From: Patiria pectinifera
Taxonomy: Eukaryota; Echinodermata; Asteroidea; Valvatida; Asterinidae
DNA: 64,000 nt
Assembly (NCBI GenBank): GCA_029964075.1
Contig: CM057135.1
Location: forward strand, 30,555,366-30,619,365
Direction: 5' to 3'
The notes under the pieces are model-generated. The model saw only the letters and a list, made by a program, of their open reading frames with translations, ran no database searches and was not told where the DNA came from. Positions 1-64,000 of the stretch are shown here, one piece after another (the first letter of the stretch is position 1; each line of letters opens with the position of its first letter). Position numbers and translations under genes: made by a program.

Positions 1-122
1 TGTCCGTAAAACTTATGTAGCGCCCTCAAGTGAATCAAGACAGTGCATTAAATGCTCGCGAGCGAGAAGGTAAAACAACATGTAAAGTCGTTACGTAATA
101 CTAATAATAGAGCGACCAAAAA

Positions 123-480
123 GTGCACTTTATTTTTGTTATGGCCATATTGGCCTTGACCTTTATCATGACAATTCATCGAGTCTTACTTGAGTTATCG
201 TATGGACAGCATTTGAAATTGGCCAAGTCGAACTGGGGTCTTTTACTGGCTGAAGGTAAGGAAAGCATTTACAGGACATCAACCTTTGGAGGTGTGGCAC
301 ATGTTGTAGTCAGTGATTTATATCTCAACTTCCCTGAACTGAAGATTTGACCTGTGGCAACTTCTCTTAAATTTAATTAGAAAGAGTTCTGCAAAGTTTC
401 ATGAAAATGCATTACTTGAGTTGTCCTATGGGCAACATTCGTGTTAAGAAATTGGCAAATCGGCATAATACCTTATTAAG
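123..480 (+). repeat. Two diverged copies of a dispersed repeat
   Basis: TTACTTGAGTTATCGTATGG then ACAGCATTTGAAATTGGC, near 186-225, recurs as TTACTTGAGTTGTCCTATGG then GCAACATTCG, near 412-440. TTGACCTTTATC and GCAAAGTTTCATG are typical of a repeat scattered through marine invertebrate genomes. The 75-codon frame at 123 is therefore probably not a gene. Confidence 0.5.
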
Positions 481-1418
481 TTGGTGCATGGACAACCAAA
501 AATTGCATCGGCATTCCTACTTCATCTAACTGGAATACATGCAACAAAAAGAAGTAACATACATTGTAATGGCACTGTTTGGTATTTTGTTTATCTTTAA
601 TCTTTTCATTTTAATGTTTTAACACTGCACATGTACAATACTACACTTTACTTTTGTTAATACACTGTTAAATGTTAATGTTATGTTGCTAAAGCTCATT
701 TATTATTAATACTTGACCAAGCAGGGTCAGCATTTTGTCAGCAAAATACAGAATGCATCGTAAACGTTTCTATCTTCTCAAAATAAATTAACTAGACCAG
801 CTTTTGGAAAAGAAAACAGAAATATGTGAAATACCAGACCATCAATTTAGGTGATACAGTGGTTAAATCAACCCTGTTATTGAAATTGAAAACAAGATGA
901 AAACATGTAGATGATAACAACCTTTCTAGATGTTCAATCCAAAGACAAGTTAACTTATTAGTATAACCATTACTAACAGACGTATATCTATAGTACATAA
1001 TGTCTTTTAAAATTCAGTAATCATACGTTCGTTAACCTCGGTTTCAATAAAATAAAAAAACATTTGGTTTGAAACAAGACTGATTTTCAAAAGAAACCTC
1101 TCACACACATCTAAAGCTCATAAAAGCAGAACAGAAACCAACATAACATTCCTATTTGACGTTTTGATGGTGAAGAAAACTGACAAATGTTTCTACATGT
1201 AGAAGTATGGAAAGATCTCTTTAGAATGGTGAGGAGGTCGTTTTGAAATGGTCCAGTGGCTTACACATAAAAAACAAACTTGTACCTTTATACACAACGA
1301 AAAGTAAATAAAACAACGAAAAGTAAATAAAACAACCAACTGAACAAAATACAACAGAAGTGATGACCTGGCTAAATAACTTAACTGTTTTTTTTAATTC
1401 TTGAGCAATAAAAGTAGA
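481..1418. other. USP38 3' flank
   Basis: AT-rich, no exon seen. A short tandem repeat AACGAAAAGTAAATAAAAC occurs twice at about 1295-1335. Part may be USP38 3' UTR if the poly(A) signal at 1419 is not used. Confidence 0.4.
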
Positions 1419-1424
1419 TTTATT
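1419..1424 (-). promoter_or_regulatory. Candidate poly(A) signal of USP38
   Basis: AATAAA on the minus strand about 85 bases past the USP38 stop is the first such hexamer. Others lie near 696-701 and 130-135, so a longer 3' UTR is equally possible. Confidence 0.35.
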
Positions 1425-1509
1425 TTGATGCATTTTTTGGGGCGTCACCCTGCACCTAAATATATAAAATGTCTCTAGAGTTTCATTCAGACTATCGTCT
1501 TCACCAACA

Positions 1510-1662
1510 TCAGAACACTAGTCTGGGAGGTTCCATGCCTCCACCACCCCCACAGCCACTCGGTGGGTCGTTCCTGTCGTCAAAATCACGCCGGTTTGAG
1601 GAGAAATTCTCCAAACCCTGAGAGGTCCGCAGAGCCATTGTTCTGGCCTCCAACTCACGCTC
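1510..1662 (-). CDS. USP38: USP38 last coding exon
   Basis: This exon runs from acceptor AACCAG|GAGCGT to a TGA stop at 1512-1510 and codes for 50 residues. It begins ERELEAR, which continues YLK from the previous exon just as YLQEQELNAR does in human USP38. It ends in a Gly-rich run and PPRLVF, like the vertebrate C-terminus. Confidence 0.93.
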   Translation of the reverse strand, partial: ERELEARTMALRTSQGLENFSSNRRDFDDRNDPPSGCGGGGGMEPPRLVF

Positions 1663-4600
1663 CTGGTTGTAAATAAAAAAAATAACAAGATTCAGAAAGC
1701 AGTCATGCAACTGGGAATTTACAAAAAAAGAGGAAACTCCAAACCACACAAGACTTTGTACAGTATTTTTCAATTTGTAATGTCATTCGTGAGGAGTAAA
1801 AAACGAGGAAATCAGCGGATCCGAGGAAAAGTTGCATGCCTGAGAAAGAAAAATTAGTCTCTTATCACATCAAAAGCCCAAAACAGAAAAAAATAATAAT
1901 TCTCCTTCTTGCTATCCAACTGAACCTAATTTTATGGTGCAACCCTAATGTTTTTGTTGGCAAGTTTTTAAAAAATGACAAAACCATACGTGAAAAAAAG
2001 CAAGATTTCCGTGTCGAGAAAAGCATGACCAAAGGTAATCAAAATAACAAAAGTGCAAAAAAATAATTTCCTGACAGACCAACCCTATTTTGAAATTGAT
2101 TTGTAACCGGAAGCGCAACTAATTTATGATTTTGTTGGGCCTTATCTCCACTTTGCAATTTTTACACAAATGGTTGTGTGAAACGCAACACAAATATCAA
2201 ATCTTCCTACCTTCAGATATTGAGCGTTATCCTTCTTGATACGTTCTTGTAGATTCTTCTTCAAAGGCTTCTCACGTAGCTCAACTGGGGATGTGTCAGA
2301 TGCTGTCTGGCATCCTGACTGCTCGTTACTCTCCTCAGGCACTTGTCTGTAGAACAGCACATAGGCAGTGTCCTTGGGAAAGCGTTTGGTGACGTTGCCA
2401 AACGAGTCGTACGATGAGAACGAAACACGACTATCGTTGAAAAGAAACCACTGGTCGGGCAAAAGGTCTTCTTCAACATCTTCTGGTAGTAAATCTTGCA
2501 TTTTACTGTCACCTGATTCACATTCTGTTTTAATCTTAGATGCTTTGGATTTTCTCCGCAAGTCCGGTGGAAAGTTTGAGTGTCTTGCATAGCAGTAGTA
2601 GTGTCCACTTTCTGATGACAAACCAGAGTGAACTATGACTCCATATAGAGCAAATCGGTGTTTTGTTTCTTCATCATTGGAGGTATTTAGGTTCTCACTG
2701 TTTTGTCTCAATCGTTTTGAGCAAGGAGGATCTTGGCTCAAGTCCTGTTCATCAGACACTTTATCTGCCTCTGTGTTAGCTTTATCACAATTGTCCCTTT
2801 CTGGATGATTTAAGACCAGATTGAGGATCTTAGGAAACCGAACATCAGCTAGAATTTTGCATCGACTTTGAGTTTTAACATCATAGGAGAATCGCATTAG
2901 AGTAAGCATGAGGACTTTGGGAGCTTTGGAGATTTCAATACGCTTCTCAGCATCTCGAAGGCATCGGCATTTCTCACAGTGATACTGGTTGTCTCCTGTA
3001 AGGAGCTCTGGGTTTAGATAGTGAACCAGGAGCTCCTCAAGGCTACTCGGAGGAGCAGTGGAGGAGTTGCTGCCTTCCCCGCTCTGTCCAGGACCAGTCA
3101 TCAGGTCCTTGATGGCTGAGGTGGATGCAGCAGCTCCGCCGTTTAACTCCCACTGCTTGCTACCTGATGCTAGCTCCTCCTGGGCTAGCCTGTCAGCTGC
3201 CAGCCCCAAGGACTTGCTGGCGTCATCCTTGTTGGTGCAGCTCTCTCCTCCACGCATGCTACTGGTTGTGTCGGATCCTGGGAAGGCAAGGGGTAGATCA
3301 AAGAAGGCCTCAGTCCTGCTGGAGACGCTGTTGCATGTCAGACAGCGGATGCGGGTGACCGACTTGCCAGAAAAATACTCCTCCACGATTGATGGGCCAA
3401 TGGGTGGTTCAGGCGTTGTGTTTCTGTCAAGAAACTTTATCTTTGTGTCGCCTGAAGCCTGATCACTCTGAATTCCAGATAATTTGACTGCCACCAGTTT
3501 GGTTGCAGCAGAGTTGTCCTCTGGTTTCGGAGTGCACACTGGGTGTCCCTGCTCAGAGATAATGCATGGAGACAATGAAATAGTTGATGCGTCTATTGTA
3601 GGAGAACTGACTGATGTCTCCATGACAACCTCATCGCATCCTTTAGGTTGCTTCTCTCCTCTTTCCTGTATCATCTTTCTCTTTTCGTTTTTGTCCTCCA
3701 TCTCAATCTGGCTTGCTTCTTCCTTAGTGGCAATCTCATTTGATGATGTATCCATCTCAGTCGAAGACTCCACTCCCAATCTGCCACATCCTTCCATGTC
3801 AGTCTCTCCTCCAATCCTCCGTCTTCCAACCTCATCCTCTTCTGAGCTCATCCTCCCTGTCGCCTCCTCCATCTTTTTGGCATTCTTCCTCTTCATGTGT
3901 TCCACCCATTCCCTCGTCCGCTGAAGCCCAGCCTCAAATTTCCGGATAGACTTCTCCTCCTCATCCAACCTGTCTAGGAGATACTTGAGGAACTCAGAGC
4001 AGTCCTGCTGAGTACCGGGTGAGAACCAAGGGGGTCTGGATGCTATCAAGAACTCCCTGGGCGAGTAAGCAGCTCTCTGCATAAAGAAAAGAAACCCACA
4101 AGATACATTAACTAATTTGTTCCTTCCAGTCTAGTCGAGAACCATGATCTTGTGACAGAGAATGCACTTGTGTCCCTGGGCAAGGAACTTTATCATGATT
4201 AATAAATTTTAACTCCTTTACTTTTCGACTGTTTACTTAACACATTCAAAGGGATCGCAGATGCTAACATAAACACCTATCAACGTAATTTTCTTTGTTT
4301 AAGTTTTCCATGTTTTGGTTCGGTAGCTGTTTCTGCTAACTGTTACACAGCTACATGACTCAGACTGAGTTGGTGCTGAGGGAATGTCTAATGTGGGTCA
4401 GGATAATTGTTACCTGTGTATGTGTGAGGAAGGCAAACACTGTCTGTAGTCTTGCAACCACACACTGGTCATTGTAGACAGGACAGGCCATGATAGCTTC
4501 ATGAAATCTGAAAAGAAAAAAACCCCGAAATTTACTAACAATTAAATATTAAAAAAGATCAGGATGAAAGTGAGAACTGATCAAGGGATACATTGTACAT

Positions 4601-7569
4601 GTGCCCCATTTCTATGACTGTAATACATTCTGTCAAGCAAGAAATTCCAAAGATGGTATTTTTGAAAATCGTTAAAGCTTAAAATTGATGAGCTGATTAA
4701 TTGACCGATTGACTAATTAATTGATCATCTGCTCAACTAAAGCACTAGTCATTACCAGCACTTGCAGGAAACTTCATATAGCACATGTTCCCTAAGCAAT
4801 TCTCAGAATCTCAGAATCTCAGAAAGTTGACTGGACATTGCCGCTAGGCATCATCATCCAGTTCGACTTCACGCCTACCCTAAACCTGGAGATCGATTAA
4901 CTGATTAATAATTGACTTAATTGATCAGTGCTAGTTCAACTCACCCACTGGTCATAAACAGAGCTTGTAGGACACTATTCATGTAACACGTGTTGCCCAG
5001 GTTGACCAGTCCTGTCTTTCCCGTCTCGGACCGCGGTAGGAACCTGGTAGCAAAGGCCGAGTTGACCGGTGCTCTCGACGTCCAGGCACTCAGCTTGAGA
5101 GTCTCCTTCATGGCCTCCTCACTGGGTCGAGGGATGTCCTGGTTTGAAAATAAAACAATGCAAAAACAAATATTCAGCAGTTCCAATGCACATGTACCTG
5201 AATCCATCAAAATCCACACCCCTGTTTTGGAGGATTTCAGCGGATTCAGGATACCTCCATATTGAAAAAGTTGGGGATTTTGATGGATTCAGGACAGTAA
5301 GCCTAGTGGTACTGCAGGGTTTTGATGGATTCAGGATACCTCAATATTGAGCAGTTGGGAGACTTTGAAGGATTCAGGATCTCAACAGTTTAACTCCTTA
5401 TCTATATGTTTGGTGTGTATGAGGCATATGTACTACACTGATGGATTCTGATGGACTCGCTGGTGGATTTTAATGGACTCAGGACACCGCCAATTTGTTG
5501 CATGACAAAATTGTTGGATTTTGGCAGATTCAGGATACTTTCTAGTAAATGTGCTGAAGGGGTTAGGGTAAGGGCAACAAACATGAGTGAATATCCAAAC
5601 ACAAATATTAAACAAATGATTTAACTGATAACCCTAACAGTCCTGAATCCTGCAAATTTTAATTTGATTTCCATACACCCTAGAGGGTTGGGGCTAATAT
5701 GGAGATAACATTGGTACAAAATACTGTTAAAGATCCTCTGTTTGACATGCAGATATTTAAGAAAACACACATCAGATCAGTTTCTAAGTGCCCTTTATAC
5801 AGCGATGGTTAGAACCGACTATTGCCATTGTGTTTTTACAGTATTAAATTTGGGCAGATTTGGAACAAGTAGAAGGTTCCTTGCCAAGTTGCCAGGGAGT
5901 AAGCGTACAACTTAATCGCAACAAACCTTGAGTGCATCTAAGACTGGTTCATACAGATCCGGGTAGCCGGCATGATGGTACATCAGACAGTACATCAGCT
6001 CCGCTACCTTCTGTGTACAGTCTTGACTTGACGCTGAGTTCTCTGTCTTCAGTCGCTTCATCAGCTCAGGGACATGAGCAACAATCTAAGACAAAAAAAA
6101 TTAGCAAAGGTTGATTTCTGGATGAGAGGATAAAATTCATGGCATTTAGGTCTTTATTGACATTAACAAATTTGATGTCTTGAAAATAAATTATACTGCT
6201 TGTAGTTTGTTGGATTTTAAAAGACAAATGAAATCGTATCTGTACCTTGAAAACAGGTGTATTTATACCTGGATGGGGAAGAATAAATATAATTGATGGA
6301 GTACCTTGTGAAAGGCTTCTGGCGAGTGCTGGAAACTCAGTTGCATGTGGGTGAGTACAGGCAAAGCACTGTCCCTGACGATAGGGAAACACAGCTTCAC
6401 AAACACCTGGGGATATGGTCAAGGTCAAAAAGATTGACAAGTGATTAATGTTTTGTTGTGTTACAGAATGAGAGAAATGAATTCATTTTTTAGTTGGAAT
6501 ATTTGGTGCTTAGGTTTTAGAAGTCTGCACTGTAACTGATTAGTCATTTTAAATATTTAAATATTTTAAATAAATAATAGTAAATTGAGGTTAGTTATAT
6601 TTTCCAATGACATCCCATCATTACAATGTTTATGTTTACCTTTTTAACTGATGCAAGGGTAACATTGATCAAGATGGTAAATTTCTGCGCCAATGCCAGA
6701 TTTTTCAGAAATGAGACAATCCAGCGGTCAATGTTCTGGACCCGAGGCCATGATAGCCATTCAATCATTCTGGTCAAGGCAGTGGTCATTCTCTCATCCA
6801 CAATAGACATGTCTGATGCTGCGTTCTTGGTGATAGTTGCAATGAGTTCGACAGGGACGTGCTGAACGAGGGCACCCAGGGCAACTGAAGGACTAGGTCT
6901 GTCACTAGAGGGCAGCGTTGAGATAAGATTGAAGACGGCTGCAAGGGATGGCAGGACCGTGACCATGTTGTCATGCCAGATGTGATGCAGCAGAGCACTG
7001 ATGTGTATCATGCCTTCAAGGTTGGCCTTCATGGTGGCTTCGGATGGAGCAACTTCCAGCGCGCCGACATTCTCTACAGCAGAGATACACAGCAAGCCAG
7101 CCGCAGTGCCCTTGGGTAGACAGTCTGGGAATGCCAGCAGAAGATGACTAACTTCGACCAATGTCACTAGGTCTCTGTGCTTCTTGACCAGTGCCACAAC
7201 TTGCATCTGGACGATCTTCACTGCTGTGGACCGGTTCTGAAGCATCTTCAGTCCATCATGGACAAAGCGGACCATCCTTTCTGGATGCAGGATCTCCAAG
7301 CCGAGGATTCTCACCAGGAACTGGTGATTGAAGAACTCCTCAAAGATTGTCTGGTTGTGCTTGGCCCAAGCATGGAAGAGCTGCCTCCCAATCTGCTGCA
7401 GGAACTCAGAATCATTGTCTGTGATCCAGTGAGATGAGATATCTAGGATCGCTTTGACTAAGTCTTCAGGATGACCCTTGCCAGCAGAATTTATGACTCT
7501 CTCGATGATGGCTCTCTTGACTGCCTCAGAGTGGGTCGAGGCTGCAATGCCAAGCAGAATCTTATCCAT
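1510..7569 (-). CDS. USP38: Ubiquitin carboxyl-terminal hydrolase 38 (USP38-like), whole coding span, 7 coding exons
   Basis: A cysteine protease of the USP family that removes ubiquitin from proteins. Coding exons, in transcript order: 7569-6640, 6406-6305, 6085-5927, 5138-4945, 4507-4414, 4076-2211 and 1662-1510. All junctions are GT/AG and keep one frame, giving 1165 codons against about 1042 residues in human USP38. Residues 1-397 match the helical N-terminal region of USP38, starting MDKILLGIAAS. The Cys box GNTCYMNS puts the catalytic Cys near residue 448. The His box SGHYYCYAR puts the His near 985, and WFLFND gives the third catalytic Asn/Asp near 1040. Two Cys pairs, RCLTC near 738-741 and HCEKC near 860-863, suit a zinc-binding fingers region. 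The C-terminus, a Gly-rich run ending PPRLVF, resembles vertebrate USP38. An acidic, Lys-rich insertion follows the start of the catalytic domain. All catalytic residues are present, so the gene looks intact. The family call is very secure. Confidence 0.95.
2211..4076 (-). CDS. USP38: USP38 large exon: most of the protease domain
   Basis: This 622-codon exon runs from acceptor TATGCAG|AGAGCT to donor CTGAAG|GTAGGA, phase 0 at both ends. It holds the ASRPPWFSPGTQQDCSEFL block, both Cys pairs of the fingers region, the His box SGHYYCYAR and the box WFLFNDSRV, ending in KRFPKDTAYVLFYRQ. Between the QQDCSEFL block and the first Cys pair lie about 180 residues rich in Glu, Lys and Ser, much longer than I recall for human USP38. 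The ATG at 4082 belongs to the intron and is not a start codon. Confidence 0.94.
4414..4507 (-). CDS. USP38: USP38 coding exon after the Cys box
   Basis: This 94-base exon runs from acceptor TTTCAG|ATTTC to donor ACACAG|GTAACA. It completes the split Gly codon and ends in phase 0. The product contains LQTVFAFLTHTQ, equivalent to LQHLFAFLAHTQ in vertebrate USP38. It overlaps no long open frame and was found from the splice sites and the frame. Confidence 0.9.
4945..5138 (-). CDS. USP38: USP38 exon carrying the catalytic Cys box
   Basis: This 194-base exon runs from acceptor ACCAG|GAC to donor AGTGG|GTGAGT, starting in phase 0 and ending with two bases of a Gly codon. It encodes DIPRPSEE, then ETGKTGLVNLGNTCYMNSV. 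The Cys in GNTCYMNS is the nucleophile of USP proteases. Confidence 0.95.
5195..5660. repeat. Minisatellite-like cluster in USP38 intron
   Basis: The motif GATTTTGATGGATTCAGGAT recurs in diverged form at about 5235, 5277, 5318, 5365, 5440, 5470 and 5516. It is inverted at about 5200 and 5640. The longest shared block is GGATTCAGGATACCTC followed by ATATTGA. Confidence 0.75.
5927..6085 (-). CDS. USP38: USP38 coding exon
   Basis: This 53-codon exon runs from acceptor TCTTAG|ATT to donor CTCAAG|GTTTGT, phase 0 at both ends. It encodes a helical segment ending MYHHAGYPDLYEPVLDALK, equivalent to the YPDLYEPILEAIK region of USP38 just before the catalytic domain. Confidence 0.92.
6305..6406 (-). 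CDS. USP38: USP38 coding exon
   Basis: This 34-codon exon runs from acceptor CCCCAG|GTG to donor CACAAG|GTACTC, phase 0 at both ends. It encodes the stretch ending SFQHSPEAFHK, which matches the LSFQHSPEAFH block of vertebrate USP38. Confidence 0.92.
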
Positions 7570-7592
7570 TTTTTATTGGCTGATATCTCGGC
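6640..7592 (-). CDS. USP38: USP38 exon with start codon (coding part 7569-6640)
   Basis: The ATG at 7569 opens a 310-codon reading frame that ends at the donor AAAAAG|GTAAAC. The N-terminus MDKILLGIAAS is USP38-like. An acceptor TTTCTCAG|GCC at 7592, 23 bases upstream of the ATG, indicates an intron in the 5' UTR. The encoded region is helical and contains WLSWPRVQ and AQKFTILI, both characteristic of USP38. Confidence 0.93.
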
Positions 7593-8379
7593 CTGAGAAA
7601 GGAGATAGTGAAAAATTAATCATGTAAGATATTTGCTCTGACAGTATTGAATACCATCAAATTCAAAGGTTTGGTTGGATTTTACAGAAACAAATAAGAA
7701 ATAAAGAACCTTATTTCTAACAATCACAGAATGTAAAATTAGACACAAAACTTCTCTGACAAAACAAAATAAGATCCGTCAATTTAGAACTGTCATATTC
7801 TGAGAGAACAATTGTAAACACCCGAAGGCTGAAGTAGGTATGAGTGACCAACCACATCTGTCACAATCACGTCTGTTTTTGTTTAAACAAATTTGGCTGA
7901 CAACAGAAAAATATCCTATTTTCAAACCATAGGCCTAGTACTATTTATTTCACCCTCCTAAAAAGTGCTATTCCGATGGATTTGTTCCTGTTTGACGATG
8001 ACACACATACCACAAAAATTAAATATTGAGGTTCTTCACTTAATAATACTTAATGGGTTTAAGGCAAAAATCGTTATGATTATCTTCGGCGAGAAAGTGA
8101 AAAAAAATGTACATGATTATCATATGTCCAACATTCAAATACGCATAATAATATTTCTTGTTAAATGAATATATTCTTTTCCTGTACTGTGTAGTGTTTG
8201 CCTAGACTTCTTAACTTAACTCTTAAGTTCTTTATTGGTTTTCTCTCGAAAAGGATGCAGTGCTAGTGTTCATTTAAAACGAAAGATCAATGTTTTTTAT
8301 TTATATTACGAATAAACGCGATCAGCAAAAGCTTTTTACATTATCAAAAAGATTTTCAAATAAAGTTGGAGAAACTCAC

Positions 8380-8450
8380 CTTTACCAGGAAACTAAAAAA
8401 CGCTGATCAGTGATCGGACGTCATCAGGTCATGCACTTAAGATCGCACAT
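8380..8450 (-). other. USP38: Probable non-coding first exon of USP38 (5' end not determined)
   Basis: On the minus strand GGTAAAG|GTGAGTTT at 8380 is a strong donor, upstream of the 5' UTR acceptor at 7592 with nothing coding between. The bases before it contain no ATG. The transcription start cannot be seen; 8450 is a nominal limit. Confidence 0.5.
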
Positions 8451-9419
8451 CATATCCAGTTATCCGGTGAATGACCTTTCACGTTGTTACCTTCACCAAA
8501 CTGTTGAGGGCGCTATGCGTTTTATTCAGTTCCTCAATTATTTTCTCAATATCAACACGTCCCCCCCCCCCACCCCACCCCGGCCCCGCACCAAGTTCGT
8601 TTTGTCCGATTTTAATTTTAGAATGGAGTAATTTTTTGTATTACTCTAAAAAAAAAAATATTACATGACGGGAAGGGGTTCTTTCTAACCTAACATTAAT
8701 TAACCAAATCCAAATCATATTAAATGCAAAATTGCAATCAACATTTTACCCATGCAGCGCAACCCCTGCCGTACCAGGGGCGGATACAACAGGAAACGGG
8801 AGAAGGGGGGGGGGGGGTGAGTAAGCAATTTTGGGAATAAATTTAGGAACTTAGCATCCAATTACTGTTTTGGCTCAATTGTACTAGTATCACAACATTA
8901 TTCAGCAACTGACGGGTTGCGGGGGGGGGGGTTGTCATCCCCCCCTTTAGATCCGCCACTGCCTATATATCTCTTGAAAAAAATTCACTGGGAAAACCAT
9001 GGCACACGAGAAGAGGTTTTCATAGTCTAACTTCAAATAATGCTGTGAGGGCCCCCCCCCCCCCCCGCCTCCCCCTAGCCCTCTCGATTTCCCCCAACCC
9101 TGGCGAAAACATTTTCCTTCCAAAAATCGGTCCTCAACTGCGCCTTTAAGTTGTAACCTGGTACCCAGACTGCCCACACCCCCGTAATGAGATTTTGAAC
9201 AAATTTCAGTCGGGTATGCGTGTAGAACCAGACTTACTAAATTGAATAGGAAAAAGGCGCCATTGTTGTCCTGAAAATTACTGATCGGCGACAATGTGAA
9301 GGCGCACTGTGGTCTTTGTTTGTGGGCATTTCCTGATCAAACTGGAGGCTCAAAATGAACCCAAATCGGTGAGAAATCTCTCTAAATTCCAGCTGCTTGC
9401 CTTGGAGGGCATCAGGCGT
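8451..9419. promoter_or_regulatory. Head-to-head intergenic region of USP38 and ANKRD10, probable bidirectional promoter
   Basis: USP38 leaves to the left and the ANKRD10-like gene to the right within about 1 kb. The stretch contains an ACGTCATC half-CRE at 8419, a GAGGGCGCTA motif at 8506-8515, and poly-C or poly-G runs near 8563, 8806, 8921 and 9052. Some of the latter belong to a dispersed 'GATCCGCCACTG' repeat around 8940-8965. No long open frame with splice support is present. The ANKRD10 5' UTR must lie at the right end; an in-frame open stretch from 9309 lacks an ATG before 9420. Confidence 0.5.
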
Positions 9420-9623
9420 ATGATGGAGCAGTCACCAGCCCTGGGATTTTGGGATAAATCGAGTGAAGATCATCTCTGCAGTCGGTTTCCCGTTCACCGT
9501 GCGTGCCGTGATGGAGCGGCGGGGGCTTTGTCTGTGTTGCTGGCGCATGGCGAGTATGATTTGTACACGGAGGATCAGTTCTACGGTTGGACTCCTGCAC
9601 ACTGGTCAGCGTATTATGGCAAG
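9420..9623 (+). CDS. ANKRD10: ANKRD10 exon 1 (start codon, first ankyrin repeat)
   Basis: This 68-codon exon ends at donor GGCAAG|GTATAT, phase 0. It encodes MMEQS, then RFPVHRACRDG and FYGWTPAHWSAYYGK, close to RFPLHRACRDG and FYGWTPVHWAAHFGK in human ANKRD10. Confidence 0.9.
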
Positions 9624-12600
9624 GTATATCAACGTTGATCAAACAGAAAAAAGTTTTGTAACTTGTAAATACAACCATGGAGGAAGGAATTAAGTTAATT
9701 CCTTCCTCCATGATACAACACATGTTATTCTGTTCAGTATTCACTGCAAAAGTGCAATGCAAATGCAACCAGGCATTGCATTGCATTTGCAATTGATTTG
9801 CTTTACAGTGCTGGATTTGGAATGTTGTGTTATAAATTAAAACGTGATGTTACTTAGGCCAGTTTAGACAAGTTGAGGGGCCTAAATTGAAATAAAAAAA
9901 ATTCATGAAAATGTCATTATTTACTAAATTTAGGCCTAACAAAATTACCGAACAAAGTCAAACATGCCATGTTGCATCAAACATTCAAAAATGAATTCCC
10001 CCAAAATTATGCATAATAATTTTTTTAACAAATGTCATAATTATCCCATTAATCATGAATATTACATTAATGATTAAACATGTAACTAGTCCTTTTTCTC
10101 AATAATAATAATACATGTATGTTCAGCTTTGGCATGCTTAGGCGTATTTAACTTAACTTGGCCTTAGTTTTTATTTACCGTTTTGACATACATTTTTCAT
10201 ATTCACCATGCTCATCATAGGCCTACTTTGTTAGATTACTCTTCAGACTTCACTTCAGTCTGTTTTGTTTAACTATTGCATTTGAACAGTTGGACTGCTT
10301 GCAGCTGCTTGTAACTGCTGGTGTGAATTTTGACGTAGCAACGCAGCGCTTCCATCAAACTCCTGCCCATGTTGCAGCGTTTGGCAACCAACCTCATTGC
10401 CTCATGTGGCTTATCCAATCAGGAGCCAGCGTTAATGCTCAGGTACATGTAAAATGGCTTCATTTGCATGAATTAGACATTTCTTGATTGTATTTTCAAA
10501 ATCAGTGTTTAGGAGTTAAATTGGAGTTTCCACTCAGCATTCTGTGATATTGGATACTCAAAAAAATGTTTTAAAAAGTTGATTTTAAAAAGAAAATGTT
10601 GATGGAAAAAGTGACAAAAAAATTAAAACATTTGAAAAATGCAAAATAACACACATGGTATATGTGTAAACAATTATTTATTTTACACATTGCAGAAATC
10701 AATGACTTTTGATTTATTTAAAAAAAAGAATGAGTAATGCTATCTATTGTCAATTTTTCTTGTGGTTATTCGCAGGATTACCTTGGTGAAACCCCAGCCC
10801 ATAAATCAGCAAGAAGTGGTGGTTTGGAATGCCTAGGAATCCTCAAAGCCAACGGGGCAATGTTCAGGTATGTATCACAGAGTGACCAATAAAGTTTATG
10901 AATCAACGGGCTCCGTGCATCAACAAAAGAGAAGCGTGTATGTACCGGTTTGTCAGGGGTCGTCGGAAATGCGCTCGAATGTCACTCCAAGTGATATCAC
11001 CCAACTCTCCCTTTCTTGTCGGTGAGGGGGTACCTGTGCACGGAGCCCATATTAATCCAAAATGTGTACCAAGTTCAAGTCATAAATATACAGTCTTATG
11101 AATATCTCAACACATTTGAATTTCAGGATAGCCAACAACAATGGCCATATGCCCAAGGACCTGGCGCTGTCCTGCAACAACGAATCCTGCGCGCTGTACA
11201 TCCAGCAGGTTGAGGGCCCCCCACATATTACCAATGGCTTCTCGTCAAAGCGTGACCTGTGCAGAAAGAGAGGTACCGATGACATCACAAACGGGGAGTT
11301 GAAGAAGGCCAGAACGGAGGACGGGATGGATTCACAACCTGCGTTCAACGGCAAACACCTCAACGGAACAGAGAGTAAGACCCCCAGACTTTATGTGCAT
11401 GTGTGAGATTGTAATATTGTCAACTTTAACCTTTCCTTGCAAAATCCAGTAGTGGGCATATATTTTCTAGGCCTTGTCGATCTCAGTGCATGTAGTTGTT
11501 TCGTGTTAGATTTGGTTACATTTAGAAGGATGCCAAGATAAACCCAAATGGGGTAAGGATTATACACGTTTGTATAACTAGTTTCTTGATGTCACACCTT
11601 TTTTTTTGGGGGGGGGGAGTATTTCATTGACCACAAAAACTTTGAAAGTTCCTATTTTGGAATCCTAAGCTTTGTTTCATTTCAGTATTTGACAGTGCAT
11701 GTGCTGGTCTTTGTGCGTTTGTTGGTACTCGGTATGCATGCGAACACTGTCCATTGTGTGATCACAGTAAACATTTGAGGAAGCAAACTTGAAACCTCAC
11801 CACAAAGAACAAAAAGTCAACCGGCTTTACCCCGACTTTGTTTCTCAAAGCTTGCCAACGGACCTCCGTTGAAGAAATAGCTTCAAACCAGGAATCAGAA
11901 ACGGCAGCATCTGCATTAGAAATGGATGTAGATGATAGTGTTCCCATAACAACCAAAGAGGACAATCATGTCACAGTGACAGATTCTGCCCGTGGGGGAG
12001 ATAGAGGGAGCCCCACCAGATTGCCTCCAGAAACCATGGCAACGACCTCAAGGAAATTATCTGCCAGAGAAAAGGGATGGAGATATCCCCTGTTTTTCTA
12101 GGATCTGCAATGAAAGTTATGAAAATAGTCAGAAGCTGTGTTGTGGATATGTGACATCTTGAAAGAAATTATCTGTAACTTGTAAGGCTTTGGTTTTAGG
12201 TGTGGTAGACGTATACATATCGAAGCTGTACATTTTAAAAGCTTAGGATTTTCATGGTTGGCACAGGTGAATTGGATGATCAAGTCCTCTGCTGCAATAC
12301 TAGCAAGCAGGATATCCAGACATTTGTTTGTGTCAGTCAACTAAATAATGAAAGCATGTGTACGTGCAAACTGTATGCGTCATTGATACTTCATATGATA
12401 CTTAGGCACTCTCCTGAAGACGGTCAGAGCATACTGACCGGAACGTCGAGTTTATACCTCTTTTCTTTTCTTTCTTTTCAGAACCATTCTCTTAGTTGAG
12501 AAATTATTCGCACAAGGTGTTTCCGCAAACCTTTCATTATTTAGTATCTCCACCATGCAAAGCCTCAAATCTTACTAACTTCATATCTGTTGTAATTTGT

Positions 12601-14156
12601 TCCTGTTAAAGTACAGGGTAAAATTGTACATAGATGAAATATATTTGTGTCATTTAGTTTCCGTAAAAAAATTATTAGTAGTCCATTTTTTCCTTCCATT
12701 TTTCATAATGTCTTTACCTTCAGACATGGAAATGACCAATGGCAACGCCCAAGTTAATGGACTATTCGGTCAGCATTTTCCTGTGGATGGGGTCAAAGGT
12801 CAACTGAATGGTCAAGGTGATGGTCAAGCCAGTGGTGTGATTGGTCAGTCTGAGGATTATCTCATGCAGTGTTCTGTGCCCAGGCAGCAAGTGACCAGAA
12901 AGTGTCGGGCGCTCATGGGCCACTACCTGTGATTGCTCTTAGCATCTCTGGAAGTTTGGTTGCTGGAGTGATGGTAGTTTGGTTGCTATGGTAACAGAAG
13001 GGTCGCATCTTTGTGTTTTGGTGCGTGGGTGGCTTTTTGGTGAAGTGATATGTTGGTCTGAGGATTCTCTTTAATGTCTCCAAAACACATTTCAGTGTTT
13101 AGAAACTTACTGAGATAATACATCAAATAGATTGGTTTCCATTGCTGCAGTTTGGATGTCTTGAATGTACAGTATGTCTAAGAAACTCTTCTCCTATGCC
13201 TTTCCAAATTCCCCTGCTTCCCAGACAAATTCAGCAGTCTGTGTTTCTCCAAGACATCATTTTGTGTCCACTGCAAGATGGTATCGGTTTCTAATGCAGA
13301 TTCCTCAAAGTAGCTGTTATCATCTAGTGCAAGTTTAAATCTGCCCAGGCATTAACTTGTATATCATCAGTTATGACACACTTCTTGGTATTACTCCAAT
13401 TAGTACATCCTGCTTACGCATCCTCACTTTGTATTGTATTTGAAGCAGCACTAGTCATGTTTGGTACCACACCCATATTTGATAACTTAAATTTGTACTG
13501 ACAAGATACACATGTGCACATGGATGTTTTCTACATGTTGCCATGTGGTGGCAGTTTGGCCTATTTCCATTCATGCTGATCATTGGCACTGCACATGTAG
13601 TTGTCATTGTTTCAACATAATGCACACGTAGTTGTAGATGCCACACCCTCCATTTCTGAGTGACACAGTAGTGCATCATCAACTCCGCTGAAGTCAAGGC
13701 CTCATTAAATCCAGATTCTCCAATCTCCTTACAGATTCTCTGACCTCAAATGGTCTGTCCGCACCCTCCATAGGTGACCCCGCCCCTCATCCCAACTGCA
13801 GTAATGGAATCCAAGCCACGCCCATTTCTTGCATGCACCCGCCCCGCCCACAAGACACAGACCCCAAGAAACTGCAGTCCAGCGAGTTGGTATCTCGATA
13901 CACGGAAGCTGACTTGGGGTCTAACCATTCCCAACACCAATCTGAATCAGCTATGCAAATGGAACCTCCTCTGGGGAATGGTGTTGTAGAAACAATGGAC
14001 CTATCCGAGCATCACAATGGTGTGGCCAGTGAAAAGGTCCCCGTGTCGTTATCAGCTAGTGCTATGGAGCATCAGGCCGCGGTGGCTATGACATTAGGTT
14101 ATAACAAACTGTACGAGTCCACGTACAGCCCGGTTAGCTATTGTCATTTCTTTTGA
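9420..14156 (+). CDS. ANKRD10: Ankyrin repeat domain-containing protein 10-like, whole coding span, 7 exons
   Basis: Coding exons: 9420-9623, 10290-10442, 10776-10867, 11127-11374, 11851-11991, 12724-12816 and 13735-14156. The first four are secure; the donors of exons 5 and 6 are my best reading. Together they give about 450 codons against 420 in human ANKRD10. Residues 30-180 form about five ankyrin repeats with RFPVHRACRDG, FYGWTPAHWSAYYGK, QTPAHVAAFGNQPHCLMWLI and GETPAHKSARSGGLECL, in the same order and with the same exon breaks as ANKRD10. Next comes a basic patch SSKRDLCRKRG followed by KKARTED, matching the NRKRCLED and KKARTEA patch of the vertebrate protein and a likely nuclear signal. 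The rest is low-complexity Ser, Asn and Gln. The start is ATGATGG at 9420-9426, the second ATG having the better Kozak context. ANKRD10's molecular role is poorly defined, so no function is claimed beyond ankyrin-type protein binding. Confidence 0.88.
9676..9712. repeat. Perfect inverted repeat, 18-bp arms with a 1-base centre
   Basis: The arm CATGGAGGAAGGAATTAA, one G, then its exact reverse complement, in intron 1 of the ANKRD10-like gene 53 bases after the exon. In RNA it would have to open a few central pairs to form a hairpin. Confidence 0.85.
9758..9791. repeat. Inverted repeat with octamer-like ATGCAAAT motifs
   Basis: TGCAAATGCAA and TTGCATTTGCA are exact 11-bp reverse complements separated by 12 bases, right after the larger hairpin. 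The flanks hold further copies of GCAATGCAAATG and TTGCATTGCATTTG. Confidence 0.7.
10290..10442 (+). CDS. ANKRD10: ANKRD10 exon 2 (ankyrin repeats 2-3)
   Basis: This 51-codon exon runs from acceptor GAACAG|TTG to donor GCTCAG|GTACAT, phase 0 at both ends. It encodes LDCLQLLVTAG, QTPAHVAAFGNQPHCLMWLI and QSGASVNAQ. Confidence 0.9.
10776..10867 (+). CDS. ANKRD10: ANKRD10 exon 3 (ankyrin repeat 4)
   Basis: This 92-base exon runs from acceptor TCGCAG|GAT to donor TTCAG|GTATGT and ends with two bases of an Arg codon. It encodes DYLGETPAHKSARSGG and LECLGILKANG. It is too short to stand out as an open frame. Confidence 0.88.
11127..11374 (+). CDS. ANKRD10: ANKRD10 exon 4 (last ankyrin repeat, basic patch)
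   Basis: This 248-base exon runs from acceptor TTTCAG|GATAGCC to donor CAGAGA|GTAAGA and ends in phase 1. It encodes RIANNNGHMPKDLAL, then HITNGFSSKRDLCRKRG and ELKKARTED, the basic region conserved in ANKRD10. Confidence 0.88.
11851..11991 (+). CDS. ANKRD10: ANKRD10 exon 5, boundaries tentative
   Basis: An open frame continues the phase-1 junction: acceptor TCTCAAAG at 11849-11850 after a pyrimidine tract, with a second in-phase AG further on. It encodes ALEMDVDDSVPITTKED, comparable in position and acidity to the KMHVD region of human ANKRD10. The only phase-1 donor I see is GCCC|GTGGGG at 11991. If it is not used, the frame stops at TAG 12099-12101, giving a short alternative product. Confidence 0.5.
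12410..12576 (+). mobile_element. Penelope-like repeat, copy 1
   Basis: It starts CTCTCCTGAAGACGGTCAG, continues AGCATACTGACC then GGAACGTCGAG, and later GGTGTTTCCGCAAACC. It is nearly identical over about 150 bases to 26931-27080 and more distantly related to 37427-37556 and 62704-62904 (reverse). The hairpin followed by R-AACGTYGAG is typical of the ends of Penelope-like retroelements. It lies between ANKRD10 exons 5 and 6. Confidence 0.7.
12724..12816 (+). CDS. ANKRD10: ANKRD10 exon 6, boundaries tentative
   Basis: The exon runs from acceptor CCTTCAG|ACATGG to proposed donor GGTCAAG|GTGATG, both phase 1, so it can be included or skipped without a frameshift. It encodes MEMTNGNAQVNGLFGQH and is Asn, Gly and Gln rich. 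Without that donor the frame runs to TGA at 12930-12932, ending MGHYL, another possible terminal exon. Confidence 0.5.
13735..14156 (+). CDS. ANKRD10: ANKRD10 last coding exon
   Basis: This exon runs from acceptor CTTACAG|ATTCTC, phase 1, to TGA at 14154-14156, coding about 139 residues. It begins SLTSNGLSAPS and ends TYSPVSYCHFF. It is rich in Ser, Pro, His and Asn with no domain I recognise. A nearby CCAG|ATTCTC at 13711-13714 is a decoy, because using it would shift the frame. Confidence 0.7.
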
Positions 14157-17100
14157 TGAAGAAGAGCATTCCATATTCCTCTCTAGTACGAATTTGATTA
14201 CCTCATGATATCAGATACAGAGTATATTGTTGCCATGGAAACCAGGTTACCAGGAAACCAAAATTCGACAATTAAATTAACAATACATGACATCAGCAAA
14301 TTGGTCATTGGTCTTTGGGTTTTTTTCCAACCAAACTAAAAAAGTAAACAACAATTTATAGGTACAATTTTTTTTACGGAATTCATGTGAACAAATTCCA
14401 TGTATCTAAAAATTAGGACTTTTTTTAACAGAATTTTATTTAGACTGTTACTAGTTAGTGAAATGTTTGCTGTGTATGATTTATTTTGTTGTAAATAACG
14501 TTTCTGTTAATTATTGTAGCACACAGATGAAATTGAAATGCTAAAATATGTACTGTTTGTATTATAATGCTGATTAAACAATCAGCCGCATAATATTTAA
14601 ATTTTAAACTCTGAAATTTTGTTCATAACTGTTTTGATATTCTAATTTCCCTTTCCATTCTAAGCCCCAGGTCCCCCCCCCCTTTTGAAAAGGTACTACA
14701 TTTCCCTCCTAACATACTTATTGTGAATTACAAATGTTTGTTACACTTACGTGTATGGTTTTTTAAAACAAAAGTCAAATTGATATTTATAAAGTAAAAC
14801 TGTTCGGAATACTATGAGATAATTTATATGTGAGCAAGTGCCAAGCATGAATTTATTTTGTGATCAATCTGAACTATTGCAAAAAAATTTTTAAGGGAAG
14901 GGTGCTTTGTAATTTCTTGGAGAAAAAAAAAACAATTTATTGTTCATGCACTGAAATTCTGTCAGCAGAAAACAGTAGTTTGCATAAAATGTAAAATTCT
15001 GAATGAGTTTATTAGTATTTGAATACCATTCAGTTTTTTTTGGTAAACGTTGCTGATTATTGCAATCAGAACAATCAGACCATGAAAGTATTTTTTAAAA
15101 GTTGCATAAATTAGTAAAAATTAGATAAATTGTTGGTTGCTTTCATAGTCTTTACCTTGAGAATGAAATAGTTAATTTTAGTTAATTGAAAAACTCTAGA
15201 AATAGTGCCATGCCATAGTTGGTTTAATTGAAATTGAAATTGAAGACATATTATTTTTTTCTTTTTAATTTGACGATCCTTGTATATATTTTAGCGGAGT
15301 TCTGGTAGGTCAGGGTTTCTGCAATAGATAGGTTTGCATGTAAATAGTGTGATACGTTGAGAGATTGCATTTTTATGTTTTTATTAAGCAGTGTTTAAAA
15401 AGATGTTAGCTGGAGAGTTTATAGCCCTATGGTGCTTTTATGAAAGAGTATGCGTTATTTGTAGTTTACAAGCAAATGTACAGTTTCAAAATCTACAGTT
15501 ATTAATTAGTATTTTACAAACAAACTGCTTGAAATATATACATTACAACTAAATTGTAAAATAAGGGTAATTACTTTTACGTAATTTACTTATGGGTTCA
15601 AAATTACAGGTTCGTAAATATAAAATAGTACAAGTTGGTTTAAACCACATGTTCATACCTCAGACTGATGGCATGTATTATATGTATATGACTACATAAA
15701 TGGATTTTGTGATTTGGTGAAATTTTCAAGCCTTTCCCAACTTTCCTGTACATGTATAATTCCCATTTGATGTTTTAAACATTAAGTTTAGTAACTGTGC
15801 TGTTGTGGTAATGTTACGCTGGTTCCTAATGTATTATAGGATAATTCCTGTTTTAATTGTAGACCAATTTCTACTGTGTTTTGCTTGTTATTTAAAAAGA
15901 AATTCCTTGCAATGTTTAGAAATCACCTAGTTACACCCCCCTATAGATAGAATGGTAGAGCTTCTAGATATAGGCCATTTAAAAAAAATTATGTTTATCA
16001 CGAACGATAAATTAACACTAAATATCCCAGTCCATTGATTTTATTGTTATTACTCTTTTTTTTTTTATCTTGAATTGAAAAAAAAAACCTGATTGTGAAG
16101 ACAACTTGTTCTTCAAGTTTCAAAAATACCACCTGAATATGTAAGCTAGAATATTTTTTTTAAATGGCCTTCTGTAAAAAAAAAACCGTGTTACTTTGAT
16201 TTTGTGCGTGTTTTGGATAACTGTACATATTTATATTTGTTGAAGTTATGTTCTGGAAACAGGCATATACTGTGACTTTTTGAGACGATGGATGTTTTTT
16301 CTTCGTCTCTTTGAGTTAACAGCCTTGCAGGCCTACCGTCCCCGCTACATCGATGGTATAACTGAAGATCTGGTTGGTCGCTGTGTATTACACAGGCCAG
16401 CCCTTGACTCTAGGACTAACATAATCATCCGCCAAGTTGGTTGCGTCAGTCCAACAGCATAATGGTCAGTTTATGAAATGGTATACTTGAAAATTATGTC
16501 AAGAATGACTTGATGTAAGCAGCGTTACTCTCACAAAAGAGTAGAAGAGTACATACAAATTTACAATGTTGTTGGAAATCCAACATCAAAATGAAAACTT
16601 TTTAATTTTGCTTTTTTCAAAGAATATTAAAAACTTTACAAAATAGCTGGAAAAATTGCCTGTTGCTTTTGCCAGGATTTGACAGTTGACTGTAATGCTG
16701 TTGGACTAACGCAACAATTTGTGACTATCCTCTTGAAGGATTTGGGATGATTTATGAGTTTCTTAGAGATCATATTTTTAAACCGTCCTGCCATCGATAA
16801 AAAAAAAGACAATCAGAAAAAGTGCATTGTTGTGGCTCACAATATACCCAGAAGATGAAGACGTCTGTTTGCTGCAGGAATGTGAGTTTGAACAACTCGG
16901 ATTCGACCAATTAGAATGTGTGTCTTGGAGTAAGCTTGTGTCATTGGTCGAAATGCACTTGTTAACCGTCCCTTAACATGCATTGTTGTACATTATGCTC
17001 GCTGTACTGTAAATGCTTGCTTGCTTTGCTGTATATCTTTTAGAGATGCAAGGAGTTGTGTTGCATCACAGTCTTTCCTGCTCTAAACTTTTTTTCCGGT

Positions 17101-17570
17101 GGTTTGTTGGAAATGTTGTAAGGGTATCTGTTTACCTCTTTGATATCATGGTAGAATAACTGTATAATTAAAATGTATTATAATTCATTTTTGGTTCAAT
17201 ATTTCATCAGAATTTTTTCGTTCAAAATTTACAGAATTTACAGGAATTGTTCGGTTTGTGTCTGATACTTGTTTAAGATATACATATTACCTTGTATATT
17301 ACATTGACTGGATATCAATGTCATTAAATGCTTGAAATTATAAGAGGTTCAACTACTTACAGTTGATTGACGAATTACTTATCGTTGTGAAAATGGTTAA
17401 GAAGGTATGAACATTTTTAAAAGCTTATAACATGTGCAAGTAAGAATATTCAGTGAAAATATTGTAATTTTGAAGCACATCCGTTTTTTAAATTTTTTGT
17501 TTTTTAGTGTTTTTTACACGGTGTAAAGGCAATCTTGCCACGCAAGAACCACATGGCTCTGTGCTCAGAA
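14157..17570 (+). other. AT-rich region, probable ANKRD10 3' UTR and 3' flank
   Basis: No open frame has splice or similarity support. The tract is rich in poly-A and poly-T runs, and no AATAAA was seen soon after the stop; ATTAAA occurs near 14269, 14571 and 17166, so the 3' end is undecided. A poly-C run lies near 14672. The 60-codon frame at 16280 has no recognisable motif. Confidence 0.4.
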
Positions 17571-17586
17571 TAGCGCCCTCTTGTGG
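17571..17586 (-). promoter_or_regulatory. CTCF-like motif
   Basis: On the minus strand this reads CCACAAGAGGGCGCTA, fitting the CTCF core CCAS(N)AGRGGGCGC throughout. It lies between convergent genes. That CTCF binds here is inference. Confidence 0.5.
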
Positions 17587-20500
17587 TTCATTTACTTATT
17601 TTCACATCAGTTATGTTTTGCAAACTGTATGTTAGGCTTGTGTCAACGTTATGTAACTCAGAATGTAGCACCTTTAATATATGTTTTCTTAGGTTTGTTT
17701 TAATGCCTAACACATGTCAGTCTGGTACCTTGTGGACAAAGTTCATTGTAAAAGGCTCAGTTTTGTAAGGCACCAGCCTCTCCAAGACGGGCTAGTGGGT
17801 TTATTGTATTTGACTTGACAATAGTTTGTTAGGTTTTAACTTTTCATTTTATGTTTATACAAATATTTGTAAACGGAAACATTCCCTAGTTGTCATCGAT
17901 AAAAGTGTGGTAGAATTTTTTGAAGTCTTGTTTCACTTGTATTTGTATGTGATTGACATGGTGCAACTAGGAATGCATAAATGACCTATCACCGTTTGCA
18001 AGTTAGCCACGCCCCTTAGACAACCCTGCGCAATTTGTACGTTAAGTTTTGCTTGCCTCAGATTTTGCGCCTTCCACGTCCATTTGTCTATCATGTAATT
18101 GGACAATATTTCACAAGCTGCGTTGACGCAATTCTACCGCGATAGGTGGATAATGTTGAGATATTTTAATTTTCTGAATGGAAACGGAAAATCCATTCAG
18201 GGGACAGTTCCATCAATTTTCATTCTGGTAAATCTTATTTGTAAGTGCTGTACCTGTGACTGCACATGTATGTATAGTTCATCTTGCCATGATGAAATAA
18301 CTTCATTTTCTCAAGAATATAAATATAAAGCAAAAGACAAAGCATCCTCAAATAATAGACGGAACACCAACATTTTCTATACTTGGTTAATATATTTCTT
18401 CTTAATTACTACCTACCTATAACATTTTTTCTGTGTATTTTCAAACAATATAGACATATTCTCGTGCCACACATTGGGATAAAATATGGACAAGAAATGC
18501 ATAAATCTTTAGTCACAATTTTCAGACAAGTATTGTCTATTGTACAGTTTCTTACACTCCTTTCTTATAGCTTTGATCTTGCTTCATCAGTCATTTGTGC
18601 TTCAACTGTATTATACAATTTATTTATTTTTTTTACAATTTTTCTTAACAACTTATGCAGATACATTTGGCTCAATGTACATAGTTCACACACAAACACA
18701 CCTCTACTGGAATTTGTATCCTTGTGGAGACATTTCTTTGTTCTCGTGTACTAAAGTTTTCAAGTTTGAAAGTACAGTTTCAAAATGCTCTTATTTGAAC
18801 CAGAATTAATTTCGTTGACTGAAATTCGGACTTAATATCCCTTTTCTAAAACTCTACCATTTGCGACGGATCAACATACCTTGGAAACTAATTTCTAGTT
18901 TTTTAGTATAATCCATATATCTATTTTGTGAAAACCTTGTGGAGACATATTCATCTATAGAAATTGCCCTGTGGAGACGTATACAATCTTTTGTTCCCTA
19001 TTGTGTGCATGTCTCCAGAGGGCACGGTGTACCAGATCACCTCTAGCTACCACATAACAGTTATTTTTCCCATGTGTTTCTCTTCAGCACTCGACAGTGA
19101 TACTCCTTGTCTACACCACATGTATTTCCATTGTGTGTCAGGAAATACAATGAATAAAATAATGAAGAACATTATTTAGTTTAGTCGGGAATGTACCATG
19201 AACACCTGCCAGAATTTTCTTTTTTAATGTGATGTACATGTACTATGTTAGGATATTTAAAATGCTCAATGTTGTGGGAGGGAAAATGCCCAGTCACCTT
19301 CAACTAACTACAATTTTTACACATGCAACATCAATTTTTTTTAAATGCCCAACCGTGATCAGATTCCAATATTCAATGTACACACAGTCATGTTTTATTT
19401 TGCAGTGGGGGATCCAGCATGGGGCAGGCATGCAACTTTTCCTCGGATCAGCTGAAAACACTGTACGAAGTCTGGGAAAAATTTGAATTTCCTCTTTTTT
19501 GTGTGATTTCCCAGTTGCATGCCTGATTGGGGGGGGGGGGGGGGAAATGGAGGCGTAACCCTGACATACAAGCGAGACATATATTTGCTTAAATAACCAG
19601 TTGACAGCAGCAGATATGGGAAAAAAAAGACGTATCTCACTTTAAAAATAAATAAATAAATAAAATGGCAGGGGGGGGGGGGGGGGCCCCCCCCTCTGGA
19701 TCCACTACTGTTTACAATGTACTCATGGAGAACCTTATAATGTTCCCTTCTATTGTTTGGACTTCAACTTTTCTCGACACATCCCATATGGTTTGTACAC
19801 GAAAACCTCCTGAAGACTTGGCCTCAGGACGTCATGGTTATTGTCATTGTAGGTATCCCATTGTCCCAAGTTCTCAGACGTAACGGATAACAAGATCATG
19901 TGTCTCTGTAACACATTTCATTATGGAATACAGAACATGCTTTTTACAAAAAAATATTTGCCACAATATACAACTAGTGTAATCTGGTCGCAGTTATTAA
20001 TTTCAGTTTTTAGTATTTTTGTTGTTTTAACTTTCAGTTGACATTAACTTGCATCCGAATTGCAGCTCACACCCACACACAAACACACCCACACCACGAT
20101 ACCATTAATTTTATAATAGAAATATTACATTTTTTGGGAGAGAATGGCTTTTTACAGGGTTTAAGGAATACCGGTGAGTATTTATATCTCAAAATAAAGG
20201 AATTTGATCAAGTGACTTTGTAGAAGACTAAATTTTGCTCACATTTTTCTGTTTTAGTTATCATTACTTTAATTGCAACAGAAACATTTCCTGAAGTTTT
20301 CCTGAAGTTTCATAATCCGTTCCTTGATGAGAAAGTTAACAATGGGATCTTGTTCACCCAAAACTCCTTTATTTTGATACATTTTCGGTTTTTAATTAAA
20401 CATTCTTATGTGTTCTTTACTGCTCAATCATTCTTGCACATAAATTCTTACTTGCATATTCTATTGATTGTTTATTTCTAGTCTAACTGTCAACATTACA

Positions 20501-21475
20501 TTATTATTTTTGTTCATTCATTCCTCTTGTAAAGCTGTTTTCTACATATAGAATACTTGTATGTACATATACACACACACATCATCAGCTTCAAACTATT
20601 GCTTCTTTCTAGTGTTGTTTTTGTTTTACAATTCAATACTATGTCCTTTCCCTTTTTTATTGAATATAACTTTTTTTTGTCCTAGAAAACTTCCAAAATG
20701 AAAAGGAACAATACAAAATGGTTTTTCAATGATGGAATGCTTCTCTTACAAGTATATTTTTAACGATTTTTAATGGAAGTACCCTTTATAAAGTGTAAAT
20801 GGCCTTTCCCTTTAAAAATGACTGCCTAAAAACAGGCTATCAATATCCTTGAGTAAACATCTAGTGGAGAGATAGAGGTTTTGCGGCAGCTGCTTTGAAA
20901 AGTGTTTCAAATCAAATTTAACCAGCCATTTACACTGCTTATTATGGGTTGTCTTTAGCAGGAAAAACTTGCGACACATTAATTTCTGATTAGCGACTTG
21001 AAGAAACCTAGCCAAGATGTTAATAAGTTTGCCAATGTTTTGTTCTTGTAATTTATCAGTGTTTGCAGAATCGATAAAGAGCCAGTTTCTAAATAATAAA
21101 AATAAAACACTTTACAGTGAGAACAAAAGTTTTTACAAATAACTGGAAAAATATTTATCATATTTCAATACTGTTGGACTGGGCTCATAAAACTTGCATG
21201 ATACACGATTACCTTAAAAACACCTTTAAATACATTTTAAACACATAAGTTTAACAAAAATGAACATTATTCCATTGCTGTTTTCACAAACTGGCAAATG
21301 TTCCCTGTACAACACACTTTGAAAAAAATAGCTAAAGTTTCAATAGCATCCTATACCTTCGGGTCAGCTGAAACAGTAAACAAAAAAAATCCACCGATAT
21401 TTAATATGAACATAAAGAGATCCTTGTTACCATATGTCCTGTGGCGTCATGGAATATTCACATAAAAGACTGAAA
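17587..21475. other. Gene-poor spacer between convergent genes
   Basis: No exon is recognised. It contains a 'GGATCC' poly-G/C repeat cluster at about 19400-19720, with runs near 19530 and 19672, an ACACAC-rich stretch near 20065-20100, and AATAAATAAATAAATAAA near 19645. AATAAA at about 19152 could serve a very long ANKRD10 3' UTR. Confidence 0.4.
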
Positions 21476-21490
21476 TAGCGCCCTCTATGG
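21476..21490 (-). promoter_or_regulatory. CTCF-like motif just past the SLC6 3' end
   Basis: The minus strand reads CCATAGAGGGCGCTA, sharing AGAGGGCGCTA with the site at 17571 in the same orientation. It lies 28 bases beyond the SLC6 poly(A) signal. Confidence 0.4.
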
Positions 21491-21518
21491 TTTTGCTCAG
21501 GTCAAATAGAATGTGCAT

Positions 21519-21524
21519 TTTATT
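21519..21524 (-). promoter_or_regulatory. Poly(A) signal of the SLC6 gene
   Basis: AATAAA on the minus strand begins two bases after the TAA stop (21528-21526). This implies a very short 3' UTR unless a downstream signal is used. Confidence 0.55.
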
Positions 21525-21525
21525 T

Positions 21526-21669
21526 TTATACAGCTTGTCCTGGTTTTGTACCGTTCATAGTGGTAGCCATCTTGTACTGGGTCAGTGGCATCTGGGCTTG
21601 GTTGGTTTCCTGACCGGTGCCGTGGGCCAGGTCCCATTCCTTGGTTGGCTTGATGACGTTGTTGAACTT
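21526..21669 (-). CDS. SLC6 gene last exon (C-terminal tail)
   Basis: This exon runs from acceptor TTTGCAG|AAGTTC to TAA at 21528-21526, coding 47 residues. It contains [15 protein letters not shown], a W-aligned tail like KPS.DWGPAL of GlyT1, and ends KPGQAV. Confidence 0.9.
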   Translation of the reverse strand, partial: KFNNVIKPTKEWDLAHGTGQETNQAQMPLTQYKMATTMNGTKPGQAV

Positions 21670-24600
21670 CTGCAAACCACAAAGGAGAAACAATATCAGA
21701 ATGAGTCAATCTGGGCTCTGTGCACCAGCATTTCTCTTCCCCCACGAACCAGTAAAGGGTATGACCTCCGGGAATGGTGGGGAGACACTTTTGAAAGGGG
21801 TGGCGGGTGGGGTTTATATCTCGTCACTCTAGAGGGATCCAAAAGTGGGCGGAGAAATGAACAAGTTTTAAGTGTTGGAGGGGGGGGGGGAGGGATAAGT
21901 CCCCCTCCCCCTTCCTGCTTCTGCGGCCTATGACCTCCACTTGTCCTCACTGGCACGCGGTGCTACTAGTTCATTTGTACTGACTTTTAGCCATGTAAAA
22001 CAAAAATTACCCAAAACTCAATTTGTTTAGAATACAAAATCGTGAAGTTTAAAAATCGTTCCAATTTGGCACAGCATTCCTATTACAACTGAACGCCCTT
22101 CTTGCTGACGACTGACACAAACCATGTACCTCTATGATGGTGCGTCCCTCAGCCATGACGAAGTTGAGCACCATGAAGATAGGAATCATTGTAGGAGCGA
22201 TGAACGCCATGACCCAGCCCAGAGCCTCACTCCATGCTGGGTATTGGTAAGTACCGTAGTAGACTGGCACGTACTCGTAGATACCAAATCCAATGATGAA
22301 CTGTCCACAAAAGAAAGTCATAAATTCAATGAGATAATAGCGAAACGTGCGATTCTTACATTATTATTGATCAAACCAAACCTCTGCCTCATTGTGCTCA
22401 GTATGTATTTTTGTTCAAGACCTCATATGATTATTAATTTAAAGTTTGATCTTCCCATTTTTTTATTTTTTAATCTTTAATTCACATCTTTTGTAAAACG
22501 CCTGTTACTTGTTTTTACTTCAAATGCCCTCTTTTGACTGTTTAGCTATAGCGTTGGCATCCAAAAAGTCAATTACTTGAAATGCAGTTGCTATTACAGA
22601 TGGAAAAGGACTGCTTGGCTTAATTATTTCGTTGACAGTTGAAAAATTGTTGAATGTTTAATTTGAAGTGTCTATGAAACAACTGTTTTGCTTATTATGA
22701 TGGTTCTGCACACTTACCAGGATGATCGCCGGTGTGACGAAGAGCCAACAGATGCAGTACCACCACCAGAACACGGTCTCATAACCCAACATCTTCTTGA
22801 TATCACCGATGAAACGCCGGAATCCTGCAAGTCGGCCAATCAGAGAAGATTAATGATTACCTTGGCAACATCACTCATGCATCACACTTGCAAACACTAT
22901 ATTTAGGCTTTTCTGTTCTCTCAGCAAGAATCAGGCAATAGTGCCATCAACAGATCATGCACAGATAGGATAGAACGTACTGCAAGTAGCACACTAATGA
23001 GCGTACTTATTGACTGTGAGGATATCATATGACTGGTTACTGATACTGACCATAGAAATAGGCTATAGCGATGCATTCCGTCATACCAACGATCATCAGA
23101 GATATCCAAGCACTATACCAGTTGATCAACTCAAACACGTAGATACCACCCTGACGAGAAAAAAAATTAATCCATGTCTTACAAACTATTGTGATAGTAA
23201 ATTTGTAAGTTTTTGATTCTTCCACTCTTGGAAAGCATTGAACATATATCCTCAGTGCAGGCCACACACTGAATTTAAATTTACACCTCCCAATGCAAAA
23301 GCTTCAATCAAAAGTAACATATGACAGCAATTAAACGGTCTGTTCATAGAGGAGGGGAGATTATTTCAAGAATTCTTTATAAGCCTGATGATCAGGGGTA
23401 ATAATCATTTACCCATTACTGGTATGTGATTTTGGGTGCAATCCATCGTCTAGTGTTCCCGTTTCTTACCCTTGTCACCAGAGGTAACCCCAAGAGGAAG
23501 AACAAGCAGCAGATGCCAAGAGCAAACAGGGTCTTCCGTTTCCTGAGATGGTCAGGAAACTGGTCGATGAAGCCACTGATGACAGTTTCTGTCATGCCAA
23601 ACTGTCAGTAGGAAAAACAAACAACCAGTCAGCACGGATGCTGTGATTAAACTGCTGGGTCTGTCAACATGGGCCCGACGGTAAGTGGGAATGGAAGAAA
23701 TAGTTGTCACACCACGGAATGTGCTGATAATGAATATTTTGTCATCAAGGTCAGAGGTTTCGGCAGGAAAAATTAAAAAGAGGAAAATGACTATGGAATG
23801 GAGAAATTGATTAGTGTTGGGAAATATACATCCCAAAGGCATAACCTCAATAGTGTATGTTCAGTTGTAAAACAGAAAATACTACATTTAAAGGGAATAT
23901 ACATCATTTGCTTTTGCTGTAATTTTCAAAAATGGATGGAATTGGGGGGTTGGAAATTTATAGCAAATATAGTTACACTGACTTTTTTGAGGTTTTGGGT
24001 TCGAAAATGCTATAAAAACTAAGGAAAACAATCATGTTCCTGTAGTCTGGTTCCCTGACTCCATTTAAGAAGAAACAGAGCAGTTTACATATATTGGGGA
24101 ATTGTAAGGTCACGGAACCAGTCCAGCTGGCTTGTACCCGTTCATAGGTGTGTAGTCGATTGCAAACAAGTGCGATGGTCAACTGGGGCCAGTATTTGAA
24201 AAAAAGCCAGTTTTTTCCAACGCTGATCGGCCGATCAGCGTTGGAAATTGATACAAAAATACCACTTTTCTTGAAAATGACAGTATACCAGGTGCCATGA
24301 TTTTACAGGATGCTTTACACTGTCATTCACTAAAAGTCCAGCAAGGTATTTCAAAATGATTTGGTAGTTTTATTTTTTGATGTTTGCAAATGTTGTATTT
24401 TCCCTTTAATACAGGATACTTACTCATTATAAAAAAGCTTTCCCGCTGCTTTTAATTTTCAAAGTGTTTAATTGTATACCCTTTTCAAACACAAAATAGG
24501 AATTGATTCGTCAACCTTTTCTTAAACATGCCCTAAAGTTCATAATGTTCTTACACTTCTATTGCACAAAGGGTACAGCCATCAATTTCAACTATGCTGC

Positions 24601-27600
24601 CATTGGCCAGTGGAAACCATGTGACTGCATTTCCTGTTGTGTGATTGGCCAGCATGACCTACCTGTGTGTCCAATCCGACAAGGAAGAGCATGAAGAAGA
24701 AGAGGAAGGACCAGAGAGGAGCCAATGGCATCTGGGCAATGGCCTCAGGGTAGGTGACAAATACAAGACCTGGACCTGCAATATGCAAAACAAACATGTT
24801 AAGGGTGATCTGATTGGTCAAGAGTTGTCACACTCATTAGCATATGTAATATAATTGGTGAAAAGTTGTCACATTATTAGCATATGTAATGCGATTGGTC
24901 CAAATGTTGCCACACTCCAACATGGGCCAATGTTGGCATGCAATTCCAAATGCAAGAGTTACAGTACAGAAGATTTGATTGGTTGAAAGCTATGAAATAA
25001 ACAATTACATGTAATTTGATTGGTCAAGGGTTGCATTCAGAGTTCGGTTCTTCAGGAGGTTATCTTACACTTTAAATGATAGAGAGTATTAAACATGGAC
25101 GGGGAATGGAGCTACTATACCTCTAAGTTGAGTGCATCTTAATCTTTTCAGTATTCAGTTTTTCAAGCCAACACAGCAAAAATATCAATTGTATCACAAA
25201 AGAAGAATTTTATTTTTTACCTTGGATAGCCACGTCCCTTATATCCATTCCTGTTTTTACTGACATGAAGCCCAGCGTTGCAAAGACCACAAATCCGGCA
25301 AAGATGCTGGTACTGCAGTTGATGATGGGAACCATGATTGCATCCCTAGGTATTAAAAAAAAAAATTGAACATCAATTTTAAGTTTCATCAAACTTCCTT
25401 ATCTTGTTTTACATCTTCTTGCGCATGTACTGTCTGCTTATTGCACTACTAGTGGCCATTTCAAGATTCCCTGAAGTGGTTGAAACTTGTAGGAGCACAA
25501 CGTTTAGGAAAAGAAAATGTTAAGGCAAACATTTGTTATGTTGGATTAAGTAATTTTTTACCTAAAGCAGTTGTGGTTGAACTTGTTGTAGCTGGAAAAT
25601 GTGAGGACACCGCCCCAAGCTGGGCCAAGAGAGTAGAAGATTTGTGAGGCAGCATCATTCCAAACCTTTCCAAAGAGAAAAGAAAGTCACCAAAGAAGTT
25701 ATAGAAATTTCTGTTTTTTAAAATATTTTTATACTAGTCGGTGATATAATCCTGTAAACCAAAACTAAAAGGAAGGAAGATTCGGGGCTAGAAAGTGTAA
25801 TTACGCTCAGGTTAAACTAAAAAATATAACCTTGAGCTATTTTATTCAAAGACAGACTTCTTCCCAAGAACCTCTAAATCTTGACTCAACATGTTGAAGA
25901 AAGACCCAACATCATCTTGATTACTTCAAGTCTCACCTTAGAGTTCTTGAGTAGCTTCCAGTCAGCATTCATGTAGTAATAGATGCCTTCACTAGCTCCC
26001 TCTAGTGTCAGAGCACGGATAAGTAAGCAGACGAGGATGACGTACGGGAAGGTTGCAGTGAAGTAAACGACCTATAATCATGAAGCAAGAATAAACATCA
26101 CATATTGGAATACTACGAATCAAAGTTGTATCAAACACTGAACCACAGAGAAACCTTACAAACATCAGTGATGAATTGAAGATTTCAGAATTGGGAAAAT
26201 AATAATTTATTGGGGCAATATGGATTGCTTAGGGACACAAGTAAATGTCCCTTGGCAGGGTTCCAGCCCACATTGCAAACAAGTGCGACACCACTCAGTC
26301 AGTGTCTCAAGGTACAAATGAATGTCTTGTCTTTCTATTAGCACCGCTCTTCCTATCAATCTGAACTGCCTCCTCGGTACTCTGCAAGCATCCCTTGCCT
26401 TGTTTAATGGTTCTTTCATCAATCTTACTCCCTCCTTCCCAGTTTCTCAATCCAACCTCTCTCACCAATTTGCAACCATTAGTGCAGTCCATTCATTACA
26501 ATTCGTCTTGCCTTTCCATCTTTTACATTTGACCTGCCAATTTTGTTTTTCTCTCTAAATGTAGTCCTACTTTGTACATTTCCTATTCATGTTTAAAGAT
26601 GTTTTCCACATGCAATATCCAGTGCTACTATGACACTCTTGGTTGTAAACAGCAATCTTATCTCGCTCGTAGGTTTGATAAACATGCTCTCTCTTCATCA
26701 GCATCAGGATGAAATTTGGGTTTCCGGTAAAGCCTCACCGCCCGTTGATTAAATTACTCTCGCAGTGCTTAAACGCAGCACCCAAGCACGCAGAACAAAT
26801 CATCTTGATCTATGCTTGAATGCTCACACCTCCAACATGCGGTGAAAGTCACTATATAGAATCAGGCTGTGTTGCCGATGGTTACTTGATATAATATTGT
26901 CTTTTTTACCGGAACATGGCCATACCTGTTCCGGTCAGAGCATACTGACCGGAACGTCGAGTTTATACCTCTGGTTCTTTTCAGAACCATTCTCTTAGTT
27001 GAGAAATTATTCGCACATGGTGTTTCCGCAAACCTTTCATTATTTAGTATCTCCACCATGCAAAGCCTCAAATCTTACTTCTGGCCACATCTGTATATAC
27101 ATCTTTAAATTTCGGCACAAGAACAAATCCATGGCTGTTGTGTCTCGTTTTTTAAATGGCCTGTAAATTTTGTAAGATAAACACTTCGTGTGCAGGTACA
27201 TAGCTATTTTTATAAATGAATAATACAAAATACTCTAGTAATTTAGTCGGTGAGAAGAGGGAAAAATTATAAATGCTGTAATTTAATTTTCATCATTGAA
27301 GTGAGAAGCACCTTCGTGATAAATTTAATCAAACAAATATTTTTTTGTGAGCGGGTTTTCTTTTTAACAAAACTGGCATTTCTGTATGCCTACAAGATAA
27401 TTGAAATATTGTTTATGTGAACAAGGTTTTAAAATTGATTTTTAATAGCGCAATGTCATGGAATTCATTTTTTTTTTATGTCACTCCATGGAAACATGAA
27501 TGATTGATGTGCACAGATCATCACTTTTTCACCTACAAAGAAATTTTAATACAGCGTTTTTTTTGCAAACAGCAAAGATTTGCGAAAAACAACAATGTGT

Positions 27601-30600
27601 TTGGAGCTGTATTAATGCATCAGAGAAAATGTTATTGAACTGTGAATGTGTGTTTTTTTTTATAAGGGTGATTGTTCGTTTAGTTTAAGAGTCTTCTGTC
27701 AAGTGAACTTTGTAATGAAATAGCGCCATAAAACTGAGTGAAGAGTCAAATTATGACGTGACCGACTGGTTTAATGATTACATTGCGCGCAAGCTGCCCC
27801 TTTTCAAACACACAACCTCCTTAATGGCATTACTTCAAAGCCCTTCTCATCTATTTTTAGTCCATATCGGGGGAAAAAGTTGCCCCTGAATAAATATTTG
27901 GTTTTGCATTATAAGCTAAGTTCGTTACAATTTGTGCCAAGCAAATTGTAGTTGCTTGTCGATACCTCTGTGTACAAAGTCTATTAGTGATGTCAAATGG
28001 ACACGTTTGGTGTTTACTCGGTTTTGATGTCTTTTTCAATAAGCCAGTGGTGTGTCATTGGTCCAAGAGGGGCACAGCCCCCTCCCCCCCCCCCAAAAGA
28101 AAGAAGCATTGTATTCCCTTATTCTCCACACTCCACAACATTCTTGACAATTTTGAGAAAAAAAAGAAAAGAAATGTGTAACATTTAAAACAATGAAAGA
28201 ACCCATAAGTTCACCTCCAGGTTCGTAGCCTCCCCCTCCCCCCTTTGTGTCCCGCTGCAGATAGGACCAAAGTTCTGTTATTGCAATGATCATAAATGTA
28301 TTGCACAATATGCAAAGACAAAGTACAAATCTAGCCTTTGCTACCTTTCCTGAAGACTTGACACCCCTGCAGATGCATAGGAAGACAACAACCCAGGATA
28401 GAAGAAGACACAGTGCCATCTGCCACCGGACTGGTCCCAAATCCTCTATTCCTTCACTCTTGTCCAATACAATCTTACTGCAATAGAAATGCATACAACT
28501 CATTTGAGAAGTCGTGATACCAGACTGGCAGTCAAATATATGCAATATTGACAAATGCTACTGACTGACTTGAACACTATTTCCCCCGTCCGTTTTCCCA
28601 GTTTCATTTTTGATCAAGAATGAATCATCAGAACTTTCAATTTGTTTGGCAACCATTTCCTTCCGAGATCCCTTGAAGAATTCACTTGGATATCAAGCTT
28701 TTCTAATTCAATAGGGTACTCTTTTGTTCACTCAGAAAATTTAATGAAATTTTGAAAATCATTTTCTTTTAAGAATCCATTAATCAATTAGTGGTCTGCA
28801 TAAACATCTGCCATCAGGCTAGCCTTGACTTTTCAAAGCCGTTCTGAATGTGCCAGCTGGTCTCATGGTAATGTAGAAATTGGAATAAAATTAATCAAAT
28901 CCTAGCCTGCTGTGATACATGTTCCTACAGTTTTATTTTAAAGGCCCAAAGTGCGTCATTGTCATCATCGTGTGGACTGTTTCTCATTTCGACACTTTAA
29001 TACACCTGTATTCTGTGAATTTTGTAACACCATCACTCCATATTTACACTGGTTTCAAACTATCAATGTTTCCACTTCAGTTTATATGTATTAAATGTGG
29101 AAGTATGAGCTCAGTGGACATTTTTGGCTGGGTGGAAAAAGTATATTTCTAATTTAAATGGTAGCGTATAAAAGCGGGCTTTCTCTAAACGGTAACTGTT
29201 TTATTTGAAAAGGTTAATTTTCAAATGTCAAGACTTTTTAATTTCACTTTTTAAACACAATTTCTGTCAGGGTCTTTAAATATTCTGTCGTGGATTTTCG
29301 AAGAGTCTGAATCTTTTATTGGAGTAATTTTGGGACTGTTTGTGTTCCTTACTTCCAGTAATCCTCAGCGGGTGTGACTGATCTGTCCGGCACACTCATA
29401 TTCATCATCTCCACCATAGTCTGGTTCAACCACGTCCCGTTCAGCATGGTGCCGTTGGGCGGCACGGCATACCCACAGTTGTCGGAGTTCCACACATTGT
29501 CACAGTTACTCCAGGGTAGTTCCAGGGTGAAAGACTTGAAGATGAAGAAAGCCGTCCACGCCATGATGATGTTGTAGTAGATGACCACCATGGCGGATAT
29601 GATGACCATAGCCCAGCCTATACCTAGTGTAAGTAGGACACCCAAATATTGGTTACAATGTATGATTTCATGAATGAAGTGCATATTTGCTGGTCCCATT
29701 CCCTGACTGACTGACTGACTGACTCCCCGACTGATTGAATGTCACTTTTGAGATGGGCAGTGCTGTCATATTGTGTTCCCCTCCAATGCCAATGCATTGG
29801 CTAAATCTAGCCCGTTTTGTATACAGATGTATGCAAAGACATCCAACGAATAGCCATTCCATTGAATACAATTTTGTGGACTTTTGAACCAGCTTGACTA
29901 GGTTTGTCTTGTTTTGTTTGTTTCATCAGCGCAATCAGAATGAAACCTTGCATAAAAGCCAACGTCATTCCACCATTCCCAGCCAAAATGTCAATTTGTA
30001 AATCAGTCCGCTTATCAATAGCTCTCCCAATTATTGATAAGAGTACAAAATACAAAATACTTGGCACCACTCAGCACATGAGTGTCAACACAGACTCATA
30101 CTTTGCACCCAGCTGAGTTAGAAACAGTCGCATTCAATAAATTGTTGGGCTCTTACAATGCCCCGTTCTTACTGTTGTTGACCTTCCTTATATAGGTCAT
30201 CATAATCAAACTATACAGGAAACGAACTTTTATACAAATATTCAGATTAATGTGCATTTGGCCAAATCGAGTGCTCCTATGTTCTCCACAAATCCCTAAA
30301 TTCTGTTTTAATCAAACGAACAGTCAACGGAGTAAAAATAAAAATCATTAAAGATTGCACATTATGCCAAGTTTTATAAACACATTTGAGAGTTTGCTTG
30401 AAAGACTTTGATCACTTTCAAAAGAGTACATTCATTTATCCTGAGATTTATCGACTGCTGTGGGATAACTATCATCCCTATATCCTCATCATTATTTGGA
30501 AAATGTGATCAACTCATAATCAGTGCGTCCTCACTTATACGAGGCAAACGACAGCATGGAGAATCCTTCCAATATGACTGTTTCCAAGCAGAGCATGAGG

Positions 30601-33600
30601 TAGGAAGCCACTGGCAATACCCCTGCAGCCAAAGGAGCTCTAAAATTACTTCTCATTTCACTGTTTCAGAAAGAGCGGACTGATTGTAGTTTTCTGCTTT
30701 ATTAAACCCAGAGAAATAACACAAGATGACAGATGTATGTCGCATACTTAATTGGGGAAAGGGAGAATGCATTCCTACATTCACGATTGGAAGAATTCAA
30801 CCAGAACACTGGTATGAATTAATTGCTTAAAGATGTAGGGTAAAAATGTTCAGAAATTTCTGAAGGAAGTGTACCTAAATTTCTTAAGAGCATTTGATTA
30901 ATGCCTCTTTAAAACATCTTCAAGTGCTTTTTCACAAAAATATAAAAAAAATCTATTACAAATCATGTTTTTTTTCTTCAAATCATTTCTCAATAGGTGA
31001 AGTTACTCAGTTTAAACAATTTATCAGTTTAAACTGTAGCATTTATGCATTTCTTACAAACAATGTAAACTGGTGCATGCATAAAAACCTGCATAAAATA
31101 AATCATGAATTTTTTAACTATTCAAATGTTAATAAAAGCTCTTGATGGTATTAAATTAAATTTGGGAATGAAAAAATTCAATAGCAAGGTTGGCGAGGGG
31201 TGATTTTTTAAGAGAGGAAAGTAAATATTCTTGGTTGACTACCAGAGGCACGCTGTGAATTGATAAAAGGCCACCCTCTCTATGAGATACGTGTGAACAA
31301 TGGAGTCAACTTGTGAGAGTAATTTGTATTCTATAAATATCTTGCATCTTTAATTTTGTGCAGCGCTATTGTACTCACAGCACGTGGGAAATTTTGGCAG
31401 AATGCCTAATTCATAATTTTGAATGATATCTGACCGAACGCGTTCAACAATAGAGGACTGTATTTCACTTACAACAACACACTTCTTATGTTATTGAACA
31501 TCAATTGTAAAAGTACTCTTTTTGCTTACCCTTTTTTTTAAATTTTTAAATTTTTTTTAATGTTGTTCTTTTTGTAACCGGTGAAATATTTTAAGCATAT
31601 TTAATCAGATCTTTTTGTCACCCTTTGGTTTTTCCCATTTCTACTGAAAGTTTTATTATCATTTTATATCCCAATAGTCGGTACGTGGGATTGCTTTTTC
31701 ACAAGTTTTGGATTGTTTTCATGTTCACGCATTTTCCAAGTATTGAAATTATTATTATCTTCATTGTTTTATGTACATGTTCATTTAAAGGGAAGATACA
31801 ACATTTGCAAACATCAAAATACGAAATGATCAAATTATCACGAAATGACTCACTAAATTGTTAGAGATTGACAGTCAAAAGCATCCTGTAAAATCGTGGC
31901 TCCTGGTGTGCTGACAATTTTAAGAAAAACTGTATTTTTCCAACGCTGGTAGGCCGACCAGCGTTGGAAAAAAACTGGTTTTTTTTTTCAAAAACTGCTC
32001 TTATTTTTTCATATTTTAGTTATTCCGCATTTTTTTTTTTAGTTCTTTGCAAAAAATTACACACCTGTGAAGGGGTACAAACCTGCTAGAGTGATTCTCT
32101 GACCTTACAATTCCCCAAAGTCTTTACGTTTCTCCGTTTCGTTTTTAGTGGGGTCGGGGAACCAGACTACAAGAACATGATTGGGTTCTTGGTTTTTCCA
32201 GCATAAACAAGCCCAAAACGTGAAACAAGTCAGTTTTTGCTATTACATACTAATCCTCCAAATCCATTTATTTCTGAAAATTGCAGCAAAAGCACATGTT
32301 AGTGTACATTCTCTTTAAGGACCACTGTGAGAAAATCTGTCCTTTGGCCCTGAGTGGGTCAGCCACACATTCCAAGTTTCTGGATAGGTACAGTAATCAA
32401 CTCCAGGCAGGAGGCCCAACCGCATGGTCCAGACTGGAGACTTTAGTTTCTAGCTCATTATTATTCATTAGATAGACTCTAGCTTTTCTACACTAGTTAC
32501 TTTGTTTTATAACCCCTAATTAGCTCTGTTTATTCCTAATCCATGTGTGGTTTGTCCAGGAATGTGAGGCACTGGCCAACGCGATCCTGTGGTTTAGATT
32601 AGCTTGATTCAGTCTTGTCAGTCTTGTGTGTTAGCCACCAACAAGAGTACACAGATGTTGTAAAGTCTTGTGATTTTAAGACCGTTACAGCGCTGGCTGC
32701 GCTTTCTGGCCAACATCCTGTGGTTTAGATTAGCTTGATTCAGTCTTGTGTTAACCACGGACAAGAGTACACAGATGTTGTAAAGTCTTGTGATTTAAAG
32801 AAGGTTTTACAGCGCTGGCTGCGCTTTGCTGCCATGCGGCCACTGAGAAATAAAAGCAGTATATTTCCATCTCAAACTTGAAGAGCCTGTTCCCCAGGTC
32901 ACATTTTGAACTGCATCATTTTATAAATCACTCTTTTAATCCCATAAACCCAGAGTGTGAAACTGCGCTGTAAGGAGTCAGAATCTAACCTCTTAAATCA
33001 AAAGCAGGAGGAGAAATCCAACTCCAAGAGGTTGAAATTGGAGGTTATAATAGAAAGGGAAATTGACGTCCATGAAAACAATTTCAGTGTTACTAGGACA
33101 CTTGGAAGAGTTGGACTCCTAGAGACAAGGCACGGCTCCCAAATTAAATTTGGTCAATGTACTTAAATCATTGCATCCTTGGCGGTGATACCCAGCTTGC
33201 CAAGAGACACCCAAGAAGTCAACGGGATAAACATTAACTTCATTTCCTGCAGTCTGTATGACTTAGACACTACTTTGCCTATCACTGAGTCTGATGAAAG
33301 ACATCATCAAAGGAAACCACTTTTAATTTGACCTTTATTTTCGCCAAAAAAAAATCATAAAGATTTTGCCAGCCAAGATTGCATTGATTATGTAGGATTC
33401 AAGAACAATTTTGCAGAAAAATGAATAGGCCTACAGCTTTGCGAAACAGCTAGTTTTGGCCATAAATTCTTGGCTTCCACAAGGATCATGCTATAAATTT
33501 AGGTCCACTGTTTATTTTCTTGTCCCTGTTACAACTAGGGTTTTATAATTATCATTATGAATAGCAAACTACCTAAAAATCATTTGTGGTTCTTTACGAT

Positions 33601-36600
33601 GCTTGAATGGCAGATTACAGAGTAGCAGGGACAGGAAAAATTTCGGACCATAAATTTATGGAATCACCCACAAATTATTGCATTTTGTTATCATTTACAC
33701 AATACTGCATCCCCCCAAAAAACCATTTCCTGACAATGTACAATATTATAACTATTTAAAAAATCATTCAATACATTTTGAATATCCAGGAGGTTAGTAA
33801 TCATCATACCTGCAAAGAGGGGACAGGCTCTCCAGATCGTGACCGGCCCCTGACTGGCATACTGACCAAAGGCCGTCTCCAGAAAGAACAGGGGCATGCC
33901 GGCCAGAAACAACATCATGATGTAGGGAATCAGAAACACTCCTAGCACCAAAGGAAAGAGAATTGAAAAAAAAATGAGTTATTTCATGCAGCTTTGGCTT
34001 AGTAAGATACAGGGCATTCACTGGCTATCTGCCTCTTGTTATTGGGAAATATACCCTCTGAAGCTACCCCCCCCCCTTATTCATATAATTGCAACAACTA
34101 ACACTTCCAACTTGGAAAATGACACTTCAGATCTCTTATTCCAAATAAGGCCCAAAAATGACTCGCAAATAATAAGGAATTAGAGACACAATGACCACAG
34201 ATTTTTTTGCCTGTTTTAAAAGTATAGGAAAGGTCAGGATTTGAGTGCCTATTTGGGAAACTGCATCAATTTCTAACTTAATGTTTATTTTCCTGTAATA
34301 ATAAATCATTTTTGAAGGGGAAACAATTAAATTTGATTGAATAGGAAAACTTGAAGTTGCGATTCACCTCCACCGTGTCTGTAGCAGAGGTAAGGGAACC
34401 TCCAGATGTTACCGAGTCCCACGGCATACCCCACACAGGACAAGATGTAGTCCATCTGTCGCCCCCAGTTACCCCTCTCAGCTACCTGGGTTGTGGTTGC
34501 TGTGTCCGCTGCAATGACCTCGTAGCCATTTCCATTTGGCTGTGTATTACAAACAAAGATACAATTCTAATAGCAGGAAGTTGGGGGTTCGAGTCCCACC
34601 TGAGTGAGCTTGTAGTACACATGGGAGTATCTATATTACAGTACATTTCTTTGTTATGGGTCGTCATTCTATGAGTGTAGCGTCCAAAGTGTGACATTTT
34701 TCCTGTCCCTGTTACCTTGGTACTTTGTAATTTACCATTCAAGTGTCATTGAGAGCGACTTCAAACCATTTTGTATTTGTTTGGTAGGTAGTTTGCTATT
34801 CATAATCACTCTTGGAGGACGACTGTGTTAGGGAGACGACTGCATTGTGTCATGTGTAAAAGTGGACCCTGAATTTATTAAATGACCCATCTGTACTATT
34901 ATTGCTCCTTTATGGCTGGCTTTAAAAAAAATTTTCTTCACAAAACAAGTACCTAACCAGTTTAGTTTCAACAGAACGTACAATGTAGCCACGAACCATT
35001 CTTTAGTTGGCTCAGAGCAAACTTTTTATTACGCCCTGCAAAAATAAGAAAGCCATAATAAAAAATATGTATTTTTAGATGATAAGCATATGTTACATAA
35101 ACTCCAGTGACTCGGAGGCTCCGTCATATTCCAAATTGAAGTCTACTGACACTGTTTCTGTTTTTGAGCAGTCATAATGTGAACCCAAAAAAAGTGGATC
35201 ACGTCTCCCATATTAGGCAGCTTTTTTTTTTTGCTTCTATTACTTTGACTGGATGGCTGGCTTAAAAAAAAATTGTCTTCACAAATTAATATTCATGAGT
35301 AGAAACGAGGAAGAACAAAAGACAAATGGACAATAATTGCAGCCTCTCATTTCCAACAAGCCTCCTTCTACAGTATCAGATTTAGAGGGGCGGTTGCAAT
35401 TCCCTCTGCCGTTCAGCAACTGCCTAATTGTATAAACTATTAAAATGGGACCAAAAAATAACAGAGCAAACTTTTATTATGCCCTGCAAAAACCAAAAAG
35501 CCACAAAATCCTTTTTTTTTGTTGAAAATAAGCATATTTTATTGCTTATGCAGAAATTTATGATTCGTACAGTCTAGCCACGAACCGTTCTTTCGATAAT
35601 TCAGAATATAATTTTTTTACGTCTGTGCAAAGACAAAAAAAGCCATAATTTTGTGTATTTTTAGATGACAGGCATGTGTTACATTAACTCCAAGGACTTT
35701 AGAGGATCCGTCAATCTCCAAATTGAAGTTTGACGTATTTATTTTCGGGTAGCCATGTGCAGCACCAGAAATGCGCTTCAAAAGTTAGATTATGTCTTCC
35801 ATTTTATTTGCCGAGGCAGCAACCAACTTCCAATTGAGCAAGCAGTGATCAAACTCCTTTTTGTGCCGTAGTGTGGTTAGGGTTTGTGACTCATGATCAG
35901 AGGGTCAGGAGTTCGAATTCAGGTGCTGGCCATTATGTTGTGTCCTAGGGCAGACTTCATCCATACTTGCCTCTCTCCAACCAGGAGTATAAATGGGTGC
36001 CGGCATTAGCTGTGGAGTAACCTGCGATGGACTAGCATCCCATCCAGGGGGAATAGAAATATTCTCTGAACCGGATTTAAATGCCGGCGCTGCCCATGGC
36101 CCAATGGGCCACACTTGCTCCTGACAGACTTTACTATTTAATTACTACTTTTTATCATCAAAAAAGTGGTGGGTAAATGCCCCCATGCCCACCCTCGAAG
36201 AAAGATAAATTGAGAATATGCTGGCAAAAGTACAGGTATTTTTTTTTAGGGGGGGGGTGGCGAAATGTGCATTACCCCCCTCTAGAAAAAATCCTGGCGA
36301 CGCCCATGGCATTCGACGTGGCAGTCCCTGGCAGGTAGGTGTGTGTGTGTGTTCCATAATTATTTGAATAATAATCTAAAGTCTTTATTCCCGAACAACA
36401 AAGTTTACCGTACAGAGGAGCCAGTTGATTGGCCAAGATCCATTGATCACGCCCCTTCGTTTTAGCGAGGAATGTGATTTGCCAGGACGACCGTCATGAC
36501 GAGCTGTCACGAACCGTCATGACTAACCGTCCAAAACGAAAGAACGCTGACCTCAAGTAGTGATGGTGGTTTGTCCGTTTGTATGGGAAGATTATTATAC

Positions 36601-39600
36601 GGCATTTGGCAAATTTGGGAAACATAGGGACCTAGAAAGGTACCCAGGACTAGCATAATGATGAAATCAATGTAAAAGGACAAATTGTTGTTTAAAGTAC
36701 CCAAAAAAGCAATGTAGGACGAGAGTTATGGCAAAATCAATATGAAAATCATGGTTTAAGTGGCCATTTTGAATTTATGCAAATTAGGCATATTTCCACC
36801 ACTTGGATTTTTGGACCTTTTTTAGGGGCCTTATAGAAATGCACTGTGCTGTGATATTTATGTATAAATATTAAATAACTAAACTTGGATTATCAGGAAA
36901 ATTCAATTGTGACATGTCCACACATGACAGCCATAATTTTAACTTTTATTTATGCAGTTTAATATATTGCATTTATGCAAATTATTATACGGCATATGGC
37001 AAATTTGGGAAACATGGGGATCTTGAAAGTTACGTAGGACTAGAATAATTATGAAATCAATGTAAACGGAATACAATTGTCGTTTTAAGTACCTGAAAAA
37101 GCTATCGAGTATAAGAAATATGACCAAATCAATGTGAAAGTCTTAAAATTTTCGGCCATTTTGGATATATGCAAATTAGGCATATTTCCACCACTTGGAT
37201 TTTTTTGGACTTTTAGTATGTCATTTTAGGGACCTTATATAAATGCACTGTGGTGAAAAAAATTCTGTTGCAATTTGTTTGAGGTTCAATCTAAAAATGA
37301 AGTATTTTGCCTGGACTATATAGTTTACTGTCATGACTGTAAACGAATATGCTTGTGCTCTATACAGTACATGTATAATTTAATACAATAGTGTTGTCAT
37401 CCCAACTACAAAGAATCAAAGTAGGTGTCTCCTGATGACGAACACAGCATATTGACTGAAAGTGAAACGTTGAGTTAAACCAACATGTTTCTTCTCTGAA
37501 CCACACAACTCACAAAGCGATATCATTTACATGGTGTTACCACAAACTCCCATTCAACAGGACTAGTCTGGGAAAAAGTTATCAATCCGAACATACCGTA
37601 ATAAACGTGTATTGCCTATGCCGTGAATTGTCGTCGCGTCAGGTGTAGGCGCTAGGTTACCAACAAAATGATGGTATTTCCTTACCTTCTTTTCCATTTC
37701 TCCCGCCTCGTCTGCACCGTTCTCCACAATAATATCCTGGATGTTTGCTCCTCCGCCTCTGTGGAAAACAGACATTATTCTCAAAATTAACGCGCGAAAT
37801 GTGCAGCTTCAACACGTGTCACTGTCAATCACTTTGCTTTTGACAAATTAATTCCAGTCATTGAAAGACTTCGATCACGAATGAGTTCGAACGAAGTCCA
37901 AAGTATTCTTCGGGACCAAGACTACATGTTAGTCAAGTTGTTGCCCGATGAATGGTATCTTTCTCTTGATCTTTAGACGAAACAGATACTTGTATCGATA
38001 CGTTCGTATAGTCAAGATTACTTGTACGTGCACAAATTAAATGGCCGACTTTAAAATGAACGGATTTCGCATGCATGCACTATGCGTACGTACATGTATG
38101 ATAATGTTGGTCACGTGGTGCGGCCGTGATCGATTGGTAAAAAGTTTTGAAGCCTACGTCTGTTCCAATATCCGATTTCAAATGTGACATTTCTGCAAAC
38201 ATTGATCCACCTACTATGTGGGTACAAATTACGAAGCTTTAAAAAAGAGGAGAGAACACATAATACCGATGAGTACCCCCCTCCCTAAAAAAAACGCGAC
38301 TTAATTGAACCTATATAAAAACATTGCCATGGTGTTTTCCTGGGGGAAAAAAGGCCACACGTCAATCCTGTCCGTATCTTACAAGACACAAAGAAGACGG
38401 GCCGCACTATAAGTCGACATAACTTTTCCCACAAGTTTGTTGACTTGCTGTGTATCTTCACTTCCCAATTGGAGTGTTGAAGACGATCGATCATTTACAC
38501 AAGACGTCCTACTTATCCGCCACCTTTAAGGGGACGGATCAATGATGAGAGAAGCAGGTGCCTTGTACTTTCATTCCTAATGTGTGGCGCTCATCCCTGG
38601 GAGCCATGCAACCTGTGGCTATGCTTCGCTAATTACCAAGAAATGCACCTGTGGTCTCACCCATAGGTCGGCTTATTAGAAAAAGATCGCATTTAGAGTT
38701 CAACATCCATTTCTGAACAAATGGTTTACATCTGTGAAGATGGTATTTCAAACGGAATGTCGTCGCCTGGTTTTTATTGTTGAACTTTGTAATTTTGGGC
38801 TGTGCATCAGTTCATATCATCAGAACTTGCAAATGGTCCCAATTAATGGGCGGCCAAGCCTAACATTTCGGAGAAATAAATGTCGAAAAATGAATCACAA
38901 TGCACGTTTTGCATTTTTGATTATTTAAAGCAAAAGGGTAAATTCTATCTTTCGTTGAAGGGAATTGAAAATTAAATAGTGTTTAAACAATAAGGCAATT
39001 ACAATGTTTGTTAAAAGTGACATTTCAGAACTTACTTACAAAAATACCGACGACTTACCAAACGCAAATTGTTATCAAATATTTAATGGACGTCTTCTAC
39101 CGAAGTGTATATATTGTAAATCGCTCTCTTTTTAACGCAGTAACAACAATAAATGCGAAGTTGGCACAGAGCCAAAGGAGAAATAAAAAAAATTAAACAA
39201 AAACCAGATCCCCCCCCCCCCCAGAAATCTCCCAGCTTTGCACAATGGCCCATTTCCCCTGCAGTCTTAGGTCTCTTAACCATGGAAACATCATTCATAT
39301 ATACATAAAACTGGGTCACAGTGAAGATGCTGTAATTTTTTTTTACTGTATCCGCGGCGATCATCAATGCAAAATATGACTCGCATTTTGAAAAAAAAAA
39401 GGATACTCGGTGTTTTAACAACGCACGATAATTTCCGACCGACTTTTTTTCTGCAAGCGCAAACGACATGCGCTGATTCTACTCCAGACTGATACACTTT
39501 CTACTTTCGTGTAAATTATGTTTATTGATTCTGTTTCGCATGTTCTTTTAGTGTATCGGCACGTATAAATGGTTGAAATATAATGATTGCAAACTTGTGG

Positions 39601-41571
39601 TTATTTTTGCATCCAATTTGCTTCCTGTAAAACCTTGATATTTGCCTCTTCTAATTGCCTCTTTTTCATTAAGTTCGAATATTACACCTTATTGTGTCGA
39701 AAGCAGATGCTACATACGGGGTAGCAGCTCAGCAAATCAGCATGCCTCTCCGTCAGTCCGCGTTAGTTAGTTAGTTAGTAACAAACGCTGACATTGTCTA
39801 TTACGCCTATACATATTTTGACCGATTTCAACCAAATTTTGTCAAAAGTATCAGTAGCCCAGCCCCAACATGTGACATGACCAAACTGGGGTCAAAAAAC
39901 TTGATTTTTTTTACTCAGAACACCACTACCAGAAATGACACATTGGCCAAAACATACACATGACTGGGGTAGCGACGACAGACGCCGATATCCGGTTGCA
40001 GTTGCAAAAATAAGGAAAACGTTCGTTATAAATCGACTTGCCTCAAGCAAAAGATGACTTATCTTTAAAAGTTAAAGGGAAGATACAATATTTGCAAACA
40101 CCACAAAACGAAATGACCAAATTATCACAAAGTACCATACTGCATTGTTAGGGAATGACAGTCTAAAGCATCCTGTAAAATCATGGCTCCTGGTGTGCTG
40201 ACATTTTCAAGAAAAATGGTATTTTTCCAACGCTGGTCGGCCGACCAGCGTTGGAGAAAACTGGCTTTTAAAAAAAAACCTGCTCCTAATTTTTCATAAT
40301 TAGTTATTCCGCGTTTTCTTTGCAATTGATTACACAACTGTGAAGGGGTACAAGCCTGCTAGACTGATTCTCTGACCTTACAATTCCCCAAAGTCTATAA
40401 ATTCTCCATTTCATCTTAAGTGGGGTCAGGGAACCGGACTACAAGAACATGATTGGTTTTCTTGGTTTTTCCAGCATCTACGAGCCCAAAACGTGAAACA
40501 AGTCTTTTAACAAATTTGCTTTAACATACTAACCCTTCAAATCCATTTATTTCTGAAAATTGCAGCAAAAGCAAATGTTGTACTTTCTCTTTAACGACAC
40601 TATATCCGTTGGTTCTTGCATAACACGTTCTTGTGTAAAACAAATCGTCTCCATTCAGTCCCTGATAATAATGTTCAGGTACGCAAATAAATTGGCATTG
40701 TCTGAAACTTCTGACATGATTCTATACAGAATTGAATTTGAAATAACTTGGAGAAGCAAGGGTGGAAAATAAGGTCAAGATGGTCATCTGAATCTAGTGT
40801 CTGCAAAATGTTTTTTTTGGGGGGGGGATTTAAAAATAGGTGTTTCACAGCTTTGTTTGCGGCGTCTGCTAGATTGTGGGCTTCCCTCCTTCCGCAAAAT
40901 TCCCCGCCATCTTGTGTGCATGGTGGTACAAACCATTACACTGAGTATACTCTTTGAGAATGTTCTTTGCTGCTGATTGAGGTCTAGGGATACAGGAAGA
41001 AAACAACAGAGCCCGAGAAAAAGATGATGTTATTTTCTGGGTAGATCATCTCCTAAGTGCAGCCCAACACTTACTCTTGTTTCTCCTTCTTCAACCTCTC
41101 CTGTCTCCCTGCAGTAAGATGCACCATCAGGCTAGCGTGTCCTCGCTTCAACCCGCTAGCCATCAGGTCCTCCTTGCTAGCAAGACTCAAGGTCTGCATA
41201 CTCTCATACCCGTTGGATTCCAGCTGATCCGCGTGCTCCATCATACCCGATTTGTCCAGGAGGCTTTCCACCGACCCGCTGAGGGTGGATTGCCCATGAG
41301 CTTGGTCGGGCTCCTCCTCCGTTGGCTGCATGCTGACGTCCCCTACATCCCTCGGAGGTTGGTCCTCATCACAGACTTCCTGGAAAGCTTCGTTATTTGC
41401 TCCTTCCATGGCTGGACTGTCTCCCTTCTTTTCCTTCAAACTTCCAACTCGATCTTCAACTACCTCCTCTCTAACAGCCAAGCCTGTGTTTTCAGATCTT
41501 TCCTCTTGCTCATGGATCGCTTTCTCTGCTTCTTCAGCCACTAACTGCACATCCTCCGCTTCCCCGCTCAT
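21526..41571 (-). CDS. Na+/Cl--dependent SLC6 transporter, glycine-transporter-like, with N-terminal SAM-like domain; 15 coding exons
   Basis: A 12-helix plasma-membrane symporter that would take up a small neutral amino acid, most likely glycine, with Na+ and Cl-. Exons in transcript order: 41571-41075, 37758-37686, 34539-34368, 33941-33810, 29623-29353, 28477-28345, 26071-25937, 25665-25562, 25345-25221, 24775-24663, 23601-23470, 23150-23051, 22824-22718, 22300-22130 and 21669-21526. All are GT/AG and phase-consistent, giving 802 codons. TM1 has [15 protein letters not shown], with Gly where monoamine carriers have Asp. TM6 has SLGPAWGG and [10 protein letters not shown], closest to GlyT1/GlyT2 (SLC6A9/A5). 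The large second outer loop has a Cys pair and four N-glycosylation sites. Residues 99-156 in the N-terminal tail look like a SAM domain, unusual for SLC6. Substrate assignment is inference; the family is certain. Confidence 0.93.
22130..22300 (-). CDS. SLC6 gene exon 14 (TM12)
   Basis: This 57-codon exon runs from acceptor TGGACAG|TTCATC to donor ATAGAG|GTACAT. It encodes [15 protein letters not shown], then [16 protein letters not shown] and [17 protein letters not shown] fits the YG.Y.YP.W outer loop of glycine carriers. Confidence 0.94.
22718..22824 (-). CDS. SLC6 gene exon 13 (TM11)
   Basis: This 107-base exon runs from acceptor CTTGCAG|GATTCC to donor ATCCTG|GTAAGT. It encodes [17 protein letters not shown], then [18 protein letters not shown]. 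Confidence 0.94.
23051..23150 (-). CDS. SLC6 gene exon 12 (TM10)
   Basis: This 100-base exon runs from acceptor CTCGTCAG|GGTGGT to donor TTCTATG|GTCAGT. It encodes [18 protein letters not shown], then [12 protein letters not shown]. Confidence 0.94.
23470..23601 (-). CDS. SLC6 gene exon 11 (TM9)
   Basis: This 44-codon exon runs from acceptor CTGACAG|TTTGGC to donor ACAAGG|GTAAGA. It encodes [18 protein letters not shown], then [16 protein letters not shown]. Confidence 0.94.
24021..24405 (-). mobile_element. TTAA-flanked MITE, copy 1 (reverse, truncated)
   Basis: The right end, GCAAATGTTGTATTTTCCCT followed by TTAA, is the inverted terminus of the family seen at 31789, 40076 and 49527. The inside holds the palindrome at 24217-24244 and GTAGTCTGGTTCCCTGACTCC in reverse. 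The left terminus is missing. It lies in an SLC6 intron. Confidence 0.7.
24217..24244. repeat. Perfect 28-bp palindrome inside MITE copy 1
   Basis: CCAACGCTGATCGG followed directly by its exact reverse complement. Equivalent palindromes occur at 31940-31967, 40227-40254 and 49677-49704, the last degraded. Confidence 0.9.
24663..24775 (-). CDS. SLC6 gene exon 10 (TM8)
   Basis: This 113-base exon runs from acceptor TTGCAG|GTCCAG to donor ACACAG|GTAGGT. It encodes [17 protein letters not shown], then [18 protein letters not shown], clearly SLC6 TM8. Confidence 0.95.
25221..25345 (-). CDS. SLC6 gene exon 9 (TM7)
   Basis: This 125-base exon runs from acceptor ACCTAG|GGATGC to donor ATCCAAG|GTAAAA. 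It encodes [19 protein letters not shown], then VVFATLGFM. The Asn and Ser in TM7 match the Na+/Cl- site region. Confidence 0.94.
25562..25665 (-). CDS. SLC6 gene exon 8 (TM6)
   Basis: This 104-base exon runs from acceptor TGGAAAG|GTTTGG to donor TTTAG|GTAAAA. It encodes [14 protein letters not shown], then [19 protein letters not shown] and SYNKF are shared with GlyT1 and GlyT2. Confidence 0.95.
25937..26071 (-). CDS. SLC6 gene exon 7 (TM5)
   Basis: This 45-codon exon runs from acceptor TTATAG|GTCGTT to donor TCTAAG|GTGAGA. It encodes [20 protein letters not shown], then [28 protein letters not shown] is invariant in the family. Confidence 0.95.
26931..27080 (+). mobile_element. Penelope-like repeat, copy 2 (5' truncated)
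   Basis: It is nearly identical to 12422-12576 from CGGTCAGAGCATACTGACCG through CACCATGCAAAGCCTCAAAT. The upstream CTCCTGAAGA part is missing. It lies in an SLC6 intron. Confidence 0.7.
28345..28477 (-). CDS. SLC6 gene exon 6 (TM4)
   Basis: This 133-base exon runs from acceptor TTGCAG|TAAGAT to donor GGAAAG|GTAGCA. It encodes [18 protein letters not shown], then [20 protein letters not shown], the SLC6 TM4-to-inner-loop motif. Confidence 0.95.
29353..29623 (-). CDS. SLC6 gene exon 5 (TM3 and glycosylated outer loop 2)
   Basis: This 271-base exon runs from acceptor ACACTAG|GTATAG to donor TACTGGAA|GTAAGG. TM3 contains [15 protein letters not shown]. The loop has [15 protein letters not shown] (a Cys pair, presumed disulphide) and sites NGT, NGT, NQT and NMS. 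It ends in AEDYW, matching SEEYW of glycine transporters. Confidence 0.95.
29702..29724. repeat. (CTGA)n microsatellite
   Basis: Five and a half CTGA units in the SLC6 intron between exons 4 and 5, 80 bases from exon 5. Confidence 0.85.
31789..32314 (+). mobile_element. TTAA-flanked MITE, copy 2 (full length, 526 bp)
   Basis: TTAA at 31785-31788 and 32315-32318 flank ends AGGGAAGATACAACATTTGC and, inverted, AGAGAATGTACACTAACATG. The central palindrome is at 31940-31967. TTAA duplication and AGGG ends suggest a piggyBac-type non-autonomous element. It has no coding frame and lies in an SLC6 intron. Confidence 0.75.
32572..32828. repeat. Tandem duplication, unit about 125 bp, two copies
   Basis: Two adjacent blocks share CCTGTGGTTTAGATTAGC, TTGATTCAGTCTTGTG, AAGAGTACACAGATGTTGTA and ACAGCGCTGGCTGCGCTTT. 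The second starts near 32708. It is intronic in SLC6. Confidence 0.8.
33522..33642. mobile_element. Short hairpin-ended element (MITE-like)
   Basis: CTTGTCCCTGTTAC at the left and GTAGCAGGGACAGG at the right are inverted. Its right part, 33556-33642, is the reverse complement of 34695-34806, so an opposite-facing relative lies beyond exons 3 and 4. Confidence 0.6.
33810..33941 (-). CDS. SLC6 gene exon 4 (TM2 and first inner loop)
   Basis: This 132-base exon runs from acceptor GTGCTAG|GAGTG to donor TTTGCAG|GTATGA. It encodes [20 protein letters not shown], then [20 protein letters not shown], typical of glycine transporters. Confidence 0.95.
34368..34539 (-). CDS. SLC6 gene exon 3 (TM1)
   Basis: This 172-base exon runs from acceptor ACACAG|CCAAAT to donor GGTGGAG|GTGAAT. 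It encodes [18 protein letters not shown], then [19 protein letters not shown], the SLC6 signature with Na+ and substrate contacts in unwound TM1. Confidence 0.95.
34565..34806 (+). mobile_element. tRNA-derived SINE fragment followed by an inverted relative of the 33.5 kb element
   Basis: GGGGGTTCGAGTCCCACCT at about 34590 is a perfect B-box/T-arm, but no full cloverleaf surrounds it. The segment 34695-34806, with CCTGTCCCTGTTACCTTGG and GGTAGGTAGTTTGCTATTCA, is inverted relative to 33522-33642. Confidence 0.5.
34967..35215 (+). repeat. Dispersed repeat family B, copy 1
   Basis: It contains ACAATGTAGCCACGAACCAT, TTATTACGCCCTGCAAAAA, GATGATAAGCATATGTTACA and AACTCCAGTGACTC. Related blocks lie at 35458-35805, 45757-45820, 46845-47190 and 54080-54310. 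No coding frame is evident. Confidence 0.7.
35458..35805 (+). repeat. Dispersed repeat family B, copy 2
   Basis: It shares TTATTATGCCCTGCAAAAAC, CAGTCTAGCCACGAACCGTT and CCATGTGCAGCACCAGAAAT with the copy at 46845-47190, and runs on into a SINE. Confidence 0.7.
35862..36130 (+). mobile_element. tRNA-derived SINE
   Basis: The head resembles an RNA polymerase III promoter: GTGTGGTTAGGG (A box) and GGAGTTCGAATTC (B box). The body has CCAGGAGTATAAATGGGTGC, CGGCATTAGCTGTGG and GATGGACTAGCATCCCATCC, a pattern common in SINEs of marine deuterostomes. The tail GGCCCAATGGGCCACA recurs at 47205-47222, where the head is missing. Confidence 0.75.
36588..37256. repeat. Tandem duplication, period about 390 bp, two copies
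   Basis: Blocks starting near 36588 and 36979 share ATTATTATACGGCAT, GGCAAATTTGGGAAACAT and GCAAATTAGGCATATTTCC plus CACCACTTGGATTTTT. It is intronic in SLC6. Confidence 0.85.
37427..37556 (+). mobile_element. Penelope-like repeat, copy 3 (diverged)
   Basis: It contains CTCCTGATGACGAACACAG, GTGAAACGTTGAG and, at the far end, ATGGTGTTACCACAAACTCC, the same order as the other copies. It lies just past SLC6 exon 2, within the intron. Confidence 0.65.
37686..37758 (-). CDS. SLC6 gene exon 2 (cytoplasmic tail)
   Basis: This 73-base exon runs from acceptor TTCCACAG|AGGCGG, phase 2, to donor AAGAAG|GTAAGG, phase 0. It encodes [19 protein letters not shown]. It is a linker with no known motif. Confidence 0.8.
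40076..40590 (+). mobile_element. TTAA-flanked MITE, copy 3 (full length, 515 bp)
   Basis: TTAA at 40072-40075 and 40591-40594 flank AGGGAAGATACAATATTTGC and the inverted end AGAGAAAGTACAACATTTGC. The central palindrome, 40227-40254, is perfect (CCAACGCTGGTCGG arm). It lies in SLC6 intron 1. Confidence 0.8.
41075..41571 (-). CDS. SLC6 gene exon 1: start codon, acidic tail and SAM-like domain
   Basis: The ATG at 41571 has an in-frame TGA about 50 bases upstream. It codes 165 residues plus two bases and ends at donor CAAGA|GTAAGTG. Residues 1-95 are acidic. Residues 99-156 follow the SAM pattern: [10 protein letters not shown], then [19 protein letters not shown] and [10 protein letters not shown]. 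If the donor were ignored, the frame would stop immediately (GAG TAA), which could instead mean a small separate SAM protein. The phase-2 donor fits the phase-2 acceptor of the next exon exactly. Confidence 0.8.
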
Positions 41572-44500
41572 CTTGCAAACGTCTTCGTAAAACCCAAATA
41601 CAATCCTCCTTATTGATTGTCATCGACAAAACTTCTCGGCAAAAGTTTTCCCAGGTCTCCTCATCAATTTTAAATGATGGCTGCAAAGGAGTTCTTTTGT
41701 TCCCGAAGTTAACACAAGAGCTTTTGGTTGGTTTCCTCCATGTTGGAACAATAAATAAATTGTACTTGTTTGGGATTTGTCCCGATATACGTCAAACAAG
41801 GAATCGATAATTGCTAAGTGATTGTCGAGTGTTTCGAAGGAAAGCATGGTAAACAGCAACGGATGGTGTCGAGTAATCGATTTTCTTCATTTCAACTCGA
41901 TCACTTGAGCATCTTCGAAGGACATCTATTTACAATTTAATAGTAACACTAATCGAGTCACAAACCTTCGGTTCCTCCTTGTTCCTCCTTGAATGTAAGG
42001 GTAAGGTGTTTGAGAGGACGTTTATGTTCAAGACAGTCACTTTAAGGATAAATCTATCGCCACATCTCATCCCACAGTATTACTGGCACATTTACTAGGC
42101 ATAAACGCGTGCCTTAAGTAACAAAAACTGGTTTTCAGTCGACCTTTTTTCTTTTTGAAGTTATGGTGGAAGCAATAACACCAAATATCAGGCGGGTTAA
42201 CGAAGAAGCCCTTAGCGGTTCAGCCCCGCTATAACAAGCAACTTGGCCTGGTGTTCCTGATGCATCGGAAAGCATGACATGAGAGATCCTCTTCGCATAA
42301 AAGATTCAATCTTTCTCCTCTTCTTCTTGACAATTCAATAAGATGTTTGCTTTGCCAGTGATAGCTGATAGCTTTCCGTTCCTTGAGGAAAAACAGCTTC
42401 TCAGGCATCGGTTCTTGATTTGATTTCATGTAAGGTAGGAGCATCATGTTCCCATGGCCATGCCATAAATCATCCTCATGAATGTCCCATCGGATGCTCT
42501 GGTTTCTTCACACACACAGACAAATCTCTGGGTTACGAGAGGGTGTGGATTGGGCTAGTTACTATTTCCATTTTAGGGCAGCATTGCTATCAAGGCACTG
42601 ACCTCGGATTAACTTATTTTTACGGAAAGTCATTATTTACTCGTCCTGTATTTTTTTACAATTCACCAGAAAATTAGCCAACGCGGGCCGAATTCAAACC
42701 GTTCTTGTATCACACGGATCATTGTTCTCCCAGCTATTGATCGTTTTGATGAATTATTTTCGGTGTATTTGAGCACAACAATTTTTACATTTGCCTCAAT
42801 ATTAACATTTTTGCTTAATTTGAAGGCCCCCCCCCCCGAAAAAGCTTCCTTAGCAAAACCTTGGTTTGTTTCTAATGCCAATTTTAAATTCAATTGTTTT
42901 GAGCGAAGGGTCCAGTTGAGGTATTATGTAAATTTAAATAGGAAAAAAAAGAATTGAAAATAGGCCATCACTGAGTTTTGAAAGAATAATTTGAGATTCA
43001 TCAAACAGTCATAATAGCATAGAGTTACAGAAGCTGGTCGCTATAGTACTGTCTTGAGGCGTCGTGCACTCAAGCCCAGCAAACCGAATACCTGGGCAAA
43101 TGGACGTGTTGGGTTCATCACAAACCCGAAAAATACACATTCTTGCAAACAAGGGTTGTGTTTTCTCTATTAAGTGCATGGAGACGGTGATGGGCAAGAA
43201 ACTGTAGAAGGAGTGAGGGTGACGATGACGTCATCAATGATGGAATGCGCCTCAAGAACAAGCGAAACAAACATACGGTCGTTAACATTCAATATTATGG
43301 CTTGTAAGAAAAGGATATGTCAATAAAAGGTGGCAACATTTCTTTTAAACATATTGTGTGTGTTTTTCTAAACTAGCATTAAATTAAAAAAAGGTATAAT
43401 ATTAATATTTCATAGCTGGTGTACCCTGTCCAAGGAAATATCGATGTTGTCACAATGTGGTTTTGATTTTGCAATTGTTTTGTGGAATATGTCAAAATCC
43501 CTTGCCTCTTAGACTTGTTGACGCCATGCTTAAACCCTACGGTGTCAAGATAATCATATTAACCTTACACTGTTAGCATTATCAACGGTCACACAGTCCC
43601 CGCTTCGCTAGTCAATTACAAAGATAATACATCAACATCATCATCACTCCATGAATAAAAAGAAAACCCATCCTCCCAAGTCTGTTTCAACCGTCTTTTT
43701 TCCTCTCTCTTCGAGATTCCTGACACCCGTGAAGCATTAAGCAGTGTCCGGGTCCTGCGTGCGCGCGTGCTGGGTCCGTGTGCCGTTTGAAGATGCGACG
43801 CCCCCGGGGGAAGAGAGCGACTGATGAGAACAAACATGAGAAAGCAAGGCGGGCGCGAGTAACTTCATTACCCGCCACGTCACTATATGTCGTTTTCCGC
43901 AGGCTGGTTTTAAGCAACCAACATAAAAAAGGGCCAAAAAGTAAATCAAGATTTGATTTTACACCCGATGAGGCATATGTTAGATGCTAACAAGTGTCAA
44001 GGGAGTTTATCTACATGAAACGAGCGCGGCTTGTGACGAGAAACAATACTAGTGGAATATGTATACACATTTCAGGTTTCTTCTTTTTTCTCCATTTCTA
44101 GAATATTTCATGTTGCGCGCGTGTACTGGTTTATTTTTCGCACCTTAAGCGTTCTATATACGGAGAGGTCGTAATTTAATTCCAATACACCTCGCGGTCA
44201 ACTTGCATCCTCAAGGTATAGCTAGGATGTTATTTATTCTGTGATCACTGCGTTACATCTTGTGTCGCCAGGCAATACGGAGGCGGTTTTTGTTTTCTTA
44301 AGTCGTTGGAGGTTGGCGGTCCCACCTATATACCACGCCTACTGCTGTAGGTTACTGGTTGTTTGCGCTTTGCAAAGCAATACATGTTGTCGGAATCATA
44401 ATGTATAACCTCGGATAAAATTGTTTTACAGTGATATGTGAGATAATACAGGTTATCAACAGGTTCAACAGGTGCAAGTAGGATGAGACACCTCTTAATG

Positions 44501-44621
44501 ATGATAATCGTAAAAAACGACTGATAAGAGGTTCAGTGTCGCCTTGAAGTTTCACAGGCATACTTTGAGGGTACTATAAGTTAAACAGATTCATATGCTG
44601 AGACAATGAGACATCAAATAC
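41572..44621. other. SLC6 5' flank and spacer
   Basis: Bases just upstream of 41571 form the SLC6 5' UTR; the in-frame stop near 41620 bounds it. The promoter is not identifiable. No exon is recognised further on. A poly-C run lies near 42827 and a GC-richer patch near 43750-43870. Confidence 0.4.
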
Positions 44622-44679
44622 CTGTACTTCCAGCTGGTTTCACTTGAGCAATGTTCTTCTTGATTCCCCTTCCTGCAAA
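44622..44679 (-). other. Candidate 58-base exon, unidentified
   Basis: On the minus strand AAATTTCAG|TTTGCAGG and TACAG|GTATTT bracket a GC-balanced block in an AT-rich setting. Frame 1 reads FAGRGIKKNIAQVKPAGST and is open. It could be an upstream or alternative exon of the SLC6 gene or of a gene to the right. I do not recognise the peptide. Confidence 0.25.
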
Positions 44680-45854
44680 CTGAAATTTAATTTCTCGTTC
44701 ACTCTCATTTTAAAGCCAGCATACGGGAATGCTGATCAGACTACCAAGATGAATAACAACAAAACCGCAATTCCCTTTGATAAGTTGTATCCTTGATGCT
44801 CATCAAACAAAATGGCAGAATTCTGTTTTCCCGCATATCTATCCACCCACCTACTTGTTTCCCTACATCCATCCATTCATCCATGTACCAACGAATACTT
44901 CAACAGCCTTGCACTTACTGCTCTCCCAATCCATCAATTAACCCTTTCCTTCGAAATCATTTCCCCTTCTCTGAGTAGCGGTCCCCCAAAGCAGCGCGAC
45001 TTTTCCCCCCTCCTTTCAATTTATTTTGCCCGGGTCTGCACGCAGATTTAACTGCTGATTAAAATGCACACGCACCGATAAATTTAGCGCTGTAACCGCA
45101 GATTCTCCATGTACACTCTTGGAATTCGTTTTCTACGTCTTTTCTTTTCCATCCGAGTGCGCCAAACTTGAACTTGTATAATACGAGTCAAGTTGCTGGT
45201 CTTTTCCCCAAAATAGGGCTGAGCAATGAATTCAGTTACATCGTAGCTTTCTTGAATTAAAACGTATAATTCCAGTTGATACTTTGCACGAATGCAAGAA
45301 CATTGGCGGCGAAACTGAGGTCACCTTTTGCAAATTATCAGCGAGAATATCTGCTGTGACGTCATATATTCGCGTATAAACCGGCCTTAAGGCGAAGGTT
45401 GAAGGCGAGGGTTGAGGTGGTGATGGCATGTGATGGTAAAGTAGTGGTGATGGCCACGCATAATAATGGAATGATTGGTTGGCATGTGTGGTGACGTCAC
45501 GGGACGAAGGTGACGTCACGGTGATAACGATGACGTATTTTGTGACTACCATAACTCTATGGAAACGAATGTGTCCATTTGCACCTGGGTGGGGAGAAGC
45601 AATGAGTGACAAATTAAGGCCCAAGGGCACACGCACCATAACCTCAGGGCGAAATAACAAGAATTACTTTGGTCCATATACACTTCTCTTTTTTTCGCCA
45701 TAACTGATTGCAATGGTACCTCACCAGTTTTCCTCTCATTCCTAAATGCAGAAGTTTCAACAGTTCGTATAATGTAGCCACGAATCATTCCTTGTTAGCT
45801 CAGAGCAAAAGTTTTTGTTCCAGTCATCACGTTTTGTATTGTACTTGTCTGTTG

Positions 45855-46440
45855 TAGCGATAACTAGAAAGCACTCAGAGAGCGCAAACCTCCGCCAAGG
45901 CTGAACCATTCCCCGCCATATTGTCAGTACACCCAAAAGAAATACTCGCATATCCACTGGACTTCCATATTTTATTGCACATTTAAAATGTCGTCAGGAT
46001 TGCTCATATTCTGAATTTATCGAAAAAATAACAATGTTGGCTGCTTTTCGCTAATCTGTCCTGGTATGTTGTTACGCCGTGTTATGCGGCCTGTGGGCTG
46101 TGCAGCTCAGCTACCGGACAAAGGCTTCCCTGCAGTCATGCATGTAAGCCGGTAGAGTGAGGCATGATCCCGGCGTACGGGGGTTAATGCGGAGTTATAA
46201 AAAGTAAAATTGTGGAATCTTGCCCTATCTCCCAATGCTGAAGAACCCTTTCAGACAATCCTAGATCCCACTACCAAAGATGTCATCAATTTGTACTTGT
46301 ACCAAAGACCACCCCTAAAAAATATCATGTCCATAACTTTTTGAATTATCTTGTTAACAGACAAACCAACTAACCAACCAACCAACAAACAAACCAATGC
46401 CGATGAAAACATTAACTCCTTAGCGGAGGTAATAAAATAA
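45855..46440 (+). mobile_element. RTE-type LINE 3' remnant
   Basis: It ends ACTCCTTAGCGGAGGTAATA after an (ACCA)n/(ACAA)n run at 46366-46397 and GCCGATGAAAACATTA, a tail I associate with RTE LINEs of marine animals. The left end has GCGCAAACCTCCGCCAAGG. No open reverse-transcriptase frame survives. Confidence 0.6.
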
Positions 46441-46844
46441 TTTACCGATAATGGGTCACTAGAGAGACATGCCATAGACTTCTGCACAAACTTTTTCCAA
46501 CTTTAATGACCCCTAACCCAAATTTTACTTTATCCTATCCCTACGAATTTGGTATATTTAGAGCCAACGGAATGAAGGAGGCATCAATATTAAAACAAAC
46601 GAAATTTCTCCCAAACGGCTCATGATCAGATACAACCCTTTAGAAATATGAAAACTTGTGGATTGTGTCTGACGTCATCATGACGTCATCATATATTAAC
46701 TAACATTTTTTGTGAGCTGGTGGATATTGCCCTGGTCAACATTTTTAATGTCAGGTTACAAAAACTGCTGGACCTCTACCTACCAGGAACTATTTTATAC
46801 TGATATCCTAGTACATTTTCTATTTTGTTTTGCCAAAACTGATT

Positions 46845-47275
46845 GTAATCGTACTTAGCACAGAGCAACATTTTATTATGCACTGCAAAGACCGAAAAGC
46901 CACAAAATGCATTTATTTTTTAGAAAATAAGCATATTATGTTGCTTATGCAGAAATAACTGAATCGTACAGTCTAACAACGATCCATTCTTTCATAATTC
47001 AGAACATGATTTTATTGCGTCTGTGCAAAGACTAAACAGCCATAAATCGTGTATGTTTAGATGATAAGATGATAAGCATAATGTTACATTAACTCCAAGG
47101 ACTTTAGAGGCTCCGTCAATCTCCGAATTGATGTTTGTCGTTTCTATTTTAGGGTAGCCATGTGCAGCACCATAAATGCGCTATAAAAGTTAGATTATGC
47201 CGGTGCGGCCCAATGGGCCACATTGGCTCGTGACAGACTTTACTACTTAATTACGACTTTTTTATCATCTAAAAT
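46845..47275 (+). repeat. Dispersed repeat family B, copy joined to a SINE tail
   Basis: It carries family B sequence (TTTTATTATGCACTGCAAAG, CCATGTGCAGCACC), then passes straight into the SINE tail GGCCCAATGGGCCACA. It is the 35.5-36.16 kb composite with the SINE head deleted. Confidence 0.65.
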
Positions 47276-47388
47276 CATCTTATCTTAAAAATCCTGGCGA
47301 CGGCCACGAAAATGATAATGCTCAATTTGTAATTACGACTATTAGTAGGCCAGCCAATGTAAAAAAGTTCTCTAGGTAATAATTTCAT

Positions 47389-48613
47389 GGCTTTTCTGGG
47401 TAATAGCTGGCATCCATGGTAGATCAATTCTTTGAACCATAACAAACAAGACGTGGGTGGATGCCATCGTTAAGTTTGACCCTAAATATACCTAATTTGC
47501 ATAAATCATTAGTCCCTGCCGTGTAATACATTTGTTCCCCATATTTGGATATATTTTTTATTTTCTTATTTTTAGTTTTATTTTGGTGATTCTACTTACA
47601 CATCCTTATTTCAATAACATTTTCTAAAGCATATAAGTGACTGAATATTATTATGAGGACATAGTAACCATCCAAAATTGCTACTCTTACACCCCAAAGT
47701 TTCGCGCATTTACCTTGTCTCCAGATATCTTCAAGTAGTCTTGCCAAACATCAGTATATGAGCTTCAAACTCACCAAGTTGCTTAATGGCACAGTTACCC
47801 TATATTAAAACCTTATGGAAATAATGCGACCAATGATAACGTTGTGATATTTAGCCCAGCAAACAGAAACGGCAAAACGAGGTGTCTGTTAATTGACCTA
47901 ATTAGTGAAGGGTTGCCTAACGTAGGAGACTTGAAACAGTTTAAGGAAATTCCCAAAATTATTGGAAGAAAATTAATGGAAAGAAAACAAACTGACATTG
48001 ACATAATTATTGGAAGCATTTTTTTTTTGGGAGGGGGATTTCCTTGAACTTAATCAAGTCTCCCACGTTAGGCGACCCTTCGCCTAACTTAAGCCCAGTT
48101 TACAGACAGCCAGCTCGTTTTCCCGGTTTTGTTTGCTGAGCTAAATATCATAATGGTATTATTGTTCACATGATTTTTCCATAAAATTTTAATAGGGCAA
48201 CTGTGCAAATAAGCAACCTGATGAGTTTGATTCTCATCAATACTGAGGTTTGGCAAGACTACTTGATGATATCTGGAGACAAGGTAAATGCGCGCAATTT
48301 TGGGGGTATAATAGTAGCCATTATGGATCGTTGCTTTGTCCTCATAATTATTCAGTCACTTATATGCATAGGAAAGTGTTATTTAAGTAAGGGTGTGTTA
48401 GTAGCATCACTAAAATAAACTTTTCAAAAAATAAAAAACAAAGAATATACCCAAATATGGGAATAAATATATTACCCGGCAGGGATTAACAACTTACGCA
48501 AATTAGGTGTATATATAGGGTCAAAATTAACGATGGCGTCCACCCATATCTTGTTTGTTATGGTTCAAAGAATTGATATAGCATGGATGCCAGCTATTAC
48601 CAAAAAAAAAGCC
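47389..48613. mobile_element. Large fold-back element, arms about 570 bp
   Basis: The left arm, 47389 to about 47960, is the diverged reverse complement of the right arm, about 48032 to 48613, leaving a loop of roughly 70 bases. Matching landmarks are GGTAATAGCTGGCATCCATG, TTGAACCATAACAAACAAGA, CTTGTCTCCAGATATC, GGCACAGTTACCCTAT and GCCTAACGTAGGAGACTTGA on the left, each found inverted on the right. A 67-codon frame at 47844 contains DIDIIIGS, faintly like the DIDILIG motif of BEL/Pao protease regions; this is weak. No target duplication was found. Confidence 0.8.
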
Positions 48614-48699
48614 GTCCAAAGTGAAATATTTCTCTTTGGCCGGTCCACTATATTGCCACCGCTTTGTTTGCGGTTTTTGAGGGGCGGGGGTTGCGCAGG

Positions 48700-48899
48700 A
48701 TGAGCACACCTATTACGCAAGCAGCACCCTTCACTCAGGCACCCACTGATCAGATATTACGGGTTGACCGTAAACACGACAAGGGCTTCATCAAAAGTGA
48801 CGCTTCAACCCCCAAATCAAACCTGACAAGCTCATCCGTAACAGCCACGTCCAAGAAACAATTACTTGTTGGCCAGAAAACAAATCAGACAATAAACAG
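48700..48899 (+). other. Candidate coding exon, unidentified
   Basis: The ATG at 48700 has A at -3 and an acceptor-like GCGCAG just before it. A 66-codon open frame, starting MSTPITQAAPFTQAPTDQ and rich in Ser, Thr, Lys and Gln, ends at AAACAG|GTAGGA. Coding-like composition and paired splice signals suggest an exon. No partner exon or homolog is recognised. Confidence 0.25.
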
Positions 48900-49526
48900 G
48901 TAGGAAAAGGCCTTTTTATGGCAGGCACCTAGGGGGAAATACTGATGTAGATTTCCGCCCGAGGATGAATGAAGCGGCGAACTGTTTGAAACGAACTGGA
49001 AGTGACGTAGGCAGTTTGGTATGACGTCACTGATTTGGAGGAACCCACTTATTACTTGGTTGAAGTTCAGATTTAATTTAAATTTAAAATTCCAACCATG
49101 TTCTCCAAAGATCATTTGACCTTCGCATATAAAAATGGTAATCATGTAATATGCATCGTATAATATTTCACCTCCAGTGCACTTTTTGTCGGTTGTGTAA
49201 ATGATAAATAAAACAGAGGGTCAAGATCGACATATCGAACTAGCCGTTGATGAACCCTAATAAAGTAGAAAATTAAACATAGTACAAGCACATCCAAAAT
49301 GATTAATGCTAAGGCGGCATTGTTAATCGACTCTTTCCAGTATAATGCACTCTCTTCTCAGTGTAGAATACACATTGAGGGTCTCTGTATAGGCATGCTA
49401 TAACCATGGAGGAATAAACCAAGTGTCAAATATCATAAGTGGGGTTATTTGTTCTGCTTCTCAATGCACATCCACCGTGCTAGTCCTAATAAGCGGAGGA
49501 GGGTAGCCTTAATTGGTTTCTGTTAA

Positions 49527-50040
49527 AGGGAAAATACAACATTTGCAACTCATCAAGAAACGAAATGATCAAATTATCACAAAATACCTCACTGGATTGT
49601 TAGAGACTTGCATTCTAAAGCATCGATTAAACTCGTGGCTCCCGGTGTGCTGACATTTTCAAGAAACTGTATTTTGCCAACCCTGGTTGGCCGACCAGTG
49701 TTGGAGAAAACTGGCTATTTTTCAAAAACTGTTCTTAATTGTCCATATTTAGTTATTCTGACTATTCTTTGCAATTGATTACACACCTGTGTAGGGGTAC
49801 AAGCCTGCTAGACTGCATGATTCTCTGATAACAATTTCCCAAAGTGTATTAATTGTTCCGTTTCATCTTAAGTGGGGTCAGGGAACCAGACTACAAGAAC
49901 ATGATAGGTTTTCTTGGTTTTTCTAGCATCTACAAGCCCAAAACGTGAAACAAGTCAGTTTAACAATATTTTCTTTAACATACTAATCCTCCAAATCCAT
50001 TTATTTCTGAAAATTCGGAAGCAAAAGCAAATGTTGTACT
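49527..50040 (+). mobile_element. TTAA-flanked MITE, copy 4 (right end decayed)
   Basis: TTAA at 49523-49526, then AGGGAAAATACAACATTTGC. The inside matches the other copies, with GGGGTCAGGGAACCAGACTA and GAACATGATAGGTTTTCTTG. The palindrome, 49677-49704, has mismatches and the right terminus is lost after GCAAATGTTGTACTA. Confidence 0.75.
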
Positions 50041-51009
50041 ATTACACCATACGAAAAACTCTGGATTATCAGAAACAAAACGGTGATTGTTTTCCTTACG
50101 TCTGGATCATGCTGTGATGAAATTAGGGTCTGAAACCAGACTGGAAGATGTGACGTCATGTCATATTTTGAAACGCTCCTGTGATGACTTATAGAGATGT
50201 ATACTGAATATAAAATATACAATATCTCTTAAAACCACGCAATGCGCAAAACTTTAATTTGTTCAGCCTGTTAGACTGTATGGACACAAAGTCATGTTCT
50301 TTGTATGTATTTAAAGGTACGTACCCTTACTGTAGTCCACACATTTTTACCACTTTTTAGGCAATTACAAAACTAAAAAAATGGTGGGCTGAAATTATAG
50401 CCTCAAAGTCGCAATGAACTCAATAAATGATTTACATTTAGACTTCAAATAAAGTCAACTTTTAAGTCCGATTTCCGCTGTCCTGTCCGTTTCTAGGGAA
50501 TGAACAACGCATGCGTGACGTACTTCCACCATGCTTCACGAGCGAGGAGGGTATGGTGGTGGCTGACCCGGGTGAGGCCCAAGAATGACGTCAGAGCCAA
50601 TCGAACGGCACGGGGCTGACCCGTGTCGACCCGGGTGAGCTAAACGAACGAACGAACGCAGCCAAGTTGACTGTAAACCAATAGTCTTGTATGATCAACG
50701 AGTGTTTACTGATGCAGTTCTAATACAACTTGATCTTCAGTGGGAGTATAAGTTTGCATATACAGACAAGGTGTGGAACTCAAGATCTATTGTAGTCGTA
50801 GCCTTAATGACAGAGGGGATCCCTGACGTCTAGCGTGATTTCACATACTGCAATGACGAAAGACTGGTCTGATGCATTATAGCCAATATCGAAGACACTT
50901 GATATGTAATTTCCGAAACGGCTGAGAAGATATCACTCCGTTTTCACTGATGACACCAATAGTTGCACAAGGTGGATTGAATATCGAATTTAATTGGACT
51001 GTTGTGTGC

Positions 51010-51480
51010 TTGGCTCAACACAACATGCATCACAGTTCTCCTCTATGGATGTGAGACATGGGTAATCTCCAAAGACATGAGACATGGGTAATCTCTAAAG
51101 ACATGGAAAGCAAAATCAATGCTTTTGCCAGATCTTGCTACCGCATTTTTCTGAGCATCAAGCCAATGCCACCATCTATGACCAACTCAAACCCTCTTAT
51201 GGAGCATGTACGAAATCGGCAGCTCAAGTTCCTTGGGCATACGATCAACCTGCAAAACTGTATACCCTTTATTGTATACCCTTTACTGTATACCCTTTAT
51301 ACACCATCCCATGGGAAAAAGAGACCAGGAAGACAGCGCACATCATACCTAACTTATACATTCAATACTTGCTTGGAGATAGTGGTCGCATGCGGCGACC
51401 AGACCAAATCGCAACACTTGCCCTAGCATTGGAAGAAGCTTGTAGTCGACTGCTCCGCAGCCGAAGGATGATGATGATGT
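51010..51480 (+). pseudogene. LINE reverse-transcriptase C-terminal fragment, frameshifted
   Basis: CTCCTCTATGGATGTGAGAC reads LLYGCET, the hallmark of the region after the RT domain in many LINEs. One frame then gives MESKINAFARSCYR, RQLKFLGH and HGKKRPGRQRTSYLTY; the +1 frame continues LGDSGRMRRPDQIATLAL. A tandem copy of about 24 bp at 51047-51094 adds damage. The end runs into a (GAT)n tract near 51465, typical of a LINE 3' end. It is non-functional. Confidence 0.75.
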
Positions 51481-52348
51481 GCTTGGCCTTTGTAAGAGTG
51501 GTGTTATGAAACACGGACACCGAATTTGAGAGAAAAACTGTTTGAATTTAGGTCTAAATTTTGAAACTTGACCCTTCTTGAAAAATGTTTCCCATGCATT
51601 ATATTTAGACCTATTTGTAATTAACATAAGACAAATGTTGCAAGAAAGGCTAAATATTCGTTAGTAGAACAATAGTATGGGTTATCAATAAAATGTCGAT
51701 ACGGTTAACAGCGTAGCTTTGCCCCAAGAAAATTCACCCATTAAATTTGGACTATTATTATGCAGCTGTATAATAACATTTTAAATCTCCTCGTTCTGGT
51801 GATCACATTATTTCGCCCGCGTCCTTCCGGTCTCGCTGTAGTCTTTCAGTTTAACCCCATTTTTCTTGCCGCATAAATCCTGTCAAAGTGGTTGCATTGT
51901 TCAGTGATTTCGCCCACACGAGATATTTTAAAGTCATAGCAATGGAGACATTTTTTTTCTGTAGCGACTGACGCCGTACATCGGAAAATTAATTAAGATC
52001 TGGGTCAGAAAAACACCAAGACATGATGTAAATTGTGTGTCCGTTGGGGGCGTATTTATTGAAGACTCCGAATCGACGATAGAGCCTTTTTGGTGGTTGT
52101 CAGTCACCCACGCATTTTACACCTTCAGACAGATCAACACCAACAAGTTTAGGTCACGTCAGTTGACCGGTGTTACAAGTTTATATCTTGTTGCAATAGC
52201 GATTGAAATTAAGTCCTCCATTTGTTTTTCTAAGTTGTTATATACTATTTACAAGCGACTTTATTTCAAAATTGGACCTACTCATGATAGTTTTGCCACT
52301 AGTAAAAGAACCCCTTTTCGTTGATTACTTAATACTCAATGAATGACT

Positions 52349-53520
52349 TGTTGAGTGGTCGGGCACAACCCGACCACTCTCTGTTTTTGTTCTGATAAAT
52401 CTTTTTTTTCCCCGGACAATACTTCTCCGCGGCTTTTCTCCTAAACGGTTCATGATATGAACTTGTAACTTTCAATATATATCGACCCTCATCCCAAGTG
52501 GTGCATATTACTCTGGCGTCATGATGACGTCATCGGGTGTCAAATTACAAGGGATTTCAGCTGAAAAATGATCAGTTACTTTCACCTATAACTCTTGAAC
52601 AAAATAATCAATAGTGTTTGTATTCTGTAATCGGATAGACCATGAATCGATAAACATTTTTTTGTCGTGTACGTGAACTCGCTTGACCTTTACTTCCGGG
52701 TCTACTGGAAGGTCAAAGTTAGGTGAATTCAAAATGAACACTTTAGCCTGAAATCAAAACAAAGCAGAATTTTTTCCAAACGGTTTACGGTATGATCCAG
52801 AAACCTAATGTGAACTTGTAACATAATGCGAAGATGTTATCAATTTTGTTACGTCATCATGACGTCATCAGGTATCAAATTACAAGCGATTTCATGGAAA
52901 ATTTTGACAAAATAGTTTGCGTTTAAAAAAGAGTGTGATGACGTCATCTTTCGAAAGGGCGCCCCCTAGCGGCACATAAAACAGTGTTTGCTCTTTCTTA
53001 TTTGAAAACCATCCGTTCAAATTTTACCAAATCGCTCCTTGATATTCTTTGATTAACCAAAAATAACTTGGCAAGGTTTCAAATTCATGACGTCATCAGA
53101 CCGGAAGTTACTTCTGTGAGAATTTGAAAACGACCATAAGTTCTAAAATCCGATTTATCGTATATCTTCGTAGCCCAAGTTACGATATCTATTACAATGT
53201 TCACTTTTTGCTGCCAAATACTGTGACGTCATCAGACCGGAAGTTAGTTGTTATGAATAAATACAAGTTTATTTTCCATACTTTCTTACGTCATTAAACT
53301 TCACAATGAACATTTATCCACTCCGAACTAAATCAGTATTCACTTCCCGTTTTTGAATAATGACGTCATCAAGCCAGGAAATAACTTGTGTACATAGAAT
53401 ATTTACTGAATTTTACCACCAAATAATTGATTGTACTGGAAAGGATTTAATTTCGTGATCCTTTGTTCAAATATTCATAACTGAACACGGCAGTGTTTAT
53501 AGAAAAATCACAGTGTGAGT
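52349..53520 (+). repeat. CRE-rich dispersed repeat, copy A
   Basis: It starts GTTGAGTGGTCGGGCACAAC and holds six perfect TGACGTCA sites (52525, 52860, 52939, 53088, 53224, 53361), two followed by AGACCGGAAGTTA, and GGGCGCCCCCTAGCGGC at 52957. It matches 54376-55500 block for block, including GTGAACTCGCTTGACCTTTA and GATTGTACTGGAAAGGATTT. There is no coding frame. Confidence 0.8.
52959..52973 (-). promoter_or_regulatory. CTCF-like motif in CRE-rich repeat A
   Basis: The minus strand reads GCCGCTAGGGGGCGC, fitting the CTCF core CCGCNAGGGGGCGC apart from its edge. The homologous site in copy B at 54901-54915 has one change (GTCGCTAGGGGGCGC). Confidence 0.4.
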
Positions 53521-53640
53521 AAAATGAGTTTTTTCTTAACTACACAAAAACAAAGGAATGTCCACACTACGTCTCGTAAACATGTGTGGTTGTACGTAAA
53601 TATTTCGTAAAAGTGTCCTCGGCACTTTTGTTTTATTTTT

Positions 53641-54360
53641 TAATATGAAAGGACTTGTTGAGTAAGTAACCAAAATAGAGCTTAATTTTTTTTGGGGGGG
53701 GGGGCATTTTTAGCCAGTTTGGGGGCTTCAAAAACTGTTTTTTAACTTATTTTAAAAAAAAATCACCCCACCAAAATGCAAAGTTATATCACAAAATCAA
53801 CTATATCATTCCAAAGTATCATCCTCGCCCTTAAGAAAAACAAAATGTTTTAAATGTCACCCTGTGCTATTTTTTACAACACGCGTAAAAACATGTATTT
53901 AGAACTTGCAAAATTGTAATTTTTACCCTATTTTTGTCCCTCAAAAAGTTAATTTGCCAGGATTCTCAGAATATTTTCCTTCTGGATTTGATCAGAGCCA
54001 ACATTGGTCTTTCAATATCTGGTGAGAGAAGTTTTTGGGAATCGTCCCTCGCTAGTTTTCCTCTCATACATTAAATGCAGACAATTACTCTTTCGTGCCA
54101 TTCTTTCGTAATGGAGCAGAATTTTATTAGCCCATGCAAAGACAAAGAAAAACATTAAAAATACATTTATTTTTTAGATGTTAAGCGTATGTTGCATAAA
54201 ACTCCAAACTCCATACTGAAGTCTACCGATACGGTTTTATTTTTGAGCTGCCATATTTTTTGATGTGCAGCTCCAGACACATAAAAAAACTAGACCATGT
54301 CTTCCGTGTTTTATGTAGGCCTATGTCTGCCGAGTCAGCAACAAAGTTCATATAGTCTAA
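53641..54360. other. Sequence separating the two CRE-rich copies
   Basis: It contains a poly-G run near 53692 and a family B repeat at about 54080-54310 (GCGTATGTTGCATAAAACTC, GCTGCCATATTTTTTGATG). No gene is seen. Confidence 0.5.
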
Positions 54361-54375
54361 GAGTAATAGCAATCA

Positions 54376-55545
54376 AATTGATAAACATTTCTTTTCGTGT
54401 ACGTGAACTCGCTTGACCTTTACTTCCGGGTCTACCGGAAGGTCAAAGTTAGGTGAATTCAAAATGAAGACGTTAGCCTGAAATCAAAACAAAGCACAAT
54501 TTCTTCCTAACGGTTAACGGTATGATCAAAAAAACTTGTGTGGACTTGTACCATGTTACGAAGATGTTATAAATTTTGTTACGTCATCATGACGTCATCA
54601 GGTATCAAATAACAAGCGATTTAACGGAAAATTTTGACAAAATTGCGTTTTATCTTTTTAACTAAATCGAGTATCGTGTTCGTTTTTTCGTGAGGTTGTA
54701 GACAATGCCGTGAGAAATATTTTGTGTTCCCGGACACAAAACCGCTTGACCTTTACTTCCGGTGTTACCGGAAGTGCAATTAAAACTGAATATAACTCAA
54801 AAGCGAAAGCATTTTACTACAGACTCATATATTATGAAAGTGTTAAGTGAGGAATGCCAGACACACACAAAATAGTGTGATGACGTCATCATCCGAAAGG
54901 GCGCCCCCTAGCGACACATAAAATAGTGTTTCTTTTCTTTAATTTTAAAACCATAGATTCAAATTTTTACCAAATCGCCCCTTGATATTATTTGATTAAC
55001 CACAGATAACTTGGCAAGGTTTCAAATTCATGACGTCATCAGACCGGAAGTTACTTTAAGGAGAATTTGCCAACGATCATATTGTAAAAAAATAATTTTA
55101 TCATTTGATCCATGTCGTATATCTTAGCCCAAATAACGATACCATTACAATGTTCACCTTTTGCTTCCACATACTGTGACGTCATCAAACCGGAGGTTTG
55201 GTGTTATCAATACATACACTTATATTTTCCAAATGTTAATACATTCAATAACTTCACAATGAACATCCACTCCGAACTAAATCAGTATTCACTTCCCGTT
55301 TTTGACTAATGACGTTATCAAGCCAGAAATAACTTGTATGTGTACATAGAATGTTTACTAAAATTAATCACACCGTTAAAGATGCATTTTTTAAAACCAA
55401 ATAATTGATTGTACTGGAAAGGATTTAATTTCGTGATCCTTTGTTCTTACATAAACATATTCATAACTCAACTCGGCAGTGTTTAATGAACAAATTGCCT
55501 GCCCGACCACTCTGCGTTTGTAACAACAAACGCGAACCTCTAGTT
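54376..55545 (+). repeat. CRE-rich dispersed repeat, copy B
   Basis: It is a direct repeat of 52,650-53,500 with four perfect TGACGTCA sites (54590, 54881, 55031, 55177), the extra block CTTTACTTCCGGTGTTACCG, and an end CTGCCCGACCACTCTGCGTT that mirrors the start of copy A. Confidence 0.8.
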
Positions 55546-58500
55546 TCATTTGATTTTGCTCTATATACTCCACACAAAGCATTCGTTTAATAGTACTGCC
55601 TTTGGCTTTTTCCGAAAATTAAATACGAATGCTTTAATTCATTTCAGCTGCAAATATATCACTGATGTTGTTCATAAGAGCATGCCTGCTGTCAAGTGAC
55701 ATGTTCGTATGACATGTTTGGATTAGGTTCGACTTGGCACTTGCATAAACCACGGTAAACATCGAAATGATGCGGTTTGCTCCAAACCAGCTCAGCCCGG
55801 GTGCAAGTATGTACAACGATGCATCCTCCATCTGACGATATTACACCTGACACAGACCATAACCTGATCAATTTCTCTCTTCTTTTCGCGCCCAAATTTA
55901 ATCTGACGCCAACAAAGCGAGGTGAACCGACGGTTGATTCTTGTTGTGTTTGAGATCGGCGCAAAATGCAAGCGGTCCGTTTAAAAATAGAGCTTCCACA
56001 TCAAGCATTCGTTCCTTGGGTAATTTCATTATATGCCTCTCTGCCAATTAACGGAACGCTATAGAAAGAAATCATAAGTAGTTTTCCCCGGACTCAAGCA
56101 AATAAAAACTGTTTGGAGTAAAAAATTATGATTTGCAAAGAAAATTTGAATTATTTAACATTTAAAAAATGTCATCGTTGTTAAATGTAGTACACTTGAC
56201 ATTTCCCGTGTATTGTCGTGTTACTGACGTTTATATTTGCTGTCGCATGATTAAAGAAATTTCATGTAGTTTGTTTTGTCCTTTGCAGTCATATCACAAA
56301 GGGACGGTGGATCGACGTGCCTGCAATTTGTATTCATGAACTTCTTTTCTTCATTTGTCTGAAGAAATAAATTCAATGAATTAGTGGAAAGCTTAATTTG
56401 AGCGGTGAAAAAAAAACCCAGTTGAACCACGTTCCCCAACCCAAACAATCCGATTGTTTCAAGCGGTAACGATTTGGTAGGCAAATGTTCCCCGCTCAAC
56501 TCGAGCGATACATTGATTTCGTATGACATTTGATGAAAGTGCATTGTTGAGTCATTCCACTCCTATACTGCGTCAATTATGTACCGGAACGCTTCAGAAA
56601 TTAGCATCCATTAACATTTCAGACAGAAACCTTAACCATGAATTCTTAAAAAGCAGAATACAAACTACAGTCCACGTTACTAATGTTATTTCTTCAAAAT
56701 AGTGCAACTCATTATGACCAAGAGAGAAAAAAAATCAATTATCGTTTGACACCATAGCCTCCCACGTGCATTTAATTCTACCATTCATGCATTCGATTTT
56801 ATTTGACATCAGAGTTCTACACTACAAAAATTAATTATGCACAAGTTTTTTATTGAGCAAGGGAAAAAAATAGGTCTCTTTTAGAGGGTAACATGGTATA
56901 AATAATGCAGCGTGAATAGATTTTTCCACTGGACTGGGCTGTTGGACGGGCCTATATATTTTCATGAAGTGTGACATAGCACTCCGCGGGTGGAGAGTTT
57001 GCACACCATTGCCAAGGTTGCTTCGAATATAACTTGCCTATCAGCATCATAATAATTTATACAATTATTATTTTGACATTTACCTTATCAGTGGAATTTT
57101 GTTTAAAGAGTGGGAAAGAAATGAGAGAATCTATTTTGATGGATCTTTTCAACATTTCTGTCAATACCGTTTCAAGTGTTTTGATATATTGTATTCTGTG
57201 TTTTGATGTTAGGATAATTTTGTGACTACTGTTATCTTAGAGAAATATTCATCATCCAAAAAATATATTGAAGAAAAAAATACCTTAAAATAAAAATAAT
57301 AATAATTACCCCCAAGTAAAAAAATAAAATAAAACAACATAACTCTTGGTGTGAACGTTTTGTTTATGTTTCCTGTCTTTTGATCAGTGCACTCGTTTTC
57401 ATGCATGGCAACCAATATGGCGCCAAATAGTATACAACGCGCGAACCACGACACATGAAACTCGTTTTGTAAAAGGGAAATGCGTTGCCATGGTGATCGA
57501 ACACCAATTTGATGAAACTTTGCTCTCATGTTGACGTATTGTGCAAGGCACGCAGCACAACGATAATCACATCCTTGTTAAGACAAAACATGAACACAGA
57601 CAGTCGCGAAGCACTTATTAAATTTTGGGCATTACTATTGGTTCCAAGTCTTAAAGCGGTCTCCATAGTAACTGAAGCCACCAGGCGTACAATATCGAGT
57701 TCTCATTATTCAGATTAGACGGAAAACTTCAAACATCCAAGGCAGTAGTGAGCATTGTGTGGATTCCTATGAAAATAATTACTTGTACATGAATTTTATT
57801 ATTATTCAATTTCATTTTGCATTGTGCATAATGTCAGCGAAATAAACAACACGATGCTGACATTATTCTTGGGCTGAGATTCCCATTTTCTGCCAGAAAA
57901 AAATGTAAGATGTAAACAATAATCAAAGCAATATCGTGACAACAAACTTCAAAGATTACTTTTCACACATCGTTGCGCACAAAATGTGCTTTACTGAAAA
58001 CAACTCACTATGGCTGCAATAAATAACGTGTGAATTTGGATCATGATTGTATTCACGTTGTGGTGTGTAGGCTCCGTCACTGGGTGCAACAAACCCAGAA
58101 ACTCTGCAGACAGAGGAAATTCACGAGTTGATACCAAAAGCCTTGAGTATAAATCAAATCAGGCAAAAATACTCGGGAGTCCTACCAGGCTGTTGACGTT
58201 CGACCGCGGGTGGCCAAGGTTGACTTGGGGCCCATCTATGCCAGTAAAGTCCCTTGAAGAGTCCCGGTCAAATACGAACGCTAGTACAAGTGAAAGGTCA
58301 AGTCTCCAACTTAGATTTCTTTCTTACTTCCATAAAAAAAAAATCAACCTTGATCTTATTTCATATTTGGAAGTTGTTTTTTCACCTGTTGCATCAATCA
58401 ATGCTGGCTGGTGCGTTTATTTTTCTGCGCCTGACATGACGTGCATGCATAGTTCGCAATGTCATGGTTGTCATGATGCTTAAAATGTCCCCCTTTACTT

Positions 58501-59539
58501 AGGAAAGTTGTCCTTCTATTGTCAGGTGGTTTTACTCAACTGCCAAATCATGTCCGGATTTTAGCCCAAATTAACTAAATTGCTGCGGTGATATATAAGC
58601 CATGATTTAGCCGACCTCATGACCTGAGATATGATTATAGTTGGACTCCATACCGAGACGGGTTATTATTTCCTAAACCTCCCCGAGGTTTTGCCGTGGG
58701 CCTAAAATCCTGTACCAAATCATAACATTCTTTTATTCCCGATCGGCTACTACTGTACCATTGTGAAGCTTTTCGTTATTTCCATTTTGTACATCCTTTT
58801 AGGTTCCCAGTTCCGTTTCACAATTCGAAAATCGCTTCAAACTCAAATGTTCCTTTGCTTAATAAAACGCCCACGAAGCATGCATGCATCGCCTTTGCCG
58901 CAAATCACCGGAGCGGTCCGGGAATCACGTTTTAACCGGAAATATCAAAGCTTTGGAAGACTAACAACATTTTAGATTTCCTCGATTCGGATTTAGCCAC
59001 GGACTGTTTCCTTTTAAAAACACAAATACAGGACAAGTTCAAGGCCAAACAGAATGGAAATATTCTGAGAAAAAGTGCAATATTAGATAAACATGTTTAC
59101 GTACACATAAATAGCATTGATTTCAGTTATAGATTCACAATCGTATCCTTCAAGAAGTACAAAATTTGCGGCTCAGACCCTATTAACCCCCTTCTCTTCA
59201 GCTTGCCCCTCCCTCACATCGCCGCCTTCTTTTTTTCTTTTTTTCAAACTAAGCCGCAGTTTCAATTTTTCTGTTTTTAATTTATGAACATTTTAATGGC
59301 AATATTCAATTCAGCTGTAAAATAGAAATACCAAATAAGCAGATGATCGGTTGCCATGCCAACAGAAGAATATTAAATCATACATGTATTAGTAGTATGG
59401 TTTCAAAAATAGAACACAGGCGCAACATTCAGAATCAGCAACTCCAAGGTTCTTTTAAAAAAAACCAGGTAACGACAATTTTTCAAGAGTCATGAGCATT
59501 ATAAGACAGAGAAACCGTGAGAAAACAGTTACACAATTA
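55546..59539. other. Spacer without recognised genes
   Basis: Short open frames here lack splice support or motifs. The longest (58043-58483, 146 codons) has ordinary composition and no family resemblance. Confidence 0.4.
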
Positions 59540-59622
59540 GTGAATAAATGGATACCTCCCGGAACAAGATCCATTCTGTGTATGAATAAATGGTACCTCC
59601 CGGAACAAGATCCATTCTGTGT
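59540..59622. repeat. Tandem duplication, unit about 41 bp, two copies
   Basis: GAATAAATGG followed by TACCTCCCGGAACAAGATCC and ATTCTGTGTA occurs twice in a row with one or two changes. Confidence 0.9.
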
Positions 59623-59856
59623 AAATAACTCCACTTCCTTTCTAGTATTAAGAACAAGAAGAACTTCCGTTCATGCCATCATCAGCCTCTATAAACGCAG
59701 GGCTCGATATTTTATATCGATTTCTACAAATTCCACCTTTTGTTAGAACGCCATTAAAGATTAAAGATGAGTACAAACCGGTCGCGTTGTAACCGTACTG
59801 CTGCCAAAATAAAAGGACGCTAGTACTATGATTGAAACGGTTGAAAAATTACACTC

Positions 59857-60310
59857 ACCTTTTTTGAGATGCTGATCAAGCTGTTACATTAAATCCGAAG
59901 CAAATGGTTTGCTCGAGGTGGATTCGGTGGCACTCAAGACCCTGTGGGTTTTATACCACCCCTGCTTTCCACAAGTCAAGAACGCCTAAGCTATCACTGC
60001 CAGCTCCACCAAACGTAGGAATAGATCATTGACGGTGAAGTTGAAGTGTTTATTCACAACACTCGAAAAGAAGCGGGGAGACTTTTGGATGAGTTAGACT
60101 GCACTCCGGGCGATAGTGATACAAGTCAGCCGGCCATGCGGGACGATACTCGAGTCTTGAACGGTTAAGCGATTGATTCCGTCCCTCTGAATGATCGCAC
60201 CGATCGCAGCGAAGTGAAATGTCTCGGTATAGTATAGTCGTGAACAGTTGAGTACAAGCGCGTCTCCCACCGTAATATTGTGAACTTCGCAAAATGCACG
60301 CCCCACTTTT
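59857..60310 (-). other. Possible untranslated first exon or LTR remnant
   Basis: On the minus strand CTCAAAAAAG|GTGAGTG at 59857 is a strong donor. Upstream are a GC-richer, CpG-containing stretch (60050-60310) and AATAAACACTTCAACTTCAC ending near 60044. Then TTTGGTGGAGCTGGCAG could be a primer-binding-site-like junction of an LTR element. No partner LTR or coding frame was found, so neither reading is secure. Confidence 0.25.
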
Positions 60311-62590
60311 GACGTTTTTATTGAAACGCAGGATGCTAGCTCCGCAGCGGCAGCGTGTGTGTGTGACGAGCTGAGTCTAGTGGTAGATCAAGACCACACG
60401 GTTATATGGCAATGGGGAAAACTGTGTATCTCCGCTACACGCGTGATATTAGTGGCGATCGATCACATGGCCTGAATGCGATTCAGTTCGCTTTAGTGGA
60501 GCTGAAAGCTGAAAGCGCGTGCCAGACAACAAATCGGGCCAAATGTTAACCTTCGTCCTTGGGTTGTTATCCTAGAAAGTCATGAACACAAAAGTCTGTC
60601 ATTTTTTCTCTCTCTAAAACCATGTTTGTGACGTCACACTATTGTTAAAAGTGTAGATTGTCCACAAATCCTCAGCCTGTAAAGTTTACTGTGGATCATT
60701 CTACAGTTTTGTGTAGATTCGTACCGAACCACGGATACCGTGGGTTCCGGAATGTTCGTAAATTTACGATTATTGAATTGCGGAAATGGGGTAAAATGGA
60801 AAACAAATTAAAAAGCGATAATGTTGCGAACAAATACCATACTGTAATTGGGCAAGATGTTGTAATCGCCATGTAAGAGGTTGTTTAACAAAATACACCA
60901 AAATTGATGATAACACAAATAATCAAAAGTGACACTTTAATGGGAACCAAAATGTACACATCATTTTATTGTTGTTGTGTATCTTGATTAAGCTCATACA
61001 TCAAACTTGGCCATACCCCAATACAGAGCACATATTTCTGTATCACTTGACGAGCTAGGAGATTTGAAGGTGTCGCTATCAGACATGACTTACTAAGTGG
61101 ACTTGCTTTTGGCAGTGAGACATTAACCTACCTATGTACGCATGAGCAATTTTACGAGTCTACGCTTTTCAAAAAACATGGAGAGTGGGGTCAGATGGCA
61201 CTCATATTGAATAAACCTTTGTTGTTTGGAAAAACGAGTCAGATAATAGACCTGGAACTGTAAAGATTCGTGCAAGAATTTGGCGTCGTCCATTCTTAGC
61301 ACGCATCTATAGTTCATCGTCCATTCTCTATGATACAGTCGACTGACTCCCAGAGTATTCATCCGCGTATTCATCCGCAATACGAAAGGTCATGAAAGCT
61401 GTACCATGGCGAATGTACAGTTGCTGATTTACAGGGGGGGGGGGGTTTACACCCCCTCCCAGGATGAACTAGAATGAATAAAATCACAAAACCAGTTCCT
61501 ATGAAATTATAATTAACTGATCCGTTTTCGCTGCCATCCAAAAATCGTTCATTCTGTAACACATGAGGCATGTGTTTTTCATGTTTCACAGACGTCGCTG
61601 GAATACAACCAACAATTCCTAAGTTTATTGTAGGCCTAACTTAAAACAAATCCATACTCCTTCATTATTTGCCGTTAAAGTGTCAAAATCAATCGAATTG
61701 TCTTCCGGAAATTCATCAACATTTCCCATTTTCGCTCAAAATTCCCAAATAATTATTATGTCACAGAATTGTTAATTATTACGTCCAAATTATTGTTTAA
61801 AATGCGCATGTTTTAGGTCTGATGCTGTGACATAACCTCGGTGGTTTGAGATGAGCTGGAAAGTGCCCCAAAGTTTCCCGGTGACTGTATCCCAACTCCT
61901 CACCACAAAAACAAAATGTTCCTTGGAATAAAAGTAAATTCAGCTAATGCGGCTAGCTTAACACCAGTGTAATTTTTTTGGTGTCAGAGCAGGGAGGGGG
62001 GGTTCAGCATTATTTCGTAGAAAATTCTATGGAAAAAACCTGATTTTTGACAGAGCTACGAGGGGGGTTGACCCCCAACCCCTCCGCTCCTGGTCTCGCG
62101 TCTGATCTGTTCAGGGGGAAAATAAAAGGTATCAAATTCATTTGTACTCTTGTCATATTATTTGCCGTGTCGTTTGTAAGGACTAAAAAAAACACAAATA
62201 GGTATAGTGTTAATGTCTTCCTTGCTAATTTTTTTTTTGGGGGGGGGGAGTCGCGATTGGGCTACTTGAAGTTATTCAATTAAGTAATTTATTTAATTTT
62301 CATATTTTTTAAAACTTTTCTTTTCATATAGGACATTATACATATTCCAACAACATTATGTGGACATCATTGATGAGAAAACAAGTACGTATATAGGCCT
62401 ACCGAGAGGTTCAACCCACGGCGGCATGCTTCACAACGCCGTGGGGAAAAAACAACCCTATGTTCAGCAAATCTGTGTTAGAGCCAACAGACGCGTTGGT
62501 GATAATCGAGAAATGGGCTTCACCACTGCAGTCCCTGATGAAGGCCATCGATGTCCTATAAATCGTAACAAAATGCAATCTTCGTTAGTT
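60311..62590. other. Spacer without recognised genes
   Basis: It contains a TGACGTCA at 60627-60634 and poly-G runs near 61434 and 62238. The second follows 'GGGGGGTTGACCCCCAACCC', part of the poly-G repeat class. The 95-codon frame at 62360 lacks any motif. Confidence 0.35.
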
Positions 62591-62597
62591 AACATAA

Positions 62598-63105
62598 CAT
62601 TTTTGAACATGTTGTCGGAAATCGAGTCCTATTTAATTCTGAAGTAGTTAAACACCAAGTCATCAACATATATATATATTTAGACCATGATGTCCGTGAG
62701 TTATCGTTCCGGTTTGCGGTAACACCATGTGGTAATAACTACTGCTTAGAAGATATTAGTTCTGAAAAGAACTTGTCCTGCTTATTATCAACTTTGCTAA
62801 GTAGTTTTTTGTTCTGATAAGAACAGTCCTGCTGTAAGTTCTAACGAACTTGTCTTTGGTCTCAACGTTTCGACTAGCCTGCTCTAGTCATCGTCAGGAG
62901 ACTGTGTCCGTGAGTTAATTAAATATAATTGAAAACCAAGTCATCAACATATATATTATTTTTAGAGCATCCCCCCTGTCTTGATTTGAGTTATATTTAA
63001 TTATGTAGTAATTGAAAACCAAGTCATCAACATATGTTTTTTTTTAACATGTTGTCTGGAGTCGAGTTATATTTAATTCTCAATTAATTGAACACCAAGT
63101 CATCA
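62598..63105. repeat. Tandem array, about 4 units, interrupted
   Basis: Units contain ACATGTTGTC, GAGTCGAGTTATATTTAATT and AACACCAAGTCATCAACATA. Starts lie near 62598, 62684, 62960 and 63046, with a final ACACCAAGTCATCATGATCC. The second unit is split by the insertion at 62704-62904. Confidence 0.75.
62704..62904 (-). mobile_element. Penelope-like insertion, copy 4, with 13-bp target duplication
   Basis: TGTCCGTGAGTTA occurs at 62691-62703 and again at 62905-62917, exactly bracketing 201 bases. In reverse the insert starts CTCCTGACGATGACTAG, AGCAGG, CTAGTCGAAACGTTGAG and ends CATGGTGTTACCGCAAACC, the order seen in the copies at 12410, 26931 and 37427. Confidence 0.85.
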
Positions 63106-63779
63106 TGATCCACTTATTATTGTCAGGTGCTCAAGGGAAACTTTGCAGATTCAATTTTAATCATTTCTTTCAAAATCGCATTTTAAAAAAGATCACTTCA
63201 AAACTAATGTAGTGTGATCAACGCTTTGCTTCAAAGTTTTAAGTTTAACAGTGTTCAAAAGTTTGCTGTTTGATGATGATGTTCAGTGTAATAAAATATT
63301 GAGAAAAAAACACGCCTCGCTTTAAAGGTACATGTATGACTTATTTAGGCATTCCGCAAACATCAACCATTAGTCAACAAAATTGAGCAAATCTATGCAA
63401 TATACATGTAGTACCCAACATGTGACTCTTCTTAGTAACCAATAATTAAGAAAATACTAAAAACCGAAACTTGTCAAAAATTTGATCATTTTTCGATTAA
63501 TGGCTTACCAACAATTGGTTCTTTACATTTTCCCAACTGATAGATGATTAAAAATAAAAACTGTCCCGTCTGCAATTTTACTCAGATTTTAGGTAAACGT
63601 GTTTGCCTAACGGCCGCTGGGCGTTCGAAAAATGTGGATGTTGACTATTGTACAAACGTTGGGTAAAAAGTTGGGCAAAATTGACCATTTGTTTGCTGTG
63701 TACCAAACGGTTTCTAGAACCTAAAACATAACCCGTACCTACGGAACAAAACCGTAATAACGGCGTGTCCCTGGGGCAT

Positions 63780-63900
63780 TGTAGAATTATTAGCCAGCTA
63801 GCGATGGCGGTAGCGATGGCGGTAGATCACGGAGGATAGACGGAAGTTACGAAGGAAGCGGCTAAGAAGCCCATGACGTCACTTCCGGCTGTCTAATTTA
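63780..63900. promoter_or_regulatory. Possible promoter-like block at the window edge
   Basis: GCGATGGCGGTA is repeated in tandem. Nearby GACGGAAGTTACGAAGGAAG and CATGACGTCACTTCCGGC combine CRE and ETS-type sites, as in many housekeeping promoters. Its gene would lie outside the window or be unrecognised. The dispersed CRE/ETS repeat is an alternative source. Confidence 0.25.
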
Positions 63901-64000
63901 TAACACCCAATAGTTCCTTCTTTTTTGTGTTTGTTTCAAGGATTGTATTCGATGTTTGCCCTTGGCGGGTAGATGACGGTTGTATCTACGGAGCTCGGAT

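What the first reader, a model, noticed from the sequence alone, without database searches (positions are those of the whole stretch)
41075..41571. SAM-like domain fused to an SLC6 neurotransmitter-type transporter
The first exon of the SLC6 gene encodes an acidic tail and then about 58 residues fitting a SAM domain ([29 protein letters not shown]). Its phase-2 donor GTAAGT matches the phase-2 acceptor of exon 2. SAM domains oligomerise or bind other SAM proteins. I know of no SLC6 carrier with one, so this could be a lineage-specific way to cluster or anchor a glycine-type transporter. The join across a 3.3 kb intron is inferred, not observed.
Basis: partly seen in the sequence, partly recalled or inferred. 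Interest (0 to 1): 0.75.

Follow-up and report, generated by a model that had tools for sequence, protein, structure and literature searches.

The report
SAM-domain exon before glycine-type transporter
An animal gene for a glycine-type neurotransmitter transporter appears to begin with an extra exon encoding a SAM protein-docking domain, an unusual pairing that would let the transporter be clustered or tethered, but the join between the two parts still needs RNA evidence.

Summary
On the minus strand, 41571-41075 is an ATG-started, stop-free exon of 165 codons plus two bases. It carries a significant SAM_1 match (28 bits, cut-off 23, E 2.8e-6) and a predicted five-helix SAM-like fold. Downstream I built a complete SLC6 carrier (exons 2-15) whose phases all agree; its best solved relatives are GlyT1 and GlyT2. 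The fusion itself is inferred. The exon-1 donor AGA|GTAAGT and the exon-2 acceptor are both phase 2 and score within the range of this gene's other sites, and no other sizeable initial exon and no cassette exon passed the thresholds between them. Pfam scans found no other domain on that strand in intron 1 or 22 kb upstream. An in-frame ATG at 37775 could still give a transporter without SAM, and a free-standing SAM gene is not excluded. No second SAM-SLC6 fusion was seen in the genome; one other close pair looks like two genes. The SAM has an acidic mid-loop but seems to lack residues needed for SMSr self-assembly, so I favour docking to a partner. Probable, unproven; new variant of a known kind.

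The parts
41075..41571 (-). Exon 1 (497 nt): acidic N-terminal tail (residues 1-96) plus SAM domain (about 97-165); donor AGA|GTAAGT, ends in phase 2
   Evidence: (SAM_1 E 2.8e-6)
41075..41289 (-). SAM domain segment (residues 95-165); mid-loop N120-G-Y-E123, end-helix start K142-R-G-H145
37686..37758 (-). Exon 2 (73 nt), phase 2 to phase 0, linker [24 protein letters not shown]; acceptor TCTGTTTTCCACAG
37773..37775 (-). Rival in-frame start codon upstream of the exon-2 acceptor (reads [11 protein letters not shown]...)
34368..34539 (-). Exon 3: start of TM1 ([37 protein letters not shown])
33810..33941 (-). Exon 4 of SLC6
29353..29623 (-). Exon 5 of SLC6 (includes the large extracellular loop with cysteine pair and N-glycosylation-type sites, recognised by eye)
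28345..28477 (-). Exon 6 of SLC6
25937..26071 (-). Exon 7 of SLC6
25562..25665 (-). Exon 8 of SLC6: TM6 [19 protein letters not shown], aligned with GlyT1 [19 protein letters not shown]
25221..25345 (-). Exon 9 of SLC6
24663..24775 (-). Exon 10 of SLC6
23470..23601 (-). Exon 11 of SLC6
23051..23150 (-). Exon 12 of SLC6
22718..22824 (-). Exon 13 of SLC6
22130..22300 (-). Exon 14 of SLC6
21526..21669 (-). Exon 15, C-terminus and stop codon

Best explanation
One 15-exon gene (41571 down to 21526, minus strand) encodes an 802-residue glycine-type SLC6 transporter whose cytoplasmic N-terminus carries an acidic tail and a SAM domain. SHOWN: the SAM match, the SAM-like fold of the model, an intact SLC6 frame, compatible phases. 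INFERRED: that exon 1 is spliced to exon 2, perhaps only in one isoform, since GlyT1 and GlyT2 of mammals also vary their N-terminus. INFERRED mechanism: the SAM acts as a cytosolic docking module. Its acidic mid-loop (NGYE) binds the basic end-helix of another SAM protein (an Eph-type receptor or a scaffold) and so places the transporter at a membrane or junctional site. The carrier core itself should still work as a Na+/Cl- coupled glycine or small amino acid symporter.
Confidence: 0.7

Rival explanations
1. The SAM exon is its own small gene (166 aa, single coding exon ending at TAA), which merely lies upstream of the transporter; the transporter starts at the ATG at 37775 (or at the Met in exon 2).
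For: The ORF does end in a stop; an in-frame ATG with A at -3 lies just before the exon-2 acceptor. A neighbouring-gene case seems to exist in this genome: on C10 a split SAM domain lies about 28 kb upstream of an SLC6 exon on the same strand, but SH2 and RasGEF matches lie between, so it most likely belongs to another gene.
Against: The stop sits in a perfect GTAAGT (15 of 3485 stop triplets). The nearest AATAAA after the stop on this strand is at 40551, about 520 nt on. The phase fits. A good acceptor (rank 5 of 271) stands exactly where exon 2 needs it.
Confidence: 0.2
2. Alternative first exons: a SAM-bearing isoform and a SAM-less isoform starting near 37775 both exist, as GlyT1 and GlyT2 have isoforms that differ at the N-terminus.
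For: Two usable starts in frame; N-terminal isoforms of rodent GlyT1 and of GlyT2 are stated in PMC8699752 (passages seen).
Against: No promoter near 37775 was looked for; the open reading through the acceptor may be chance. Compatible with the main explanation rather than opposed to it.
Confidence: 0.35
3. [quoted passage not shown]
For: SAM on the N-terminus of a multi-pass protein oligomerises SMSr (PMC5264588); GlyT1 and GlyT2 were detected as dimers anyway (PMC8247324 passages).
Against: Three SMSr residues whose mutation hampers oligomers are L62, G63, K66. Laid on the window SAM by eye, through the L-G-H-Q-K of Caskin, they become R143, G144, S147: one of three kept. The SMSr sequence itself was not aligned.
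Confidence: 0.2
4. The SAM match is chance in an acidic, low-complexity ORF.
For: ORF length is not exceptional at this GC; codon score does not pick the frame.
Against: E 2.8e-6 in Pfam, above the curated cut-off; fold prediction gives SAM topology, with only SAM domains among the 50 Foldseek rows shown. The match lies outside the acidic stretch.
Confidence: 0.03

Closest known systems
GlyT1 / GlyT2 (SLC6A9 / SLC6A5)
   Same: Full-length SLC6 core, best matches among solved structures by sequence (631 and 624 bits); TM6 with AWGG as in both
   Different: This gene adds an acidic tail and a SAM domain before TM1 (inferred join); the alignments begin only shortly before TM1
SMSr / SAMD8
   Same: N-terminal SAM on a multi-pass membrane protein (PMC5264588)
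   Different: Different membrane protein family; end-helix residues for self-assembly seem mostly not kept
SAM domains of SASH1, Caskin and SHIP2
   Same: Nearest SAM sequences in the PDB (SASH1 E 4.2e-4 with the SAM alone); mid-loop NGYE / NGYE / NGWD
   Different: Those are adaptors or enzymes (recalled), not transporters
SAM, SH2 and RasGEF exons on C10 of the same genome
   Same: SAM exons on the same strand upstream of an SLC6 gene
   Different: SH2 and RasGEF matches lie between SAM and SLC6, and the SLC6 TM1 exon there holds an ATG of its own, so that SAM most likely belongs to another gene

Membership tests
SAM domain (PF00536) | Profile match above curated cut-off | tested here: met
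   28.0 bits, cut-off 23, E 2.8e-6; SAM_2 and SAM_EPH below their cut-offs
SAM domain (PF00536) | Five-helix bundle with long last helix | tested here: met
   Helices 7-13, 17-25, 31-36, 39-44, 49-71 of the 72-residue model; 50 of 50 Foldseek rows shown (of 242 matches) are SAM. Model from a single sequence, pLDDT 74; no match at E 0.001 or better
SLC6 / SNF (PF00209) | Full-length match over the 12-TM core | tested here: met
   689.5 bits, profile 1-522 of 524
Glycine transporters (GlyT) | Closest relatives are GlyT1/GlyT2 | tested here: met
   phmmer ranking GlyT1, GlyT2, then proline transporter 575 bits; solved structures only, no tree built
Glycine transporters (GlyT) | Transports glycine | not testable with these tools
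   Needs an uptake assay
SAM-SLC6 fusion protein | SAM exon spliced to SLC6 exon in mRNA | not testable with these tools
   Phases and splice sites compatible; no RNA data
SMSr/DGK-delta type self-polymerising SAM | End-helix residues L, G, K (SMSr L62, G63, K66) | tested here: inconclusive
   By eye through the Caskin alignment the window has R143, G144, S147, one of three kept; SMSr sequence not aligned
Mid-loop type SAM partner of Eph SAM domains | Negatively charged mid-loop | tested here: inconclusive
   NGYE mid-loop shared with SASH1 and Caskin-1; the role of acidic mid-loops is from PMC5993539 passages; binding not tested

The most novel reading that the evidence does not exclude
An animal glycine-type SLC6 transporter carries a built-in SAM domain on its cytosolic N-terminus, which docks it to SAM-bearing receptors or scaffolds through a mid-loop/end-helix contact, a mode of transporter placement for which I found no precedent in SLC6.
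Probability: 0.5. Interest if true: 0.6.

Novelty: new variant of a known kind. Interest (0 to 1): 0.45.

Why it matters
SLC6 carriers are placed and clustered, as far as I recall, by short tails, lipids and contacts of their membrane core. A SAM domain fused to one would be a direct, testable link between glycine uptake and SAM scaffolds, and a natural experiment on what an N-terminal docking domain does to an SLC6 carrier. Searches of open-licence PMC papers that paired SAM terms with SLC6, glycine transporter, sodium symporter or solute carrier terms showed no such protein in the titles and abstract starts listed: 20 of 38 papers, 3 of 3, none, 4 of 6. Protein databases of animals could not be searched, so a predicted protein of this kind may already be on record.

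Tried and rejected
Looked for a second copy of exon 1 in the genome: none but itself (4 candidates scored). Looked for SAM exons near other SLC6 loci by comparing the coordinates by eye (one search scored 82 of 314 candidates, so its list is a lower bound). Apart from the window, the closest pair I saw was on C10: SAM pieces of 16.3 and 16.6 bits, below cut-off, about 28 kb upstream of an SLC6 exon. It was followed up and rejected as a fusion, because SH2 and RasGEF matches lie between (L063 and L064 scanned, L065 not). Five SLC6 paralogue upstream stretches (L002-L006, of the many paralogues) gave no SAM remnant by tblastn: two chance-level hits, both E 1.1. In L003 and L004 the TM1 exon starts 19 residues before RGNW after a phase-0 acceptor, against 21 for exon 3 here, so an upstream exon looks normal in this group (read by eye).

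ORF length and codon score as proof of coding: rejected as weak. The CpG profile showed no clear promoter island at the exon: ratio 0.48-0.56 within it and 1.36 only at 41750-41999. The abalone paper that mentions both SAM and a glycine transporter speaks of two separate genes (PMC5405107 passages). The 166-residue AF2 model (pLDDT 62) was replaced by the SAM-only model. NCBIfam gave nothing for exon 1. In the VIA list one of 50 rows is not a SAM entry by title (9ui4_D); absence of other folds is not used as evidence. Seven upstream or antisense ORFs had no Pfam match. Long frames padded with X can hide short exons, so searches exclude only recognisable domains.

No other animal genome could be searched with the tools at hand. 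Papers other than those named were seen only as search listings.
Full report

The transporter. Exons 2 to 15 were built by hand from splice signals and join without a frame break. All 14 introns of the model are GT-AG, and phases agree throughout. The 637-residue SLC6 part matches SNF over profile positions 1-522 of 524 (689.5 bits). Its best solved relatives are GlyT1 (631 bits) and GlyT2 (624), then the proline transporter (575). The alignment shows the TM6 stretch [16 protein letters not shown] against [16 protein letters not shown] in GlyT1. So the gene looks like an intact, glycine-type SLC6 carrier. Substrate was not tested and no tree was built.

The join. Exon 1 ends in phase 2 and exon 2 begins in phase 2. 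A matrix made from the other 13 introns of the same gene scores the exon-1 donor 5.81, inside the leave-one-out range of those donors (4.5-10.0, better than 4 of 13). It scores the exon-2 acceptor 8.36 (range -0.2 to 10.1, better than 10 of 13). The donor is rank 10 of 241 GTs and the acceptor rank 5 of 271 AGs between 37600 and 41700, so neither is unique by score. The stop codon that ends the ORF lies inside GTAAGT. Only 15 of 3485 stop triplets on the window's minus strand do, this one included, which is what a phase-2 donor would produce and what a true stop rarely would. Among 16 candidate initial exons with a phase-2 donor of score 5.5 or more and an ATG between 41700 and 37775, 13 use the exon-1 frame and the other three are 50, 38 and 32 nt. 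No phase-2 to phase-2 cassette exon was found at the chosen thresholds. Pfam scans of the three minus-strand frames found no other domain at E 0.01 in intron 1, in 41500-42300, or in 42000-64000, so the SAM exon is not visibly the end of another gene. The join remains an inference.

What speaks against. There is no transcript. An in-frame ATG at 37775 reads directly into exon 2, so the carrier could start there. ORF length is not exceptional at this GC (20 of 300 random sequences at 53% GC). The codon score of the whole exon stands above 6002 intergenic windows, but its halves do not and the frame is not singled out. The exon has no second copy in the genome. No other SLC6 locus was seen with a SAM exon that belongs to it, by eye and from lists that are lower bounds. 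The nearest candidate, on C10, has SAM pieces about 28 kb upstream on the same strand, but SH2 (E 3e-15) and RasGEF (E 4.3e-8) matches lie between and the SLC6 TM1 exon there holds an ATG of its own. That case shows how neighbours can mimic a fusion. A published caution fits: database errors bias domain differences towards the protein ends (PMC3927609, abstract).

How it would work. SAM domains join through an end-helix and a mid-loop. In EphA2/SHIP2 and EphA6/Odin the basic end-helix of the receptor binds the acidic mid-loop of the partner (PMC5993539, passages). For SASH1 and Caskin1 the same mode is suggested by structure prediction and mutagenesis (PMC11820823, passages). The window SAM has the mid-loop N120-G-Y-E123, aligned with NGYE in SASH1 and Caskin-1 and NGWD in SHIP2. 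Its end-helix start reads K142-R143-G144-H145-A146-S147. In SMSr, changing L62, G63 or K66 hampers self-assembly (PMC5264588, section 5). Laid on by eye through the Caskin alignment, the window keeps only the glycine; the SMSr sequence itself was not aligned. I therefore favour a one-faced, heterotypic docking SAM over a polymer, as a hypothesis. [quoted passage not shown] The SLC6 oligomerisation review says GlyT1 and GlyT2 were detected as dimers; the term 'SAM domain' occurs 0 times in its main text (PMC8247324, find). An isoform with and one without SAM is possible, since isoforms of rodent GlyT1 and of GlyT2 differ at the N-terminus (PMC8699752, passages).

Novelty. Searches that paired SAM terms with SLC6, glycine transporter, sodium symporter or solute carrier terms showed no SAM-SLC6 protein in what they listed (20 of 38 papers listed; 3 of 3; none found; 4 of 6). 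This covers open-licence PMC papers only, judged from titles and abstract starts, and no protein databases of animals, so an annotated predicted protein may exist. I rate it a new variant of a known kind if the splice is real, and an ordinary neighbour if not.

Noticed in passing
window 2142-7572, minus strand: USP38-like ubiquitin hydrolase gene: UCH (E 3.1e-31) and Usp38-like_N (E 1.2e-71) exons.
   Followed up: partly
window 9300-14156, plus strand: ORFs that look like exons of an ankyrin-repeat protein (Ank_2 E 1.6e-4 in 9300-9638, below cut-off; 13692-14156 has no match), resembling ANKRD10 from recall only.
   Followed up: no
L062-L065 (G000:C10:16868000-16907600): SAM pieces in two neighbouring exons, then SH2 and RasGEF matches, lie upstream of an SLC6 gene on the same strand; if SAM, SH2 and RasGEF are one gene, that is worth a look.
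   Followed up: partly
L003 and L004 (G000:C10:2492700-2502600 and C10:2943200-2953100): Two SLC6 loci about 0.44 Mb apart in opposite orientation with identical translated TM1 stretches of 51 residues: a recent inverted duplication or an assembly duplicate.
   Followed up: no
genome G000: 111 SNF matches, exon by exon, many in clusters on C7, C8, C10, C19 and C21: a large SLC6 family (lower bound).
   Followed up: no
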